From: Novosphingobium sp.
Lineage (GTDB): Bacteria; Pseudomonadota; Alphaproteobacteria; Sphingomonadales; Sphingomonadaceae
Assembly (NCBI RefSeq): GCF_020852455.1
Contig: NZ_JADZAT010000028.1
Span: 280,325-344,324 of the forward strand
Direction: 5' to 3'
Length of the DNA stretch: 64,000 nucleotides
The position numbers were made by a program, and so were the translations under genes. Numbering within the stretch: position 1 is the first letter of the stretch; each line of letters begins with the position of its first letter. This document shows, in pieces, positions 1-64,000 of the stretch. The notes under the pieces were generated by a model. It searched no databases. It was not told the origin of the DNA and saw nothing but the letters and a program-made list of their open reading frames with translations.

Positions 1-808
1 GCCCCCAGGCAAAGGCCGACATCGAATTGCGGGTGGTATCATTGCCGCCAACGATCAGCAGGATCAGGTTGCCGATGAATTCTTCCTGGCTCATGTGGTT
101 CATCGCATCGGATTGCAGCATGACCGAGATCAGGTCCTTGCCCGGCTTGGCGATCTTCTGCTGCCACAGTTCGGCAAAGGCGGCGCCCATCTCGAACAGC
201 GCGGCATTGCGGGCAGCGATATCTTCGGGGCGCTTCATCGATTCGACATTGCCGCCCATGTCCGACCAGTAGGTCAGCTTGTGGCGTTCTTCCCAGGGGA
301 AGTCGAACAGCTTGGCGAGCATGCCGGTGGTCAGTTCGATCGAGACCCGATCGACCCAGTTGAACGCCTCGCCAATCGGCAGGCTGTCCAGCACTTCGGC
401 GGTGCGGGCCTGGACCTCGGCCTTCATCGCCGCCACTTCGCTGGGACCAAAGCTGGGTGCGACCGTGCGGCGCTGGGCGGTGTGGTGCGGCGGATCCATC
501 GCGATGAACATCGGCATGCGGATTTCGCCTTCGATCAGTTCATCGACCTTGCCGGGAATCGCGATCCCGCCGTATTCCCAGCTCGACGAAAAGATCTTGG
601 GCAGCGCCTCGATATGGACGATCGGCTTGTAGGTCGAAACCGACCAGTAGGGGCCGAAATCGCTGTCAGGCACGTACTGGATCGGCGCTGCGGCGCGCAA
701 CTGGCGGAACGGTTCCTGCCAGCCTTCGCCTTCATAAAGTTCGGCGCGGCTGACATCGAGCGGCGCGATCGGGCTTGCGGTGCGTTGCAGCGGTGCGGCA
801 GTGGCCAT
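1..808 (-). CDS. Cytochrome P450, CYP153-like (3' end runs off the window)
   Basis: Hand-read minus-strand frame from ATG at 808: MATAAPLQRTASPIAPLDVSRAELYEGEGWQEPFRQL...FGPYWSVSTYKPI...DFPWEERHKLTYWSDMGG...GGNDTTRNSM (I-helix motif). Confidence 0.88.
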   Translation of the reverse strand, partial: MATAAPLQRTASPIAPLDVSRAELYEGEGWQEPFRQLRAAAPIQYVPDSDFGPYWSVSTYKPIVHIEALPKIFSSSWEYGGIAIPGKVDELIEGEIRMPMFIAMDPPHHTAQRRTVAPSFGPSEVAAMKAEVQARTAEVLDSLPIGEAFNWVDRVSIELTTGMLAKLFDFPWEERHKLTYWSDMGGNVESMKRPEDIAARNAALFEMGAAFAELWQQKIAKPGKDLISVMLQSDAMNHMSQEEFIGNLILLIVGGNDTTRNSMSAFAWG

Positions 809-839
809 TTCTCTCTCCCGGGTTCCCAAGGGAATCATT

Positions 840-857
840 TTAGGGTGATTACCCTAA
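840..857. promoter_or_regulatory. Operator-like palindrome TTAGGGT-GATT-ACCCTAA upstream of the P450 gene
   Basis: Perfect 7-bp arms with a 4-nt spacer, 32 nt upstream of the P450 ATG. Confidence 0.5.
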
Positions 858-947
858 TTCCCCGCCCGGCCGAGTCAAGCCGCACATACGAAACCGCCGC
901 CCGGATCGCTCCGGGCGGCGTCTCGCTGTCTCGGGTAGCAGCGGGGA

Positions 948-1358
948 TCAGTCGGCCTTGGCCACCTTCGTGACGCGGCGATAGGGCACGAATTCGCCCA
1001 GGTTGACGAAGCCGGTGGTCATGTGGCTCATCCGGTCAACCGTGTGGACGATGTCGAGGCTGCACAGCTGGCTGCCGCTGGTGCGGGTGACCATGATATC
1101 ATCATCGTCGAGGTCCTCCACGTTACGGGGTACGTTGACCCAGATCGTGTTGCCCCAGCCGTAAACGATCGCGGTGCCATCCAGCACGCGCATGTCGCGG
1201 GTATCGTGCTGCGAAATACAGTGGACCGGCTTGCCGGCCTCACGGCCTTCCAGCAGCTTGGCCAATTGCTGTTCGGGGTTAAGCCTGGGCTTGGCCTGCA
1301 ATGCAGGGCCGCTGAGCAAGGCCGCGGCGGCGACCAGTGCAATGGCGATTGTGCGCAT
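948..1358 (-). CDS. Hypothetical secreted protein
   Basis: MRTIAIALVAAAALLSGPALQA signal-like N-terminus; ORF ends at 948. Confidence 0.7.
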   Translation of the reverse strand: MRTIAIALVAAAALLSGPALQAKPRLNPEQQLAKLLEGREAGKPVHCISQHDTRDMRVLDGTAIVYGWGNTIWVNVPRNVEDLDDDDIMVTRTSGSQLCSLDIVHTVDRMSHMTTGFVNLGEFVPYRRVTKVAKAD

Positions 1359-1438
1359 TTTCCGACTCCTTGCCTCCGATTTCCTCAGACTAGCCCGCGA
1401 TCCTGAACCGAGGCTGAAGTAAGCCCCGAACCACCCAA

Positions 1439-2872
1439 TCAGCCCGTTCCCCCAACCGTCAGTCCTTCGATCAGCAGACTGGGCTGGCCGACCCCGGCTG
1501 GCACCGATTGCCCGCCCTTGCCGCAGATCCCGACCCCTTCGTCCAGTTCCAGATCGTTGCCGATCCCCTTGACCCGGGTCAGCACGGTCGGCCCATCGCC
1601 AATCAGGGTGGCACCCTTGATCGGTGCGCCCAGCTTGCCGTTTTCGATCAGGTAGGCTTCGGTGCACGAGAACACGAACTTGCCCGAAACGATATCGACC
1701 TGCCCGCCGCCAAAACTCTTGGCGAAGATCCCGTTCCTGACCCGTGACAGCAGCTCACCCGGATCGTCGTTGCCGGCCTTCATGAAGGTGTTGGTCATCC
1801 GCGGCATCGGCGCATGGGCATAGCTTTCGCGCCGGCCATTGCCGGTGGGAGCCACGCCCATCAGCCGGGCGTTGAGCCGGTCCTGCATATAGCCTTTCAG
1901 GATCCCGTCCTCGATCAGCACGGTTTCGCCGGTGGGCGTGCCTTCATCGTCGATCGACAGCGATCCGCGCCGACCCTGGCCGCCCTGCCCCAGCAGGGTT
2001 CCGTCATCGACCACGGTCACCCCGGGCGCACCGACCCGCTCGCCGATCCGGCCCGAAAAGGCGCTGGCGCCCTTGCGGTTGAAATCGCCTTCCAGCCCGT
2101 GGCCAACCGCTTCGTGCAGCAGCACGCCGGGCCAGCCGGGGCCGACCAGCACGGTCATCTCGCCCGCCGGGGCGGCCACGCTTTCCAGGTTGGTCAAGGC
2201 CTGGGCCAGCGCCCGGTCGATCGCGCGGTTCCAGGTCTGGGGTTCGAACAGATCGTCATAAAGCCGCCGCCCGCCCAGCCCGAAGCTGCCGGTTTCACGC
2301 CGGCCGTTGCTTTCCGCAACGATCGAGACGTTGAGCCGCACCAGCGGGCGGATGTCGCTTGCAGTAAAGCCATCGGCGCGCAGGATCTCGATCACCGACC
2401 AGCTGGCGGCAAGGCTGGCCGAAACCTGCACCACGCGCGGATCGCGCGCCCGCGCGGCGGCATCGATGGTTTCCAGCAGCCGGACCTTTTCGGCAAAGCC
2501 CAGCGTATCGAGCGGCGACTGATCGGTATAGAGGTGGCGGTTGTTGGCGCGCGGCGGCGGGGTGGGCTGGCCTTGGGCCGGATCGAGCAGGCGCAGCGTT
2601 TCGCCGGCACGGCGGATCGCGCTTTCGCTGATCTCGTTGGCATGGGCAAAGCCGGTCATCTCGCCCGAAACCCCGCGCAGCCCGAACCCGGCATCGCGCG
2701 AATAGTCGGCGGTCTTCAGCCGGCCATCATCGAACAGGAAGCTTTCGCTGGCAATGAATTGCAGGAACAGTTCGCCATCGTCACACGCGCTCAGCGCTTC
2801 AGCGGTCAGTGCCTGGGCGCGCGCGGGATCAAGCTGGGCAAACAGCAGGGCATGGGGATCGGGAACGGTCAT
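1439..2872 (-). CDS. tldD: Metalloprotease TldD
   Basis: 477 aa; HEAVGHGLEGDFNRKGASAFSGRIGE is the TldD/PmbA metal-binding region. Confidence 0.95.
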   Translation of the reverse strand: MTVPDPHALLFAQLDPARAQALTAEALSACDDGELFLQFIASESFLFDDGRLKTADYSRDAGFGLRGVSGEMTGFAHANEISESAIRRAGETLRLLDPAQGQPTPPPRANNRHLYTDQSPLDTLGFAEKVRLLETIDAAARARDPRVVQVSASLAASWSVIEILRADGFTASDIRPLVRLNVSIVAESNGRRETGSFGLGGRRLYDDLFEPQTWNRAIDRALAQALTNLESVAAPAGEMTVLVGPGWPGVLLHEAVGHGLEGDFNRKGASAFSGRIGERVGAPGVTVVDDGTLLGQGGQGRRGSLSIDDEGTPTGETVLIEDGILKGYMQDRLNARLMGVAPTGNGRRESYAHAPMPRMTNTFMKAGNDDPGELLSRVRNGIFAKSFGGGQVDIVSGKFVFSCTEAYLIENGKLGAPIKGATLIGDGPTVLTRVKGIGNDLELDEGVGICGKGGQSVPAGVGQPSLLIEGLTVGGTG

Positions 2873-2917
2873 GCCCCCGATATAAGGGCTCTCACGCGCT
2901 TGACCAGCTTGCAGTGG

Positions 2918-3127
2918 TCAGGCGGCGGCCTGATCCGCCGGTCCGCCCTTCAGCACGAAACGCTTGTCGCAATAGCCGCATTCGGCAAAGCCGCGCTCGT
3001 CCACTTCCAGCCAGACGCGCGGATGGCCCAGCGCGGCGCCGCCGGGAATACCGGCCGAACCGTCGCAGGAAACGCGGGTGGTGGTGACGATCTGGGTTTC
3101 GGGCGTGGTGGTCATGACAGGCGCCAT
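2918..3127 (-). CDS. Zinc-finger domain protein (NDUFS6/CHCC-like)
   Basis: 69 aa; C/H pattern with C-terminal CGYCDKRFVLKGG. Confidence 0.75.
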   Translation of the reverse strand: MAPVMTTTPETQIVTTTRVSCDGSAGIPGGAALGHPRVWLEVDERGFAECGYCDKRFVLKGGPADQAAA

Positions 3128-3154
3128 TAGCAGCGCCGCGCGGGCTTTTCCAGC

Positions 3155-3736
3155 CTACTGGTACTGCAATGTTATCGCAAAGTTGCCGGTATAGCTGCCT
3201 GGTGCCTGATTGGCCTTAACCCGCAGAGTTGCTCCGACCGGGAACAGGAACATGCCCGTCGATGATGCAATTCGGAAAGTTGTCGGTGCCGTCGTCAACT
3301 GGGCGGTTGGCGTGCTACCGATGATGAATGTGTTCACCGTCATGTTTGCGCCCCCACCAACGCGATTCAATGTCACTGAGTTGCTGCCAAGCCGTATGTT
3401 GACCGCCTGATTGCGGCTACCCATGCCAGCAAAGCGGGCTGGCTGGGGCGTAGCGCCTGAGGCAAGGATCACCCCGCCGGTCTTTGTTCTGGCGCCGCTT
3501 GGCGCGATCACGACGGTCCCTGCTGCACCGCTCGGAACAATGCTGCCGAACACCAGATCGTCAACTTTGAAAAAGCTGAGTGGCGTCACCACGACGGCTT
3601 CGGCCTGCACTGCCGTTCCAACAGTTTGAGCAGCCGACGGCCAAGCGAGCACGCAGCAAACCAACCCCGTCGAAACCGCCAGCCTTCGACAGATCAGATT
3701 CCCGATCTTGATTTGGAACGGCAACTGCATTGCCAA
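3155..3736 (-). CDS. DUF4402 domain protein
   Basis: Signal-like N-terminus; LSFFKVDDLVFGSIVPSGAAGTVVIAPSGARTKTGGV...; similar to the next gene. Confidence 0.75.
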   Translation of the reverse strand: MAMQLPFQIKIGNLICRRLAVSTGLVCCVLAWPSAAQTVGTAVQAEAVVVTPLSFFKVDDLVFGSIVPSGAAGTVVIAPSGARTKTGGVILASGATPQPARFAGMGSRNQAVNIRLGSNSVTLNRVGGGANMTVNTFIIGSTPTAQLTTAPTTFRIASSTGMFLFPVGATLRVKANQAPGSYTGNFAITLQYQ

Positions 3737-3858
3737 AGGTCTAGTTAAAGAGCGTGTCAGTTAGCCAAACTATTAAGGTTAACAGACCATTTGCCATTTG
3801 CTTAGCCTGAATGTCAGCATCACTGCTGCAAACAAGCATCAAGGCATCTGCTTCGGTC

Positions 3859-4488
3859 CTACTGGTATTGGACTGTAACCGGAAAAGTTCCGTTGTAGAC
3901 CCCCGGAGCCTGATTTGCTCCGACGTTCAAACGCCCCGCGACGCGAAACATAAACATTCCCGTCGGTGAATCGATCCGGTAACGACGATTGCCATTACCC
4001 AGTCCATTTCCATTCCCGCCAATGAAAGTGAGATCGGGTGCTGTTCCCAGCGTGATGTTGTTTATCAGCATGGTTGCGCCGCCGGGTCCGGTAACGGTTA
4101 TCGAATTTGGCACTTGGAATCGCACCGTCATGCGACGTGCGCCCATTCCGGCAAATTGGGCGTATTGGCAGGTCCCGGCATGAACGATTGCGCCGGTGAC
4201 GGTGCAAGCACCCGTATTGACGTCCATTGTGACCGTACCGGGAGTAGGCCGGGCGACGATCTGGCCAAAATTCAGATCATCGACCCTGACCAGCGACAAC
4301 GGCGACACGACGACCGCCTCTGCGCTGGCTTGCACCACATTCTGGGCCTGCGCAGGCGCCGCCAGCAGCGTGCCAAGGGCAAGCGCCAGCAACGCGCAGA
4401 AAGCGCGAATCGCGTGCCCGAACCGGCCGCGTTGCATGGTAACCCCCCAATGCATACCGTGCAGACTAGGACCGCGGGCTGAAAGCAC
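3859..4488 (-). CDS. DUF4402 domain protein (tandem paralog)
   Basis: LSLVRVDDLNFGQIVARPTPGTVTMD...GMGARRMTVRFQVPNS; parallels 3155..3736. True start may be internal. Confidence 0.75.
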   Translation of the reverse strand: MLSARGPSLHGMHWGVTMQRGRFGHAIRAFCALLALALGTLLAAPAQAQNVVQASAEAVVVSPLSLVRVDDLNFGQIVARPTPGTVTMDVNTGACTVTGAIVHAGTCQYAQFAGMGARRMTVRFQVPNSITVTGPGGATMLINNITLGTAPDLTFIGGNGNGLGNGNRRYRIDSPTGMFMFRVAGRLNVGANQAPGVYNGTFPVTVQYQ

Positions 4489-4584
4489 CCTGCACGGGTA
4501 TGGTTAACGGCGCGGTAGGATTTGACGGCAAAATCGCGCATTCCGGGGCTTTGCGCAGCCCGCTTCTATCGCTAAGCCAGAGGC

Positions 4585-5526
4585 ATGGAAACGCCCGCAG
4601 CCATCTCGATCCGGAACCTCGTCAAGCGCTATGCCCCGGCCGGCAACGCGCCCGCCAAACTGGCGCTCAACGATGTCAGTTTCGATGTCCCGCAAGGGCA
4701 GATTTTCGGCCTGCTGGGACCCAACGGGGCGGGCAAGTCAACGCTGATCAACATCCTGGCCGGACTGGTGATGAAAAGCAGCGGAACCGCGGAAATCTGG
4801 GGTTTCGACATCGACAAGGACGTCCGCAACGCCAAGCGTTCGATCGGGATCGTCCCGCAGGAAGTGGTGTTCGATCCGTTCTTCACGCCGTTCGAAGTGC
4901 TGGAAAACCAGGCCGGGCTTTATGGTGTCCCCAAGGCTGCGCGGCGCAGCCTGGAACTGCTGGGCCAGGTCCACCTGGCCGACAAGGCCAACGCCTATGC
5001 CCGGACGCTGTCAGGGGGCATGAAGCGGCGGCTGCTGATCGCCAAGGCGCTGGTGCACACCCCGCCGGTAATCGTGCTGGACGAGCCGACCGCCGGGGTT
5101 GACGTCGAACTGCGGCGGCAACTGTGGGAACTGGTCAGCGAACTCAACGCCGGGGGCGTCACCGTGGTGCTGACCACGCACTACCTTGAAGAAGCCGAAC
5201 AGCTGTGTGACCAGATCGCGATCATCAACCACGGCCAGCTGATCGCCAACAAGCCAACCCGTGAGCTGGTGGGCATGGCCCGTGAAAAGGTGGTGGTGCT
5301 TTCGCTGGACGGTGAAGTGGCCAGGCTGCCCAGCCATGCCGCCTTCCTCAAATGCGAAAAGACCGGCGAACGCACGATCGAGATCACCTATGACAAGGAC
5401 CGTACCAATGCCGGCGAAGTGCTGGCGCTGGTCCAGGGCCAGGGCCTGGGGATCATCGACGTTACCACCCGCGAGGCTGATCTTGAGGATGTCTTCGTCC
5501 ACCTGACGAGCCAGGCTGCGGCCTAG
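4585..5526 (+). CDS. ABC transporter ATP-binding protein
   Basis: Walker A GPNGAGKST, LSGGMKRRL signature, Walker B VIVLDEPTAG. Confidence 0.95.
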   Translation: METPAAISIRNLVKRYAPAGNAPAKLALNDVSFDVPQGQIFGLLGPNGAGKSTLINILAGLVMKSSGTAEIWGFDIDKDVRNAKRSIGIVPQEVVFDPFFTPFEVLENQAGLYGVPKAARRSLELLGQVHLADKANAYARTLSGGMKRRLLIAKALVHTPPVIVLDEPTAGVDVELRRQLWELVSELNAGGVTVVLTTHYLEEAEQLCDQIAIINHGQLIANKPTRELVGMAREKVVVLSLDGEVARLPSHAAFLKCEKTGERTIEITYDKDRTNAGEVLALVQGQGLGIIDVTTREADLEDVFVHLTSQAAA

Positions 5527-5538
5527 TTTGCGTTTGCT

Positions 5539-5579
5539 GACTGACCCACCCCTAACCCCTCCCGCAAGCGGGAGGGGGA
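5539..5579. repeat. REP-like palindrome, copy 1 (CCCCTCCCGCAAGCGGGAGGGG core)
   Basis: tgacccacccctaacCCCTCCCGCAAGCGGGAGGGgg, immediately 3' of the ABC gene. Confidence 0.8.
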
Positions 5580-5636
5580 TTGCCTCGCGCCTGCTTCGCC
5601 GGTTCCGCCTTTGGAATGGCGTTGCTCCGCCTCTTC

Positions 5637-5677
5637 TTCCCCCCTCCCGCTTGCGGGAGGGGGCGGGGGTGGGTCAG
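5637..5677. repeat. REP-like palindrome, copy 2 (inverted relative to copy 1)
   Basis: ccCCCCTCCCGCTTGCGGGAGGGGgcgggggtgggtca is the reverse complement of copy 1 with few changes. Confidence 0.8.
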
Positions 5678-6072
5678 TGAGAGGCCAAGGCAAGTTCCGC
5701 GATCGCGACACCATCCGTGCCCGCGAACTGCGCAACGCCGCCACACCTGCGGAACGCTTGCTTTGGCAATATCTCGCTCGGTCACAGCTTGGTGTGAAAT
5801 TCAGTCGCCAAATGCCGGTTGGACCGTTCTTTGCCGACTTCCTGTGCCGGGAGCGCCTCTTGGTAATCGAACTCGATGGCCATTCGCACGACATCAATCC
5901 GGGGCGCGATGTCTTTCGTGATCGCTATCTTACCGAACAGGGATATCACGTCTGTCACTTCACAAATGCCGATGTACTCGGCAATGTCGAAGGCGTGGTT
6001 ACTGCGATCAAGCAAAAGCTGGCCGAATGGCCCACCCCCAACCCCTCCCGCAAGCGGGAGGGGGGTCAATGA
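5677..6072 (+). CDS. DUF559 domain (Vsr/PD-(D/E)XK-like) protein
   Basis: RARELRNAATPAERLLWQYLARSQLGVKFSRQMPVGPFFADFLCRERLLVIELDGHSH. GTG start at 5677 proposed; C-terminus read from repeat sequence. Confidence 0.85.
   Translation: MRGQGKFRDRDTIRARELRNAATPAERLLWQYLARSQLGVKFSRQMPVGPFFADFLCRERLLVIELDGHSHDINPGRDVFRDRYLTEQGYHVCHFTNADVLGNVEGVVTAIKQKLAEWPTPNPSRKREGGQ
6030..6065. repeat. REP-like palindrome, copy 3 (same orientation as copy 1)
   Basis: cccacccccaaCCCCTCCCGCAAGCGGGAGGGGggt, 3 nt before the nadB ATG. Confidence 0.8.
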
Positions 6073-7643
6073 ACGCCGACGTCATCGTGGTCGGATCGGG
6101 CGCGGCGGGGCTGACCGCGGCGCTGGCGCTGGCAGATCGGCTCAAGGTGCTGGTGCTGGCCAAGGGTGAGCTGACCGGCGGGTCGACCGCCTGGGCCCAG
6201 GGCGGGATCGCCGCGGTGCTTGATGCCGGGGACACGTTCGAAAACCACATCCGCGATACCATGGTCGCCGGGGGCGGGCTCAACCGGCTGGAGACGGTCG
6301 AATTCGTGATCGAACGCGCGCCGCATGCGATCGACCGGCTGGTCGAGCTGGGCGTGCCGTTCAACACCGAAGACGAGCATCTGCACCTGACCCGCGAGGG
6401 CGGGCATTCGCACCGCCGGATCGTCCACGTGGCCGATGCAACCGGCTGGGCGGTGCAATCGGCGCTGCTCAAGGCTGCGCAGGATCATCCCAACATCACG
6501 CTGCTGCCGCACCAGGCCTGTATCGACCTGATCACCGGCCGGCATGAGGAACGCTATTCGGGCTCGGGCCGGGTCTGGGGGGTCTATGCCCTCAATGAGG
6601 CCAGCGGCAAGGTCGAGGCGCATACCGCGCGGGCAACCGTGCTGGCGACCGGCGGGGCGGGCCGGGTTTACCAGTTCAGCACCGCGCCGCGCGGGGCGAC
6701 CGGTGACGGCATCGCGATGGCCTGGCGCGCCGGGGCACGGGTCGGCAACATGGAAATGATGCAGTTCCACCCGACCTGCCTCTACAACCTCGACGTCAAG
6801 AACTTCCTGATCACCGAGGCGGTGCGCGGCGAAGGCGGGCGGCTCTACAATCCCAGGACCGGGCACCGCTACATGCCCGATTACGACGAGCGCGCGGAAC
6901 TCGCCCCGCGCGACGTGGTGGCCCGCGCCAACGATGCCGAGATCAAGCGCGACGGGCTCGACTTCGTGCACCTCGATATCAGCCACCAGCCGCCGGAGTT
7001 CGTGCGCGAGCATTTCCCCAACATCTATGAAAAGCTGATCGGGCTGGGGATCGACATGACCAAGGGGCCGATTCCCGTCGTCCCGGCACAGCATTACACC
7101 TGCGGCGGGATTGTGATCGACCTCAATGGCCGCACCGACCTGCCCGGGCTCTATGCCGCGGGCGAATGCACCGAAAGCGGGCTGCATGGCGCCAATCGCC
7201 TGGCCTCCAACAGCCTGCTTGAATGCTTCGTTTTCGGTGAAGCGGCGGCCAGCGACATCCTGGCGCGCTGGGACAGTTTCGACGCCCCGCCTCCGGTCCG
7301 CGCCTGGGACGAAAGCCGCGTCACCGACAGCGACGAGGAAGTCGTCATCAAGCAGAACTGGACCGAGATCCGCCGCTTCATGTGGAACTATGTCGGGATC
7401 GTGCGCACCACCAAGCGGCTCGAGCGCGCCAAGCACCGGATCCAGATGCTGCAGGGCGAGATCGAGGAATACTATGCCCACTTCCGCGTCTCGACCGACC
7501 TGATCGAACTGCGCAACCTGCTGCAGTGCGCCGAACTGATCGTCCGCTCTGCGCTGGCCCGGCATGAAAGCCGCGGGCTGCACTATACGCTGGACTATCC
7601 CGAGACGCTGAAGGTGGCGAAGGATACGGTGCTGGTGCCCTAG
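6069..7643 (+). CDS. nadB: L-aspartate oxidase
   Basis: MNADVIVVGSGAAGLTAAL...; GLYAAGECTESGLHGANRLASNSLLECFVFG is diagnostic. Confidence 0.95.
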   Translation: MNADVIVVGSGAAGLTAALALADRLKVLVLAKGELTGGSTAWAQGGIAAVLDAGDTFENHIRDTMVAGGGLNRLETVEFVIERAPHAIDRLVELGVPFNTEDEHLHLTREGGHSHRRIVHVADATGWAVQSALLKAAQDHPNITLLPHQACIDLITGRHEERYSGSGRVWGVYALNEASGKVEAHTARATVLATGGAGRVYQFSTAPRGATGDGIAMAWRAGARVGNMEMMQFHPTCLYNLDVKNFLITEAVRGEGGRLYNPRTGHRYMPDYDERAELAPRDVVARANDAEIKRDGLDFVHLDISHQPPEFVREHFPNIYEKLIGLGIDMTKGPIPVVPAQHYTCGGIVIDLNGRTDLPGLYAAGECTESGLHGANRLASNSLLECFVFGEAAASDILARWDSFDAPPPVRAWDESRVTDSDEEVVIKQNWTEIRRFMWNYVGIVRTTKRLERAKHRIQMLQGEIEEYYAHFRVSTDLIELRNLLQCAELIVRSALARHESRGLHYTLDYPETLKVAKDTVLVP

Positions 7644-7774
7644 TTGCGCCAAATGCAACAGCCAGTGCAGCCTATCCGTTTGACTCTCCATGGTCCCAGC
7701 GGGACAATCCGGTCAACCAAACAGGAACTTTCGCCTGCTATGACCGGGCGGAATCGCATGAGGAGCCTGACACG

Positions 7775-8848
7775 ATGACTGCCCCGCGTACCCCCCGCCC
7801 CCGCAAGGCCGCCCTGCCCCAGGTGGTTGAGGAAGGCCTGGCTGCTGAGCGCGCCGAAGCCGCCCTCGAAGCCGAAGAGGCCGCGCTCAAGGAAATCGCC
7901 GGAACCAGCGGCGCCGACGGGGTCGAAGCAATCATCGCCGGCGCCTCGCCCGACGATGCCGCGCGGATGCGCGATTACCTGGGGCTGCCCAAGCCGGGCG
8001 GCAAGCCGCGCAAGACCAGTGACGAACTGGCCGACGACTGGCGCAGGGGCGGCTATCCCTACAAGTTCAAGATGCTGCGCAAGGATTACGAGCGCGAGAA
8101 GTTCATCCTCCAGACCGAATTGCTCAAGCTGCAGCAATGGGCCAAGGAAACCGGCCAGCGGGTGGTGATCCTGTTCGAAGGCCGCGATGCCGCCGGCAAG
8201 GGCGGCACAATCAAGCGGATGATGGAACACCTCAACCCGCGCGGCGCGCGCGTGGTCGCGCTGGAAAAGCCCAGCGAGGTTGAACGCGGCCAGTGGTACT
8301 TCCAGCGCTATGTCGAGCATCTGCCGACCAAGGGCGAAATCGTGCTGTTCGACCGTTCGTGGTACAACCGCTCCGGGGTTGAACGGGTGATGGGCTTCTG
8401 CACCGACGAGGAATACAAGGAATTCCTGCGCCAGGCGCCGGAGTTCGAACGCAATCTGGTGCGCAGCGGCATCCACCTGATCAAGTTCTGGTTCTCGGTC
8501 AGCCAGGCCGAGCAGCGCCGCCGGTTCAAGGAACGCAAGGTCCACCCGCTCAAGCAATGGAAGCTTTCGCCGGTCGATCTCGCCAGCCTCGACAAGTGGG
8601 ACGACTACACCCGCGCCAAGGAAGCGATGTTCTTCGCGACCGACACCGCCGACAGCCCCTGGACGGTGGTCAAGAGCGACGACAAGAAGCGCGCCCGGCT
8701 CAACGCCATGCGCTATGTCCTCCACTCGCTGCCCTACAAGGACAAGGACGTGAAGCGGATCGGCATGGTCGATGACCTGATCGTGGGCCGCGCCAACGTG
8801 ATCCACGAACGCGGCGAATACGGCTGGACTGGCGGCAAGGACGATTGA
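7775..8848 (+). CDS. ppk2: Polyphosphate kinase 2
   Basis: VVILFEGRDAAGKGGTIKRMMEHLNPRGARVVALEKPSEVERGQWYFQRYVEHLPTKGEIVLFDRSWYNRSGVERVMGFC. Confidence 0.95.
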   Translation: MTAPRTPRPRKAALPQVVEEGLAAERAEAALEAEEAALKEIAGTSGADGVEAIIAGASPDDAARMRDYLGLPKPGGKPRKTSDELADDWRRGGYPYKFKMLRKDYEREKFILQTELLKLQQWAKETGQRVVILFEGRDAAGKGGTIKRMMEHLNPRGARVVALEKPSEVERGQWYFQRYVEHLPTKGEIVLFDRSWYNRSGVERVMGFCTDEEYKEFLRQAPEFERNLVRSGIHLIKFWFSVSQAEQRRRFKERKVHPLKQWKLSPVDLASLDKWDDYTRAKEAMFFATDTADSPWTVVKSDDKKRARLNAMRYVLHSLPYKDKDVKRIGMVDDLIVGRANVIHERGEYGWTGGKDD

Positions 8849-8913
8849 GGCGTTGAAATTCGTTCCGCCCCGGGTAGGTTTCGGCGCGAAACCATAATCC
8901 CCGGGGAGGAACC

Positions 8914-9795
8914 ATGCCGCAAGTCCAGGCCAACGGCATTTCGATCGAATACGAAGCCCATGGCGATCCCGCCAATCCGCCGCTGCTGCTGATCATGGGG
9001 CTGGGCGCGCAGCTGACGCTGTGGCCGATCGAGCTGGTCGAGGCGCTGGTCGATCGCGGCTATTACGTGATCCGCCATGACAACCGCGACATTGGCCTGT
9101 CGACCAAGTTCAGCGAGCACGGCATTCCCAATTTCAAGCGGGTCGCGCTGATGCGGATGCTCGGCCTGCGGGCCAGGCTGCCCTATCGGCTGACCGACAT
9201 GGCCCAGGACGCCGCCGCGCTGCTGGACGTGCTGGGGATCGAGCGCGCGCATATTGTCGGCGGGTCGATGGGCGGGATGATCGCCCAGCTGCTGGCGATC
9301 GACCATCCGCACAAGGTGCGGACGCTGACCTCGATCTTTTCGACCACCGGCAACCGCCGCCTGCCTCCGCCGCGCAAGGAAGCAATGGAGGCATTGCTGA
9401 GCAAGCCGCCGGCCAGCGCCACGCTGGAGGCGGTGATCCCGATCGGGATCAAGGTTTCGCGGGCGATCGGCAGCCCGGACTATCCCACCCCCGAAGAGCG
9501 CCTGCGCGAACGGATCACCCGCGATTTCCATCGCAGCTTCTTCCCCGAAGGCGCCGCGCGCCAGCTCGCCGCGATCGTTGACGATGGCGACCGGCGCAAG
9601 CGGCTGCGTTCGGTCACGGCACCGACGCTGGTGATCCACGGGGTGGACGATCCACTGGTTCCGGTCGAAGGCGGGCGCGATACTGCCAAGGCGATCCCCG
9701 GCGCCAAGCTGCACGAGATTGCCGGCATGGGCCATGATCTGCCACTGGAGCTGGTCGAGGAAATCGCCGGCGCGATCGCCGGGCACGCGCGTTAG
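8914..9795 (+). CDS. Alpha/beta hydrolase
   Basis: LLLIMGLGAQLTLWP...VGGSMGGMIAQLLA...GMGHDLP. Confidence 0.92.
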   Translation: MPQVQANGISIEYEAHGDPANPPLLLIMGLGAQLTLWPIELVEALVDRGYYVIRHDNRDIGLSTKFSEHGIPNFKRVALMRMLGLRARLPYRLTDMAQDAAALLDVLGIERAHIVGGSMGGMIAQLLAIDHPHKVRTLTSIFSTTGNRRLPPPRKEAMEALLSKPPASATLEAVIPIGIKVSRAIGSPDYPTPEERLRERITRDFHRSFFPEGAARQLAAIVDDGDRRKRLRSVTAPTLVIHGVDDPLVPVEGGRDTAKAIPGAKLHEIAGMGHDLPLELVEEIAGAIAGHAR

Positions 9796-10142
9796 TCTGC
9801 CGGATTTTTCGGCAGCCCAACCTGCCCAACGCCCCAGGCCAGCAGGGCGTTGAGCACCGGGGCCAGGGTGCGCCCCTTGTCGGTCAGGCTGTATTCAACC
9901 CGCGGCGGCACTTCGGCGAACACTTCGCGGTGCACCAGCCCATCGTCTTCGAGTTCGCGCAATTGCTGGGTCAACGAACGCTGGGTGATCCGGCACAGCA
10001 AGCGCCGCAATTCGCCATAACGCCTGGTGCCTTCAAGCAGGCGATAGAGGATCGCCCCTTTCCATTTTCCGCCGATCAGATCGAGCGTGTATTCCATCGG
10101 GCAATCGATCCGGGCGTTGTCACCGTGGCGCTGCTTCCGCAT
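9792..10142 (-). CDS. HxlR-family transcriptional regulator
   Basis: CPMEYTLDLIGGKWKGAILYRLLEGTRRYGELRRLLCRITQRSLTQQLRELEDDGLVHREV. Start placed at 10142 after a ggagcg SD. Confidence 0.92.
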   Translation of the reverse strand: MRKQRHGDNARIDCPMEYTLDLIGGKWKGAILYRLLEGTRRYGELRRLLCRITQRSLTQQLRELEDDGLVHREVFAEVPPRVEYSLTDKGRTLAPVLNALLAWGVGQVGLPKNPAD

Positions 10143-10155
10143 GGTTCGCTCCATT

Positions 10156-10172
10156 GGTATACTATGTATACC
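10156..10172. promoter_or_regulatory. Operator-like palindrome GGTATAC-TAT-GTATACC between HxlR and MAPEG genes
   Basis: Perfect 7-bp arms; abuts the HxlR 5' end. Confidence 0.6.
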
Positions 10173-10242
10173 TATATGCAATATTACTGCCTACTTTCCA
10201 ATATGCATCTATTGCGGGATGCTGGTTGCAGAGGAGAACACC

Positions 10243-10653
10243 ATGCAACTTGCCATGACCCCAACACTGCACTGGCTGACGCTGGCCATCGCCCTGACCG
10301 GGCTGCTGTGGATGCCCTACATTGGCTACCTGCTGAAGGCGCTGGGCCCGATCGAGGCGCTGATGGAGGGTGGCGGCGCCGAACCCGAACCGAACACCTG
10401 GGCGCGGCGTGCCAAGAAGGCGCATTACAATGCGGTTGAGAATCTGGCGATTTTCGCCCCGCTGACGCTGATCGTCTGTGCTCTGGGACGGGACAACGCG
10501 ACGACCGCCATGGCCGCCCTGGTCTATTTGCTGGTCCGCGCGGCGCACTATGTGATCTACACGCTGGGCTTGCCTGCCGCGCGCACCGTGCTGTTTCTGT
10601 CAGGTGTGGGCTGTCAGGGTGTAATGCTGGGCCGGATCCTGGGCTGGATCTGA
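10243..10653 (+). CDS. MAPEG family membrane protein
   Basis: WARRAKKAHYNAVENLAIFAPLTL...; GAGGAG SD before ATG 10243. Confidence 0.85.
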   Translation: MQLAMTPTLHWLTLAIALTGLLWMPYIGYLLKALGPIEALMEGGGAEPEPNTWARRAKKAHYNAVENLAIFAPLTLIVCALGRDNATTAMAALVYLLVRAAHYVIYTLGLPAARTVLFLSGVGCQGVMLGRILGWI

Positions 10654-10655
10654 AT

Positions 10656-10937
10656 TCAGAAATGCCAACCCAGCTGACGGCCGATGAAGATCAGCAGCAT
10701 CGCGCCCAGCACCGAGGCAAAGCAGCCGGCGCGCTGGAAGCCTTCGCCATAGGAACCGCGACCGGCGGCAAAGCTGGCGAGCAGCGAGCCGGAGATGCCG
10801 AGCAGGATCGTCATGCCCAGCCCCATATCGACATCGCCAAGGTAGAACCAGCGCGCCAAGGCACCGATGAACAGGCCGGAACAGATCGCGCCGATCAGAT
10901 TGAACATGGGCAGGGCCTCCGCAAATGACGGAAGCAA
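10656..10937 (-). CDS. GlsB/YeaQ/YmgE-type small membrane protein
   Basis: IGAICSGLFIGALARWFYLGDVDMGLGMTILLGISGSLLA; likely start is the internal MFNL. Confidence 0.6.
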   Translation of the reverse strand: MLPSFAEALPMFNLIGAICSGLFIGALARWFYLGDVDMGLGMTILLGISGSLLASFAAGRGSYGEGFQRAGCFASVLGAMLLIFIGRQLGWHF

Positions 10938-10985
10938 GGTAGGCTGCGTGGCGGGGCAATCAAGCCCCGCGGTGCGGCGGCGCGG

Positions 10986-11516
10986 TTACTTGACGATCCC
11001 GGCCTTGCGCAGATCGCCCATCGCCTGGCCCTGGGCCTGCCGTTCGGCGGCCAGCGGATCGGCTTCGGGGGCGAAGGCACGGGCCACGTCTGCCAGGCTG
11101 GCCTCGCGATCGAAAACCAGCATTTCGCGCGCAGCGGCGAACCCGCCTTCAAGCTTCAGGTTTTGCGCCATGTGCATGGTCGCGACGCAGCGATAAAGCG
11201 TGACGAAACCCTGGCAGGCCGCGTCCAGCCCTTCGCCGGGCAGCGCCACTCCGCCCTGGGCCAGGGCCTGGCCCAGGGCAGCGGCGCTGCGACGATCGGG
11301 GAGCAGGGAAGCGGGCTTCGCGGAAGGCATGATCGCGGCCGGTGCAACCGAGGCAGGCAGCGCAGTCTGGATTGCTACCCCGCCACCGGCCGCAGCAAAG
11401 CCCGGGCTGTCGGCCTTGTTGGCTCCGGCATCGGCATCGGCGGCCCGCGCCGCAGCCGGCAGGGCAAGCGCCGGCAGCATGGCCAGCAGGGCAAGGGTGC
11501 GAATGGTCCGGCGCAT
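10986..11516 (-). CDS. Hypothetical secreted protein
   Basis: Signal-like MRRTIRTLALLAMLPALALPAAARA; 176 aa. Confidence 0.65.
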   Translation of the reverse strand: MRRTIRTLALLAMLPALALPAAARAADADAGANKADSPGFAAAGGGVAIQTALPASVAPAAIMPSAKPASLLPDRRSAAALGQALAQGGVALPGEGLDAACQGFVTLYRCVATMHMAQNLKLEGGFAAAREMLVFDREASLADVARAFAPEADPLAAERQAQGQAMGDLRKAGIVK

Positions 11517-11879
11517 CGAGCAACTCCAATCCGGTCAGGGCCTGCGATTCGTCGCGGGCGTTGGAGCGGATCTGTGCCCCGGGGGTGGTGAAGACGCCTT
11601 TCCCGATCATCCCTAATCAATCGGCAACCACAAAACGGTTGCGCGATCAGGGGCCGCCGACGCAACAAGATTGCCTGTCTCGATTCTTTCCGTGTCAACG
11701 CGGCGAAACGGTTTTGCCCGGACAAAAATTTTTTCGATTTTGATTTTGACTCTTGCGCACGGCGTCAGTGGCGCTTTTCCCGCGCGTCGCTGCGACGCGG
11801 CATGACTCCGCACCGAGTCCGGGGCGAGTCACGACGGTGAACAACGCATTTACCCTCTTGCGCGCGACTCACCATTTGG

Positions 11880-11926
11880 CACTATGGATAGTGGTCCGAC
11901 ATGCGGGGGGACCTACTAGACCTAGA
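11880..11926. promoter_or_regulatory. Candidate NrdR box pair upstream of nrdA
   Basis: CACTA-TGGA-TAGTG at 11880-11893 and ACTA-GACC-TAGa at 11915-11926, 34 nt apart. Confidence 0.45.
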
Positions 11927-12130
11927 TTCAGGCACTTGAGCGCCACTTGCGCGCCGGGAGCGGATTCGGGCCTGGAAGGCACCGCGCAGGTCGCGGGCTG
12001 GGGATGGAATGGGGATAACTTTTTCTCGTTTCGTTCTTCCGGTCTGGTAGGATTGGCGCTTGCTCGCCGATTCGAACGAATGTGGAACATTGTGGCCGCC
12101 CGCGGGCGGCCTTGGATTGCGGGGGCGAAA

Positions 12131-14176
12131 GTGGAATTCAGGAACGGGGACGAGCCGAGCATGGCCGAAGTGGAAGCAGCGCTGGCGTCGGGTGACGTGG
12201 CCAGCCGAACCGGGGCCAAGGCGCGGACCAAGAAGGAGGCAGACGCCGCCGTGGCGATGACCGAGAAAAGCGATCTGGGCAGCGAAGTGCTGGTGGCCAA
12301 GCTGGGTGCGGAAGCCCTGGCCGGAGCGATGACGGCGGCCGCCAAGCCGGCCGACGATTCGAAGGCGATCCACGACCGCCGTTTCGAGATCGAGGTCGAT
12401 CACGCCCGCGATGCGCTGCTGACCGATTTCGGCAAGGAAACGCTCGACGACCGCTACCTGCTCCCGGGTGAGCGCTATCAGGACCTGTTCGCCCGCGTCG
12501 CCGCGGCCTATGCCGATGATGAGGGCCACGCCCAGCGGCTCTATGACTATATCAGCCGGCTGTGGTTCATGCCGGCCACGCCGGTGCTGTCGAACGGCGG
12601 CACCAACCGCGGGCTGCCGATCAGCTGCTACCTCAATTCGGTCAGCGATAGCCTGGAAGGGATCGTCGGCACCTGGAACGAGAACGTCTGGCTCGCCTCG
12701 CGCGGGGGCGGGATCGGGACCTATTGGGGCAATGTCCGCGGGATTGGCGAGCCGGTTGGCCTCAACGGCAAGACCAGCGGGATCATCCCCTTCGTGCGGG
12801 TGATGGACAGCCTGACGCTGGCCATTTCGCAGGGTTCGCTGCGGCGCGGTTCGGCCGCCTGCTACCTCGACGTCTCGCACCCCGAGATCGAGGAGTTCCT
12901 CGAAATCCGCAAGCCGTCGGGCGATTTCAACCGCAAGGCGCTCAACCTGCATCACGGCGTGCTGTTGACCGACGAATTCATGGAAGCGGTGCGCGATGGC
13001 ACCGAATTCAACCTGCGTTCGCCCAAGGACGGGTCGGTGCGCGGCACGGTCGATGCGCGCAGCCTGTTCCAGAAGCTGGTCGAAACCCGCCTCGCCACGG
13101 GTGAGCCCTATATCGTCTTCAACGATACCGTGAACCGGATGATGCCCAAGCATCACCGCGATCTGGGGCTCAAGGTCTCGACCTCGAACCTGTGCAGCGA
13201 AATCACCCTGCCGACCGGCAAGGACCATCTGGGCAACGATCGCACCGCGGTCTGCTGCCTGTCCTCGCTCAACCTGGAAACCTGGGACGAATGGCAGGCG
13301 GAAGACCGCTTCGTCGAAGACGTGCTGCGTTTCCTCGACAATGTCCTGCAGGACTATATCGACCGCGCGCCCGATGAAATGGCCCGGGCCAAGTATTCGG
13401 CGATGCGCGAACGCTCGGTCGGGATGGGGGTGATGGGCTTCCACTCGTTCCTGCAGAAGAAGGGCATCGGCTTCGAAACCGCGATGGCCAAGGCCTGGAA
13501 CCTCAAGATGTTCAAGCACGTCGCCGCCAAGGCCGACGAGGCCAGCCTGCTGCTGGCGCAAGAACGCGGGGCCTGCCCCGATGCCGCCGACATGGGCGTG
13601 ATGCAGCGCTTCAGCTGCAAGATGGCGATCGCGCCGACCGCGTCGATCAGCATCATCTGCGGCGGCACCAGCGCCTGCATCGAGCCGATCCCGGCCAACA
13701 TCTACACCCACAAGACGCTGTCGGGCAGCTTCGTGGTCAAGAACCCCTACCTTGAGGCGCTGCTGCAGACCAAGAGCAAGGATTCGACCGCGGTGTGGAA
13801 CTCGATCCTTGAGCATGGCGGCTCGGTCCAGCACCTCGACTTCCTCAGCCCCGAGGAAAAGGCGGTTTACAAGACCAGCTTCGAGATCGACCAGCGCTGG
13901 CTGCTCGAATTCGCGGCTGACCGCACGCCCTATATCGATCAGGCGCAGTCGCTGAACCTCTACATCCCGGCAGACGTGGACAAGTGGGACCTGGCGATGC
14001 TGCACTTCCAGGCCTGGGAAAAGGGGATCAAGAGCCTCTATTACCTGCGCTCGAAGTCGGTCCAGCGCGCGGGCTTTGCCGGCGGGGTCGAGGTGGACAA
14101 CACCGCCGAAGCCCCCAAGATCGAGCTCAGCGCGGGCGAGCAGACCGATTACGAGGAATGCCTGAGCTGCCAGTAA
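12131..14176 (+). CDS. nrdA: Ribonucleoside-diphosphate reductase, alpha subunit
   Basis: WFMPATPVLSNGGTNRGLPISCYLNSVSDSLEGI...; C-terminal EECLSCQ. Start may be GTG 12131 or ATG 12161. Confidence 0.95.
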   Translation: MEFRNGDEPSMAEVEAALASGDVASRTGAKARTKKEADAAVAMTEKSDLGSEVLVAKLGAEALAGAMTAAAKPADDSKAIHDRRFEIEVDHARDALLTDFGKETLDDRYLLPGERYQDLFARVAAAYADDEGHAQRLYDYISRLWFMPATPVLSNGGTNRGLPISCYLNSVSDSLEGIVGTWNENVWLASRGGGIGTYWGNVRGIGEPVGLNGKTSGIIPFVRVMDSLTLAISQGSLRRGSAACYLDVSHPEIEEFLEIRKPSGDFNRKALNLHHGVLLTDEFMEAVRDGTEFNLRSPKDGSVRGTVDARSLFQKLVETRLATGEPYIVFNDTVNRMMPKHHRDLGLKVSTSNLCSEITLPTGKDHLGNDRTAVCCLSSLNLETWDEWQAEDRFVEDVLRFLDNVLQDYIDRAPDEMARAKYSAMRERSVGMGVMGFHSFLQKKGIGFETAMAKAWNLKMFKHVAAKADEASLLLAQERGACPDAADMGVMQRFSCKMAIAPTASISIICGGTSACIEPIPANIYTHKTLSGSFVVKNPYLEALLQTKSKDSTAVWNSILEHGGSVQHLDFLSPEEKAVYKTSFEIDQRWLLEFAADRTPYIDQAQSLNLYIPADVDKWDLAMLHFQAWEKGIKSLYYLRSKSVQRAGFAGGVEVDNTAEAPKIELSAGEQTDYEECLSCQ

Positions 14177-14177
14177 G

Positions 14178-14600
14178 ATGGACACGCTTCGGCCGCTGCT
14201 GGAGAAGGCAATGAATCAGAAAGCCGGATGTTCGCTGGTCGGGCTGGTGATCGGTGCTGTGGTGCTGTTCGGCCTGCTGGTCGGCTGGCCGCAATACCGC
14301 GTCTACCAGCAACGCCTGGCGGGCGAGGCCGCGCTGGCCGAAGCGCAAAGCTCGCGCCAGGTCGCGATCCTTGAGGCGCGCGCCAAGAAGGAAAGCGCGA
14401 TCAGCCTGGCCGAAGCCGAAGTGATCCGCGCCGAAGGGGCCGCCAAGGCCAACAAGATCCTGCAGGATTCGCTCGGCGGCCCCGAAGGCTACCTGCGCTA
14501 CCTGCAGATCCAGGCGCTGGAAGACAGCAAGGCGCAGCTGATCTACGTGCCCACCGAAGGCGGGCTGCCGGTAACCGAAGCCCGGCGGCTGGGGCAATGA
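14178..14600 (+). CDS. Hypothetical membrane-anchored protein (SPFH C-terminus-like coiled region)
   Basis: One TM segment, then AKKESAISLAEAEVIRAEGAAKANKILQDSLGGPEGYLRYLQIQALE. Confidence 0.65.
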   Translation: MDTLRPLLEKAMNQKAGCSLVGLVIGAVVLFGLLVGWPQYRVYQQRLAGEAALAEAQSSRQVAILEARAKKESAISLAEAEVIRAEGAAKANKILQDSLGGPEGYLRYLQIQALEDSKAQLIYVPTEGGLPVTEARRLGQ

Positions 14601-15214
14601 GCTGGTTCGCCATCGCCGCCAGAGCGGGACGGCCGATTGTGGCGGCCAATGGCTATCGCCGCGCCCTGTTCTCCGGGGGGCGGGCCGCACTGCTTGGTCT
14701 GGGCGGGATCCTGGGGTTGGCAGCGCTGTTGGCGCTGACGCCTGCGCGGGCCGATACCCGTAGCGACTGGGAACTAGGTCCGCAGCCAGATGGTCTTGGC
14801 TGCGTGACCGGCCGCGTGCTGCCGAATGGCGTGCTGGTAAGCATCCGCCGCGCCCGGTCCGAGCTGACCTATTACATGGTCTTCTCCAGCCCGAACTGGA
14901 ATTCGTTGCGGCCTCAGGCCAACCAGACCATGCCGATCGAATTGCTGTTCGCAACTGCCGATGGCGATCGCAGGATCAGCGATGACAAGGCCGTGATCGT
15001 GGCAACGGCCAGCGGCGATGAAGCCGTGGTCGGCATCTGGAAGGGCAAGGACGCGGCCACTTTTCGCCGGATTGCCGAACGCGCCAGCAATGTTACGCTG
15101 ATCGGCCGAGGCCTGGAGATCGGCACCTATCCCCTGCCCGGCACACCGGCCTTTCTGGCCCAGCTGGATCAGTGCGTCGCCGGACTGAAGCCGCCGGCCG
15201 GGAACGGGCAGTGA
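14597..15214 (+). CDS. Hypothetical protein
   Basis: 4-nt overlap (ATGA) with the previous gene; signal/TM-like N-terminus. Confidence 0.6.
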   Translation: MSWFAIAARAGRPIVAANGYRRALFSGGRAALLGLGGILGLAALLALTPARADTRSDWELGPQPDGLGCVTGRVLPNGVLVSIRRARSELTYYMVFSSPNWNSLRPQANQTMPIELLFATADGDRRISDDKAVIVATASGDEAVVGIWKGKDAATFRRIAERASNVTLIGRGLEIGTYPLPGTPAFLAQLDQCVAGLKPPAGNGQ

Positions 15215-15342
15215 CCATCCCGCCGCGAACGATCGGCCAGCCTGGCCTGCACGCCGCACTTGGCGGGCGATCCCGGTCGCTTGCCGCCCTGGCACCGAGC
15301 TGCGCCCAATTGGCGCTTGCCCCGATGCCGAGAATGGGTTTA

Positions 15343-15359
15343 TTGCAAATCGTTCGCAA
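15343..15359. promoter_or_regulatory. Fur-box-like palindrome TTGCAAATCGTTCGCAA
   Basis: Inverted repeat resembling the alphaproteobacterial Fur site, 23 nt upstream of the PepSY-like gene ATG. Confidence 0.6.
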
Positions 15360-15382
15360 TATCAATTTGGAGTCTGTTTCGC

Positions 15383-15760
15383 ATGCGCAAGTGGCATCGC
15401 TGGCTGTCGGTGATCTTTGGAGCGGTGCTGCTGTGGATTGCGGTGACCGGCGTGATGAGCCAGTTTGCAGCCCTGGTGGCCGAGGGGCAGCCGGTGGCCG
15501 CCGCCGCGCCGCCGCCGGGCTTTACCTGCCCCGAAACGATGACCTGCCGGCCCAAGCCCGATCCCAACGGCGCGCGCGCCTGGGTGGGCTTCCTGCATCA
15601 CCTGCACGGCGGCGAGGAATTCGGCCCGGCGGGGATCGCCATTTCGATCGCGGCGGGACTGGCGCTGGTGTTCTTCAGCGTCTCGGGCCTGTGGCTGTAC
15701 ATCCAGATGTGGCGCAATCGCAAAGCGCGCGTCCAGAAGCCGGGCTGGTTCTGGGACTGA
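15383..15760 (+). CDS. PepSY-associated TM helix protein
   Basis: MRKWHRWLSVIFGAVLLWIAVTGVM...FLHHLHGGEE...GLWLYIQMWR. Confidence 0.8.
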   Translation: MRKWHRWLSVIFGAVLLWIAVTGVMSQFAALVAEGQPVAAAAPPPGFTCPETMTCRPKPDPNGARAWVGFLHHLHGGEEFGPAGIAISIAAGLALVFFSVSGLWLYIQMWRNRKARVQKPGWFWD

Positions 15761-15774
15761 CCGCAGCGCAATTT

Positions 15775-15923
15775 GGTTCACACGAAGACACGAAGACACA
15801 AAGAGGCTTTTCCGCGCCGCAGGCCTTGGGCTTCACCTGGCCCGTAGCCGAACGATCCGAAGGATCAGGGCGGCTTTGCCGCACAGCGCGGCATCTTCGC
15901 GTCTTCGTGTCTTCGTGTGAACC
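15775..15923. repeat. Palindromic interspersed element A (GGTTCACACGAAGACACGAAGAC ends)
   Basis: 23-bp perfect terminal inverted repeats enclosing ~100 bp. Confidence 0.8.
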
Positions 15924-16024
15924 CGTTCTTCCCCACCCTATCCCCAGCCAATCGCCCCCGCCGCATTCGCGCCGCGGGGTGATCTCGGCTAGCAATTGCA
16001 ACCGTTCCAATCCGGAGTCGTAAG

Positions 16025-17092
16025 ATGCCCCTGCTCGAAGCCCGCAAGACCTATAAGCCCTTCGAATATCCGTGGGCCTACGATTACTGGAAGCGCCAGC
16101 AGCAGGTACACTGGATGCCCGAGGAAGTTCCGCTGGGCGAGGACTGCCGTGACTGGGCGCAGAAGATCAGCGAGACCGAGCGCAACCTGCTCACCCAGAT
16201 CTTCCGCTTCTTCACCCAGGCCGACGTCGAGGTGCAGGATTGCTACCACGAAAAGTACGGCCGGGTGTTCAAGCCGACCGAGGTCAAGATGATGCTGGCC
16301 GCCTTCTCCAACATGGAGACGGTCCACATCGCCGCCTATTCGCACCTACTCGACACGATCGGCATGCCCGAAACCGAATACAGCGCCTTCCTCGAATATA
16401 CCGAAATGGCCGACAAGTGCAGCTACATGCACACCTTCGGGGTTGATACCGACGAGGATATCGCCCGCACGCTGGCCATGTTCGGCGGCTTCACCGAAGG
16501 GATGCAGCTGTTCGCCAGCTTCGCCATGCTGATGAACTTCCCGCGCTTCAACAAGATGAAGGGCATGGGCCAGATCGTCTCATGGTCGGTGCGCGATGAA
16601 TCGCTCCACTGCGAAGGCATCACCCGCCTGTTCCACGCCTTCTGCGCCGAGCGTCAGTGCCTGACCAAGGCGGTCAAGGAAGACATCATCGACTGCTGCC
16701 AGAAGACCGTGCGGCTGGAAGACAACTTCATCGACCTGGCCTTCGAAATGGGCCCGGTGCCGGGGATGAGCCCCAAGGAAATCAAGCGCTACATCCGCTA
16801 CATCGCAGACTGGCGCCTCAGCCAGCTGGGCCTGCCGGCGATCTACATGATCGAAGACCACCCGCTCCCCTGGCTCGCCCCGCTGCTCAACGGCGTCGAA
16901 CACGCCAACTTCTTTGAAACCCGCGCGACCGAATATTCAAAGGCCGCGACCAAGGGCAACTGGAACGACGTCTGGTCAAGCTTCGACGCGCGCCGCAAGG
17001 CCAAGAGCGAAGTTGCCGGAGCGAACGACCTGGGCGTCGAAGCCGGGGCCGAGCCGGATATGTTCGCAGGCGGGGTGAACGCGGCGGAGTGA
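16025..17092 (+). CDS. nrdB: Ribonucleoside-diphosphate reductase, beta subunit
   Basis: YKPFEYPWAYDYWKRQQQVHWMPEEVPLGEDCRDW...NMETVHIAAYSHLLDTIG...DESLHCEG. Confidence 0.95.
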   Translation: MPLLEARKTYKPFEYPWAYDYWKRQQQVHWMPEEVPLGEDCRDWAQKISETERNLLTQIFRFFTQADVEVQDCYHEKYGRVFKPTEVKMMLAAFSNMETVHIAAYSHLLDTIGMPETEYSAFLEYTEMADKCSYMHTFGVDTDEDIARTLAMFGGFTEGMQLFASFAMLMNFPRFNKMKGMGQIVSWSVRDESLHCEGITRLFHAFCAERQCLTKAVKEDIIDCCQKTVRLEDNFIDLAFEMGPVPGMSPKEIKRYIRYIADWRLSQLGLPAIYMIEDHPLPWLAPLLNGVEHANFFETRATEYSKAATKGNWNDVWSSFDARRKAKSEVAGANDLGVEAGAEPDMFAGGVNAAE

Positions 17093-17096
17093 GGGG

Positions 17097-17339
17097 ATGC
17101 CGAAGGTCTTCGACTGGAACGGCTATCGCTTTCACTTCTTCTCGAATGAGGGCAACCCGCTCGAGCCGGTACACATCCATGTCACCAAGGGCCGCGACAC
17201 GGCCAAGTTCTGGCTGCGCCCCGAGGTTTCGCTTGCCTATGACAGAGGCTTTCCGTCGCGCGTGCTTTCAGATCTGATCCATGTTATCGAGGAGCGCAGC
17301 GAGGAAATCGAAAGCGCGTGGAATGACTATTTCTCCTGA
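17097..17339 (+). CDS. DUF4160 domain protein
   Basis: YRFHFFSNEGNPLEPVHIHVTKGRDTAKFWLRPEV. Confidence 0.85.
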   Translation: MPKVFDWNGYRFHFFSNEGNPLEPVHIHVTKGRDTAKFWLRPEVSLAYDRGFPSRVLSDLIHVIEERSEEIESAWNDYFS

Positions 17340-17580
17340 ACCGCTGGCGGTCCGCTTTGATGACCATTCCATGTGGGTCGAACTCGACGATGGCCGTACA
17401 ATCGGCGTCCCGCTTGCCTGGTTTCCGCGCCTGCTCCACGCCAAGCCCGACGCTCGCAAGGCCTTCTTCCTAAGCCGCGACGGCATCCATTGGGATGAGC
17501 TCGACGAGGATGTGTCGATTGCGGGGTTGCTGGCTGGAAGAGGCGACATGACCAATTCGAGACTCGCTGCGGCGGAGTAA
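17323..17580 (+). CDS. DUF2442 domain protein
   Basis: VRFDDHSMWVELDDGRTIGVPLAWFPRLLHA...IHWDELDEDVSIAGLLAG; overlaps the DUF4160 gene by 17 nt. Confidence 0.85.
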   Translation: MTISPEPLAVRFDDHSMWVELDDGRTIGVPLAWFPRLLHAKPDARKAFFLSRDGIHWDELDEDVSIAGLLAGRGDMTNSRLAAAE

Positions 17581-17584
17581 GAAG

Positions 17585-17818
17585 ATGGCTACGCGCGAAG
17601 ACCTTAAGCGCTGGGTGTTCGAGGCACTAACTGATCTCGGTCCTTCTCCTGTGCCTCTCATTGCCAAGCACATTTGGGAAAATCATCGTGCAGAGTTGGA
17701 AGCCTCCGGCGATCTTTTCTACACATGGCAATACGCCATGCGTTGGGAAGCTCAAAAGCTCCAGCACGAAGGCAAGCTTCTCAAGAAGACAAAAGGTCGG
17801 ATTTGGGAACTTGTCTGA
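17585..17818 (+). CDS. Hypothetical winged-helix-like small protein
   Basis: WQYAMRWEAQKLQHEGKLLKKTKGRIWELV resembles Mrr_N/wHTH folds. Confidence 0.6.
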   Translation: MATREDLKRWVFEALTDLGPSPVPLIAKHIWENHRAELEASGDLFYTWQYAMRWEAQKLQHEGKLLKKTKGRIWELV

Positions 17819-17909
17819 GGCTCGCAGGCAGTGGCGCCTGATCCTGGCCCCGCCCCATTGCAGTCTTTCCGTGCCTTTGCACGAGCCATAAATCCGGCCT
17901 CACCCCGAA

Positions 17910-18437
17910 ATGATGGATCCCGCTCTCGGCGATCGCCTGCTCAAAGCGCTTGTTGGCAAACCTATGGTCAGCAATGCATTTCGCGGCACATTGGTGGAAG
18001 CCATGCTTGCCGGAGTGCTGGAGCCGGAATGGCGCTGGCAGGCCGATGGGTGGGGGTCTTTCGATTTCGAAGGACCAGGCGGTGTGGGGCTGGAGATCAA
18101 GCAATCAGCGGCGCGGCAGGATTGGCATGATAGCACGGCAAGACCGAATCGAGGCCGCTTCGACATCGCCGCACGAAGCGGGCGATGGGAAGGAGCAAGC
18201 TGGATCCAAGCTCCCGGCCGAGCCGCCGCAATTTATGTCTTTGCCTGGCACCCTATGTTTGACCCGGCCAAGGCCGATCACCGCAATCCGCGCCAGTGGC
18301 AGTTCCACATCGTTTCGGCAGCCGACCTCCCTGACCAGAAGAGCATTGCCTTGTCTGGTGTGCAGGCACTGGCTCAGCCATGCGACATTGATGGCTTGAA
18401 GACAGGTTTGAACAAGATGCTTGAGACGTTGAGGTAG
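17910..18437 (+). CDS. Putative PD-(D/E)XK nuclease-like protein
   Basis: NAFRGTLVEAML...GSFDFEGPGGVGLEIKQSAARQDWHD: E...D...ExK arrangement. Confidence 0.6.
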   Translation: MMDPALGDRLLKALVGKPMVSNAFRGTLVEAMLAGVLEPEWRWQADGWGSFDFEGPGGVGLEIKQSAARQDWHDSTARPNRGRFDIAARSGRWEGASWIQAPGRAAAIYVFAWHPMFDPAKADHRNPRQWQFHIVSAADLPDQKSIALSGVQALAQPCDIDGLKTGLNKMLETLR

Positions 18438-18464
18438 CTGCTATCCAACGCACCCTCCAAAAAT

Positions 18465-18645
18465 CTCACCCAAAGACACGAAGATGTCCCGCCCAGGGCT
18501 ACGGCATCTCGTTAATCCAAAGTCTGGTCTATCGGGCGATCAAAGCGGCTGCGCCGCAGGGTTTTGGGTGCCGGTTAGCGGGCGCAGGCTATCCTGAGCA
18601 AAGACCCTCGCCGCCAAGCGCTACATCTTCGTGTCTTCGGGTGAA
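18465..18645. repeat. Palindromic interspersed element B (same AGACACGAAGA ends)
   Basis: TCACCCAAAGACACGAAGATGT / ACATCTTCGTGTCTTCGGGTGAA inverted ends. Confidence 0.7.
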
Positions 18646-18716
18646 CCCATTCAGCGCGGCATCCCGCCCCGCCACCACGCTTGCCCCCCGCGCCGCCTGC
18701 GCCTAGCCTTGCCGCC

Positions 18717-19283
18717 ATGACCCGCCGCATGATCTCCGCATGGCTGGCCCTGGCCGCCGGGCTGCTGGCCGCGGCCCCGGTCGCGGCGACTTCGGTCGTG
18801 GCTGCGCGGCCGCATGATCCGCAGTCGGCCTGCCCTGCCGTCCTGCAGCTGGTGGCGGATATCAACGCGGGCAAGCCCCGGGGTGACCACGCGGCCCGGT
18901 TCCATTTCTTCTACACCGACGCACTGGGCGAAGTGGACCTTGCCGAGGAGCCGGTGCTGGCGAAGGCGCTGCGCGAGGCCAATGGCAAGCCCGATCGCCT
19001 GCCGGCCGCGCTCGGCGGGATCTGGCCACTGGCGCAGGGCGCGGGCCATCGCAAGGATCAGGCGCTTTATGTGATCGTCCTGCGGCGCGAGACCTGGCAG
19101 CTGGTCCGCTATGAGACCGACGCCATGCTGATGCCCACCGAGATCCCCGACCCGCACTGGGACAGCGACAATTCGACCTGGCTGGTGGCCTTCGACGAGA
19201 ACCGCATCCGCGCGGTCCGCGAAGCGCGCGAGCTGTCGCTGCTGACCGACCCGAAGAAGGCGTTGAAATGCCCGCCGGTTTGA
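18717..19283 (+). CDS. Hypothetical secreted protein
   Basis: MTRRMISAWLALAAGLLAAAPVAA signal-like. Confidence 0.65.
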   Translation: MTRRMISAWLALAAGLLAAAPVAATSVVAARPHDPQSACPAVLQLVADINAGKPRGDHAARFHFFYTDALGEVDLAEEPVLAKALREANGKPDRLPAALGGIWPLAQGAGHRKDQALYVIVLRRETWQLVRYETDAMLMPTEIPDPHWDSDNSTWLVAFDENRIRAVREARELSLLTDPKKALKCPPV

Positions 19284-19293
19284 TGCCGCACCA

Positions 19294-19599
19294 ATGATGC
19301 CCCTCACCCAGCACGTCACCCCGGCGAACCTTGCCACCGCGCTGATCGCGTTGAACTTCATCGCCTTTGCCGCGTTCGGGATCGACAAGGCCCGGGCCGA
19401 GGCCGGGCATTGGCGGATTGCGGAATCGACCCTGCTGGGGCTGGCGCTGCTGGGCGGCACCCTGGGCGCCTATGCCGGGCGGGCGCTGTTTCGCCACAAG
19501 ACCCGCAAGCAGCCCTTCTCGTTCCAGCTCCACGCGATCACCGTGCTGCAGGTGGCGGTGCTGGGCTGGTGGCTGGGGCGGCCGCTCTGGCAGGGTTGA
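19294..19599 (+). CDS. DUF1294 family membrane protein
   Basis: ALIALNFIAFAAFGIDKARAEAGHWRIAESTLLGLALLGGTLGAYAGRALFRHKTRKQPF. Confidence 0.88.
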   Translation: MMPLTQHVTPANLATALIALNFIAFAAFGIDKARAEAGHWRIAESTLLGLALLGGTLGAYAGRALFRHKTRKQPFSFQLHAITVLQVAVLGWWLGRPLWQG

Positions 19600-19953
19600 C
19601 CCGGGTTCAGGCAGGATATCGCCGCTGTCGGGAAAGCTGTCGAGCGGCTGCACAGCGGCAGGATCGAGCTGCCCGGCGTCGATCGCGGCACCGGGCAACC
19701 GGATCCGGAAGCTCGCCACTCCGATCGCGCCAAGCGCAAAGACCAGCATAACCGCACCCAGCACCATGGCCAGCCCTTCGCGCCCTGCCGGCGCGAAAAC
19801 CACTAGCAGCGCGGCCACGCCGAACAGCAGGCAGGAGGCCGCGATCAGCAACCGGCGGGTCTTTTGCCGTTCCAGCACCAGCCGGCCAAGCTGATCGACC
19901 GCCATGGCCCCCAACGCGCGGCCGCCGAAATCGCCATCACGCACTTCCATCGG

Positions 19954-20541
19954 TCACCCCTTCCCTGGTTGCTTTGGCTTTGCCGGATGTACGGTCCTGG
20001 CCGGCTTCGCCGGCTTTCCCGCTCTATCCGTGGCAACCGGCGCATTGCGGAATTCAGCGATGGTGGCAGCCGAAAAGAAGCCGAAAAATCCGCCCGCCTG
20101 AGCGCGTTCGGCAGCCTGGGCCCGCTTGTGCAAATCAAGATGGATACTATTGCAATCGGCCTCGTCCCTGGCTCCGGCGAGCCGGCAACGTCCTTCGCTG
20201 ACCAGTTCCTGGAATGCAAGCCGACCATCTTCGCGCAGCCGCCACATGTCATAGAGTTTGAACTGCGAGATCACACCGGCGGCCAGCCCGCCAATCATTG
20301 GCAGACAGATCAGGACGGCCTTGCCCCAGCCATCGAACATCTCCTTTGAGATCGTTGCCGAGATGACCGCAGTGACGAAGCTGGACAGCAGAACAAGAAC
20401 TTGCAGACCGGCATACCACTTGTAGGTCCGCCGTGTCGCTTTGACATACCAGCCTTCGTACTCGCCCTTCAGTTCGGTGATGAAATCGGTCAGGGCAAGC
20501 CTCGCCGGTTGCCGTTGTGCGATGGTTTCGGACATGGTCAC
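19954..20541 (-). CDS. DUF4231/SLATT-like two-TM membrane protein
   Basis: ELKGEYEGWYVKATRRTYKWYAGLQVLVLLSSFVTAVISA...WGKAVLICLPMIGGLAAGVI. Confidence 0.6.
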   Translation of the reverse strand: MTMSETIAQRQPARLALTDFITELKGEYEGWYVKATRRTYKWYAGLQVLVLLSSFVTAVISATISKEMFDGWGKAVLICLPMIGGLAAGVISQFKLYDMWRLREDGRLAFQELVSEGRCRLAGARDEADCNSIHLDLHKRAQAAERAQAGGFFGFFSAATIAEFRNAPVATDRAGKPAKPARTVHPAKPKQPGKG

Positions 20542-20815
20542 AGCCTCCCTGCGACAAATCCTGTCTGAACCGAGCGGGCCGTGCCGTGATCTGGCTCACG
20601 CCAAATGGCGCGGCAAATGCAGGACCTCTTTCCTACTTCGCCGCAATCTGGCTTGCCCTTGGCGATGTGCAGCCCCGATCCCGTCCGCTTTCAGACCCCT
20701 GCCGGGGCCGCGGCGGAAAAATGGTTTTGGACTGTGTCCACTGTGTCCATTCGGCTTGCCTTGGCCGCGCGGTGCGGCATGATCGCGGTTGGATTTGGAG
20801 AGCGGAGAGACCGGA

Positions 20816-21103
20816 ATGAGCGCCTACATCGTCTTCATCAAGGAACGCGAGCACGATGCCGCAGCCATGGCCGACTATGCGGCCAAGGCCGGGCCGTCGC
20901 TGGGCGGGCATCCAGGCAAGCCGCTGGCCTATTACGGCCCGATCGAGACGCTGGAAGGGCCCGAGGCGGCGGGCTGCGTGATGATCGAATTTCCCGATAT
21001 GGACGCCGCGCGGGCCTGGTATGCCTCGCCCGCCTATCAGGAGGCGCGCAAGCTGCGCTTTCAGGGGGCGGATTACCGGGTGTTCATCACCCAGGGGCTC
21101 TAG
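20816..21103 (+). CDS. DUF1330 domain protein
   Basis: YYGPIETLEGPEAAGCVMIEFPDMDAARAWYASPAYQEARKLR. Confidence 0.9.
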   Translation: MSAYIVFIKEREHDAAAMADYAAKAGPSLGGHPGKPLAYYGPIETLEGPEAAGCVMIEFPDMDAARAWYASPAYQEARKLRFQGADYRVFITQGL

Positions 21104-21360
21104 GCGCCGGAGGAGTCAGCCGTTGCGGGGTCCGCTGCGCCGGTCCTGCCCGCTGCGGCGCTCGCCCTGACGGCGATCGGGGAACGGCAAGGGTGATACC
21201 TGCGCCTTACGTCGATCTTCACCGCGGCGATCAGCGCCGCGCGGCGGGTCTGCTTCGGTCTGCATCGGCAGGACCTTTCGCTTGGCCCCGGCGGCACTAT
21301 AGCCTCCGGTCCGGCCAGGGCGGGATTCTGGCGTGAATTGGTTAGCGGATGGTTAAACGC

Positions 21361-21756
21361 TCAACCCCGCGGCCGGGCCAGCAGCGGCATCAGCGCGAAC
21401 AGCGCCTGCCCGGCCAGCCCCAGCGCGCCCGGCGGAGTGGTAAGGCTGCGCGCCCAGGCCAGCGGGGCCTGCGCCGAAAGCCCCCAGGCCAGTGCCAGCT
21501 CGGCCAGCAGCACCAGCACGAACGCGGCGGCGCCCATCACCAGCGCCTCTGGCGCAGCGCGGATGCCATACAGCAGCGTGATCCGCCGCGCCGCCAGCCA
21601 GCTCGCCGCCAGCATCACCGGCAGTTCGAGCGCGACCGCCGCCACTTCTCCCACGCGCGGGACCAGCCACAGCACGCGCAGCGTGCCCAGCACCAGCCCC
21701 AGCGCCATGACCAGCGCCCAGTATGGCAAGGCGGCACGGAGCGGGTGGAGCGTCAC
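21361..21756 (-). CDS. Hypothetical membrane protein
   Basis: Four hydrophobic segments; overlaps next gene by 4 nt. Confidence 0.65.
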   Translation of the reverse strand: MTLHPLRAALPYWALVMALGLVLGTLRVLWLVPRVGEVAAVALELPVMLAASWLAARRITLLYGIRAAPEALVMGAAAFVLVLLAELALAWGLSAQAPLAWARSLTTPPGALGLAGQALFALMPLLARPRG

Positions 21757-22064
21757 AATCGCTCGGCAATGTAGAAATCGGGCGCCTCGGCAAAGCCCAT
21801 GAACTGGCCCATGACCGCCTGAACCGTTTCGCTGGCCATGTCTTCGCTGGCAAAACCGGCCAGATCGGGGACATCGAACAGTTCGACATAGTGGACGCCG
21901 GGCGCACCTTCGCCGATCAGGCGGCCGGTCACCCGGTAGGTATCAAAAGACCGGACCCGTGCCAGCCCGCGCATCGCCGGGTGATCGATGGTCTGGACCC
22001 AGGTTTCGAAATCGGCCGGGCTAACCCCGTCCTTGAGCTGGTAAGTGAGGATAAGTGCGGACAT
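21753..22064 (-). CDS. RedY/HapK-like small protein
   Basis: MSALILTYQLKDGVSPADFETWVQTIDHPAMRGLARVRSFDTYRVTG. Confidence 0.65.
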   Translation of the reverse strand: MSALILTYQLKDGVSPADFETWVQTIDHPAMRGLARVRSFDTYRVTGRLIGEGAPGVHYVELFDVPDLAGFASEDMASETVQAVMGQFMGFAEAPDFYIAERL

Positions 22065-22151
22065 GCGGAAACCTCCGATGAACGCGCGACCGGGATCCGG
22101 TGTGATCGCTTACCTGGCGAAGGTCAACCGCTCTTGCGCGGGGTCCTGACC

Positions 22152-23453
22152 CTAGCTGGCGAGCTTGAGCCGGTCGGCCGGAGCCACATCGGCGCGGGGC
22201 TGGTCAAGCCAGATCCCGCGGGTGTCATAGACCAGATGGCGGGCGCGTTCGGCCAGCGGCACGGCCTTGAACTGGTCGTGATCGACCAGCACGATCAGGA
22301 TCTCGCTCTGCTCAAGCGCGGTATCGATGTCGATCAGTTCGGCCTCGGTCCCGGCGAATTCCTTGGGCAGCTCGGCGGCATAGGGTTCAACCACCTTGAT
22401 CCGGCTGCCGAACTTGCGCGCCAGGGTGACCGCGACCAGCCGGGCGGGGCTTTCGCGGAAGTCATCGATGTTGGCCTTGAAAGCCAGGCCCAGGCAGGCG
22501 ACCTGCTTGCCGGGGTTGGCTGCAATCAGCGCTTCGGCGCGCTGGATCACGTGGTGGATCTTGCCATCGTTGACCCCGCGCGCGGTGCGGATCAGCGGGG
22601 TCTGTTCGGGCGCGCCGTGGACGATGAACCACGGATCGACCGCGATGCAGTGCCCGCCCACGCCCGGGCCGGGGGTGAGGATGTTGACGCGCGGATGGCG
22701 GTTGGCCAGCCGGATCACTTCCCACACGTCGAGCCCCATCGTGTCGGCGACGATGCTGAGTTCGTTGGCGAAGGCGATGTTGACGTCGCGGTAGGCATTC
22801 TCGACCAGCTTGGTCATCTCGGCGCTGCGGCTGTCGGTAACCACGCAGGTCCCGCGCACGAACAGCTTGTAGAAGGTCAACGCCTTGCGGGCACAGCGCG
22901 GCGTGATCCCGCCGATCGAGCGATCGTTGTTGGTCAGCTCTTCCAGGATCTTGCCGGGCAGCACGCGCTCCGGGCAATAGGCGATCGAGAGGTCCGGGGT
23001 CTCGCTGGTCAGGCCGGGGCACTTGAGATCGGGGCGCAGCTTCGCGATCAGGTCGCGCAGTGCTTCGGTGGTGCCGACCGGGCTGGTCGATTCGAGGATC
23101 ACCGTGTCGCCGCTCTTGAGCACCCTGGCCACCGCTTCACCAGCGGCGAGGACATAGGAAATGTCGGGCGCGTGATTGGCATCGAACGGGGTCGGCACCG
23201 CGATCACGAAGACGTCGGCCGGCGCCATTTCGATCGAGGCCTTCAGAAGCCCGCGCGCGACCACGCCGTGCACCAGCCCGTCGAGATCGACTTCCTCGAT
23301 GTGGATTTCGCCGCGATTGATCGTATCGACCACATGCTGTGAGACATCGATCCCCAGCACCTGGCAGCCCGAGCGCGCGACGACCGCTGCGGTCGGCAGC
23401 CCGATATAGCCCAGCCCTACAACACAAACCGAAGGCTTAACGTCCGATTTCAT
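22152..23453 (-). CDS. wecC: UDP-N-acetyl-D-mannosamine dehydrogenase
   Basis: VGLGYIGLPTAAVVA...ESTSPVGTTE...PGPGVGGHCIAVDPWF. Confidence 0.93.
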   Translation of the reverse strand: MKSDVKPSVCVVGLGYIGLPTAAVVARSGCQVLGIDVSQHVVDTINRGEIHIEEVDLDGLVHGVVARGLLKASIEMAPADVFVIAVPTPFDANHAPDISYVLAAGEAVARVLKSGDTVILESTSPVGTTEALRDLIAKLRPDLKCPGLTSETPDLSIAYCPERVLPGKILEELTNNDRSIGGITPRCARKALTFYKLFVRGTCVVTDSRSAEMTKLVENAYRDVNIAFANELSIVADTMGLDVWEVIRLANRHPRVNILTPGPGVGGHCIAVDPWFIVHGAPEQTPLIRTARGVNDGKIHHVIQRAEALIAANPGKQVACLGLAFKANIDDFRESPARLVAVTLARKFGSRIKVVEPYAAELPKEFAGTEAELIDIDTALEQSEILIVLVDHDQFKAVPLAERARHLVYDTRGIWLDQPRADVAPADRLKLAS

Positions 23454-24570
23454 TCCCGATCAGCTCCACGATGCGCTGCGCGGAGTGGCCATCCCCGAAG
23501 GGATTGTGCGCCCGCGCCATCTGTTCGTAGGCAGCCTTATCGTCGAGAAGCTTAAACAATTCGGTAACGATAACCGATGTTTCGGTGCCAACCAGCCGGG
23601 CGGTGCCGGCGGTGACGCCTTCGGGCCGTTCGGTGGTTTCGCGCATCACCAGCACCGGCTTGCCCAGCGCCGGCGCTTCTTCCTGCACCCCGCCGCTGTC
23701 GGTCAGCATGATCTCGGCCAGCGAGAGCAGCCGGGCGAAGTGCGGATAGTCGAGCGGCTCGATCAGGGCGACATTGTCCAGCCCGGCCAGCGCGGCGTTC
23801 ATCACCGCGCGAACATTGGGGTTGAGGTGGACCGGAAAGATCACCGCCACGTCGCTCCGCGCGGCAACCTGGCGGATCGCTTCGGCGATGTTCTCCATCC
23901 CCCCGCCAAAGTTCTCGCGGCGGTGGCTGGTCACCCCGACGATCCGCTTGCCGGCAAACTTCGCTTCCAGATCGGCCAGCCCGGCGGCGAGCGAGGGATC
24001 GGCCGCGATCCTGGCCGTCACCCAGTGCAGCGCATCGATCACCGTGTTGCCGGTGACATGCACCCGCGCCGGATCGACCTGTTCGTCGGTCAGCGCCTTG
24101 GCCGAAACATCGGTCGGCGCGAAGTGCATGTCTGCGATCGTGCCGATGATCTTGCGGTTCACCTCTTCGGGCCAGGGATGATAGATATTGCCGCTGCGCA
24201 GACCCGCTTCGACATGATCGACCGGGATCTTGCGGTAATAGGCCGCCAGCGCCCCGGCCATCGCGGTGGCGGTATCGCCCTGGACGATCACGCGGGCCGG
24301 CTGGACTTCATCCATCACCTTGCCCAGTTCGGTCAGCAGCGCGGCGGTCAGCCCGTCCAGCGTCTGGTCGGGCTTCATCAGGTCAAGATCGTAATCGGGA
24401 ACGATTCCGGCGATCTGCAGCACCTGATCGAGCATCTGACGATGCTGGGCAGAGACGCAGACCACCGGGGTCACGCGCGGATCGGCCTGCAGCGCGGCCA
24501 CCACGGGAAACAGCTTGATCGCTTCGGGGCGGGTCCCGAAGACCACCATTATCTTTGCCGGTTCAGTCAT
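23437..24570 (-). CDS. wecB: UDP-N-acetylglucosamine 2-epimerase
   Basis: VVFGTRPEAIKLFPV...QGDTATAMAGALAAYY...DSGGVQEEAPALGKPVLVMRETTERPE. Confidence 0.95.
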   Translation of the reverse strand: MTEPAKIMVVFGTRPEAIKLFPVVAALQADPRVTPVVCVSAQHRQMLDQVLQIAGIVPDYDLDLMKPDQTLDGLTAALLTELGKVMDEVQPARVIVQGDTATAMAGALAAYYRKIPVDHVEAGLRSGNIYHPWPEEVNRKIIGTIADMHFAPTDVSAKALTDEQVDPARVHVTGNTVIDALHWVTARIAADPSLAAGLADLEAKFAGKRIVGVTSHRRENFGGGMENIAEAIRQVAARSDVAVIFPVHLNPNVRAVMNAALAGLDNVALIEPLDYPHFARLLSLAEIMLTDSGGVQEEAPALGKPVLVMRETTERPEGVTAGTARLVGTETSVIVTELFKLLDDKAAYEQMARAHNPFGDGHSAQRIVELIGNEIGR

Positions 24571-24690
24571 TTCTTCGCCCTACCATCCAGGGGTTAACCA
24601 TGAAATAAGAGCCTGCTGTCAATGCTGTCTGCCATCCCAACCCCGTTCGTGCTGAGGAGCCGCAGGACGAACGGACCTGAAGGAACCAGA

Positions 24691-25689
24691 ATGCAAATTC
24701 TTGTTACCGGCGCGGCCGGGTTCATCGGATATGCCCTTGCCCAGCGCTTGCTGGCGCGCGGCGACGTGGTGGTCGGCATCGACAGCGTCAATGACTACTA
24801 TCAGACCTCGCTGAAGCGTGACCGGCTGGCGGCACTGGCGGCAGCGGGCGGCAACCGCTTCACCTTCCACGAACTCGACTTCGCGGACATGGCCGCGCTG
24901 ACCAAGGCGCTGGATGGCCAGCAGATCGACCGGATCGTCCACCTGGGCGCCCAGGCCGGGGTGCGCTATTCGATCGAGAACCCGCAGGCCTATGTCAGCT
25001 CGAACCTCGCGGGTCACGTCAACCTGCTCGAACTCGCGCGGCACCGCCAGGTTGAACATATGGTCTATGCCAGCTCCAGCTCGGTCTATGGCGGCAATGC
25101 CAAGCTGCCCTTCGCGGTCGAGGACCGCACCGACCACCCGGTCTCGCTCTACGCCGCGACCAAGCGCGCCGACGAACTGATGAGCGAAACCTACGCCCAC
25201 CTGTTCCGCCTGCCGCTGACCGGGCTGCGCTTCTTCACCGTCTATGGCCCCTGGGGCCGGCCGGACATGATGATGTGGAACTTCACCCGGCGGATCCTGG
25301 CGGGCGAGCCGATCCCGGTGTTCAACCACGGCGACATGTACCGCGACTTCACCTACATCGACGATATCGTGGCCGGGGTGATCGCCTGCCTCGATCATGC
25401 CCCCGCCGACGATGGCGCGGAAAAGGCCGGAGGTTCGGTCAAGCCGCACGCGCTCTACAACATTGGCAACAGCCAGTCGGAACCCTTGATGAAGGTGATC
25501 GGCCTGCTGGAAGAGGCCTGCGGCCGGAAGGCCGAAATGCAGCTGCTGCCGATGCAGCCCGGCGATGTGCACAAAACCTACGCCGATATCAGCGCGATCA
25601 GCCGCGACCTGGGCTATGCCCCGACGACCTCGATCGAGGTGGGTGTCCCCAACTTTGTGCGCTGGTATCGGGACTATCACGGGGCCTGA
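24691..25689 (+). CDS. NAD-dependent epimerase (UDP-glucuronate 4-epimerase type)
   Basis: [46 protein letters not shown]...; [11 protein letters not shown]. Confidence 0.93.
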
Positions 25690-25727
25690 CCCTTGATGCA
25701 GGGCGCGCCATGGGCAATCACCCATCC

Positions 25728-26282
25728 ATGGCGATTCTCTCAGACAAATGGATCCGCAACGAAGCCCGTCACGCGGGCATGATCGAACCCTTCGTTGAGC
25801 GGCAGCAGCGCGACGGGTGCATCAGCTATGGCCTGTCGAGCTATGGCTATGACGCGCGGGTGGCGGATGAGTTCAAGGTCTTCACCAACGTCCATTCGGC
25901 GGTGGTCGATCCGAAGAACTTTTCGGACAACAGCTTCGTCGATATGAAGACCGACTGCTGCATCATCCCGCCCAATTCGTTCGCGCTGGCCCGGACGGTC
26001 GAATACTTCCGCATTCCGCGCGACGTGCTGGTGATCTGCCTGGGCAAGAGCACCTATGCCCGCTGCGGGATCATCGTCAACGTCACCCCGCTGGAACCCG
26101 AATGGGAAGGGCATGTGACGCTGGAGTTTTCGAACACCACGCCGCTCCCCGCCAAGATCTATGCCAACGAAGGGGCCTGCCAGTTCCTGTTCCTGCAGGG
26201 CAATGAACCCTGCGAGGTCAGCTATGGCGACCGCGCCGGCAAATACATGGGCCAGCGCGGGGTAACGCTGCCGAAGTTGTAG
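25728..26282 (+). CDS. dcd: dCTP deaminase
   Basis: [22 protein letters not shown]...[34 protein letters not shown]. Confidence 0.95.
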
Positions 26283-26298
26283 GTTCCCCTTGCAGCTT

Positions 26299-26403
26299 CG
26301 TCGCCCCGGGCTTGACCCGGGGCCCGGCTGCCTTTTCCGACCTTGCATCCTTCCACAGCGTAGCCGAAGAAAAGCCGAACCCCGGGTCAAGCCCGGGGTG
26401 ACG
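26299..26403. repeat. Long inverted repeat (24-bp arms, 57-nt spacer)
   Basis: CGTCGCCCCGGGCTTGACCCGGGG ... CCCCGGGTCAAGCCCGGGGTGACG, one mismatch. Confidence 0.85.
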
Positions 26404-26448
26404 AGATATGCTAGCGTGGTGATGCGCTAACTTGCGGAGGGACAATCC

Positions 26449-27621
26449 ATGGAAACGCCCTTGTTCGACCAGTGGCGTTCGCGCTCCCCCTTTTACGATG
26501 AAAGCCACGAGGCGGTCTGCGATACCGTCCGCAAGTTCGTCGCGCAGGAAATCACCCCCCATGTCGATATGTGGGAAGCCGCCGGCGAATTGCCGCGCGA
26601 GTTGCACCGCAAGGCGGCGCAGGCCGGCGTCCTGGGCCTCAACTACCCCGAGGAATTCGGCGGCACCGGCACCGCCTTCAACCTGTTTCACGGTCTGGTC
26701 CAGACCGAGGAACTGGCCCGCCCCGGCGCGGGCGGGGTCTGTGCTTCGCTGATGACCCACGGGATCGGGCTGCCGCCGATCCTGGCAATGGGCAGCCCCG
26801 AATTGCAACGCCGGATCGCGCCAGACGTGCTGGCGGGAGAGAAGATCATCTGCCTGGGCATTACCGAGCCCGGCGGCGGATCGGATGTTGCCCAGCTGCG
26901 CACCAAGGCGGAGCGCAAGGGTGCAAGCTACGTGGTCAATGGCGAGAAGACCTACATCACCTCGGGCATGCGGGCGGACTATATCACGCTAGCGGTCCGC
27001 ACCGGCGGGCCGGGTTTCGGCGGGGTCTCGCTGCTGCTGGTCGAGCTGGACCGGCCGGGGGTGACCCGCACCGCGCTGGCCAAGATGGGCTGGCATTCGA
27101 GCGACACCGCAACGATCCACTTCGACAATGTCGAGGTTCCGGCCGAAAACCTGATCGGGCCCGAGAATGGCGGCTTTGCCGGGATCATGCGCAATTTCAA
27201 CGGCGAGCGGCTGGGGATGAGCCAGCAGGCCGCCGCCTTTGCCCGGATCTGTTATGAGGACGCGCTCGATTGGGCCCGGCAACGCGAAACCTTTGGCAAG
27301 CCGCTGGTCACCAATCAGGCGATCCGCCACAAGCTGGCCGACATGCTGCGCCGGATCCAGGCGACCCAGGCCTGGATCGACCAGTGCGCCTGGCAGGTGC
27401 TGAACGGCCAGGCCTTCCCCGGCGATTTCGCACTACTCAAGGTCCAGGCGACCCAGACCATGGAATTCTGCGCGCGCGAGGCTTGCCAGATCCTGGGCGG
27501 AGCCAGCTTCATGCGCGGCAGCCGGGTCGAGCGGATCTACCGCGAGGTGCGGGTCATGGCGATCGGCGGCGGCAGCGAAGAGATCATGTTCGATCTGGCC
27601 AGCCGGCAATACCGGTTCTGA
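26449..27621 (+). CDS. Acyl-CoA dehydrogenase
   Basis: ITEPGGGSDVAQLRTKAER...; GEKTYITSGMRADY; YREVRVMAIGGGSEEIM. Confidence 0.95.
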   Translation: METPLFDQWRSRSPFYDESHEAVCDTVRKFVAQEITPHVDMWEAAGELPRELHRKAAQAGVLGLNYPEEFGGTGTAFNLFHGLVQTEELARPGAGGVCASLMTHGIGLPPILAMGSPELQRRIAPDVLAGEKIICLGITEPGGGSDVAQLRTKAERKGASYVVNGEKTYITSGMRADYITLAVRTGGPGFGGVSLLLVELDRPGVTRTALAKMGWHSSDTATIHFDNVEVPAENLIGPENGGFAGIMRNFNGERLGMSQQAAAFARICYEDALDWARQRETFGKPLVTNQAIRHKLADMLRRIQATQAWIDQCAWQVLNGQAFPGDFALLKVQATQTMEFCAREACQILGGASFMRGSRVERIYREVRVMAIGGGSEEIMFDLASRQYRF

Positions 27622-27631
27622 TCAGGTTTGG

Positions 27632-27738
27632 CTGTTTTGGCGGGGCCGAAACAGGGCAACACCGGCCCGCTCCCCCGGCCCGACCACCCATAGGGTACAA
27701 TCAGCGGGTGGTCGGGCCGGGGGAGCGGGCCGGTGTTG
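27632..27738 (+). repeat. Two-hairpin composite element, copy 1
   Basis: Hairpin B 27632-27654 (10-bp stem), 2-nt spacer, hairpin A 27657-27738 (33-bp perfect stem, 16-nt loop atagggtacaatcagc). Confidence 0.95.
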
Positions 27739-27867
27739 CTTCCGCGCCAGCGGAATTGAAGCCTCCTTACCGTAACGGCAGGCGAAATCAGTTCGACATT
27801 GCCACCGATCTCATGCAGGTCTCACGCATGATCCCGGCACCAGATTCGGGCGCAATGGAGAGCACGC

Positions 27868-29043
27868 ATGACCGCCAAGGCCGACCGTCCCTATGATATC
27901 GTCGTCTATGGCGCGACCGGGTACACTGGCCGCCTGGTCGCCGAATACCTGGCGCACCACTATCAGGGGAAGGGCCCGAAGTGGGCCATGGCCGGGCGCA
28001 GTGCGGACAAGCTGGCCGAAGTGCGCGACCTGATCGGCGCGCCCGCCGATGTGCCGCTGCTGGTCGCCAATTCGGACGATCCGGCAAGCATGCAGGCACT
28101 GGCCGAAAGCACCCGGGTGGTAGTGACCACGGTCGGCCCCTATCAGCTCTATGGCGAGCCGCTGCTGGCGGCCTGCGTTGCGGCCGGCACCGACTATGCC
28201 GACCTGTGCGGCGAACCGGCCTGGATGCGCCAGATGATCGACAAGTATCATGCCGCCGCGCAAGGCTCTGGCGCGCGGATCGCCTTTTCCAGCGGGTTCG
28301 ATTCAATCCCGTTCGATCTTGGCGTGCTGATGCTGCAGCAGGAGGCGGTGAAGCGCCACGGCAGCGCCGCGCCGCGCGTCAAGGGCCGGGTCCGGGCGAT
28401 GCAGGGCGGCTTTTCGGGCGGGACGGCTGCCAGCCTCAAGGCCACCATGGCGGCGCTGGGCCAGGATCATTCGCTGGTCGCCTATATGGTCAGCCCCTTT
28501 GGCCTGACCCCGGGTTTCGAAGGCCCGCCCCAGCCCAACGGCGATGCGCCGAACTATGACGAGGCGCTGGGCAGCTGGTGCGCACCGTTCATCATGGCAA
28601 CGATCAACACCAAGAACGTCCACCGCACCAACCAGCTGCTGGGCCATCCCTATGGCGCCGATTTCCAGTATGACGAGATGGTCCTGACCGGCCCCGGCGA
28701 TCAGGGCGAGGCAATTGCCAAGCACATGGCCTCCACCCCGATGATGGGCGGTGAGAATGGTCCCAAGCCCGGCGAAGGCCCCACGCCCGAAGAGCGCCAG
28801 AACGGGCACTATGACGTGCTGTTCCTGGGCGAATGGCCCGATGGGCGGACGATCCGCTACGGCGTCAAGGGGCGCTATGATCCGGGCTATGGTTCTACCA
28901 GCCGGATGATCGCCGAAACCGGGATCGCACTGCTGTCGTGCCAGGCCGCGGGCGCGGTGGCGACCCCCGGCGCATTGCTGGGCGAGGCCCTGGTCGAACG
29001 GCTGCGCAAACACGCCGAAATCAGCTTTGCGGTAGAGGACTAG
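27868..29043 (+). CDS. Saccharopine dehydrogenase NADP-binding domain protein (trans-acting enoyl reductase type)
   Basis: YDIVVYGATGYTGRLVAEYLAHHY...; TVGPYQLYGEPLLAACVAAGTDYADLCGEPAWM. Confidence 0.9.
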   Translation: MTAKADRPYDIVVYGATGYTGRLVAEYLAHHYQGKGPKWAMAGRSADKLAEVRDLIGAPADVPLLVANSDDPASMQALAESTRVVVTTVGPYQLYGEPLLAACVAAGTDYADLCGEPAWMRQMIDKYHAAAQGSGARIAFSSGFDSIPFDLGVLMLQQEAVKRHGSAAPRVKGRVRAMQGGFSGGTAASLKATMAALGQDHSLVAYMVSPFGLTPGFEGPPQPNGDAPNYDEALGSWCAPFIMATINTKNVHRTNQLLGHPYGADFQYDEMVLTGPGDQGEAIAKHMASTPMMGGENGPKPGEGPTPEERQNGHYDVLFLGEWPDGRTIRYGVKGRYDPGYGSTSRMIAETGIALLSCQAAGAVATPGALLGEALVERLRKHAEISFAVED

Positions 29044-29045
29044 CC

Positions 29046-29420
29046 ATGGCCACCAACGCCGAGGTTGTGCGTGCGTTCATCGCCGCCTGGTCGCGCCTCG
29101 ATGTCGAGGAGCTGGTGGGCTATTTCACGCCCGATGGCACCTATTACAACATGCCGATCGCTCCGGTCAGCGGGCACGACGCGCTGCGCCCCTTCATCAC
29201 CGGGTTCATTTCCGGCTGGGCCAGCACCGAGTGGGAAGTGCTCAACCTGGTCGAATCCGGCGATCTGGTGATCGCCGAGCGGGTCGATCGGACCGTCACG
29301 CCCGATGGCAAGCAGATCGAGCTGCCGTGCTGCGGGGTGTTCGAAATGGAGCAGGGCAAGATCAGGGTCTGGCGCGACTATTTCGATATGGGCACCTACA
29401 TGAAGGCGCTGGCAGGCTAG
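29046..29420 (+). CDS. Limonene-1,2-epoxide hydrolase/SnoaL-like protein
   Basis: VRAFIAAWSRLDVEELVGYFTPDGTYYNMPIAPVSGHDALRPFI. Confidence 0.85.
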   Translation: MATNAEVVRAFIAAWSRLDVEELVGYFTPDGTYYNMPIAPVSGHDALRPFITGFISGWASTEWEVLNLVESGDLVIAERVDRTVTPDGKQIELPCCGVFEMEQGKIRVWRDYFDMGTYMKALAG

Positions 29421-29431
29421 GCACGGAATCG

Positions 29432-30655
29432 ATGACATTCGCATGGCCCGGACTGACGGGCGAATTCCGCCAGGGCTGGAAGATCATCCTGGGCTGCTCG
29501 ATCGGGATCGCCGCTGGCGTTTCCCTGCTGTTCCTGAGCTTTTCGATCTTCATCCTGCCGCTGACCAGCGAACTGAAGGTGAGCCGCGGGGATCTGGGCT
29601 CGGTCCAGGCGCTGATCATCACCGCCGCGATCGGATCACCACTGATCGGACGCATGACCGACATGTTCGGCGTGAAGCGGATCTATGCCGCCTGCGCTCT
29701 GGCAGTGGCAGCAATCCACCTGTGGGCTTCGCTGTTCGCCAACAGCCTGTTCGACATGGGGCTGACGATCGCCCTGGTCGGGCTGCTGGGTGCAGGCACC
29801 GGCACCGTGGTGCTCAGCCGCCCGATCAACGCCCATTTCAAGGAGCATCGCGGACTGGCGCTGGGCCTGATGGCAGTGGGGGTTTCGGTGCTGGCGATCA
29901 TGGCCCCGCCGTTGATCAACCTGGTGCTGGAACTGTGGGGCTGGCGCGGTGCCTTTTTCGGCATGGCGATGGTTTCGATCTTCGCCGGGATTCCTGCGGT
30001 GCTGCTGCTGGTGCCAGATGGCGGGCGGGCCGGCAGCGGGATCGGCAAGCCCGCGGCCGCTTCCACGCCAACCGACCGCCGGTTCCTGCGCGAGCGCGAT
30101 TTCTGGCTGCTGGCGCTGGCCTTGATCACGATGAGCCTGGCCACTGCCGGCGCGGCAAGCCAGCTGGCCCCGATGGTGCAGGACGCCGGGCTTGATGCGG
30201 CCACCGCCGCGCTGGCGCTGTCGTTCTTTTCGGCCGGGACTTTCATCGGCCGGCTGGGCGGCGGCTGGCTGCTCGACCGGATCGATCCGCGCTACGCCGC
30301 CTTCCTGCTCACCCTGCTGCCCGCAATAGGCTTCGTGGTCCTGCTGACCGCGGCGAATATGGCCCCGGCGATCATGCTGGCGGTGACGATCATTGGCATC
30401 CAGCAAGGTGCCGAGATCGACATTTTCGCCTATTTCGTCGCCCGCCGGTTCGAACTGGCCCATTACAGCGCGATCTATGGCGCGCTGGTCGGGCTGGGCT
30501 GGATCGGCAATGTCGGCGGGCTGCTGGGCATGGGCAAGACCTATGACCACTTCGGCAGCTATGCCCCGGCCCAGGGTGTGGCGATCGGCTGCCTGGTGCT
30601 GTCATCGCTGCTGCTGCTGGCGATTTCGCTGCCAAAAAAGGTTGATCCGGCATGA
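29432..30655 (+). CDS. MFS transporter
   Basis: ~12 TM segments; SRPINAHFKEHRGLALGLMAVGVSV. Confidence 0.9.
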   Translation: MTFAWPGLTGEFRQGWKIILGCSIGIAAGVSLLFLSFSIFILPLTSELKVSRGDLGSVQALIITAAIGSPLIGRMTDMFGVKRIYAACALAVAAIHLWASLFANSLFDMGLTIALVGLLGAGTGTVVLSRPINAHFKEHRGLALGLMAVGVSVLAIMAPPLINLVLELWGWRGAFFGMAMVSIFAGIPAVLLLVPDGGRAGSGIGKPAAASTPTDRRFLRERDFWLLALALITMSLATAGAASQLAPMVQDAGLDAATAALALSFFSAGTFIGRLGGGWLLDRIDPRYAAFLLTLLPAIGFVVLLTAANMAPAIMLAVTIIGIQQGAEIDIFAYFVARRFELAHYSAIYGALVGLGWIGNVGGLLGMGKTYDHFGSYAPAQGVAIGCLVLSSLLLLAISLPKKVDPA

Positions 30656-31857
30656 GCCTGTTTCCGCGCGACAGCGAATGGCACGTCGGCTGGCGGATCG
30701 TTGCGGCCATGGCCACGGCGAATGGCACCGGCATTTCGCTGATGTTCTTCACCTTCTCGATGTTCCTGATCCCGATCGCACAGGAGTTCAAGCTCAGCCG
30801 GGGTGAGATCGGCGTGGTCCAGGCGCTGATCATCACCGCCGCGATCGGTGCGCCGGTGATCGGCCGGATCGTTGACCGGATCGGCTTTCACCTGACCTTT
30901 GTCGCCGGCAGCCTGGGCCTGGCGGTGATCGAGCTTTCGCTGGCCAAGGCGGTGACCGGACTGGCCAGCCTGGCCACGGCCGTCGCGCTGGCCGGATTCA
31001 TCGGCGGGGGGACTTCGTCGGTCCTGATCACCCGGCCGGTCAGTGCCCATTTTCGCAAGTATCGCGGCATGGCGCTGGGGCTGGTGGCGGTCGGCGTGTC
31101 GATCTCGACCATGCTGGTCCCGCCCTTCCTGCAAGAGGTGATTGGCCAGCAGGGCTGGCGCACCGGCTTTGCCACGCTGGCGCTGATCGCCTGTGCGATC
31201 GGACTGCCGCTGGTGCTGGTGCTGATGCCGCGCAAAGCGGTGCTGGCACGGACAGCGCCATTGAAATCGGGATCGGATCCAAACCGCAACGCCTTCCTGA
31301 AAGAACGGGATTTCTGGCTGCTGGTCGGCGCCAGCATGCTCGCCTCGATCAGCGTTTCGGGCACGATCAGCCAGCTCTCGCCAATGGTCCAGGACGAACA
31401 GATCTCGGCCCGGACGGCGGCTTTCGGGCTTTCGCTGTTCGCTGCCGGGCAATTCGGCGGCAAGCTGTTCGGCGGGATCGCGCTCGACCGGTTCGATCCG
31501 CGGCGCGTCGCGGTGATCATGACCCTGCTGCCCGCCACCGGGTTCCTGATCTTCCTTGGCGACAGCGGGCTGACCTGGCCGATCCTGCTGGCCTGCGTGA
31601 TGATCGGAGTGCTGCAAGGAGCGGAGGTCGATATCTTCGCCTACTTCATCGCCCACCGGTTCGACGTGAACAATTATGGCACGGTGTTCGGGACACTGGT
31701 CGGCTTCGGCTGGATCGGCACTGCGATCGGCATCACGCTGTTCGGCTTCACTTACGACTACCTGGGCAGCTATGCCCCGATCCAGCTGGGCGCGGTTTGC
31801 CTGCTGGCTCTGTCAACCATGCTGTTCCTGCCGGTCAACCTGCGCCGCGAGGCCTAG
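30652..31857 (+). CDS. MFS transporter (tandem paralog)
   Basis: TRPVSAHFRKYRGMALGLVAVGVSI; ATGA overlap with upstream paralog. Confidence 0.9.
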   Translation: MSLFPRDSEWHVGWRIVAAMATANGTGISLMFFTFSMFLIPIAQEFKLSRGEIGVVQALIITAAIGAPVIGRIVDRIGFHLTFVAGSLGLAVIELSLAKAVTGLASLATAVALAGFIGGGTSSVLITRPVSAHFRKYRGMALGLVAVGVSISTMLVPPFLQEVIGQQGWRTGFATLALIACAIGLPLVLVLMPRKAVLARTAPLKSGSDPNRNAFLKERDFWLLVGASMLASISVSGTISQLSPMVQDEQISARTAAFGLSLFAAGQFGGKLFGGIALDRFDPRRVAVIMTLLPATGFLIFLGDSGLTWPILLACVMIGVLQGAEVDIFAYFIAHRFDVNNYGTVFGTLVGFGWIGTAIGITLFGFTYDYLGSYAPIQLGAVCLLALSTMLFLPVNLRREA

Positions 31858-31880
31858 AGCAAGTTCCACTTGTATGCAGT

Positions 31881-31987
31881 CAACACCGGCCTACTCCCCC
31901 GGCCCGACCACCCGTTGATCGTACCCTATGGGTGGTCGGGCCGGGGGAGTGGGCCGGTGTTGCACTGTTTCAGCCTGGCTGAAACAG
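31881..31987 (-). repeat. Two-hairpin composite element, copy 2 (inverted relative to copy 1)
   Basis: Hairpin A 31881-31962 (33-bp stem with one G.T pair, loop gttgatcgtaccctat), 2-nt spacer, hairpin B 31965-31987 (11-bp stem). Confidence 0.95.
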
Positions 31988-31990
31988 AGA

Positions 31991-32614
31991 CTAAAGCCCT
32001 CCCGCAATTTCATGTGCGGCGGCGCTGGCGCGATCCTCCGGAACGCCCAGCCCGGTCAGCCCCAGCACCAGCATTTCGCACAGCCGCAGCGCTGCTTCGG
32101 CGCGGTTATGGCGGCGCTCGATCACGTTGAGCATCGCCACCTGGCACAGCCCCAGCCAGAACCGGACCCCGCTGGTCTCCGCCTCGCGCCGGGCCAGGCC
32201 GGCGGCGACCAGCGCTTCGATATCGGCGCGGATCCCGCGGTTGAGTTCGTGATCGATCGCGGTCGAAGCATCGAGCCCGCGCAGCATGACAATCGCATGG
32301 GTCCGCTCGCTCAGTGCAAAGCGCACGCCTTCGCGCATCCCGCCAGCCAGCCGCAGCACCGGATCCTCGACCCCGGCATTGCTGGCCTCGACCCGCCCTT
32401 CGAGTTCGGCCCGGACCGCTTCGGCCACTGCATGGCCAAAACCGGGCTTGTCGGTGAAGTGGTTGAAGAAGCTGCCCTTGGCCACCCCGGCGCGGGCCAC
32501 CACCTCATCAATCGCGATCGCGTCGATCGGGCGTTCGGCCAGCAGTTCGAACCCGGCGGCCAGCAAGGCCTGGCGGGTTCGCGCGGCACGGGGATGAAGG
32601 GCAGCGGAAGCCAC
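31991..32614 (-). CDS. TetR-family transcriptional regulator
   Basis: RTRQALLAAGFELLAERPIDAIAIDEVVARAGVAKGSFFNHFTDKPGFGHAV. GTG start at 32614 proposed, because the listed 32644 start lies inside the operator. Confidence 0.9.
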   Translation of the reverse strand: MASAALHPRAARTRQALLAAGFELLAERPIDAIAIDEVVARAGVAKGSFFNHFTDKPGFGHAVAEAVRAELEGRVEASNAGVEDPVLRLAGGMREGVRFALSERTHAIVMLRGLDASTAIDHELNRGIRADIEALVAAGLARREAETSGVRFWLGLCQVAMLNVIERRHNRAEAALRLCEMLVLGLTGLGVPEDRASAAAHEIAGGL

Positions 32615-32628
32615 GAACGAAACTCCTC

Positions 32629-32670
32629 TTGACTGTTTGGTCAACTACACATAATTGACCAAACAGTCAA
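32629..32670. promoter_or_regulatory. TetR-type operator, long perfect inverted repeat
   Basis: TTGACTGTTTGGTCAA-ctacacataa-TTGACCAAACAGTCAA in the divergent promoter region. Confidence 0.85.
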
Positions 32671-32692
32671 CTGCGAATCACAGCATATTCGC

Positions 32693-33730
32693 ATGCCAGG
32701 GAGAACTGCCGTGAGCACGATCCGAGTCGAGGACATTGCCCATGTCCGCTATGCCGCGCCCGATCTGGGCACAATGCGGGCCTTCCTGGAAGACTTCGGG
32801 ATGCACTGCTTCGAAGCCGGCGGCAGGCTCTATGCCAAGGGCAGCGATGGCCGCGCCTTCATCCACGTGACCGAACCGGGCGAAGCCAGGTTCCTGGCGA
32901 TCGGCTTCCGCGCCGAAACGGTCGAGGACCTTGAAAGACTGGCCGCTGCCGAAGGCCTGGCGGTTGAGGACAGCGGCGAACCGGGCGGCGGCAAGCTGGT
33001 GCGCCTGACCGATCCCGATGGCTACACGGTCGAGATTGTCGCCGGCCAGGCCAAGGGCGTTGCAGCCGCCCTGCCCGCCGACCAGCCGTTCAACACCGCC
33101 GCAGCCAAGCCGCGCTTCCGCAAGACCGTGCGGCTCGATCCCAGCCCGGCCCACGTCAAGCGGATCGGCCATGCCGTGCTCAAGGTGCGTGACTTCCGCA
33201 GGAGCGAAAAGTGGTACAAGGACCGCTTCGGCTTCCTGACTTCGGACGAGGTCGAGGCAGCCAGGGACGTGCCGGTGGGCGCCTTCATGCGCTGCGACCG
33301 GGGCGACAAGCCGGCCGATCACCACACCCTGTTTCTGGCGCAATTGCCGGGTGACCTTGGCATCCTGCATGCCGCTTTCGAAGTGTCGAACCTTGACGAC
33401 CTGATGCTGGGCCACCAGCACCTCAAGGCGAAGAAGCGCGAAGCGGCCTGGGGCGTGGGCCGCCACATCATGGGCAGCCAGGTGTTCGACTACTGGAAGG
33501 ACCCTTTCGGCAACGAGCTGGAACACTGGACAGATGGCGACCTGTTCACCGCCAAGGATCCGCCCAACGTGATGCCGATGAGCGCGCTGCTGGCGGTGCA
33601 GTGGGGCAGCCCGCACCCGATGTTCGCCGGCAAGATGCCGCCGCCCGCCGGACTCGTCTCGTTCTTCATGGCGCTGCGGCTTCGCGTGCTGCGCCTGTTC
33701 TCCCGCCAGTCAAAGGAAGCTGCCGCATGA
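32693..33730 (+). CDS. VOC family extradiol-dioxygenase-like protein
   Basis: IAHVRYAAPDLGTMRAFLEDFGM...; IGHAVLKVRDFRRSEKWYKDRFGF...HAAFEVSNLDDLMLGH...YWKDPFGNELEHWTDGD. Confidence 0.88.
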   Translation: MPGRTAVSTIRVEDIAHVRYAAPDLGTMRAFLEDFGMHCFEAGGRLYAKGSDGRAFIHVTEPGEARFLAIGFRAETVEDLERLAAAEGLAVEDSGEPGGGKLVRLTDPDGYTVEIVAGQAKGVAAALPADQPFNTAAAKPRFRKTVRLDPSPAHVKRIGHAVLKVRDFRRSEKWYKDRFGFLTSDEVEAARDVPVGAFMRCDRGDKPADHHTLFLAQLPGDLGILHAAFEVSNLDDLMLGHQHLKAKKREAAWGVGRHIMGSQVFDYWKDPFGNELEHWTDGDLFTAKDPPNVMPMSALLAVQWGSPHPMFAGKMPPPAGLVSFFMALRLRVLRLFSRQSKEAAA

Positions 33731-34566
33731 AACTCTGCACCTATACCGCCCAGGGCCAGACCCGCACCGGGATCGTCGTTGATGGCACCGTGATCGATAC
33801 CGGCGTGCCCGGCAGCATGATCGACCTAATCAAGGACTGGGATGCGCTGAAGCCCCAGCTTGAGGCCAAGGCGGCGGCGGGCGGCGGCGTGCCGCTCAGC
33901 TCGGTCAAGCTCGAGGCCCCGGTCCAGCGCCCGGGCAAGATCTTTGCGATCGGGCTCAACTATGCCGACCATATCGAGGAATCGAAGATGGGCACGCCCG
34001 AAAAGCAGGTCTGGTTCACCAAGGCCCAGACCAGCGTCAACGCCCCCTACGACCCGATCCTGATCGCCCGCGGTGCCTTCACCAACGATTACGAGGCCGA
34101 ACTGGTCGCAGTGATCGGCAAGGGCGGCAAGCACATCGGCGGTGCTGACGCCCCGGCTGCGGTCTTCGGCTATTGCGTCGGCAACGACGTGACCGAGCGC
34201 ATGGCCCAGCATGCCACCCCGCAGTGGTCGTTCGGCAAGAGCTTTGACACCCACGCGCCGATGGGCCCGTGGATCGTTACCGCCGATGAACTGGGCGATC
34301 CGCACACCCTGGGCATTCGCTGCTTCGTGAACGGCGAAAAGCGCCAGGATTCGAACACCCGGCACCTGGTCTTCAACGTCTGGCAGCAGGTCGAGCACCT
34401 TTCGATGGGGATGACGCTAGAGCCGGGCGATTGCCTGTTCACCGGCACCCCCGGCGGGATCGGCGCAGCGATGGATCCGCGCCAGTTCCTGAAGGCCGGT
34501 GATGTGGTGCGCACCGAAATCGACGGGCTGGGCCACATCGAAGGCACAATGGTGGCGGAGGGCTGA
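33727..34566 (+). CDS. Fumarylacetoacetate hydrolase family protein
   Basis: GKIFAIGLNYADHIEESKMGTPEKQVWFTK...NDYEAELVAVIGKGGKHI...FTGTPGGIG. Confidence 0.93.
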   Translation: MKLCTYTAQGQTRTGIVVDGTVIDTGVPGSMIDLIKDWDALKPQLEAKAAAGGGVPLSSVKLEAPVQRPGKIFAIGLNYADHIEESKMGTPEKQVWFTKAQTSVNAPYDPILIARGAFTNDYEAELVAVIGKGGKHIGGADAPAAVFGYCVGNDVTERMAQHATPQWSFGKSFDTHAPMGPWIVTADELGDPHTLGIRCFVNGEKRQDSNTRHLVFNVWQQVEHLSMGMTLEPGDCLFTGTPGGIGAAMDPRQFLKAGDVVRTEIDGLGHIEGTMVAEG

Positions 34567-34571
34567 AGGCG

Positions 34572-36008
34572 ATGGCTTACGATTGCGATGTCCTGATTGT
34601 CGGCGGTGGACCCGCCGGGGTGACCTTGGCGGTGCTGCTGGCGCAGCAGGGCACGTCGGTGCTGGTCGCCGAAAAGGAAGCCGCGATCTATCCGCTGCCG
34701 CGCGCCGCGCATCTCGATCATGAAGTGATGCGGATCCTGCAGGAAGCGGGCGTCGCGGATGAGGTTGCGCGGACCAGCCGGACCACCGCCCGCTATGACT
34801 TTCTCACCGCCGACCGCCAGGTGCTGCTGCGGTTCGAAGGGTCGGACCAGATCGGCCCCGGCGGCTGGCCGGGGGCGAACATGATCCATCAGCCTTCGGT
34901 TGAGCAGGCGCTGCGTGCGCAGCTGGCCGCCCTGCCCAAGGCGCGGCTGGAATGCCGCTGGGAAATGACCGGCTTCGTCGAGGACGCCGACGGCGTGACG
35001 GCAACTCTGGCCACGCCCGCAGGCGAACGGCAGCTCCGCGCCCGCTATCTGGTCGGCGCCGATGGTGCGCGCAGCCCGGTGCGCACCGCCAGCCAGATTG
35101 CATTCGAGGACCTGGGCTTTGAAGAGCCCTGGCTGGTGGTTGACGCGCTGGTCGATGACTATTCGAAGCTGCCCGATATCAACCTGCAGATCTGCGATCC
35201 GGCCCGGCCAACCACCTGCGTCTTGATGGGCGAAGGGCGGCACCGCTGGGAATTCATGATCCTGCCGGGAGAGAGCGCCGAACAGGTCAGCCAGGATGTC
35301 TTCGTCGAAAAGCTGCTTGAGCCCTGGGGGGTCAAGGATGCGGTGCGGCTGGAGCGCAAGGCGGTCTATACCTTCCAGGCGCGGATCGCGCAGCAATGGC
35401 GCAAGGGCCGGGTGCTGCTGGCCGGCGATGCCGCGCACCAGACCCCGCCGTTTGCCGGGCAGGGCATGTGTTCGGGCCTGCGTGACGTCCACAACCTGGC
35501 CTGGAAGCTGACCGCGGTGCTGCGCGGCGCCGATGACACCCTGCTCGACACCTACCAGACCGAGCGCGGCCCCAACCTGCGCGCGACGATCGACATGGCG
35601 GTGATGATGGGCCGCACGGTCTGCATCACCGATCCCGCCGCCGCCGCCATGCGCAACGAACAGATGCTGGCCGCGCGCGCCGCCGGACATTCGCCTGATG
35701 GCAATGTGTCCTATCCGCCGATCGGCGAAGGCGCGGTGCTGCCGGGCACGCCCGCTGCGGGCAGCTATTTCCCGCAGCCGGTCGCAGCCGATGGCACCCG
35801 GCTCGACACGGTGCTGGGCTCTGGTCACTGGCTGCTGGCCCGCAGTGATCTCGACCGGGCGGACCTGGCCCCGTTCCGGGACCAGCTGGAAGGCTGGTTC
35901 GCCAAGACCGGAGTCGAGGCGGTGCTGGTCCGGCCCGACCGGCAAGTCTTCGGCAGCGGCGATCCGGACAGTCTGAAGGCAGCCTGGGCGGCCCTGGTCG
36001 GCGCCTGA
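34572..36008 (+). CDS. FAD-dependent aromatic monooxygenase (MhpA-like 3-hydroxyphenylpropionate hydroxylase)
   Basis: VLIVGGGPAGVTLAVLLAQQG...YLVGADGARSPVR...LLAGDAAHQTPPFAGQGMCSGLRDVHNLAWKL. Confidence 0.9.
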   Translation: MAYDCDVLIVGGGPAGVTLAVLLAQQGTSVLVAEKEAAIYPLPRAAHLDHEVMRILQEAGVADEVARTSRTTARYDFLTADRQVLLRFEGSDQIGPGGWPGANMIHQPSVEQALRAQLAALPKARLECRWEMTGFVEDADGVTATLATPAGERQLRARYLVGADGARSPVRTASQIAFEDLGFEEPWLVVDALVDDYSKLPDINLQICDPARPTTCVLMGEGRHRWEFMILPGESAEQVSQDVFVEKLLEPWGVKDAVRLERKAVYTFQARIAQQWRKGRVLLAGDAAHQTPPFAGQGMCSGLRDVHNLAWKLTAVLRGADDTLLDTYQTERGPNLRATIDMAVMMGRTVCITDPAAAAMRNEQMLAARAAGHSPDGNVSYPPIGEGAVLPGTPAAGSYFPQPVAADGTRLDTVLGSGHWLLARSDLDRADLAPFRDQLEGWFAKTGVEAVLVRPDRQVFGSGDPDSLKAAWAALVGA

Positions 36009-36136
36009 GCCGCAAGCAGGCTTTCCTACTGGCGGGCAAGCTGCCATCATTGCCGCACGGCAAAGCAGGCCGGTTTTTGATTTCGTGAACCCTGTGAACT
36101 TTGTCAGGTTCCAGCGTCCAGCAACAACGGCGTGCC

Positions 36137-37270
36137 ATGACCCAGCAACCCAAGACCACGGTGTTCGAATACATGTCGGGCCTGGCGCGCGAACTGGGCG
36201 CGATCAACCTGGGACAGGGTTTCCCCGAGATGGAGGAGCCCCCCGAACTGATCGCCGCTGCCCAGCGCGCGCTGGCGCAGCGATCGAACCAGTACCCGCC
36301 GATGCGCGGCCTGCCCGATCTGCGCGCGGCGATCCGGGGCTATTACGCGCGGACGCAAGGGCTGGATCTGGCCGATGAAAGCGTGGTGGTCACCTCAGGC
36401 GGGACCGAGGCGCTGGCCGCCAGCCTGTTCGCGCTGGTTCGCCCGGGCGACGAGGTGGTGCTGGTCCAGCCGCTTTACGATGCCTACCTGCCGCTGGTCG
36501 AATGGGCCGGCGGCACCGCCAGGTTCGTCAGCCTGACCCCGCCCGACTGGACTTTCCCGCTGGACGCGCTGGCCGCGGCGATCGGGCCCAGGACCCGGGG
36601 CATCGTGCTCAACACCCCGAACAACCCGGTCGGCACCATGCTCGATCGCGCCACGCTCGAAGCGATCGGCGCGCTGTGCGAGACGCATGACCTGTGGGTG
36701 CTGTGCGACGAGGTCTGGGAGGGCATGGTGTTCGACGGCACGCCGCACGTTTCGCCGCTGGCGATCCCGGCGCTGGCCGGGCGTTCGGTCAAGGTCGGTT
36801 CGGCCGGCAAGATCTTTTCGATGACCGGCTGGAAGGTCGGCTGGGCAGTCGCCGCACCCGAACTGGCTGCGCAGATCGCCGCGCGCCACCAGTTCCTGAC
36901 CTTCACCACCGCAACGCCGCTGCAATGGGCGGTGGCCGAAGCCTTCGCGCTCCCTGCGGCCTGGCACCGGGACCACCGTGCGCGTTATGCCAAGGCCAAG
37001 GCGCGGCTGGTCGCGGGGCTGGAGGCGGCGGGCTTTGCCGTGCTGCCCGCCAGCGGCACCTGGTTCGTGACGATCGACCTCGCCGCATCAGGCCTGCCGG
37101 CCGATGACCTGGCGGTGTCCGAGCGGCTGGTGCGCGAGGCCGGGGTCGCCTCGATCCCGGTATCGGCCTTCTATGCCGAGGCGCCCGAGCGCGGCTATCT
37201 GCGGCTGTGTTTTACCAAGCCCGATGCTGTTCTGGATGAAGCGATCGCGCGGCTGGCAAGGTTCAGATAG
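36137..37270 (+). CDS. Class I/II aminotransferase
   Basis: INLGQGFPEMEEPPEL...NTPNNPVGTMLDRA...GSAGKIFSMTGWKVGWAVA. Confidence 0.93.
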   Translation: MTQQPKTTVFEYMSGLARELGAINLGQGFPEMEEPPELIAAAQRALAQRSNQYPPMRGLPDLRAAIRGYYARTQGLDLADESVVVTSGGTEALAASLFALVRPGDEVVLVQPLYDAYLPLVEWAGGTARFVSLTPPDWTFPLDALAAAIGPRTRGIVLNTPNNPVGTMLDRATLEAIGALCETHDLWVLCDEVWEGMVFDGTPHVSPLAIPALAGRSVKVGSAGKIFSMTGWKVGWAVAAPELAAQIAARHQFLTFTTATPLQWAVAEAFALPAAWHRDHRARYAKAKARLVAGLEAAGFAVLPASGTWFVTIDLAASGLPADDLAVSERLVREAGVASIPVSAFYAEAPERGYLRLCFTKPDAVLDEAIARLARFR

Positions 37271-37351
37271 GCTGTGTCAGCAGGTCTGGCACTTGCCGCC
37301 GCCGCCCTTGCGGCATGGGTCGCGTTCGATCCCGTAGTCACAATCGCGGCC

Positions 37352-38011
37352 CTAGGGCACTTCGAGCCGGTAGCCCACACCGCGGATCGTCTTGATCCGG
37401 TCATTGCCGACCTTGCGGCGCAGCCGCGCAACCTGCACTTCGACCGCATTGTCGGTCAATCCCGCGCCGTCAGCGCCCAGCGCAGCGCGAATCGCATCGC
37501 GGGTCACCACATGGTGCTGGCCCAGCATCAGCGCCTGGACCAGCCGGAATTCATTGCGGGTCAGATAAAGGCAGCGCCCATCAAGCCAGGCACAGCGCGC
37601 CTTCAAATCAAGATCGAGCCCGCCCTTGGTGATCCGGTTCGACGGCTGGCCGGAACTGCGCCGGATGATCGCCCGCAGCCGCGCGGCGACCTCTTCAGAG
37701 CGGACCGGCTTGAACACATAGTCATCGGCCCCGGCATCGAGCGCATCGACCTTGTCGCGCCAGGCGCCGCGCGGCGAGAGCACCAACAGCGGCTGGCCAA
37801 TCCCGGCATCGCGCAGCGGCTGGACCATGCTGGCCGGCGATGCATTGCCCAGTGTCTGATCGACCACCAGCGCGGCCGCACGCCCGGCGTTGACGTGCGC
37901 CAGCGCGGCTTCGAACGAGCCGACCTGTGTGATCTGGAATCCCGAACCGCCCAGCCGCTGGGCCAGCAGATCGGAAGCACCAGCCTGGTCTTCGATCAGC
38001 ATCAGATGCAT
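37352..38011 (-). CDS. OmpR-family response regulator (no adjacent histidine kinase)
   Basis: Receiver with IED, VVD, FKP; C-terminal wHTH RIKTIRGVGYRLEVP. Confidence 0.9.
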   Translation of the reverse strand: MHLMLIEDQAGASDLLAQRLGGSGFQITQVGSFEAALAHVNAGRAAALVVDQTLGNASPASMVQPLRDAGIGQPLLVLSPRGAWRDKVDALDAGADDYVFKPVRSEEVAARLRAIIRRSSGQPSNRITKGGLDLDLKARCAWLDGRCLYLTRNEFRLVQALMLGQHHVVTRDAIRAALGADGAGLTDNAVEVQVARLRRKVGNDRIKTIRGVGYRLEVP

Positions 38012-38090
38012 TGCGTCTCCCCAAGTGCGGCACATCAATGCCTGTACCGCCCTGTCAATCCCGCAGTAATGCCGGGAATCCGCGTAGTAG

Positions 38091-39401
38091 TCAAACGGTC
38101 CCGAACTTCGTTTCAACCTCGATCCCGATTTGGTGCAGAAATTGCGTGGGCAGCAGGCCGCCAGCGCAGACAATTACGCTGTCATTGGGCAGGCTTAGCA
38201 GGCCCTGCTCGGTTTCCAGCTCAATCGCCTCGGTCCCGATCGAGCGAACCTGGCTGCCCATCAGCGCAGTCATCGTTCCGTCAGCGATCAGCGCCGCCAC
38301 CCGGTCGCGGTTCTTGGCGCGGGCTCGCTGGAAGGCCTGGCCGCGATAGGACAGGGTTACCTGCGTACCGGGCTGATCGGCCAGCTGCGCGGCGGCTTCC
38401 AGCGCGCTGTCGCCTCCGCCCACCACCAGCACGCGCTGGCCGGCGTACTGTTCGGGATCGATCAGGCGATAGAGCACCTTGGACTGCTCTTCACCCGGCA
38501 CCCCCAGCGGGCGCGGCGTACCGCGCCGGCCGATCGCCAGCAGCACCGTCCGGGTGCGATAGCGCCCGCGCGAGGTGACCACCTCGAACAGGTCGCCGGT
38601 CCGCTCGACCTGGGTGACCTGTTCCTCGAACTGCGGCTTGAGCCCGGTCCGCGCCAGCACATCTTCCCAGAAGGCCAGCAATCGTTCCTTGCTGATCTCG
38701 CCAAACCGCACCTCGCCGATCAGTGGCAGCTTGGCCGGGGCGGTCATCACCACCTTGCCGCGCGGGAAGTGCGCGACAGTACCGCCCAGGCTCGACTGGT
38801 CGATCGTCACGAAGCGCAGGCCGGCTTCCATCGCGCCAAGGCTGGCGGCGATGCCGGCCGGACCGCAGCCGACGATCACCACGTCGAGCGCGGGATCGCC
38901 CACGGCAATCCGCCTGGCCTGCGCCGCCGCAGCGGCAATCGCCTGGCGGCCCTGCTCGATCGCGTTCTTGATCAGGCCCATCCCGCCCAGTTCGCCAGCG
39001 ATGTAAACGCCCGGCACGCTGGTTTCGAATTCGGGGCTGAGCAGCGGGATATCGACCCCCCGGGTGGCCGTGCCGAAGACCAGGGTGATGGCCTGGGTCG
39101 GACAGGCCGTAGCACAGGCCCCGTGACCCACGCACATGGTCGGTTCGATCAGCGCGGCCTTGCCGTCGATCACGCCCAGGATCTTCTTCTCGGGGCAGGC
39201 CCGAACACACGAGGCGCAGCCCAGGCACTTGGCCGGATCGATCACCGGGTGCAGCGAGTTGGGCTCCATCAAGCCGGCCTGGCGGTTGTCCTCCAGCACC
39301 TCGCGCGCCTTGGCCGAACGCCGCCTTGCCGCGAACGTCCAGACCGCCCAGATCCCGGCCAGGGGCAGGGCATAGACCAGCAGTAGCGGATCGAAAGCCA
39401 T
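38091..39401 (-). CDS. Membrane-anchored FAD/NAD(P) oxidoreductase with ferredoxin-like domain
   Basis: N-terminal hydrophobic helix; CLGCASCVRACP and CVGHGACATACP; VVIVGCGPAGIAAS; VLVVGGGDSALEAA. Confidence 0.9.
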   Translation of the reverse strand: MAFDPLLLVYALPLAGIWAVWTFAARRRSAKAREVLEDNRQAGLMEPNSLHPVIDPAKCLGCASCVRACPEKKILGVIDGKAALIEPTMCVGHGACATACPTQAITLVFGTATRGVDIPLLSPEFETSVPGVYIAGELGGMGLIKNAIEQGRQAIAAAAAQARRIAVGDPALDVVIVGCGPAGIAASLGAMEAGLRFVTIDQSSLGGTVAHFPRGKVVMTAPAKLPLIGEVRFGEISKERLLAFWEDVLARTGLKPQFEEQVTQVERTGDLFEVVTSRGRYRTRTVLLAIGRRGTPRPLGVPGEEQSKVLYRLIDPEQYAGQRVLVVGGGDSALEAAAQLADQPGTQVTLSYRGQAFQRARAKNRDRVAALIADGTMTALMGSQVRSIGTEAIELETEQGLLSLPNDSVIVCAGGLLPTQFLHQIGIEVETKFGTV

Positions 39402-39403
39402 GG

Positions 39404-40471
39404 TCAGGCGCCCGGCACTCCAACCGCCTTGGCTGCGGCATCGACCGTTGCCAGCCCGGCGGCATCCCCGGCCAGCGCCTTGCGCGCGGTGGCCAGATCC
39501 TTTGCGGCCTGGTCCTGCTGCTTCAGCACCATCCGCGAGCGCAGCAGCATGGCCCAGCCTTCGGGGTTCTTGGGGTTGGCAGCCAGCTTGCTCGCCAGCC
39601 CCGAAACCATCGAATCGACCGAAGCCTGACGCTGGTCAGCGGGCATCGCACTGGCGGCCGCCATCTGTTCAGGCGTTGGCCCGGCAACCCCGCCAGCCGG
39701 CGCGGCGGCGGCAGCAGAAGGCCCGGCAGCCTTGACCTTGAGCCGCCCGGACACGTCGATCCCCAGCTTCGCGGCCGTATCCTTGATCTGCTTTTGCACG
39801 TCAGGCTGCCACGGCGCATCGGCCGAACCGGAGTTGGCCAGCGCGATCCACTTGTCGAGCGCCTCCTTGGCCTTGCCGTTCTGGGCCAGCCACAGGCCAT
39901 CGAAATAGCGTGCCCGCGGCTCAGCCGGATCAAGCTGCAGCGCCTTGTCGAATTCCGCCTTGGCTTCGGGCGTCACCTTGCCCCCCGCAACCCCGACCAG
40001 CGCTTCGCCATAGCCGGCGCGCACGGTGGCATTGTTCGGCAGCAGCTGCAGCGCCCGCTTGTAGGGTGCCAGCGCCTGCTGCGGGCGCTGGGTCATGACA
40101 TAGGACCAGCCGAGCATCCGCCAGCCTTCGCCGTCATTGGGTTCCTTTTCAAGCCGCTGGGCCAGCCGCTGGATCATTGAATCGACATCATCGAGCTTCT
40201 GGTCGGCCCCGGCCACCGGTACGGCGGGAACGGATGATGTTTCATCCTCACCGGGCCGGAACAGCAGGATCGCTATGGCCGCAGCAACCAGTCCGCCCGC
40301 ACCAAGCAGCAACTTGCGGTTGGTTCCGGCGGCACCCGGCTCTGCCGCTGCGACAGAACTCTCGTCCGACGGCGCCGATCCACCCGGATCGCCATCGCGC
40401 GATTGCCAGACCCGCATGCCGACGATGCCAAGCGCGATTCCCGCCAAAGCGGTGAGGACATACTGCAACAT
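39404..40471 (-). CDS. ccmI: Cytochrome c biogenesis TPR protein CcmI/CycH-like
   Basis: N-terminal TM pair and TPRs (GWRMLGWSYVMTQRPQQALAPYKRALQLLPNNATVRAGYGEAL). Confidence 0.75.
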   Translation of the reverse strand: MLQYVLTALAGIALGIVGMRVWQSRDGDPGGSAPSDESSVAAAEPGAAGTNRKLLLGAGGLVAAAIAILLFRPGEDETSSVPAVPVAGADQKLDDVDSMIQRLAQRLEKEPNDGEGWRMLGWSYVMTQRPQQALAPYKRALQLLPNNATVRAGYGEALVGVAGGKVTPEAKAEFDKALQLDPAEPRARYFDGLWLAQNGKAKEALDKWIALANSGSADAPWQPDVQKQIKDTAAKLGIDVSGRLKVKAAGPSAAAAAPAGGVAGPTPEQMAAASAMPADQRQASVDSMVSGLASKLAANPKNPEGWAMLLRSRMVLKQQDQAAKDLATARKALAGDAAGLATVDAAAKAVGVPGA

Positions 40472-40708
40472 TCGCGAACCGATCCCTTTCCCAGCGGCAC
40501 GCCTGCGCGCACCGCCTTGCCTTTCCCTTCCCTGACGCCGATCGGACAGGTCAAAGCTTACGCCAACCTGTCAAATCGGCCGATCAGCGCTGTCTTGCCC
40601 GCAGGCAGCGATGAAACGAGTCGGCAAAATGCCCCCCTTCGAAACCAAACGCTAAGCATGATCTGGCAATTGGCCCTGAACGCCAATCTGCAGGAATACA
40701 GACTGACA

Positions 40709-41569
40709 ATGGCTACTAGGGCGCAAACATTCCAAGTTTCGGGTCAACGGACAGGGTTAACCGCCAGTTCGATCGAACGCATCGTATCCATGCTGGTGCT
40801 GGCCGGCGTGGTGGTGGCGATCGTTTACGGCTGGCTGCACCGTGACGAAGACTGGATCAACCCCGAACAGGGAATCGGCTACTGGCTGGGGATCCTGGGC
40901 GGCTCGATGATGCTGCTGTTGCTGGGCTATCCGCTGCGCAAGCGGGCGAAGCCGGCCAGCAAGAGCGTTGGCACGGTCGGCTTCTGGTTCCGCTTTCACA
41001 TGCTGCTGGGGCTGCTGGGGCCGCTGGCGATCCTGTACCATTCGCGGTTTTCCTGGGGCGCGCTCAACAGCGCAATGGCGCTGGGGGCGATGATTGTGGT
41101 GGCCAGCAGCGGCCTGATCGGCCGGTTCTTCTACTCACGCGTCCACCGCGGCTATTCCGGCCGCAAGCTTGAGCTGCGCGCGCTGAAGCAGGAAATGGAC
41201 GAAATGCTGGCCAAGATGGAAGCGGCCGGGATCTCGCATGAAGCAGTGCTGGCCGGGATCCAGCCGTTCGAGGATCGCGCGGTCAAGGCCGGCGGTGCCT
41301 TCTGGTCAAGCGCGGGTGCAGTGCTGACGCTGGGGGTCGAAACCCGCTTTGCCAAGCGCCGGATGCTGGCCGACCTGCCGCGCGGTGCCGACCGCCGCCT
41401 GCTGACCCTGCGCGCCTTGCTGGACGACTATTTCGAAGCGGTCCGCCGCGCTGCCGAGTTCGCATTCTATGACAGGCTGCTGCGGCTGTGGCACCTGCTG
41501 CACCTGCCGCTGTTCATCCTGCTGGTTGCCGCCGCCGTGCTGCATATCGTTGCGGTGCACATGTACTGA
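40709..41569 (+). CDS. Membrane protein with His-rich TM helices (putative b-type cytochrome)
   Basis: WFRFHMLLGLLGPLAILYHSRFSWG and RLWHLLHLPLFILLVAAAVLHIVAVHMY. Confidence 0.7.
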   Translation: MATRAQTFQVSGQRTGLTASSIERIVSMLVLAGVVVAIVYGWLHRDEDWINPEQGIGYWLGILGGSMMLLLLGYPLRKRAKPASKSVGTVGFWFRFHMLLGLLGPLAILYHSRFSWGALNSAMALGAMIVVASSGLIGRFFYSRVHRGYSGRKLELRALKQEMDEMLAKMEAAGISHEAVLAGIQPFEDRAVKAGGAFWSSAGAVLTLGVETRFAKRRMLADLPRGADRRLLTLRALLDDYFEAVRRAAEFAFYDRLLRLWHLLHLPLFILLVAAAVLHIVAVHMY

Positions 41570-43338
41570 TGCGCAACTGGCGGGCGATCGTCTGGCTGCT
41601 GGTGCTATGCCTGGCGGCGCCCGTCATGGGGCAATCGATCATGGAAAAGCTGGTCACGCCAGGCCCGCTTTCCGGCGCCCATGCCAGGCTTGAGGCCAAG
41701 TGCGACAGCTGCCATTCCTCGTTCCGCAAGGAGGCGCAGAACGGGCGCTGCCTGGCCTGTCACAAGGGCGTGGCGACCGATGTTGCCACCGGGACCAAGT
41801 TCCATGGCAAGTTCAACCCGGCCCGCACCGGGGCCTGCAAGAGCTGCCATAGCGAGCACAAGGGCCGGGGCGGCCTCATTGTGCTGAACCAGCGCACCTT
41901 CAACCATGCCTTCACCGATTTCGCGCTGACCGGCGCGCATGCCCGGGCCAAGTGCACCAGCTGCCACCGCGGCAACGACTATCGCGGGCGTCCGCGCGAT
42001 TGCGCCGGGTGCCACGGGCCGTTCGATCCGCACAAGGGCCAGCTGGGCCGCAATTGCCAGAACTGCCACACCACCAGTGCCTGGAAGCCGGTTCAGGGCT
42101 TCAACCACGCCTCGACCGGGTTCGCGCTGACTGGTGCGCACCGCGCGGTGGCGTGCATGACCTGCCACGCCGGCCAGAAGTGGAAACTGCCCGAAACCTG
42201 CGTTTCGTGTCACGCCCGCGACGATGCGCATCGCGGCTCACGCGGGACCAATTGCGCCAGTTGCCACACCACGGCGAACTGGAATTCGGCCACCTTCGAT
42301 CACAGCACCACCGGGTTTCCGCTGGTCGGCCAGCATGCCACGGCGGCTTGCGCCGGCTGCCATGGTCCCGGCAATGCCAACAAGCACCCGGCGCGTGACT
42401 GCAATTCGTGCCATGCCAAGGACGATACCCACAAGGGCCAGAACGGCCCCAATTGCGCCAGTTGCCACAATCCGCGCAGCTGGACCCAGACCAGCTTCGA
42501 TCATGACACGATGACCCGCTTTGCGCTGAAGGGCGCGCACCGCCAGGCTCAGTGTCAGGCCTGCCACAAGCAGCCAGCCAAGCTGGTCAAGCCGCCGGTC
42601 ACCTGCATTGGCTGCCACACCCAGGACGATGCCCACAAGGGCGGCAACGGGCCGGACTGCGAACGCTGCCACACCGTCACCAGCTGGAAGGTGGTCAGCT
42701 TCAACCACAACACGATGACCCGTTTCCCGCTGGCCGGGAAACACGCCCAGGCCAAATGCGAAAGCTGCCACACCAAGCCGCCCAAGGAGCTGAAGCTGCA
42801 GACGCAGTGCGCCGCCTGTCATGCCAAGGACGACAAGCACCTTGGCAAGCTGGGACCGGATTGCGGCAAGTGCCACACGGCCGACGGCTGGGCGATCGGG
42901 GTCCGCTTCACCCATGACCTCACGCGCTTCCCGCTGCTGGGCAAGCATGCCCAGCTGGCCTGCACCGCCTGCCATGCCGACAAGACCTTCAGCGCCAAGG
43001 GCACCACCTGCGCCGCCTGCCATGCTGACGATCACCACAAGGGCACCCTGGGCACGCCGGCACCGTGCCAGACCTGCCACAATTCGACCGACTGGAAGGC
43101 CTGGCGCTTCAACCACGACACACAGACAAAATTCAGTCTGACCGGCAAGCACCAGGGGCTGATCTGTTCGGCCTGCCATGTCCGCGCCGGCGATCCGGCC
43201 CGGACCGGCAACCAGTGCATCGACTGCCACCGCCGCAACGATCCGCACCGCGGCGGCTTTGGCGAAGACTGCGCGCGGTGCCACACCACCAACAATTTCA
43301 GCGAGATCATCATTCGCAACGGGCGGCCCGGCGGTTGA
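41569..43338 (+). CDS. Multiheme c-type cytochrome, 24 CXXCH motifs
   Basis: Hand count: 24 CXXCH in 590 aa; signal-like N-terminus; TGATG overlap with the upstream gene. Confidence 0.93.
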   Translation: MRNWRAIVWLLVLCLAAPVMGQSIMEKLVTPGPLSGAHARLEAKCDSCHSSFRKEAQNGRCLACHKGVATDVATGTKFHGKFNPARTGACKSCHSEHKGRGGLIVLNQRTFNHAFTDFALTGAHARAKCTSCHRGNDYRGRPRDCAGCHGPFDPHKGQLGRNCQNCHTTSAWKPVQGFNHASTGFALTGAHRAVACMTCHAGQKWKLPETCVSCHARDDAHRGSRGTNCASCHTTANWNSATFDHSTTGFPLVGQHATAACAGCHGPGNANKHPARDCNSCHAKDDTHKGQNGPNCASCHNPRSWTQTSFDHDTMTRFALKGAHRQAQCQACHKQPAKLVKPPVTCIGCHTQDDAHKGGNGPDCERCHTVTSWKVVSFNHNTMTRFPLAGKHAQAKCESCHTKPPKELKLQTQCAACHAKDDKHLGKLGPDCGKCHTADGWAIGVRFTHDLTRFPLLGKHAQLACTACHADKTFSAKGTTCAACHADDHHKGTLGTPAPCQTCHNSTDWKAWRFNHDTQTKFSLTGKHQGLICSACHVRAGDPARTGNQCIDCHRRNDPHRGGFGEDCARCHTTNNFSEIIIRNGRPGG

Positions 43339-43514
43339 TCGAAACCTGACATTAACTTTACAATCCGCAGTCCATTCCGGTGAAGCGATGGTCCAAGGCG
43401 GTCAAGGGAGCACCCCGGTATACCATTCCCTTTCCGCAGCCGTTTAGGGTTTGCGGGCAATGAGCCGACTATCGGCCACCCGGAACCGGTCCGGGAGGTG
43501 GGTTCGCAAAGTGG

Positions 43515-46500
43515 ATGGGTGCCTTGCCGCGCAGAACGATCACGGCAATGCTGGGGTTCCTGATGGCGCTGCTGTTCGCAGTGCTAAGCCCTTCCGTGTC
43601 TGCAGCACCGCCAACCAAATTCGACCATTTCAAGACCGGCTTCCCGCTGACCGGCGCCCATGCCACGGTGAAGTGCGAAAGCTGCCACGCCAATGGCCAG
43701 TTCGACGGCACGCCCAGGGACTGCAAGGCTTGCCACAATTCGGTCCGCGCCACCGGCCTGCCGGCCAACCACCTGCGCACCGAGGACAATTGCGACAGCT
43801 GCCACACCACCAAACAGTGGCAGGTCAGCAAGTTCGATCACTCCAAGTATTCGGGCACCTGCGCCGGCTGCCACAACGGGGTGCAGGCGGTGGGCAAGCC
43901 ATCAAGCCACATCCAGACCGCGCAGGAATGCAGCGCCTGCCATACGACCAACAACTGGAACGCAGCCCGGTTTGACCATACCGGCGTTACCGGCAACTGC
44001 GCCAGTTGCCATGATGGCCGCAAGGCCACCGGCAAGGGCAGCACCCACCTGCCGACCACCAAGGATTGCAGCACCTGCCATGGCACCAACGGCTGGGCCG
44101 GTGCCAGATTCGATCACGCCGGGGTGACCGGCGATTGCGCCAGCTGTCACAACGGCACCACCGCCAAGGGCAAGCCGGCCAGCCACTTGCCGACCAACAA
44201 TGCCTGCGCCGATTGTCACAAGGTTGCAGCCTGGACTCCGGCGACTTTCAACCACGCCGATACCAGCGCGACCTGCTCGACCTGCCACAACGGGACCAGG
44301 GCCAAGGGCAAGGGCGCCACCCACATCGCCACCACCGCCGAATGCAGCCAGTGTCATACCAGCACGGCCTGGACCCCGGCCAGCTTCAGCCACAGCGGCG
44401 TAACCGGCAACTGCGCCAGTTGCCACAACGGCACCAGCGCCACCGGCAAATCGTCGAGCCACATCAGCACCAATACCAATTGCCAGGATTGCCACACCAC
44501 CACCGCCTGGGCCCCGGCCAAGGCGGTCAACCATGCCGACGTGATCGGCACCTGCTCGAGCTGCCACAACGGGACCAAGGCCAAGGGCAAGCCAAGTACC
44601 CACGTGCCCACCAGCCAGGAATGCTCCAGCTGCCACAGCACCGCCGCCTGGACCCCCGCAAGCTTCAACCACAGCGGGGTAACCGCAGCCTGTTCGACCT
44701 GTCACAACGGCACCCAGGCCACCGGCAAGTCGAGCGCGCATATCGCCACCAACAACAATTGCCAGGATTGCCACACCACTTCGGTCTGGACACCCGCCAA
44801 GGCGGTCAACCACGCCGACGTGATCGGCACCTGTTCGAGCTGTCACAACGGCACCAAGGCCAAGGGCAAGAGCGCGACCCATATTGCCACCACGGCAGAA
44901 TGCAGCCAGTGTCACTCCACCAATGGCTGGACCCCGGCGAACTTCAACCACGCCAATGCCACCGGCACCTGCTATTCCTGCCACAATGGCACCAATGCCA
45001 CCGGCAAATCATCGACCCATATCAACACCAACACCAATTGTGCTGATTGCCACACCACCACGGCCTGGGCTCCGGCCAAGACGGTCAATCATGCTGATGT
45101 GATCGGCACCTGTTCCAGCTGCCACAACGGCACCAAGGCCAAGGGCAAATCGGCCACGCACATCCCGACCACGCAGGAATGTTCAACCTGCCACAGCACC
45201 ACAGCCTGGACCCCGGCAACCTTCAGCCACAGCGGCGTGACCGCAGCCTGCTCGACCTGCCACAACGGCACCAATGCGACGGGCAAAAGCGCCAGCCACA
45301 TCACCACCAACAACAACTGCCAGGACTGCCACACCACTTCGGTCTGGACACCCGCCAAGGCGGTCAACCATGCCGATGTGATCGGCACCTGTTCCAGCTG
45401 TCACAATGGCACCAAGGCCAGTGGCAAGAGCGCGACCCATATCGCCACCACCGCCGAATGTTCGACCTGCCACAGCACGACCGCCTGGACCCCGGCGAAC
45501 TTCAGCCACGCCAACGCCACGGGCTCTTGTGCGTCGTGCCACAACGGCACCAACGCGACGGGTAAATCCGCAACGCACATCAACACCAACAGCAACTGCC
45601 AGGATTGCCACACCACCGTGGCCTGGGCCCCGGCCAAGGCGGTCAACCATGCCGACGTGATCGGCACCTGCTCCAGCTGCCACAACGGCACCAAGGCCAG
45701 CGGCAAGAGCGCGACCCACATCGCCACCACCGCCGAATGTTCGACCTGCCACAGCACCACCGCCTGGACCCCGGCGAACTTCAGCCACAGCAATGTGACC
45801 GGCACCTGCGCTTCGTGCCACAACGGCACCAATGCCACCGGCAAGAGTGCAACGCACATCAACACCAACAGCAATTGCCAGGATTGCCACACCACCACCG
45901 CCTGGGCTCCGGCCAAGACGGTCAACCACGCCGACGTTATCGGCACCTGTTCGAGCTGCCACAACGGCAGCACTGCGATGGGCAAGCCGGCCACCCACAT
46001 CGCCACAACCGCGCAGTGCAGCGATTGCCATTCCACCACCGCGTGGACCCCGGCGAACTTCAGTCACAGCAATGTGACCGGCAGCTGCTATTCGTGCCAC
46101 AACGGCACCAATGCCACCGGCAAATCGGCCACCCATATCGCCACCAACAATGTCTGCGAAGACTGCCACACCAGCGCCGCCTGGGCTCCGGCCAAGACGG
46201 TCAACCACAACGATGTGATCGGCACCTGCTCAAGCTGCCACAACGGCAGCGTGGCCCTGGGCAAGCCCGCGACCCATATCGCCACCACCGCGCAGTGCAG
46301 CGATTGCCATTCCACCACCGCGTGGACCCCAGCCAATTTCAGCCACGCCAACGTGACCAGCAGTTGTTCGACCTGCCACAACGGCACCCAGGCGACCGGC
46401 AAGAACGCGACCCACGTCAACACCACCAACACCTGCGGCGATTGCCACACCACCGTCGCCTGGGTCCCGATCAAGACGTTCAATCACGCAGACGCGATCG

Positions 46501-47204
46501 GCACCTGCGCCAGCTGCCACAACGGCACCGCCGCGCCGGGCAAATCGCCCACGCACATCAATTCGACCAGCAATTGCGATTATTGCCACGTGACCACCGC
46601 CTGGACTGCGGCGACGATGGATCACACCCAGGCGCTTGGCACCTGCGCCAGCTGTCACAACGGCACCACCGCCATGGGCAAGCCGGCCACGCACATTGCC
46701 ACCACTGCCGATTGCAGCACCTGCCACCGCACCACTGCCTGGCTGCCCGCCTCGGTCGATCACACCACTGTCGGGACCAATTGTTCGAGCTGCCACAACG
46801 GCACCAATGCCACCGGCAAATCGGCCACCCATTTCATCACCACGCTGCAATGCGGAACCTGCCACCGCACCAGCGCCTGGGTGCCGACGCTGACCTTCAC
46901 CCACAGCTCGCCAAACTATCCGGGTACCCACTCCCGCGCGCTGCTGTGCAGCGATTGTCACACCACCAATTCGCAGACTGTGCCCTATCGCTCCCCCAGC
47001 TACACGGGCACCTGCGCGGCGTGCCACTCCAATGACTACAAGCAGAGCGAGCACAAGAAATATGAAAGCCCGACAACGGCTTACTACACTGTGTCCGAGC
47101 TGCGCGACTGCACCGGCGCCTGCCACCTCTATACCAACAGCTCGATGACCACGATCAAGGAACGGCGATCGGGAGAGCATCGGGTTAGTTCTTCCGACTT
47201 CTGA
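43515..47204 (+). CDS. Giant multiheme c-type cytochrome, 49 CXXCH + 1 CX3CH
   Basis: 1229 aa, signal-like N-terminus, alternating ~46/47-aa di-heme repeats (CxxCHNGTxAxGKxxTHI...CxxCHxTxAW). Confidence 0.95.
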   Translation: MGALPRRTITAMLGFLMALLFAVLSPSVSAAPPTKFDHFKTGFPLTGAHATVKCESCHANGQFDGTPRDCKACHNSVRATGLPANHLRTEDNCDSCHTTKQWQVSKFDHSKYSGTCAGCHNGVQAVGKPSSHIQTAQECSACHTTNNWNAARFDHTGVTGNCASCHDGRKATGKGSTHLPTTKDCSTCHGTNGWAGARFDHAGVTGDCASCHNGTTAKGKPASHLPTNNACADCHKVAAWTPATFNHADTSATCSTCHNGTRAKGKGATHIATTAECSQCHTSTAWTPASFSHSGVTGNCASCHNGTSATGKSSSHISTNTNCQDCHTTTAWAPAKAVNHADVIGTCSSCHNGTKAKGKPSTHVPTSQECSSCHSTAAWTPASFNHSGVTAACSTCHNGTQATGKSSAHIATNNNCQDCHTTSVWTPAKAVNHADVIGTCSSCHNGTKAKGKSATHIATTAECSQCHSTNGWTPANFNHANATGTCYSCHNGTNATGKSSTHINTNTNCADCHTTTAWAPAKTVNHADVIGTCSSCHNGTKAKGKSATHIPTTQECSTCHSTTAWTPATFSHSGVTAACSTCHNGTNATGKSASHITTNNNCQDCHTTSVWTPAKAVNHADVIGTCSSCHNGTKASGKSATHIATTAECSTCHSTTAWTPANFSHANATGSCASCHNGTNATGKSATHINTNSNCQDCHTTVAWAPAKAVNHADVIGTCSSCHNGTKASGKSATHIATTAECSTCHSTTAWTPANFSHSNVTGTCASCHNGTNATGKSATHINTNSNCQDCHTTTAWAPAKTVNHADVIGTCSSCHNGSTAMGKPATHIATTAQCSDCHSTTAWTPANFSHSNVTGSCYSCHNGTNATGKSATHIATNNVCEDCHTSAAWAPAKTVNHNDVIGTCSSCHNGSVALGKPATHIATTAQCSDCHSTTAWTPANFSHANVTSSCSTCHNGTQATGKNATHVNTTNTCGDCHTTVAWVPIKTFNHADAIGTCASCHNGTAAPGKSPTHINSTSNCDYCHVTTAWTAATMDHTQALGTCASCHNGTTAMGKPATHIATTADCSTCHRTTAWLPASVDHTTVGTNCSSCHNGTNATGKSATHFITTLQCGTCHRTSAWVPTLTFTHSSPNYPGTHSRALLCSDCHTTNSQTVPYRSPSYTGTCAACHSNDYKQSEHKKYESPTTAYYTVSELRDCTGACHLYTNSSMTTIKERRSGEHRVSSSDF
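44518..46200 (+). repeat. In-gene tandem supra-repeats, period ~279 bp
   Basis: GCCAAGRCGGTCAAYCAYGCYGAYGTKATCGGCACC recurs at about 44518, 44798, 45077, 45356, 45635 and 45914. Confidence 0.85.
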
Positions 47205-47220
47205 TCCACGGGGAAAAATC

Positions 47221-49890
47221 TTGAGCCTTCGTCGCGACTTCTGCAGCCCTACCGCGTTAACTATCGCATCGGCGATGGCCGCTACCGCGGGCGTGGTGCT
47301 GCCCAGCCCCGCTTTCGCCCAGTCGGTTTCGGACGATGCCCTGGCCGACCTGCAGGTCCAGAAGGTTGGCGATTGCACCAACCTGACGATCACCTTCAAC
47401 ACCCGGGTCCAGTTGCAGGGTTACTTTCCGGATCTGGCCGGGCGCGAACTGCATGTGCGCGTCCAGCCGCTCGATTCCACCGCGATCGGGCTTGGTTCGG
47501 ATTCGCTGCGCACGCCGGCCAGCGTGCCCGAACTGCGCTCGGTTTCCTATGAAGGCAGCAGCGCCGGCGGGCCGATCCTGTCGCTGTTCTTCACCCGCGA
47601 CACTGCCTTCAAGGTTGAGGCTGGCGCACTGCCCACCCAGCTGGTGATCAGCCTGAGCGCCCCGGAAAAAGCCGGGACCTGCGCTGTTTCGAACCAGGCC
47701 TTGCCCGCCGGCGTCGGTGCTGGCGCCGGCCCGGGCCAGGGCGGCGCGGCCATGGCCCAGGCGCCCAGCGGGTCCTATGTCATCAACCTCAGCTCAACCC
47801 CGGGCGCAGTCCCGCCGGTTTCAGAAACACAGGCCCAGGCGCTGACCGGGCGGGTGCTCTACGAAACCCAGTTCGAACGCGATTCGCAGACCTGGCATCG
47901 GTTGCGGCTGGGCTTTTTCGACAGCCGCGAACAGGCGGATGCCGCGCGCAAGCAATTGCTGGGTGCCTATCCCGAAGCCTGGGTGGTGAAAATCACCCCG
48001 GCCGAACGCGAACAGGCGATCACCGCGCCGCTGGCACTGGCCGGACCGGCCACGGCCGCGCCGACCGCATCCGCCCCTCCGGTCGCCATGGTCGGCAGCG
48101 AAGCCGATGCCGCGGAAACCGCGCGGCTGATCGGTGAGGCCGAAGGTGCGATCAAGGACAACAATTCGGACCGGGCGATCCAGCTGCTGACCAACGCAGC
48201 GCAAAAGCCCGAGAATGCCAACACCGCGCGCGCGATCGAGCTGCTGGGGCTGGCGCGCGAAAAGAAGGGGCAGAACGCCCATGCCCGCGCTCAGTACGAA
48301 GAATACCTGCGCCGCTATCCCAGCGGCGAGGGGACTGACCGGGTACGCCAACGGTTGGCCGCGCTGGACGGCAGCGGCTCCGGCGGCGGCCCGCTGCGCC
48401 AGGCCAGCGGGATCGCTGCGGGCGGGGCCGGCAAGTGGAAGTGGGGCCTGCGCGGCAGTGTCTCGCAATTCTATTTCCGCGACCAGGGCCGCACCAGCAC
48501 GCTGACCACTTCGTCCACCTTGGGTGACGAAGTTGACAATTCGGTCAACGTCAACCAGCTGCTGACCACCGGCGATGTGACCATTTCGGGCGGCAACGAT
48601 CGCCGGATGTTCCAGATCCGCGCCGCCGGGTCCTATACCAAGAACTTCGGAACCAGCACCTCGATCACCACGATCGACAACGGCACCGAAACGCAGACCT
48701 TCCGGTCGAAGCCGGGCGGCGGGATCGGTTCGATCAGCGCGCTCTATTTCGATTACAGCGACAACGATCTCAACACCCAGCTGCGGATCGGGCGCCAGAC
48801 CCGCAATTCGCAGGGCGTGCTGGGCCGGTTCGATGGCGCTCTGCTGGGCTTCCAGGCCAACCCGCACCTGCGCCTGAACGCCGTGGCCGGTTTCCCGGTG
48901 CTGTCATCGCGCCAGACCTATGTGAACACCGATCGCGCCTTTTACGGCGCCAGCGTCGATTTCGGGGCCAAGCGCAGCCCGGTGCAGTTCACGCTCTACT
49001 GGTTCGACCAGCATGCCAGGGGCGGGTTTATCGATCGCCGCTCGGTCGGGATCGAAAGCCGGCTGCTGAAGAAGAACTTCAACGCCTATGCGATGCTCGA
49101 CTATGATGTGAAGTTCGGCCAGCTCAACCTGGGGCTGCTGACGCTGAACTACAATTTCCCCGATACCTCCAGCCTCAGCCTGACTGCGGACTATCGCCGT
49201 TCGCCATTGCTGACGACCACCAATGCCCTGATCGGCCAGTTCGATACGATCAACAGCGTGCCCTTCACCAGCCTGGCCGGACTGAAGCCGTTCTTCACCG
49301 ATGACCAGATCTACCGCATGGCGCAGGATCGCACGCTGATCGCCAAGTCGCTGACCCTCACCTATTCGCGGCCGATCACCAGAAAGCTGCAGCTCAGCAC
49401 CGACTTTACCCTGACCGATACCGGCGGCACGCCCGGTACTGCGGCAACGGCCGGCACGCCCGAGATTCAGGCCATGCCGGCGATCGGCAAGGAGTATTAC
49501 TATGGGGTCCAGCTGATCGGGTCCGATCTGCTGATGGGCAGCGATATCTACATTCTGTCCGGCCGCTATGCCGATACCGCCACCGCGCGGATCTATACCG
49601 CTGATTTCAATGCCCGCCTGCCGATCACCAAATCGTTCCGCCTCAGCCCGCGCCTGCGCTATGGCTTTCGCGACAACAAGCCGGCAGGAGCGGTGGCCAA
49701 TCCCGGCACCTTCAAACAGTTCCAGCCAACCGTGCGGCTTAACTATTATCCGATCAAGAACAGCGAGATCGAGATCGAATTCGGTGGTAACTTCACCCGG
49801 CAGACGATGTGGAATTCGACGACTTCGGCCTATGACCGGGTCAATGAAAAGGGCTGGGTGCTCAGCGCCGGCTATCGTCTGGACTTCTGA
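47221..49890 (+). CDS. Outer-membrane beta-barrel protein with SPOR- and TPR-like N-terminal regions
   Basis: 889 aa, signal (...LPSPAFAQ), repeated amphipathic strands, C-terminal SAGYRLDF (terminal aromatic). Confidence 0.8.
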   Translation: MSLRRDFCSPTALTIASAMAATAGVVLPSPAFAQSVSDDALADLQVQKVGDCTNLTITFNTRVQLQGYFPDLAGRELHVRVQPLDSTAIGLGSDSLRTPASVPELRSVSYEGSSAGGPILSLFFTRDTAFKVEAGALPTQLVISLSAPEKAGTCAVSNQALPAGVGAGAGPGQGGAAMAQAPSGSYVINLSSTPGAVPPVSETQAQALTGRVLYETQFERDSQTWHRLRLGFFDSREQADAARKQLLGAYPEAWVVKITPAEREQAITAPLALAGPATAAPTASAPPVAMVGSEADAAETARLIGEAEGAIKDNNSDRAIQLLTNAAQKPENANTARAIELLGLAREKKGQNAHARAQYEEYLRRYPSGEGTDRVRQRLAALDGSGSGGGPLRQASGIAAGGAGKWKWGLRGSVSQFYFRDQGRTSTLTTSSTLGDEVDNSVNVNQLLTTGDVTISGGNDRRMFQIRAAGSYTKNFGTSTSITTIDNGTETQTFRSKPGGGIGSISALYFDYSDNDLNTQLRIGRQTRNSQGVLGRFDGALLGFQANPHLRLNAVAGFPVLSSRQTYVNTDRAFYGASVDFGAKRSPVQFTLYWFDQHARGGFIDRRSVGIESRLLKKNFNAYAMLDYDVKFGQLNLGLLTLNYNFPDTSSLSLTADYRRSPLLTTTNALIGQFDTINSVPFTSLAGLKPFFTDDQIYRMAQDRTLIAKSLTLTYSRPITRKLQLSTDFTLTDTGGTPGTAATAGTPEIQAMPAIGKEYYYGVQLIGSDLLMGSDIYILSGRYADTATARIYTADFNARLPITKSFRLSPRLRYGFRDNKPAGAVANPGTFKQFQPTVRLNYYPIKNSEIEIEFGGNFTRQTMWNSTTSAYDRVNEKGWVLSAGYRLDF

Positions 49891-49919
49891 GCGTTCGGAC
49901 CTGGGAATGGAGTTGACGT

Positions 49920-51869
49920 TTGATTGCTGAAGCCGGGCTGGCCGCCCTCTGGCTCGCCGCCGTAATGGCCTTGCTGCAACTGGTGCTGGGCGCCCTGGCG
50001 GTGGGCCGCAAGCAGTTGTCGCTGGCCGGGGCCATGGTTCCGGTCACGCTGGTCCAGGCCGGGCTGGTCAGCTTTGCCTTTGCCTGTCTGATCGCGGTCT
50101 TTGCCCGTTCGGACATGACCGTGCTGCTGGTCGCCGCCAACAGCCATTCGGCCAAGCCGATGATCTACAAGATTGCCGGCACCTGGGGGAACCACGAAGG
50201 CTCGATGCTGCTGTGGGTGACGATCCTGGGGCTGTCGGGCGCCACGATCGCGCTGTTTGAACGCAAGCTGCGGATCGATACCAAGCTGGCGACCCTGGCC
50301 GCGCAGGCGGCGATCGCGCTGGGCTTTTACGCCTTCCTGCTGTTCGCTTCGAACCCCTTCGCGCGGATCTCGGGCGTGATCGAGGGGGCCGGGCTCAATC
50401 CGCTGCTGCAGGATCCCGGTCTCGCCTTTCATCCGCCCACGCTTTACGCCGGTTATGTCGGCATGTCGGCGGCCTTCTCGTTCGCGGTGGGGGCATTGCT
50501 GACCCGCAATGTCAGTCCCGATTTTGCCCGCGCGATGCGGCCCTGGATTCTGGGTGCGTGGATCTTCCTGACCGTGGGGATCACCGCCGGCTCCTATTGG
50601 GCCTATTACACGCTGGGCTGGGGCGGCTGGTGGTTCTGGGACCCGGTCGAAAACGCCAGCCTGATGCCCTGGCTGGCGGCCACCGCGCTGCTCCATTCGG
50701 TCACCGTGCTGGCCACCCGCGACGGCCTGCGCGCCTGGACGATCATGCTTTCGGTGCTGGCCTTCTCGATGTCGATGGTCGGGACCTTCCTGGTCCGCTC
50801 GGGGATCCTCACCTCGGTCCATTCCTTCGCGGTCGATCCCGATCGCGGGCTGTTCATCCTGGCGCTGCTGGCGATCTACATCGCCGGGGCGCTGGCGTTG
50901 TTCGCGGCACGGGTCGGCACTGTGCTGGAAGGCAACCGGTTCGACCTGTTCAGCCGCGAGGCCGCGCTGGTGGTCAACAACCTGATCCTGACCGTGATCC
51001 TGGTGATCGTCATGGCCGGGACGCTCTATCCGCTGATCCTCGAAGCGGCGACCGGGGCAAAGATTTCGGTCGGGGCGCCCTATTTCAATGCGGCGGCGGG
51101 TCCGCTGGCGCTGATCCTGATGCTGCTGATCGGTGCCGGGCCGCTGCTGCGCTGGCGCAAGGACCTGCCGAAGGCGCTGCTTGACCGGATGGCGCCCGCG
51201 CTGCTGGCCGGGGCCGCCGCGCTGCTGCTGCTCGCGGCCTTTGCCGGGCGGATCGGCGTGCTGCCGCTGCTGGGGCTGGTCGCCGCTGCGGTGGTGGGCG
51301 TCGCCAGCCTTGCGCCGCTGTGGAAGCGCGATCTCAAGCGCGCGCCGCTGTTCACCTGGGGCATGGTGATCGCCCACCTGGGCTGCGCGGTCAGCATGGC
51401 GGGGATGGCCTGCGATGCCGCCTTCATCAAGGAAAGCATGGTCGCGATGGCCACAAATGAAACGCGCCCGATCGGCCCGTTCGAGGTGACCCTGCTGGGG
51501 GTGCGCGAAAAGCCGGGGCCAAATTACCAGGCGCTGGAGGCCGTACTTTCGGTGCGCCGCGCCGGTGGGGGCGAACCGTTCGAAATGCTGCCCCAGCTCC
51601 ATGCCTTCAGCGATCCACAGATGACCACCAACCAGGCCGCGATCAAGACCTTCTGGAACGGCCAGCTCTATCTGGTCCTGGGTGAAAATTCGGACGGGCA
51701 GAACTTCCTGATGCGGCTGTGGTGGAAACCCTTCGTGACCCTGATCTGGCTGGGCGGGATCCTGATCGCGCTGGGCGGCGTGCTGGCGCTGCTGGGCCGG
51801 GTCAAGCGCGATGTCTGGAACAATCGCTGGCCCTGGCAGGCCGCGATTGGCGCGGAGGTTCGGTCATGA
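49920..51869 (+). CDS. ccmF: Cytochrome c heme lyase CcmF
   Basis: GTWGNHEGSMLLWVTILG; GWGGWWFWDPVENASLMPWLAATALLHSV. TTG start proposed. Confidence 0.95.
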   Translation: MIAEAGLAALWLAAVMALLQLVLGALAVGRKQLSLAGAMVPVTLVQAGLVSFAFACLIAVFARSDMTVLLVAANSHSAKPMIYKIAGTWGNHEGSMLLWVTILGLSGATIALFERKLRIDTKLATLAAQAAIALGFYAFLLFASNPFARISGVIEGAGLNPLLQDPGLAFHPPTLYAGYVGMSAAFSFAVGALLTRNVSPDFARAMRPWILGAWIFLTVGITAGSYWAYYTLGWGGWWFWDPVENASLMPWLAATALLHSVTVLATRDGLRAWTIMLSVLAFSMSMVGTFLVRSGILTSVHSFAVDPDRGLFILALLAIYIAGALALFAARVGTVLEGNRFDLFSREAALVVNNLILTVILVIVMAGTLYPLILEAATGAKISVGAPYFNAAAGPLALILMLLIGAGPLLRWRKDLPKALLDRMAPALLAGAAALLLLAAFAGRIGVLPLLGLVAAAVVGVASLAPLWKRDLKRAPLFTWGMVIAHLGCAVSMAGMACDAAFIKESMVAMATNETRPIGPFEVTLLGVREKPGPNYQALEAVLSVRRAGGGEPFEMLPQLHAFSDPQMTTNQAAIKTFWNGQLYLVLGENSDGQNFLMRLWWKPFVTLIWLGGILIALGGVLALLGRVKRDVWNNRWPWQAAIGAEVRS

Positions 51870-52396
51870 ACCGCAAGGTGCTGTTGTGGGCCCCCTTCGT
51901 GCTGGTGGTGGCACTGTTTGGTGCCTTCTTTGTGGGGCTCAGGAACCCTGATGATCGCGTGATCGCCTCGCAGATGGTCGGCAAGCCGCTGCCCGAATTC
52001 AGTGCTGCGGCGGTGATGCCTGGCCAGCCGGGAACCGCCAGCAGCGACTACCGCGACGGCAAGCCGCGGATGATCAACATCTTCGCGTCATGGTGCGTGC
52101 CCTGCGCCGCCGAGGCCCCGATGCTGGCCCAGCTCAAGGCCGCCGGCGCCCAGATCGATGGCATCGCCGTCCACGATGCGCCCGAACCGCTGGCCAAGTT
52201 CCTGGCCCAGAACGGAAATCCGTTCAGCCGGATCGGCCTTGACCCCGAAGGCCGCGCACAGATCGCGTTCGGATCGGCCGGGGTGCCGGAAACCTTCGTG
52301 GTCGATGGCCAGGGCAAGATCATCTATCAGCACATTGGGATCGTCGAACCCAAGGACGTGCCGATGCTGCTCAACCTGCTGGGGATCAAGCCATGA
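51866..52396 (+). CDS. ccmG: Thiol:disulfide interchange protein DsbE/CcmG
   Basis: FASWCVPCAAEAPMLAQL; GVPETFVVDGQGKIIYQHIG. Confidence 0.93.
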   Translation: MNRKVLLWAPFVLVVALFGAFFVGLRNPDDRVIASQMVGKPLPEFSAAAVMPGQPGTASSDYRDGKPRMINIFASWCVPCAAEAPMLAQLKAAGAQIDGIAVHDAPEPLAKFLAQNGNPFSRIGLDPEGRAQIAFGSAGVPETFVVDGQGKIIYQHIGIVEPKDVPMLLNLLGIKP

Positions 52397-52788
52397 AGCC
52401 TTCAGCCCTGCTCGCCGCTGTCGCTCTGGCCCTTGCCGCGCCCGCGTTCGCCCAGGATCTCGCCGAAATCTCGCTGGCCGATCCCAGGCAGGAAGCCCAG
52501 GCCGTGGCCCTGATGGATTCGATTCGCTGCGTGGTCTGCCAGGGCCAGCCGGTTTCGGGCAGCAATGCCAGCCTGGCGGGCGACATGCGCCGCCTGATCC
52601 GCGAGCGGATCGCCGCCGGCGACAAGCCCGAGGATGTCCGCGCGATGCTGGTTTCGAAATACGGTGACTGGGTCAGCTTCAAGCCGGTGGTCAAACCCGC
52701 CACCCTGCCGCTGTGGATCGTGCCGCTGCTGGCGCTGCTGGGCGGCGTCTGGCTGGTGTCGCGCCGGGTCAGGCTGGGGCGCGGCTGA
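52393..52788 (+). CDS. ccmH: Cytochrome c-type biogenesis protein CcmH/CycL
   Basis: SIRCVVCQGQPVSGSNASLAGDMRRLIRERIAAGDKPEDV (LRCVVCQNQ-like motif). Confidence 0.93.
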   Translation: MKPSALLAAVALALAAPAFAQDLAEISLADPRQEAQAVALMDSIRCVVCQGQPVSGSNASLAGDMRRLIRERIAAGDKPEDVRAMLVSKYGDWVSFKPVVKPATLPLWIVPLLALLGGVWLVSRRVRLGRG

Positions 52789-52985
52789 TGGGCTGGGCGA
52801 TAACCCTGGCGCTGGCCCTGCTCAGCTGGCTTGCGCTCTACCTGTCGCGCCGCTGTTCGCGTCAGGCGCTCGAACTCGCCGCTGCGGCGATCCTGATCGC
52901 GCTGGCCGGCTATGCCTGGCAAGGCCACCCTGACATGGCCGGTCGCCCCGTCACCAACGCGCGCGCAATCCCGCAGGCGCAGTGA
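52788..52985 (+). CDS. Small membrane protein, CcmI N-terminus-like
   Basis: MGWAITLALALLSWLALYLSRR...ILIALAGYAWQGHPDMAGRPV; overlaps the ccmH stop. Confidence 0.6.
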   Translation: MGWAITLALALLSWLALYLSRRCSRQALELAAAAILIALAGYAWQGHPDMAGRPVTNARAIPQAQ

Positions 52986-53105
52986 AGTCTGGGGTGCCGA
53001 GCCCAGGCAGGCACGGCCTGCACAGCTGAAATTCACCAGCCATTGCCGGGCAAAGGCAAGGTCACACTTGGCGGTGGACAAGGCGGCTCGGGCGTGACTA
53101 AGCTG

Positions 53106-53855
53106 ATGGCAATGCCCGTCACCTTAGCTCCAACACAGGCACTGCGATCTAAGGTTGTCGACGCAGCGGGTTGTGATGAACTGCTGTTGCAGGACTTGTT
53201 CGCACTCTTTTCGCGATACTATGCCGACGTCGATCTGGCCCGTTTTTCAGCCGATCTTCGTGCGAAGGACTTCATCCTGCTGCTCGAGCATTCGGGCCGC
53301 GTGGTCGGTTTCACTACCGCCAGGCTGTTCCCGTTCGATTGGCGCGGCGAGACGATCTCGGTGCTGTTCTCGGGCGATACGATCGTCGACCATGCGTTTT
53401 GGGGAGAGCAGGAGCTGGCCCAGGCCTGGCTTACCCAGGTGGGCCGGCTGGCGCGATCGGCGCCGGGCCGGCGGATGGTCTGGCTGCTGATTGCCAAAGG
53501 TCACCGAACCTACCGCTACCTGCCGGTCTTCGCCCGGCACTATGTTCCCCGGCCGGGCCAGCCCGAAGCAAGTGAACTGACCAGGTTGCGGGATGCGATT
53601 GCCACGGCGATGTTTGGTGAACAGTTTGACCGAAACAGCGGCGTGATCCGCTTTGCCGAACCGCAAGGCCGGCTGGCAGGCCCGTGGGTAGAGCCCACCG
53701 CGCGTGAGCTCAGGATTCCCGCAGTGGCCGAATTCATGGCTGCCAATCCCGGCTTCCGCCGCGGCGACGAACTGGCTTGCCTGTGCGAGCTTGGGCCGGA
53801 AAACATGCGCGAACGGGCCCGCCGCTGGTATCAGGACGGCCATGACGGGGGCTGA
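53106..53855 (+). CDS. GNAT-like hypothetical protein
   Basis: LRAKDFILLLEHSGRVVGFTTARLFPFDWRGETISVLFSGDTIVDH. Confidence 0.6.
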   Translation: MAMPVTLAPTQALRSKVVDAAGCDELLLQDLFALFSRYYADVDLARFSADLRAKDFILLLEHSGRVVGFTTARLFPFDWRGETISVLFSGDTIVDHAFWGEQELAQAWLTQVGRLARSAPGRRMVWLLIAKGHRTYRYLPVFARHYVPRPGQPEASELTRLRDAIATAMFGEQFDRNSGVIRFAEPQGRLAGPWVEPTARELRIPAVAEFMAANPGFRRGDELACLCELGPENMRERARRWYQDGHDGG

Positions 53856-55350
53856 CTGGGCGCCCTTCACAGCCGCCTGCTCGCGCGCGGCGGCGCGCTT
53901 TGCGCTGGCGCTGACGAATGCCGTGCAGCACCAGCGCGAGCTGCTTGCCAGCATCGTTTCGACCAACGCCGATTGTGCCTTCGGGCGGGAACACGACTTT
54001 GCCGCGATCACCGATTTCGAAGCCTATTGCCGGCAGGTTCCGGTGCGCGGCCATTCCGGCTTTGCCCCGCGGATTGCGCGCATGGCAGGCGGCGAAGCCG
54101 ATTGCCTGACGTCCGAGCTGGTGATCGCGTTCGAGGAGACCGGGGGCACTGGCGGGGCCAAGCTGGTGCCCTATACCGCAGCGGGGCTCGACGGGTTCCG
54201 GCGGGCCGTGCTGCCGTGGCTGGGTGACCTGATCGCGCGCCGGCCCGCGCTGGCCAGGGGCCGCGCCTATCTTACGATCAGTCCGGCGACCCGGGCCCGG
54301 CAAGTCACCCCGGGCGGGCTGGCGATCGGGCTCGATTCAGACGCCGCCTATCTTGGTGCTGACCTGGCCCCGGCGCTGGCCGCGCTGCTGGCTGTGCCAC
54401 CGACGCTGGGCCAGTTGCGCGATCCGGGGCAATGGCAGGTAGAGACCCTTGCCGCGCTGATCGCTGCGCCTGATCTGTCGTTCGTTTCACTGTGGAGCCC
54501 GACCTTCCTGCTCGCGCTGCTCGGCTCGCTCGAAGGCCATGCCGAGGCGGTGCTCGCGCGGCTTTCCCCGGCAGAGCGCCGCCGTCTGCAAGCGGCGATG
54601 GCCGGGGCCGATCTCGACACCGAACGGCTGTGGCCCGCGCTCGATTGCATCTCGTGCTGGTGCGACGGAATCTCGGCCGGCTATGCCCGGCGGCTGCAGG
54701 CCCAGTTCCCGCACGCCGCGATCGAGCCCAAAGGCCTGCTGGCAACCGAAGCCGCCGTAACCGTACCCTGGGGACCGGGCGGCGCCTGCGTTCCCGCAGT
54801 CGATAGCTGCCTGATCGAATTCCACGATGCCGCCGGCACTCCGCATCTGTGCGACACCTTGCAGCAAGGCGAAGCCTATCGGATCGTCGTCAGCACCCGG
54901 AGCGGGCTCTACCGCTACGATCTGGGTGACCTGGTCGAATGTGTCGGCCACCGGGGGACAGTGCCGCTGCTGCGGTTCATTGGACGCGCCGGGGTCAACA
55001 GCGATCTGGTCGGCGAGAAGCTTGACGATGGCTTTGTCGGCGAGGCGCTGGCCGCGCTGGCCGGACCGGCGGTGCTGGCCGCACGAGCCGATCCGGCCGG
55101 CTATGTGCTGGTGATGGAGACGCCCGAACCCGGGGCGCTGAATCGCGTCGAAGCCGCGCTGGCACGCAACCCGCACTATGCCCATGCCCGGCGGATGGGC
55201 CAGCTGGCACCGCTCGGGCTGGTCCGGCGCGCGGATCTTTCTGTGCAATTGACGCACCGCGGGATTGCACAGGGCCGCCGGCTGGGCGATCTGAAGCCCC
55301 TGGCCCTGCTGCCCCTGGGCAGCGGCTCTGAGGAGTGGCTGTTGCCGTGA
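53842..55350 (+). CDS. GH3-family acyl-acid amido synthetase-like protein
   Basis: EETGGTGGAKLVPYT; YRIVVSTRSGLYRYDLGDLVECVGHRGTVPLLRFIGRAGVNSDLVGEKL. Confidence 0.85.
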   Translation: MTGADWAPFTAACSRAAARFALALTNAVQHQRELLASIVSTNADCAFGREHDFAAITDFEAYCRQVPVRGHSGFAPRIARMAGGEADCLTSELVIAFEETGGTGGAKLVPYTAAGLDGFRRAVLPWLGDLIARRPALARGRAYLTISPATRARQVTPGGLAIGLDSDAAYLGADLAPALAALLAVPPTLGQLRDPGQWQVETLAALIAAPDLSFVSLWSPTFLLALLGSLEGHAEAVLARLSPAERRRLQAAMAGADLDTERLWPALDCISCWCDGISAGYARRLQAQFPHAAIEPKGLLATEAAVTVPWGPGGACVPAVDSCLIEFHDAAGTPHLCDTLQQGEAYRIVVSTRSGLYRYDLGDLVECVGHRGTVPLLRFIGRAGVNSDLVGEKLDDGFVGEALAALAGPAVLAARADPAGYVLVMETPEPGALNRVEAALARNPHYAHARRMGQLAPLGLVRRADLSVQLTHRGIAQGRRLGDLKPLALLPLGSGSEEWLLP

Positions 55351-56690
55351 AGATTGCGCTGCTTTCGCCCAAAGGGCCGCTTTACCGCAATCGGGGCGGC
55401 ATTTTCCGCAAGTCCTTGCGGTATCAGCCGCTGACCCTGACCACGCTTGCCGCGCTGGTCCCCTCCGAACTCGATCCCGAATTCGTCCTTTACGATGAAG
55501 GCACCGGCGATATCCCGCTTGATCTTGAAGCGGACATTGTCGGCATCACGGTGATTACCGGCAGTTCCACGCGGGCCTATGAAATTGCCGACGAACTGCG
55601 CCGCCGCGGGCGCACTGTCGTGCTTGGCGGGCCGCACGTCACCCTGATGCCCGACGAGGCCCAGCAGCATGCCGATGCGATCTGCGTCGGCTATGCCGAG
55701 GAAAGCTGGCCGCAGCTGCTGCGCGATTTCGCGCGGGGGCAGATGCAGCCGCGTTACCAGCAGGCCGCCAATTTCCAGCTGACCAACCTGCCATTCGCGC
55801 GGCGCGAGCTGCTCGATGGCCGCAACTACCTGACCCAGGCGGTGTTCGAAGCGACGCGGGCCTGTGCGCACAATTGCGAATTCTGCGTTGCGCCCAGCGC
55901 CTGGGGGCGCAAGCAATTCCAGAAACCGGTAGCGCATGTGGTGGAGGACATTCGCCGGGTCGGCAGCCGCAAGATCCTGTTCATCGACCTCAACCTGGTA
56001 TCCGATCCGGCCTATGCCCGCGAATTGTTTACCGCGCTGATCCCGCTGAAAGTGCGCTGGTTCGGTCTTTCCACCAGCCTGATCGGGCGCGATCCGGCGC
56101 TGATGGACCTGATGGCGCAAAGCGGCTGCACCGGCCTGCTGATCGGGTTTGAATCGATTTCACGCGCCGGGCTGGGTTCGATCGACAAGCGCTTCAACGA
56201 TCCGAACCTTTATGCCGAACTGGTCCGCGATCTGCACAAGCGCGGGATCACGATTCAGGGCTGCTTCGTGTTCGGCAACGATGCCGATACCGAGGACACC
56301 TTCGATGCCACTGCCGATTTCGTGATCCGCAGCCAGATCGACCTGCCCCGCTTCGCGATCCTGACGCCCTTTCCCGGCACGCCGATCCACACACGGTTTG
56401 AACGCGAAGGCCGGATCCTGACCCGCGACTGGGAGCTTTACGATGGCCAGCACGTGGTGTTCCGCCCGCTTGGCATGACACCGGCAGCGCTGCTTGCCGG
56501 ACACGAGCGCGCGTGGAAAGCGGTCTATGGTTGGAAGCCGATCCTGTCGCGGCTGCGCCATGCCCGCGGGCAGATCCCGCTCTCGCTGGCGGCCAACCTT
56601 GGCTACCGGTTCTACGCCCACCACCTTCACACCCATTACACCTGCGATTGGCCGCATGCCGCCGACGAAGGTGAGCCGCTGCCGGCATGA
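55347..56690 (+). CDS. B12-binding domain radical SAM protein
   Basis: VVLGGPHVTLMPDEAQQHADAICVGYAE; CAHNCEFC. Confidence 0.92.
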   Translation: MKIALLSPKGPLYRNRGGIFRKSLRYQPLTLTTLAALVPSELDPEFVLYDEGTGDIPLDLEADIVGITVITGSSTRAYEIADELRRRGRTVVLGGPHVTLMPDEAQQHADAICVGYAEESWPQLLRDFARGQMQPRYQQAANFQLTNLPFARRELLDGRNYLTQAVFEATRACAHNCEFCVAPSAWGRKQFQKPVAHVVEDIRRVGSRKILFIDLNLVSDPAYARELFTALIPLKVRWFGLSTSLIGRDPALMDLMAQSGCTGLLIGFESISRAGLGSIDKRFNDPNLYAELVRDLHKRGITIQGCFVFGNDADTEDTFDATADFVIRSQIDLPRFAILTPFPGTPIHTRFEREGRILTRDWELYDGQHVVFRPLGMTPAALLAGHERAWKAVYGWKPILSRLRHARGQIPLSLAANLGYRFYAHHLHTHYTCDWPHAADEGEPLPA

Positions 56691-58048
56691 CCATGCGCCT
56701 GACCCTTGTCCATCCGGCGATCGGACGACGCCCGGGGCAAAGCTATATCCGCTCATGGCAGATGGAGAGCCTGCCGATCGCCGCACTGGCCGGGCTGACC
56801 CCGCCCGATGTCGAGATCGCCTTTTACGACGACCGGATGGAGCCGATCGATTTCGACCGCCCGGCCGATCTGGTCGCGATTCCGGTTGAAACCTACACCG
56901 CCCGGCGCGCCTACCAGATTGCCAGCGAGTTTCGCCGCCGCAAGGTGCCGGTGGTGATGGGCGGGTTCCACGCCACGCTGGCACCCGACGAGGTGGCACG
57001 ATACGCCGAGGCGGTGGTGATCGGCGAGGCCGAAGGGGTCTGGCCGCAAGTGATCGAGGACGCCCGGTCCGGGCGGCTCAAACCGCGCTACCGGGCGGAT
57101 GCCCAGCCCTGTCTGTCGGAAATCCGCTATGACCGCCGGGTCTTCGCCGGCAAGCGCTACCTGCCGATCCGCCTGGTCGAAACCGGTCGCGGCTGCCGCT
57201 TCCCGTGCGAATTCTGCGCGATCCAGAGCTTCTTTGACCGGACCAGCCGGCGGCGGCCGATCGGCGCGCTGATCGAGGAGCTCAAGGCGCTGAAGGACGG
57301 CACCAAGATGTTCTTCTTCGTCGATGACAACTTCGCCGCCGACATTGGCTCAACCGGAGAATTCGCCGACGCAATCGCCCCCCTGGGGATCCGCTGGATC
57401 ACCCAGATGAGCATCAACGCCGCGCACGACGAGGCCTTGCTGGCGCGGCTCAGCAGGGCCGGCTGCGCAGGTGTGCTGATCGGGTTCGAAAGCCTGGATG
57501 AAGCCGTGCTGCGGCAGATGCGCAAGAATTTCAACCGGATGAAGGGCGGATATGGCGATGCCCTGGCCAACCTTCGCCGCGCCAATATCCGGGTCTATGG
57601 CACGTTCGTGTTCGGCTATGGCGAGACCCGGCCCGAAGCCTATCTGGAGGCGGCCGAATTCGCGATCGATCAGGGGTTCTATATCGCCGCCTTCAATCAT
57701 CTGACCCCGTTCCCCGGCACGCCGCTCTATCGCCGGCTGGAGCAGGAAGGGCGGCTGCTGTACGATGCCTGGTGGCTGGATCCGCGCTATCGCTACAACG
57801 ACCTGCCGTTCCGCCCGGACGATGGCGATGCCGCAGCGGTTCGCGAAGGATGCCTGGCGGCCCGGCGGCGGTTCTATGGCCTGCGCAGCATTGTCAAACG
57901 CTTCGCCGACCCGCTCAACCGCGGCGAGCGCGTGCTGGCCCGCAATTTTCTGCCGATCAACTGGATGCACCACGCCGAACTGTCGGTTCGCGACGGATTC
58001 CCGCTGGGCGATCCGGCGTGGCAGGGTGAGTTGCTGGAGGTCGGTTAG
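56687..58048 (+). CDS. B12-binding domain radical SAM protein (second)
   Basis: VVMGGFHATLAPDEVARYAEAVVIGEAEGVWP; CRFPCEFC. Confidence 0.92.
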   Translation: MTMRLTLVHPAIGRRPGQSYIRSWQMESLPIAALAGLTPPDVEIAFYDDRMEPIDFDRPADLVAIPVETYTARRAYQIASEFRRRKVPVVMGGFHATLAPDEVARYAEAVVIGEAEGVWPQVIEDARSGRLKPRYRADAQPCLSEIRYDRRVFAGKRYLPIRLVETGRGCRFPCEFCAIQSFFDRTSRRRPIGALIEELKALKDGTKMFFFVDDNFAADIGSTGEFADAIAPLGIRWITQMSINAAHDEALLARLSRAGCAGVLIGFESLDEAVLRQMRKNFNRMKGGYGDALANLRRANIRVYGTFVFGYGETRPEAYLEAAEFAIDQGFYIAAFNHLTPFPGTPLYRRLEQEGRLLYDAWWLDPRYRYNDLPFRPDDGDAAAVREGCLAARRRFYGLRSIVKRFADPLNRGERVLARNFLPINWMHHAELSVRDGFPLGDPAWQGELLEVG

Positions 58049-58051
58049 ACC

Positions 58052-59134
58052 GTGGCGATAACTTTCGCCGTAGCTGGCCCTGCCGACGAAGCCGATATCC
58101 GGCGCCTGCTGCGCGAAAATCCGCTGGGTGGCGGCTGGGAGATCTCGCTTGAGCGCGAGCCGGACGGGCTTGGCGGACCACATCTGCCCGGCGAGCGGTG
58201 TACGGTGGTGATCGCCCGAGACAGCGCCGATGGCACGGCAGTGGGCCTGTGCGAACGGCTGGTGCGGCCGGCCTGGATCGCAGGCCAGAAGCGCCTGCTG
58301 CCCTATCTTGGCGCCTTGCGGATCGCGCGCAGCCACCGCCACCGGATCGCGATCCTGCGTGGCGGTTTCCAGACGCTGCGCGACCATGCCGAGCGCGCGG
58401 ATGAATGCCCCTTCGCGCTGACTTCGATCGCGGCCGACAATGGCCCGGCCCAACGCCTGCTGACTGCGGGTCTCAAGGGATTTCCGCGCTATCGCCCGAT
58501 CGGCTCGCTGGCGACACTGATGTTCCGCGCAAGGGCATGCCCGGCCGACCCTGACATCTTCGAAGCCGGTCCCGAGGACCTGCCGGAGATCAGCGCCTTT
58601 CTGGCCCGGGAAGGCGCCCGGCGCCAGTTCGCCCCGACCTGGGACGAGATCGCGGGCGAAGGCCTGCCCGGGCTGTCGTTCCTGGCACTGCGCCGCGCCG
58701 GCGCGGTGGTCGGCACGATCGGGGTCTGGGACCAGAGCCAGTGGCGCCAGGTGGTGGTTCGCGGCCTGCCGCCGCTCGCACGCGGGTTGCGCGGCGGTTT
58801 CAATCTGGTCGCCCCGCTGCTGGCCATGCCGGCAATACCGGGGGTGGGCGAACGGATCGAGCAGGCCTTCATGCCCGCACTGGCAGCCAGCGGCGACGAT
58901 CCCGCGCTGGCCCTGCGGCTGGTCCGCGCAGCGCTTTCACAGGCAGCCAGTCGCGGATTGCGGGTCGGCACCCTGGGCCTGCCGGTCGAGCATCCCTGGC
59001 GGGCGGTTCTAAAACGCCGGGTCCGGGCAATCGAATACCTGACCGATCTTTATGCGGTTCATTGGCCCGAAGTCGATCCGCAGTTTGAGCCACGCGAAAT
59101 ACGTCCGGTCTTTCCAGACGTTTCCTTGCTTTAG
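58052..59134 (+). CDS. GNAT-like N-acyltransferase, two-domain
   Basis: ITFAVAGPADEADIRRLLREN...; second half EAGPEDLPEISAFLAREGAR. GTG start. Confidence 0.7.
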   Translation: MAITFAVAGPADEADIRRLLRENPLGGGWEISLEREPDGLGGPHLPGERCTVVIARDSADGTAVGLCERLVRPAWIAGQKRLLPYLGALRIARSHRHRIAILRGGFQTLRDHAERADECPFALTSIAADNGPAQRLLTAGLKGFPRYRPIGSLATLMFRARACPADPDIFEAGPEDLPEISAFLAREGARRQFAPTWDEIAGEGLPGLSFLALRRAGAVVGTIGVWDQSQWRQVVVRGLPPLARGLRGGFNLVAPLLAMPAIPGVGERIEQAFMPALAASGDDPALALRLVRAALSQAASRGLRVGTLGLPVEHPWRAVLKRRVRAIEYLTDLYAVHWPEVDPQFEPREIRPVFPDVSLL

Positions 59135-59194
59135 ATTTGACAGATCGGTGTGGACGATGACTTATTCGATGGGATCATCAAGTTGGAGGGTGGA

Positions 59195-59812
59195 ATGAAA
59201 CGGATCTTGGCTACGGTCGCACTTGTCATGGCCCAACCCCTGCTGGCCCAGGCGCCGGCCGCACCTGTTGCGGCACCAGCGGCGGCGGCTGCACAGGATC
59301 AGGCCCATCAGGAATTGCGCGCAACGAAGGACCGGCTGGTCGCTGCGCTCAATGCCAAGAATGTTGACGCCCTGTTGGCCGAACTTGATGGAGACGTGCG
59401 CCTGACCACGATGGATTCGGTCCTGTCCAGGGGACCCGACGGGGTGAAGGGCTATTACCAGAAGATGATGGTCGGTTCGGCCAAGCTGGTTGAGGACATG
59501 TCGATCAAGGCCGATCCCGATGAACTCTCGATCCTCTATGCCGACAACCGGCTCGCGCTGACCACCGGCACCGCGCTGGTCCACTTCCGTCTCGCCACCG
59601 GCAAGGAAATGGACGTTCCGCTGCGCTGGACCGCAACCAGCGTCAATCGCGACGGCAAGTGGAAGATCGCCTCGGCCCAGTTCGGTGCCGACATGTTCGA
59701 CAACCCGGTGCTCAATGCATCGCAAGGCCTGACCAAGTACCTTGCCGGCGGCGCGGGACTGCTGGGTCTGCTCGCGGGTTGGCTGCTGGGACGGCGCAAG
59801 CGCACCGCATGA
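59195..59812 (+). CDS. SnoaL/DUF4440-like exported protein with C-terminal TM
   Basis: Signal MKRILATVALVMAQPLLAQA; C-terminal GGAGLLGLLAGWLLGRRKRTA. Confidence 0.65.
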   Translation: MKRILATVALVMAQPLLAQAPAAPVAAPAAAAAQDQAHQELRATKDRLVAALNAKNVDALLAELDGDVRLTTMDSVLSRGPDGVKGYYQKMMVGSAKLVEDMSIKADPDELSILYADNRLALTTGTALVHFRLATGKEMDVPLRWTATSVNRDGKWKIASAQFGADMFDNPVLNASQGLTKYLAGGAGLLGLLAGWLLGRRKRTA

Positions 59813-60744
59813 ACGATCTTGGGCCAGTCCTGCCGGCAAACTGGTACCTGCTTGGGCTGGCGCGTGACCTTGCGGCGGGAGCCATCATATCCGGCACTAT
59901 CGGCGATCGTGACCTGGTGCTCTATCGCGGGCGCCAGGGCGGCGCTCCGGTCGCCCTGGCGGCGCATTGTGCGCACATGGGGTGCCATCTTGGTGGCGGT
60001 GTGGTGCAGGGCGAGGCACTGCGCTGTCCGCTGCACTATCGCCTGATCGGGCCGGACGGACGCTTTGCCGGCGGCAAGGACAGGCCGCTGCAGCAGCCCA
60101 GCTATCCGCTCCGTGAATTCATGGGCGGGCTGTTCGTCTATCTTGGCGACCCCGCAACCGCGCCCGATCTCGACCAGTTCGGCATCGCCGGCAATGCGGT
60201 GTGTTATGCCGGCGAACACGACTTTCCGATCCCCTGGCAATGGCTGGTCGCCAACGGGCTCGACATCGAGCACCTCGCCGCTGTCCACGATCGCCAGCTG
60301 CTTGATCCGCCAAGCCTGGAAATCCAGGGCAGCGATCAGCTGACGGTCCGCTATCGCACCCGCCCGCAAAAGGCTGGAATCAGCGACCTGATCATGGCCC
60401 GCCTGGCGAAAGACGGGGTGCACGGGACGATCAGGACCCTGCGCGGCAGCATGATCCTGGTCGAAACCCGGGTCGGCCAGCGCCAGACCTTCATCCTGAT
60501 GTCGTTCTGCCCGCAGGGATCGGGCGGCACCCGGATCAGGGGGCTGGTCGGGGTGCGCGGGCCCGATACCGTGCTGAACCGCATCTACGCCAGAATCGCG
60601 CGGACCTTGTTCAAATCGTTTCTCTACAAGGATCTTGGCGTGCTCGAACGGATCGCATGGCATGGTCCGACGCAGGTTGATGGTCTGGGCGATGAATTCA
60701 TGCAGCAGATCTGCGCCTTCTTCCGCAGCCTTCCACATGCCTGA
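59809..60744 (+). CDS. Rieske [2Fe-2S] aromatic-ring-hydroxylating-type oxygenase
   Basis: CAHMGCHLGGGVVQGEALRCPLHYR (CxH...CxxH); NGLDIEHLAAVHDRQ iron-site-like motif. Confidence 0.88.
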   Translation: MNDLGPVLPANWYLLGLARDLAAGAIISGTIGDRDLVLYRGRQGGAPVALAAHCAHMGCHLGGGVVQGEALRCPLHYRLIGPDGRFAGGKDRPLQQPSYPLREFMGGLFVYLGDPATAPDLDQFGIAGNAVCYAGEHDFPIPWQWLVANGLDIEHLAAVHDRQLLDPPSLEIQGSDQLTVRYRTRPQKAGISDLIMARLAKDGVHGTIRTLRGSMILVETRVGQRQTFILMSFCPQGSGGTRIRGLVGVRGPDTVLNRIYARIARTLFKSFLYKDLGVLERIAWHGPTQVDGLGDEFMQQICAFFRSLPHA

Positions 60745-62347
60745 GCTGGCCGCAGCCGGTCACCAGGCGGACGCGGGCGCCAAGGCCCGCGCGCACCAGA
60801 ACTGGGCGATCCTGGCCGGTGCAGCCACGCTCAACGCTGCGCTGTTGTGGCTTGCCTCGCACGCGTCCTCGGCGCTTGGTCTGATTGCAGCTGCAACGCT
60901 GTTCGCCTTTACAAACAACACGCTGTTTGCGCTGATGCACGAGGCGGTGCACGGCAATTTCGATCCGCGCCAAAGCCGCAACGATCTGGGCGGATCAATC
61001 GCCGCGGCGTTTTTTCCGACCGCATTCACGCTTCAACGCTCCGCCCACTTGACCCATCACCGCAACAATCGCAGCGAGCTGGAGCGGTTCGACTATATCG
61101 GCCCGGATGAGGCAATCCCGCTGAAGACCGCGCAATGGTTCTCGATCCTGACCGGACTCTATTGGGCCGGCATCCCGCTGTTCCTGGTGTTCTACACGCT
61201 GTTTGCCGAGCTGGTCCCGTGGCGCCGGCTGAACGCGGAGCATGGCGGCTTCTCGAAGCAGACCAGCGCGGGTGAATTCCTCGAAAGCCTGATGCGCCTG
61301 CCGCTGCGGCGCGTGCGCGCCGAATTTCTTGCGAGCGTTGCCTTGCAAGCCGCCCTGTTCATCGCTCTCGATCTCAGTCTGGCCGGCTGGGCCGCCTGCT
61401 ATGCAGCTTTCGCACTGGCGTGGAGCTCGCTGCAATATGCCGATCACGCGTTTTCGCGGCTCGACCGGGTCGAGGGCGCGTGGAATCTGGTGGTCGGCGG
61501 GTTCACCCGCCGGATGTTCCTCAACTATCACTGCCACCTTGAACACCACCGCGACCAGGACTGTCCGTGGCAGGCCCTGCCTTCACGCATGCAATCCACC
61601 CGCAACCCTCCGCGCCGGTTCCTTTCGATATTGCTGCTGATGTGGCAGGGGCCACGCCTGCTGCCCGGATCACACCAGGGCGCACCACGCGAACGGCTGC
61701 TGGCACGCTGCGTGATTGCGGCGCACGTGGCAATTTTCGGCGTGGTGTTCAGCCTGGTCTACGGACTCTCGAGCATCGACTTCGTCTCGCGCCAGGTTCG
61801 CTATGATCTTTCCTTGCCGATCGATGCCCTGGCACCGTTCGTGCCCGCCAGTGCCGCCATCTACCTGACGATCACGCCACTGTTGCTGATTGCCGCGCTT
61901 GTGCAGCAGGAACCGAGGCGCACCCTGCCGCTGCTGGGTGCGCTGGTCTTTCAGGTGGTGATTGCCGGCCTGTGCTTCATCCTGTTTCCGGTTGTGCCGC
62001 CAAGCCCGCCGCCGGTGCCAGCGGGCACGATCACCGCACAGCTCTATGCGCTGGCGGATTCGGTCAACCTGATCGGCAACTGCATGCCCTCGCTGCATGT
62101 CGCGCTTGCGCTGTCCTGCGCCTGGGCGGCCGGAAGCATGGTGCGCCCGCTGTGGTCGGCAGTGATCTGGATCTGGGCACTGGCAATCTGTCTTTCGACC
62201 TGGTTGACCTGGCAGCACTGGCTGCTTGATATTGCCGGCGGAGCGCTGCTCGCATGGATCGGCATGGGACTGGTCGGGCCGTGGCTGACCCGTGCGCGTG
62301 ATCGGATCGAGGCCGAGCTTATCGGCCCGGCTGAAGTGTCCGGGTAA
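60737..62347 (+). CDS. Fatty acid desaturase - PAP2/inositolphosphotransferase-like fusion
   Basis: HEAVHGN, HLTHHRNN, HCHLEHH desaturase His boxes, then NCMPSLHVALALSCAW and TWQHWLLDIAGG PAP2-type motifs. Confidence 0.88.
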   Translation: MPELAAAGHQADAGAKARAHQNWAILAGAATLNAALLWLASHASSALGLIAAATLFAFTNNTLFALMHEAVHGNFDPRQSRNDLGGSIAAAFFPTAFTLQRSAHLTHHRNNRSELERFDYIGPDEAIPLKTAQWFSILTGLYWAGIPLFLVFYTLFAELVPWRRLNAEHGGFSKQTSAGEFLESLMRLPLRRVRAEFLASVALQAALFIALDLSLAGWAACYAAFALAWSSLQYADHAFSRLDRVEGAWNLVVGGFTRRMFLNYHCHLEHHRDQDCPWQALPSRMQSTRNPPRRFLSILLLMWQGPRLLPGSHQGAPRERLLARCVIAAHVAIFGVVFSLVYGLSSIDFVSRQVRYDLSLPIDALAPFVPASAAIYLTITPLLLIAALVQQEPRRTLPLLGALVFQVVIAGLCFILFPVVPPSPPPVPAGTITAQLYALADSVNLIGNCMPSLHVALALSCAWAAGSMVRPLWSAVIWIWALAICLSTWLTWQHWLLDIAGGALLAWIGMGLVGPWLTRARDRIEAELIGPAEVSG

Positions 62348-63479
62348 AGAAGTCCACCGCATCGTCACGTACCGTATCGAAATGGCCGGTACAGCAGTGA
62401 TCGCCCCCGGGGATGATCCTCAGGCTGGCTTCGCGCGGGTGGCCAGCCTCCAGCAGCCGTTCCAGCAGCCACTGCTTGTCGGCGGTATCGACAACGCGGT
62501 CACGTTCGCCGTGGAGGATCCGGACATGCGCTGTCATCCGGCCCAGCAGTGCCGGGTCCTCGATGTTGTTCTGGCCCAGCACCGCCGCGACATCGGCATC
62601 GGTTCGCGCCCCGGTGACCTGGCACAGGCGGGTCTTGATCAGGAACGGCAGCTTGGGGAACTTGCGGGTGTGGAGCGGCGCGCCGAGATCAAAGATCGCC
62701 CGCACCCGGGGATCGCCGGACGCCGCGTCGATACACCACATCCCCCCGATGCTGATGCCCAGGAAGCCAACCCGCGATCCGTCAACTCCATCCTCGTTCG
62801 CAGCCGCATCAATCGCGGCATTAAGAAAACGGGGGAAGTCCGCAGTCCAGGCAATCCCATCCAGCATCAGTGCTTCGCCCTGACCCGGGCCATCGCAAAC
62901 CAGCGTTGAAAATCCTGCCGCGTGCAGCGCCAGTTCGGTCGCCAGGTGCTCTTCCTTGCAGCCGTCAATACCGTGGACCAGGATGACCAGCGGGGCCTTG
63001 TGCGACTGGCGGTGCAGATTGGCGTAGGTCACCTGTCCGGCCCATGCGATCCCGATCCGTTTGAACGCGGCGCCGAACGCCAGCGTCTCGGCTTCGAAAT
63101 AATAGTCACGGGCCTTGCGGTAGAGACCGCGACGCTGATCGTTGAGCGGCAGGCACCCCCACTGCGCCATGTGGAACAGGTAGGACAGCTGCCGCAGCTC
63201 CGCCACCAGCGCCGCGGGTTCCAGCTGATCGCGCCGGGCGAGGAATTGCTGTTCCTTGCGTCCGACCACTGCCTGGGCCGTCCCGGCCCAGTTGTCGATC
63301 GTCCCCACTTCGTCGAGGAATTCGAAAATGACCTCCGGTTCAACGCCGGAAGCCAGCCAGCGGTTCCAGAACGGCTGCGTGATCCGCTTGAGCCCGACCA
63401 CCGCCGACAACGACCGGACCGTCTTGCTGAACACATGGTCGAAAAGCGTGTAGGCTTCGGTATCCGAAATATTCTTCAT
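62319..63479 (-). CDS. Alpha/beta hydrolase (FrsA/DUF1100-like)
   Basis: LVILVHGIDGCKEEHLATELALHAAGFSTLVCDGPGQGEA; FLGISIGGMWCIDAA; PGGDHCC. Confidence 0.85.
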   Translation of the reverse strand: MKNISDTEAYTLFDHVFSKTVRSLSAVVGLKRITQPFWNRWLASGVEPEVIFEFLDEVGTIDNWAGTAQAVVGRKEQQFLARRDQLEPAALVAELRQLSYLFHMAQWGCLPLNDQRRGLYRKARDYYFEAETLAFGAAFKRIGIAWAGQVTYANLHRQSHKAPLVILVHGIDGCKEEHLATELALHAAGFSTLVCDGPGQGEALMLDGIAWTADFPRFLNAAIDAAANEDGVDGSRVGFLGISIGGMWCIDAASGDPRVRAIFDLGAPLHTRKFPKLPFLIKTRLCQVTGARTDADVAAVLGQNNIEDPALLGRMTAHVRILHGERDRVVDTADKQWLLERLLEAGHPREASLRIIPGGDHCCTGHFDTVRDDAVDFFTRTLQPGR

Positions 63480-63562
63480 GACCGGATCATTGCAGCAAAT
63501 CCGGCCCGGTTCAAACGAAGCGCGGCCGGACCTGCACAGGTCCAGGGGTTTTCGGGATGTCG

Positions 63563-63620
63563 TGGGAGGGTGAAGGGAATCGAACCCTCGTCGTAAGCTT
63601 GGGAAGCTTACAGGTCTAAA
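63563..63620 (-). tRNA. tRNA 3'-half fragment (anticodon arm to CCA; no matching 5' acceptor strand)
   Basis: Minus: GTAAGCTTCCCAAGCTTACGACGAGGGTTCGATTCCCTTCACCCTCCCA; no AGGGTGA/GAGGGTG upstream. Confidence 0.6.
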
Positions 63621-63729
63621 TCGGTAACCGTTGTAAATCCTGCGAAAACTCGGTTCGAACAACGCGATTTTACAATTCGTTTTTGCACTTGCTTGGCGAA
63701 ACGCCGTCGGTCTGGCCAGGGGTAAAGAA

Positions 63730-63803
63730 TGGAGCGGGTAAGGGGAATCGAACCCCTCTAGCCAGCTTGGGAAGCTGGTGCATTACCACTATGCTATACC
63801 CGC
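63730..63803 (-). tRNA. tRNA-Gly(CCC)
   Basis: Minus: GCGGGTATAGCATAGTGGTAATGCACCAGCTTCCCAAGCTGGCTAGAGGGGTTCGATTCCCCTTACCCGCTCCA; full cloverleaf, CCA encoded. Confidence 0.95.
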
Positions 63804-63936
63804 TTAGGCAGCCGTGGCTTGGGGCGCCCTTCACAACATTGCGCGAGATTCGTCAATCGATTTGGCAGGATGATTGACGTGCTCCCCTGAAATGTGACCG
63901 CTTTTTGGTAGAGTCTGACGCAAGGAGTCGGACGAT

Positions 63937-64000
63937 ATGAAGCGAAGCAGGTTCAACGAAGAGCAGATCATTGCGATTTTGAAGGAGCAGGAAGCGGGCA
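63937..64000 (+). mobile_element. IS3-family transposase orfA (truncated by the window end)
   Basis: MKRSRFNEEQIIAILKEQEAG is the typical IS3 OrfA N-terminus. Confidence 0.85.

Follow-up and report, generated by a model that had tools for sequence, protein, structure and literature searches.

The locus analysed here raises the question of whether a run of closely packed genes in Novosphingobium sp. is a genuine biosynthetic unit and, if so, what it makes. Our reading of the open reading frames in a 64,000-nucleotide stretch of this DNA (the window) identified eight of them on the + strand at 53106-62347, mostly overlapping, exactly where a preliminary description had placed eight genes. They are listed below, together with the neighbouring gene on the opposite strand.

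G1, 53106..53855, + strand: single GNAT-fold protein, 249 aa; core.
G2, 53842..55350, + strand: GH3-family adenylating amide ligase (GH3), 502 aa; core.
G3, 55347..56690, + strand: B12-binding radical SAM protein R1, 447 aa; core.
G4, 56687..58048, + strand: B12-binding radical SAM protein R2, 453 aa; core.
G5, 58052..59134, + strand: predicted NMT-type double-GNAT N-acyltransferase, 360 aa; core.
G6, 59195..59812, + strand: signal peptide, NTF2/SnoaL-like domain and C-terminal TM anchor with a basic cluster; accessory.
G7, 59809..60744, + strand: Rieske non-haem iron oxygenase, 311 aa; accessory.
G8, 60737..62347, + strand: membrane di-iron desaturase/hydroxylase fused to a PAP2_3 phosphatase/phosphotransferase; accessory.
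Alpha/beta-hydrolase, 62319..63662, - strand: convergent with G8, start codon uncertain (PF12146, 7e-8).

The intergenic gaps from G1 to G8 are, in order, -14, -4, -4, +3, +60, -4, and -8 nt; G6 starts with an ATG codon, and the catalytic motifs read in the operon's enzymes are intact. In its alphaproteobacterial version, the unit probably also takes in the convergent alpha/beta-hydrolase, which keeps its position beside the cluster in Sulfitobacter and Aliiroseovarius (loci L062 and L063).

Using R1, the first radical-SAM protein, as the query, our scan of 85,462 species genomes identified 57 loci, which span about 11 credible phyla and come in many cases from MAGs of uncertain taxonomy; the sampling is conditioned on R1, and clusters without it (Acinetobacter, Burkholderia, and genomes G578, G699, and G702) are under-sampled. 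Thirty-two of these loci are well covered, being flanked on each side by 7 kb or more of sequence, and in them R1 is accompanied by R2 in every case (32/32) and by G1, GH3, and G5 in 31 of 32 each. The five-gene core (G1, GH3, R1, R2, and G5) has thus been shown to travel across phyla as a unit, and a co-occurrence conserved at this distance goes beyond chance. In an independent phylum sample of 399 genomes, a whole-genome profile search found the G5 family in five (the host's own and four others), all of which also have G1, with GH3 adjoining it. Desaturase, PAP2, SnoaL, and Rieske genes, together with two further radical SAMs, recur as accessories at the relative loci; the desaturase, the PAP2 protein, and the membrane-anchored SnoaL-like protein recur in about half of the 32 well-covered loci, and a Rieske gene of the G7 type in 6 of them. 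Scattering of the genes in relatives, which the preliminary description had named as an outcome that would count against its reading, is not what we observed, the core being syntenic in nearly every relative. Nor did a match to a characterised cluster appear, since no NCBIfam cut-off was reached, and on these two grounds the proposal of an apparently undescribed biosynthetic operon holds. Our search of the literature for a cluster combining GH3 and radical SAM genes found no relevant paper, which is weak evidence, as most subscription journals lay outside its scope.

The gene set moves horizontally: it is carried by a Citrobacter IncF plasmid, the operon's GH3 is found in none of 150 relatives of the host genome, and the phyla are intermixed in the R1 tree. 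A viral origin of the cluster was rejected, as viral contigs gave no matches to it, and no DNA match to the second Citrobacter radical-SAM gene was found in E. coli. Cultured carriers include Morganella morganii, Citrobacter youngae, Budvicia, Leminorella, and Sulfitobacter, with gut-associated genera among them. The suggested link to the neighbouring electron-transfer system is not supported by this comparison: open reading frames with at least three CXXCH motifs occur at one of 59 relative loci, and multihaem homologues are present in relatives that lack GH3 (genomes G013, G098, G104, G116, and G124). We therefore rejected a tie between the cluster and the multihaem cytochromes beside it.

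Both proteins first labelled as GNATs are confirmed as such by structure prediction, with no Pfam match in the window copies. G1, for which no Pfam family was found, was modelled by AF2 with a pLDDT of 94.5, and its best Foldseek match is AAC(2') (E 7e-7). For the second of them, G5, the GNAT fold stands, and what had been missed is its NMT-type double-GNAT nature: its predicted structure is that of a bacterial protein built like the eukaryotic N-myristoyltransferase (NMT), which is the new point here. The AF2 model of G5 has a pLDDT of 92, falling to 62 at residues 341-350, and its top 50 PDB matches in Foldseek are all N-myristoyltransferases (E 1.7e-12, TM 0.61), which places its predicted fold with the double-GNAT fold of NMT. 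Eukaryotic NMT (PF01233/PF02799) and bacterial NMT-type structures (PMC12219266) share this fold with G5 and match its structure best along the entire chain, whereas G5 is bacterial, lies in a biosynthetic cluster, and has only about 12% sequence identity to NMT; a protein N-terminal glycine, the substrate of NMT, is unlikely to be that of G5. Profile matches of the G5 family are weak (NMT_C, 0.0037; NMT chains, 0.09), the best scanned member reaching 17.4 bits against the Pfam NMT_C cut-off of 27.9 bits, and a PF02799 search of the host's own genome matched nothing, with the control equally silent. The C-terminus offers a second line of evidence. Catalysis by NMT uses the C-terminal carboxylate as the base (PMC7048800), a feature described as unique to this enzyme among the GNATs (PMC4964394). 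All 55 G5 sequences have a C-terminal tail of length 0 and end on one alignment column, unlike G1, GH3, R1, and R2, whose tail lengths vary; this is what would be expected if the terminal carboxylate were catalytic, as it is in NMT.

Within the window, R1 matches PF04055 and PF02310 and carries the motifs CAHNCEFC and GGPH, with an identity of mostly 53-82% across phyla. R2, whose gene immediately follows that of R1 in 51 of 52 loci, matches PF04055 (1e-13) with a B12-binding domain just below the cut-off, and its motif is CRFPCEFC; from these domain matches, both proteins are assumed to bind B12. Characterised B12-radical SAM lipid enzymes carry out chemistry on lipid carbons, and the best radical-SAM models for R1 and R2 include lipid ones (HpnJ, HpnR, and rSAM_ladder), with which they have the combination of B12-binding and radical SAM domains in common. 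A known pathway of the ladderane, hopanoid, or ornithine-lipid type in an unusual host would account for such weak matches, to which that of GH3 to the OlsH model can be added, but the curated cut-offs are missed widely: 65 bits for each radical SAM against 360 for TIGR04072 (ladderane-cluster rSAM), 68-73 against 578 for HpnJ, 47-51 against 650 for HpnR, and 48.4 against 620 for OlsH (NF052613). Partner genes of the ladderane and hopanoid pathways were not recognised here, and no conserved FabF/ACP family was found in the neighbourhoods beyond the families named here, leaving this explanation highly improbable.

We also considered a RiPP or protein lipidation pathway, in which a peptide or the SnoaL-like protein would be the substrate of the radical SAMs and the NMT-like enzyme. 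The top NCBIfam match of R2, far under the cut-off, is the RiPP enzyme ApyD, and NMT works on an N-terminal glycine; in Citrobacter, moreover, the tail of the SnoaL-like protein has a weak NCBIfam match to the GGIII-CTERM signal. However, we found no conserved small open reading frame adjoining the core genes that could encode a precursor peptide, and on this ground we rejected a RiPP precursor. The tail motif is likewise unconserved: the Gly-Gly motif is not kept across loci, and we rejected a C-terminal sorting signal on this protein. G6 itself (PF14534, 7e-7; SnoaL/DUF4440) has a signal peptide and a TM anchor by sequence reading, and its homologues at 26 loci mostly have an FDNP-type motif, a TM segment, and a basic tail, but in many loci with the core retained, our search detected no gene of this type. 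We regard such a pathway as improbable.

The ligase G2 contains, by sequence, the N-terminal and central domains of the GH3 superfamily together with its ATP-binding motifs (ETGGTGGAKLVP, KGLLATE, YRYDLGD, and GEK), matching PF03321 (8e-33) and PF23571 (7e-13) with 114 and 49 bits, respectively, against cut-offs of 23.6 bits each. A relative of G2, with about 34% identity over 68% of the query, occurs in a borrelidin-like polyketide cluster, presumably with a role in borrelidin; GH3 thus stands in a natural-product cluster there as here, although the present operon has no PKS or NRPS genes. The sole NCBIfam match of G2 is OlsH, in two partial stretches. In Singulisphaera acidiphila, OlsH, itself a GH3 enzyme, has been shown to make N-acyl-ornithine, in which a fatty acyl group is joined to an amino acid by an amide bond (PMC12493201). 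The OlsH/OlsI ornithine lipid pathway (PMC12493201) resembles our cluster in its bacterial lipid context and in having GH3 beside an alpha/beta-hydrolase, whereas our cluster adds the NMT-type and GNAT acyltransferases, the B12-radical SAMs, the Rieske oxygenase, and the desaturase-PAP2 protein, and its Pfam matches include no OlsG-type methyltransferase. Among the added enzymes, G7 matches PF00355 (4e-12) and has the C-x-H...C-x-x-H motif and the DIEHLAAVH iron motif, and G8 matches PF00487 (FA_desaturase, 1e-20) and PF14378 (PAP2_3, 8e-10) with the boxes HEAVH, HLTHH, HLEHH, PSLH, and HWLLD. Its two halves, fused in the window, are encoded apart from each other in the relatives from Sulfitobacter, Sulfuricurvum, and Enterobacterales, a Rosetta-stone arrangement.

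The smallest versions of the cluster consist of G1, GH3, and G5, beside an EmrAB-type exporter in Acinetobacter, which suggests that the product of these three genes is the scaffold and that the other genes tailor it. From superfamily roles we infer the substrate class of the pathway, and an unusual fatty-acyl amide is the most likely product of the operon. GH3 would activate a carboxylic acid to an acyl-adenylate and then couple it to an amine, and G5 would move a long acyl chain from acyl-CoA to an amine, its C-terminal carboxylate serving as the general base, as in NMT acting on an N-terminal glycine; G1 may perform another acyl transfer. The B12-radical SAM pair, expanded to four or five enzymes in the richer versions, would work on unactivated carbons in the acyl chain or the head, either methylating them or making or rearranging C-C bonds there. 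In many lineages, the host included, the desaturase, PAP2, the Rieske oxygenase, and the periplasm-facing SnoaL-like protein would carry out the last steps on the molecule at the membrane.

The same genes could instead make a secreted small-molecule amide (a signal, antibiotic, or metallophore) with short or aromatic acyl groups, which the membrane enzymes would just finish or protect. The exporter beside the core without radical SAMs in Acinetobacter (HlyD/EmrB/TolC), EmrB in genome G699, an MFS gene near the Desulfovibrio copies, and the GH3 relatives of polyketide clusters are in line with this; double-GNATs of the HisAT/NAT16 type can also use the fold for small acyl groups and free amino acids, HisAT acetylating free histidine (PMC12219266). 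However, most full clusters lack a conserved exporter, the membrane-associated accessories recur at the frequencies given above, and the enzyme matched by the fold of G5 is a long-chain acyl enzyme, so that we hold a secreted amide to be rather unlikely. A modified N-acyl or membrane lipid, as the preliminary description had proposed, is the best product class on present evidence, and we consider it reasonably probable that this mobile operon directs the synthesis of a lipid or lipoamino compound N-acylated through an amide linkage. More tentatively, it may represent a pan-bacterial, horizontally spread pathway, found from Planctomycetota to Morganella, Citrobacter, and Desulfovibrio, in which a functional NMT counterpart with C-terminal-carboxylate catalysis joins GH3 and two to five B12-radical SAMs in producing an unseen class of N-acyl lipids.

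The conservation of the five-gene core in about eleven phyla, together with its absence from the searched relatives of the host, indicates a product worth acquiring. Some carriers are cultured and tractable, so that this product can be looked for with straightforward gene deletions combined with metabolomics. For bacterial NMT-type proteins, until now seen as predicted structures only, the cluster supplies a pathway context, and both how N-myristoyltransferase evolved and how it works become directly testable.

All eight genes that the preliminary description had placed on the + strand between 53106 and 62347 were found in the window. They are linked by five overlaps (14, 4, 4, 4 and 8 nt), one gap of 3 nt and one gap of 60 nt directly 5' of the SnoaL-like gene, which probably starts at an ATG at 59195. 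Pfam bore out the earlier assignments of the GH3 amide ligase, the two B12-radical SAM proteins (R1 and R2), the Rieske protein and the desaturase-PAP2 fusion, and also gave SnoaL/DUF4440; the recognised enzyme families have kept their catalytic motifs intact. The window copies of the two presumed GNATs, the GNAT-fold G1 and the double-GNAT G5, gave no Pfam match, and a sigma-70 consensus scan returned no more sites than shuffled sequence. At 41488-47204, elsewhere in the window, lie two large genes for multihaem c-type cytochromes of 616 and 1229 aa, with many cytochrome c7/c3 matches, and after them come a SPOR/TPR protein and ccm-like genes; matches to the 1229-aa protein, mostly partial or weak, occur in 14 of 100 genomes searched, its own included.

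The GH3 gene was absent from 150 genomes of the same genus, family and order. In a tblastn search of plasmids, the gene order of the window was found on a 159-kb IncF plasmid of Citrobacter portucalensis, whose R1 and R2 are 61-62% identical to the window copies. Scanning the R1 alignment against 85,462 genomes, one per species, yielded 57 loci, and R2 directly follows R1 in 51 of 52. Most loci of Pseudomonadota and Desulfovibrio have the order G1-GH3-R1-R2-G5, and most of those in Planctomycetota, Gemmatimonadota and others have R1-R2-G5-G1-GH3. Among the 32 well-covered loci (7 kb or more to each side), R2 is present in 32 and G1, GH3 and G5 in 31 each; the accessory counts (desaturase 18, R3 18, R4 17, SnoaL 16, PAP2 15, Rieske 6; R3 and R4 being further radical SAMs) should be read as minimum values, since profile searches detect additional copies. 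Across 399 sampled Pseudomonadota genomes, seven have G1-type proteins (one weak) and five have G5, all five also having G1 with GH3 adjoining it. Azospirillum plasmids (L036, L037) encode G1-like proteins of ~27% identity.

The smallest clusters consist of G1, GH3 and G5, free of radical SAM genes, and occur in genomes G699 and G702 and in Acinetobacter:

8593-15957, Acinetobacter baumannii NZ_CP104448.1 (L035), filed as plasmid: minimal core of G1, GH3 and N-myristoyltransferase (NMT)-type G5

This copy lies among HlyD/EmrB/TolC exporter genes, beside insertion-sequence-like ORFs. Burkholderia arboris has G1, G5, desaturase, GH3 and Rieske genes. In Morganella morganii Mm1 (13730-16064) the cluster is decayed, with R3 truncated, the desaturase in fragments and R4, PAP2 and SnoaL missing, whereas the set is complete in other strains (L070, L072). 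An Acidobacteria MAG (L076) carries one radical SAM block between two G1-GH3 pairs (31-1793 and 11915-14082). An orphan polytopic membrane protein of ~222 aa, without a match in Pfam or NCBIfam, is encoded near the accessory genes in L061 (16575-17243) and eight other loci. The C-terminal tail of the Citrobacter youngae SnoaL-like protein (L068, 16986-17573) weakly matches the GGIII-CTERM model, and the window homologue likewise has GG, TM and RRKR; we discarded a sorting signal, as the motif is not conserved across loci.

Credible members occur in Pseudomonadota, Planctomycetota, Thermodesulfobacteriota, Acidobacteriota, Gemmatimonadota, Verrucomicrobiota, Chloroflexota, Binatota, Campylobacterota, Cyanobacteriota and Myxococcota. 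The Bacteroidota record (Chryseobacterium sp. 18061, L066) shares an identical R1 with Citrobacter sp. 18056 (L065) and probably reflects cross-contamination between assemblies. On its starred branches, the R1 tree requires at least five changes for Pseudomonadota and at least four for Planctomycetota, and it splits both Gemmatimonadota and Verrucomicrobiota. We infer that the cluster has been horizontally transferred, given its plasmid copy, its patchy distribution and this tree; many of the records are MAGs. The GC content of the operon (0.63-0.68) matches that of its surroundings, so nothing in its composition points to a recent arrival from a low-GC donor.

The specific family models matched by the cluster proteins all fell far short of their cut-offs, which led us to reject an ornithine-lipid, ladderane or hopanoid cluster. 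Since the literature searched also holds no description of this gene combination, we have classified it as a new type of GH3-based acyl-amide pathway. GH3 enzymes adenylate a carboxylate and then couple it to an amine. Three core enzymes, GH3, the NMT-type G5 and the GNAT G1, could form acyl-amide (or ester) bonds; the recurrent families yielded no PKS, NRPS or ACP gene. Among B12-radical SAM models, the nearest are for enzymes that work on lipid carbons (HpnJ, HpnR, ladderane) or that methylate phosphorus or peptides (PhpK, ApyD); in generic terms one would therefore expect methylation or the formation of C-C bonds. The desaturase and PAP2, fused in the window, are separate genes in other loci, and this argues for a common substrate at the membrane. 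The nearest characterised bacterial GH3 example makes N-acyl-ornithine (PMC12493201). The strongest alternative to an N-acylated lipid or lipoamino product is a secreted small amide, which we consider rather unlikely.

AlphaFold2 models, built from alignments of the window copy plus the loci, were confident for both G1 (pLDDT 94.5) and G5 (pLDDT 92). G1 is predicted to be a GNAT domain with extra elements, best matched in the PDB by aminoglycoside 2'-acetyltransferases and NatD. G5 is predicted to be a double GNAT and, searched against the whole PDB, has only NMTs among its best 50 matches (E 1.7e-12, TM ~0.6, ~12% identity); sequence profiles point weakly the same way (NMT_C 0.0037 for one member, NMT chains 0.09). 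All 55 G5 sequences end at one alignment column, without a tail, in the motif [E/D]-x-x-x-[L/M/I]-end, and the tails of G1, GH3, R1 and R2 from the same loci differ in length by many residues. NMT uses its terminal carboxylate, which enters the active site, as the catalytic base, and removing the last three residues leaves activity barely detectable (PMC7048800); a 2016 review regards this base as unique to NMT within GNATs (PMC4964394). By analogy, the C-terminus of G5 may reach its active site. A 2025 paper reported NMT-type structures in bacteria and archaea, to its authors' surprise, and assigns them no function in its passages on these proteins (PMC12219266). The G5 family provides a pathway context for the NMT-type proteins of bacteria.
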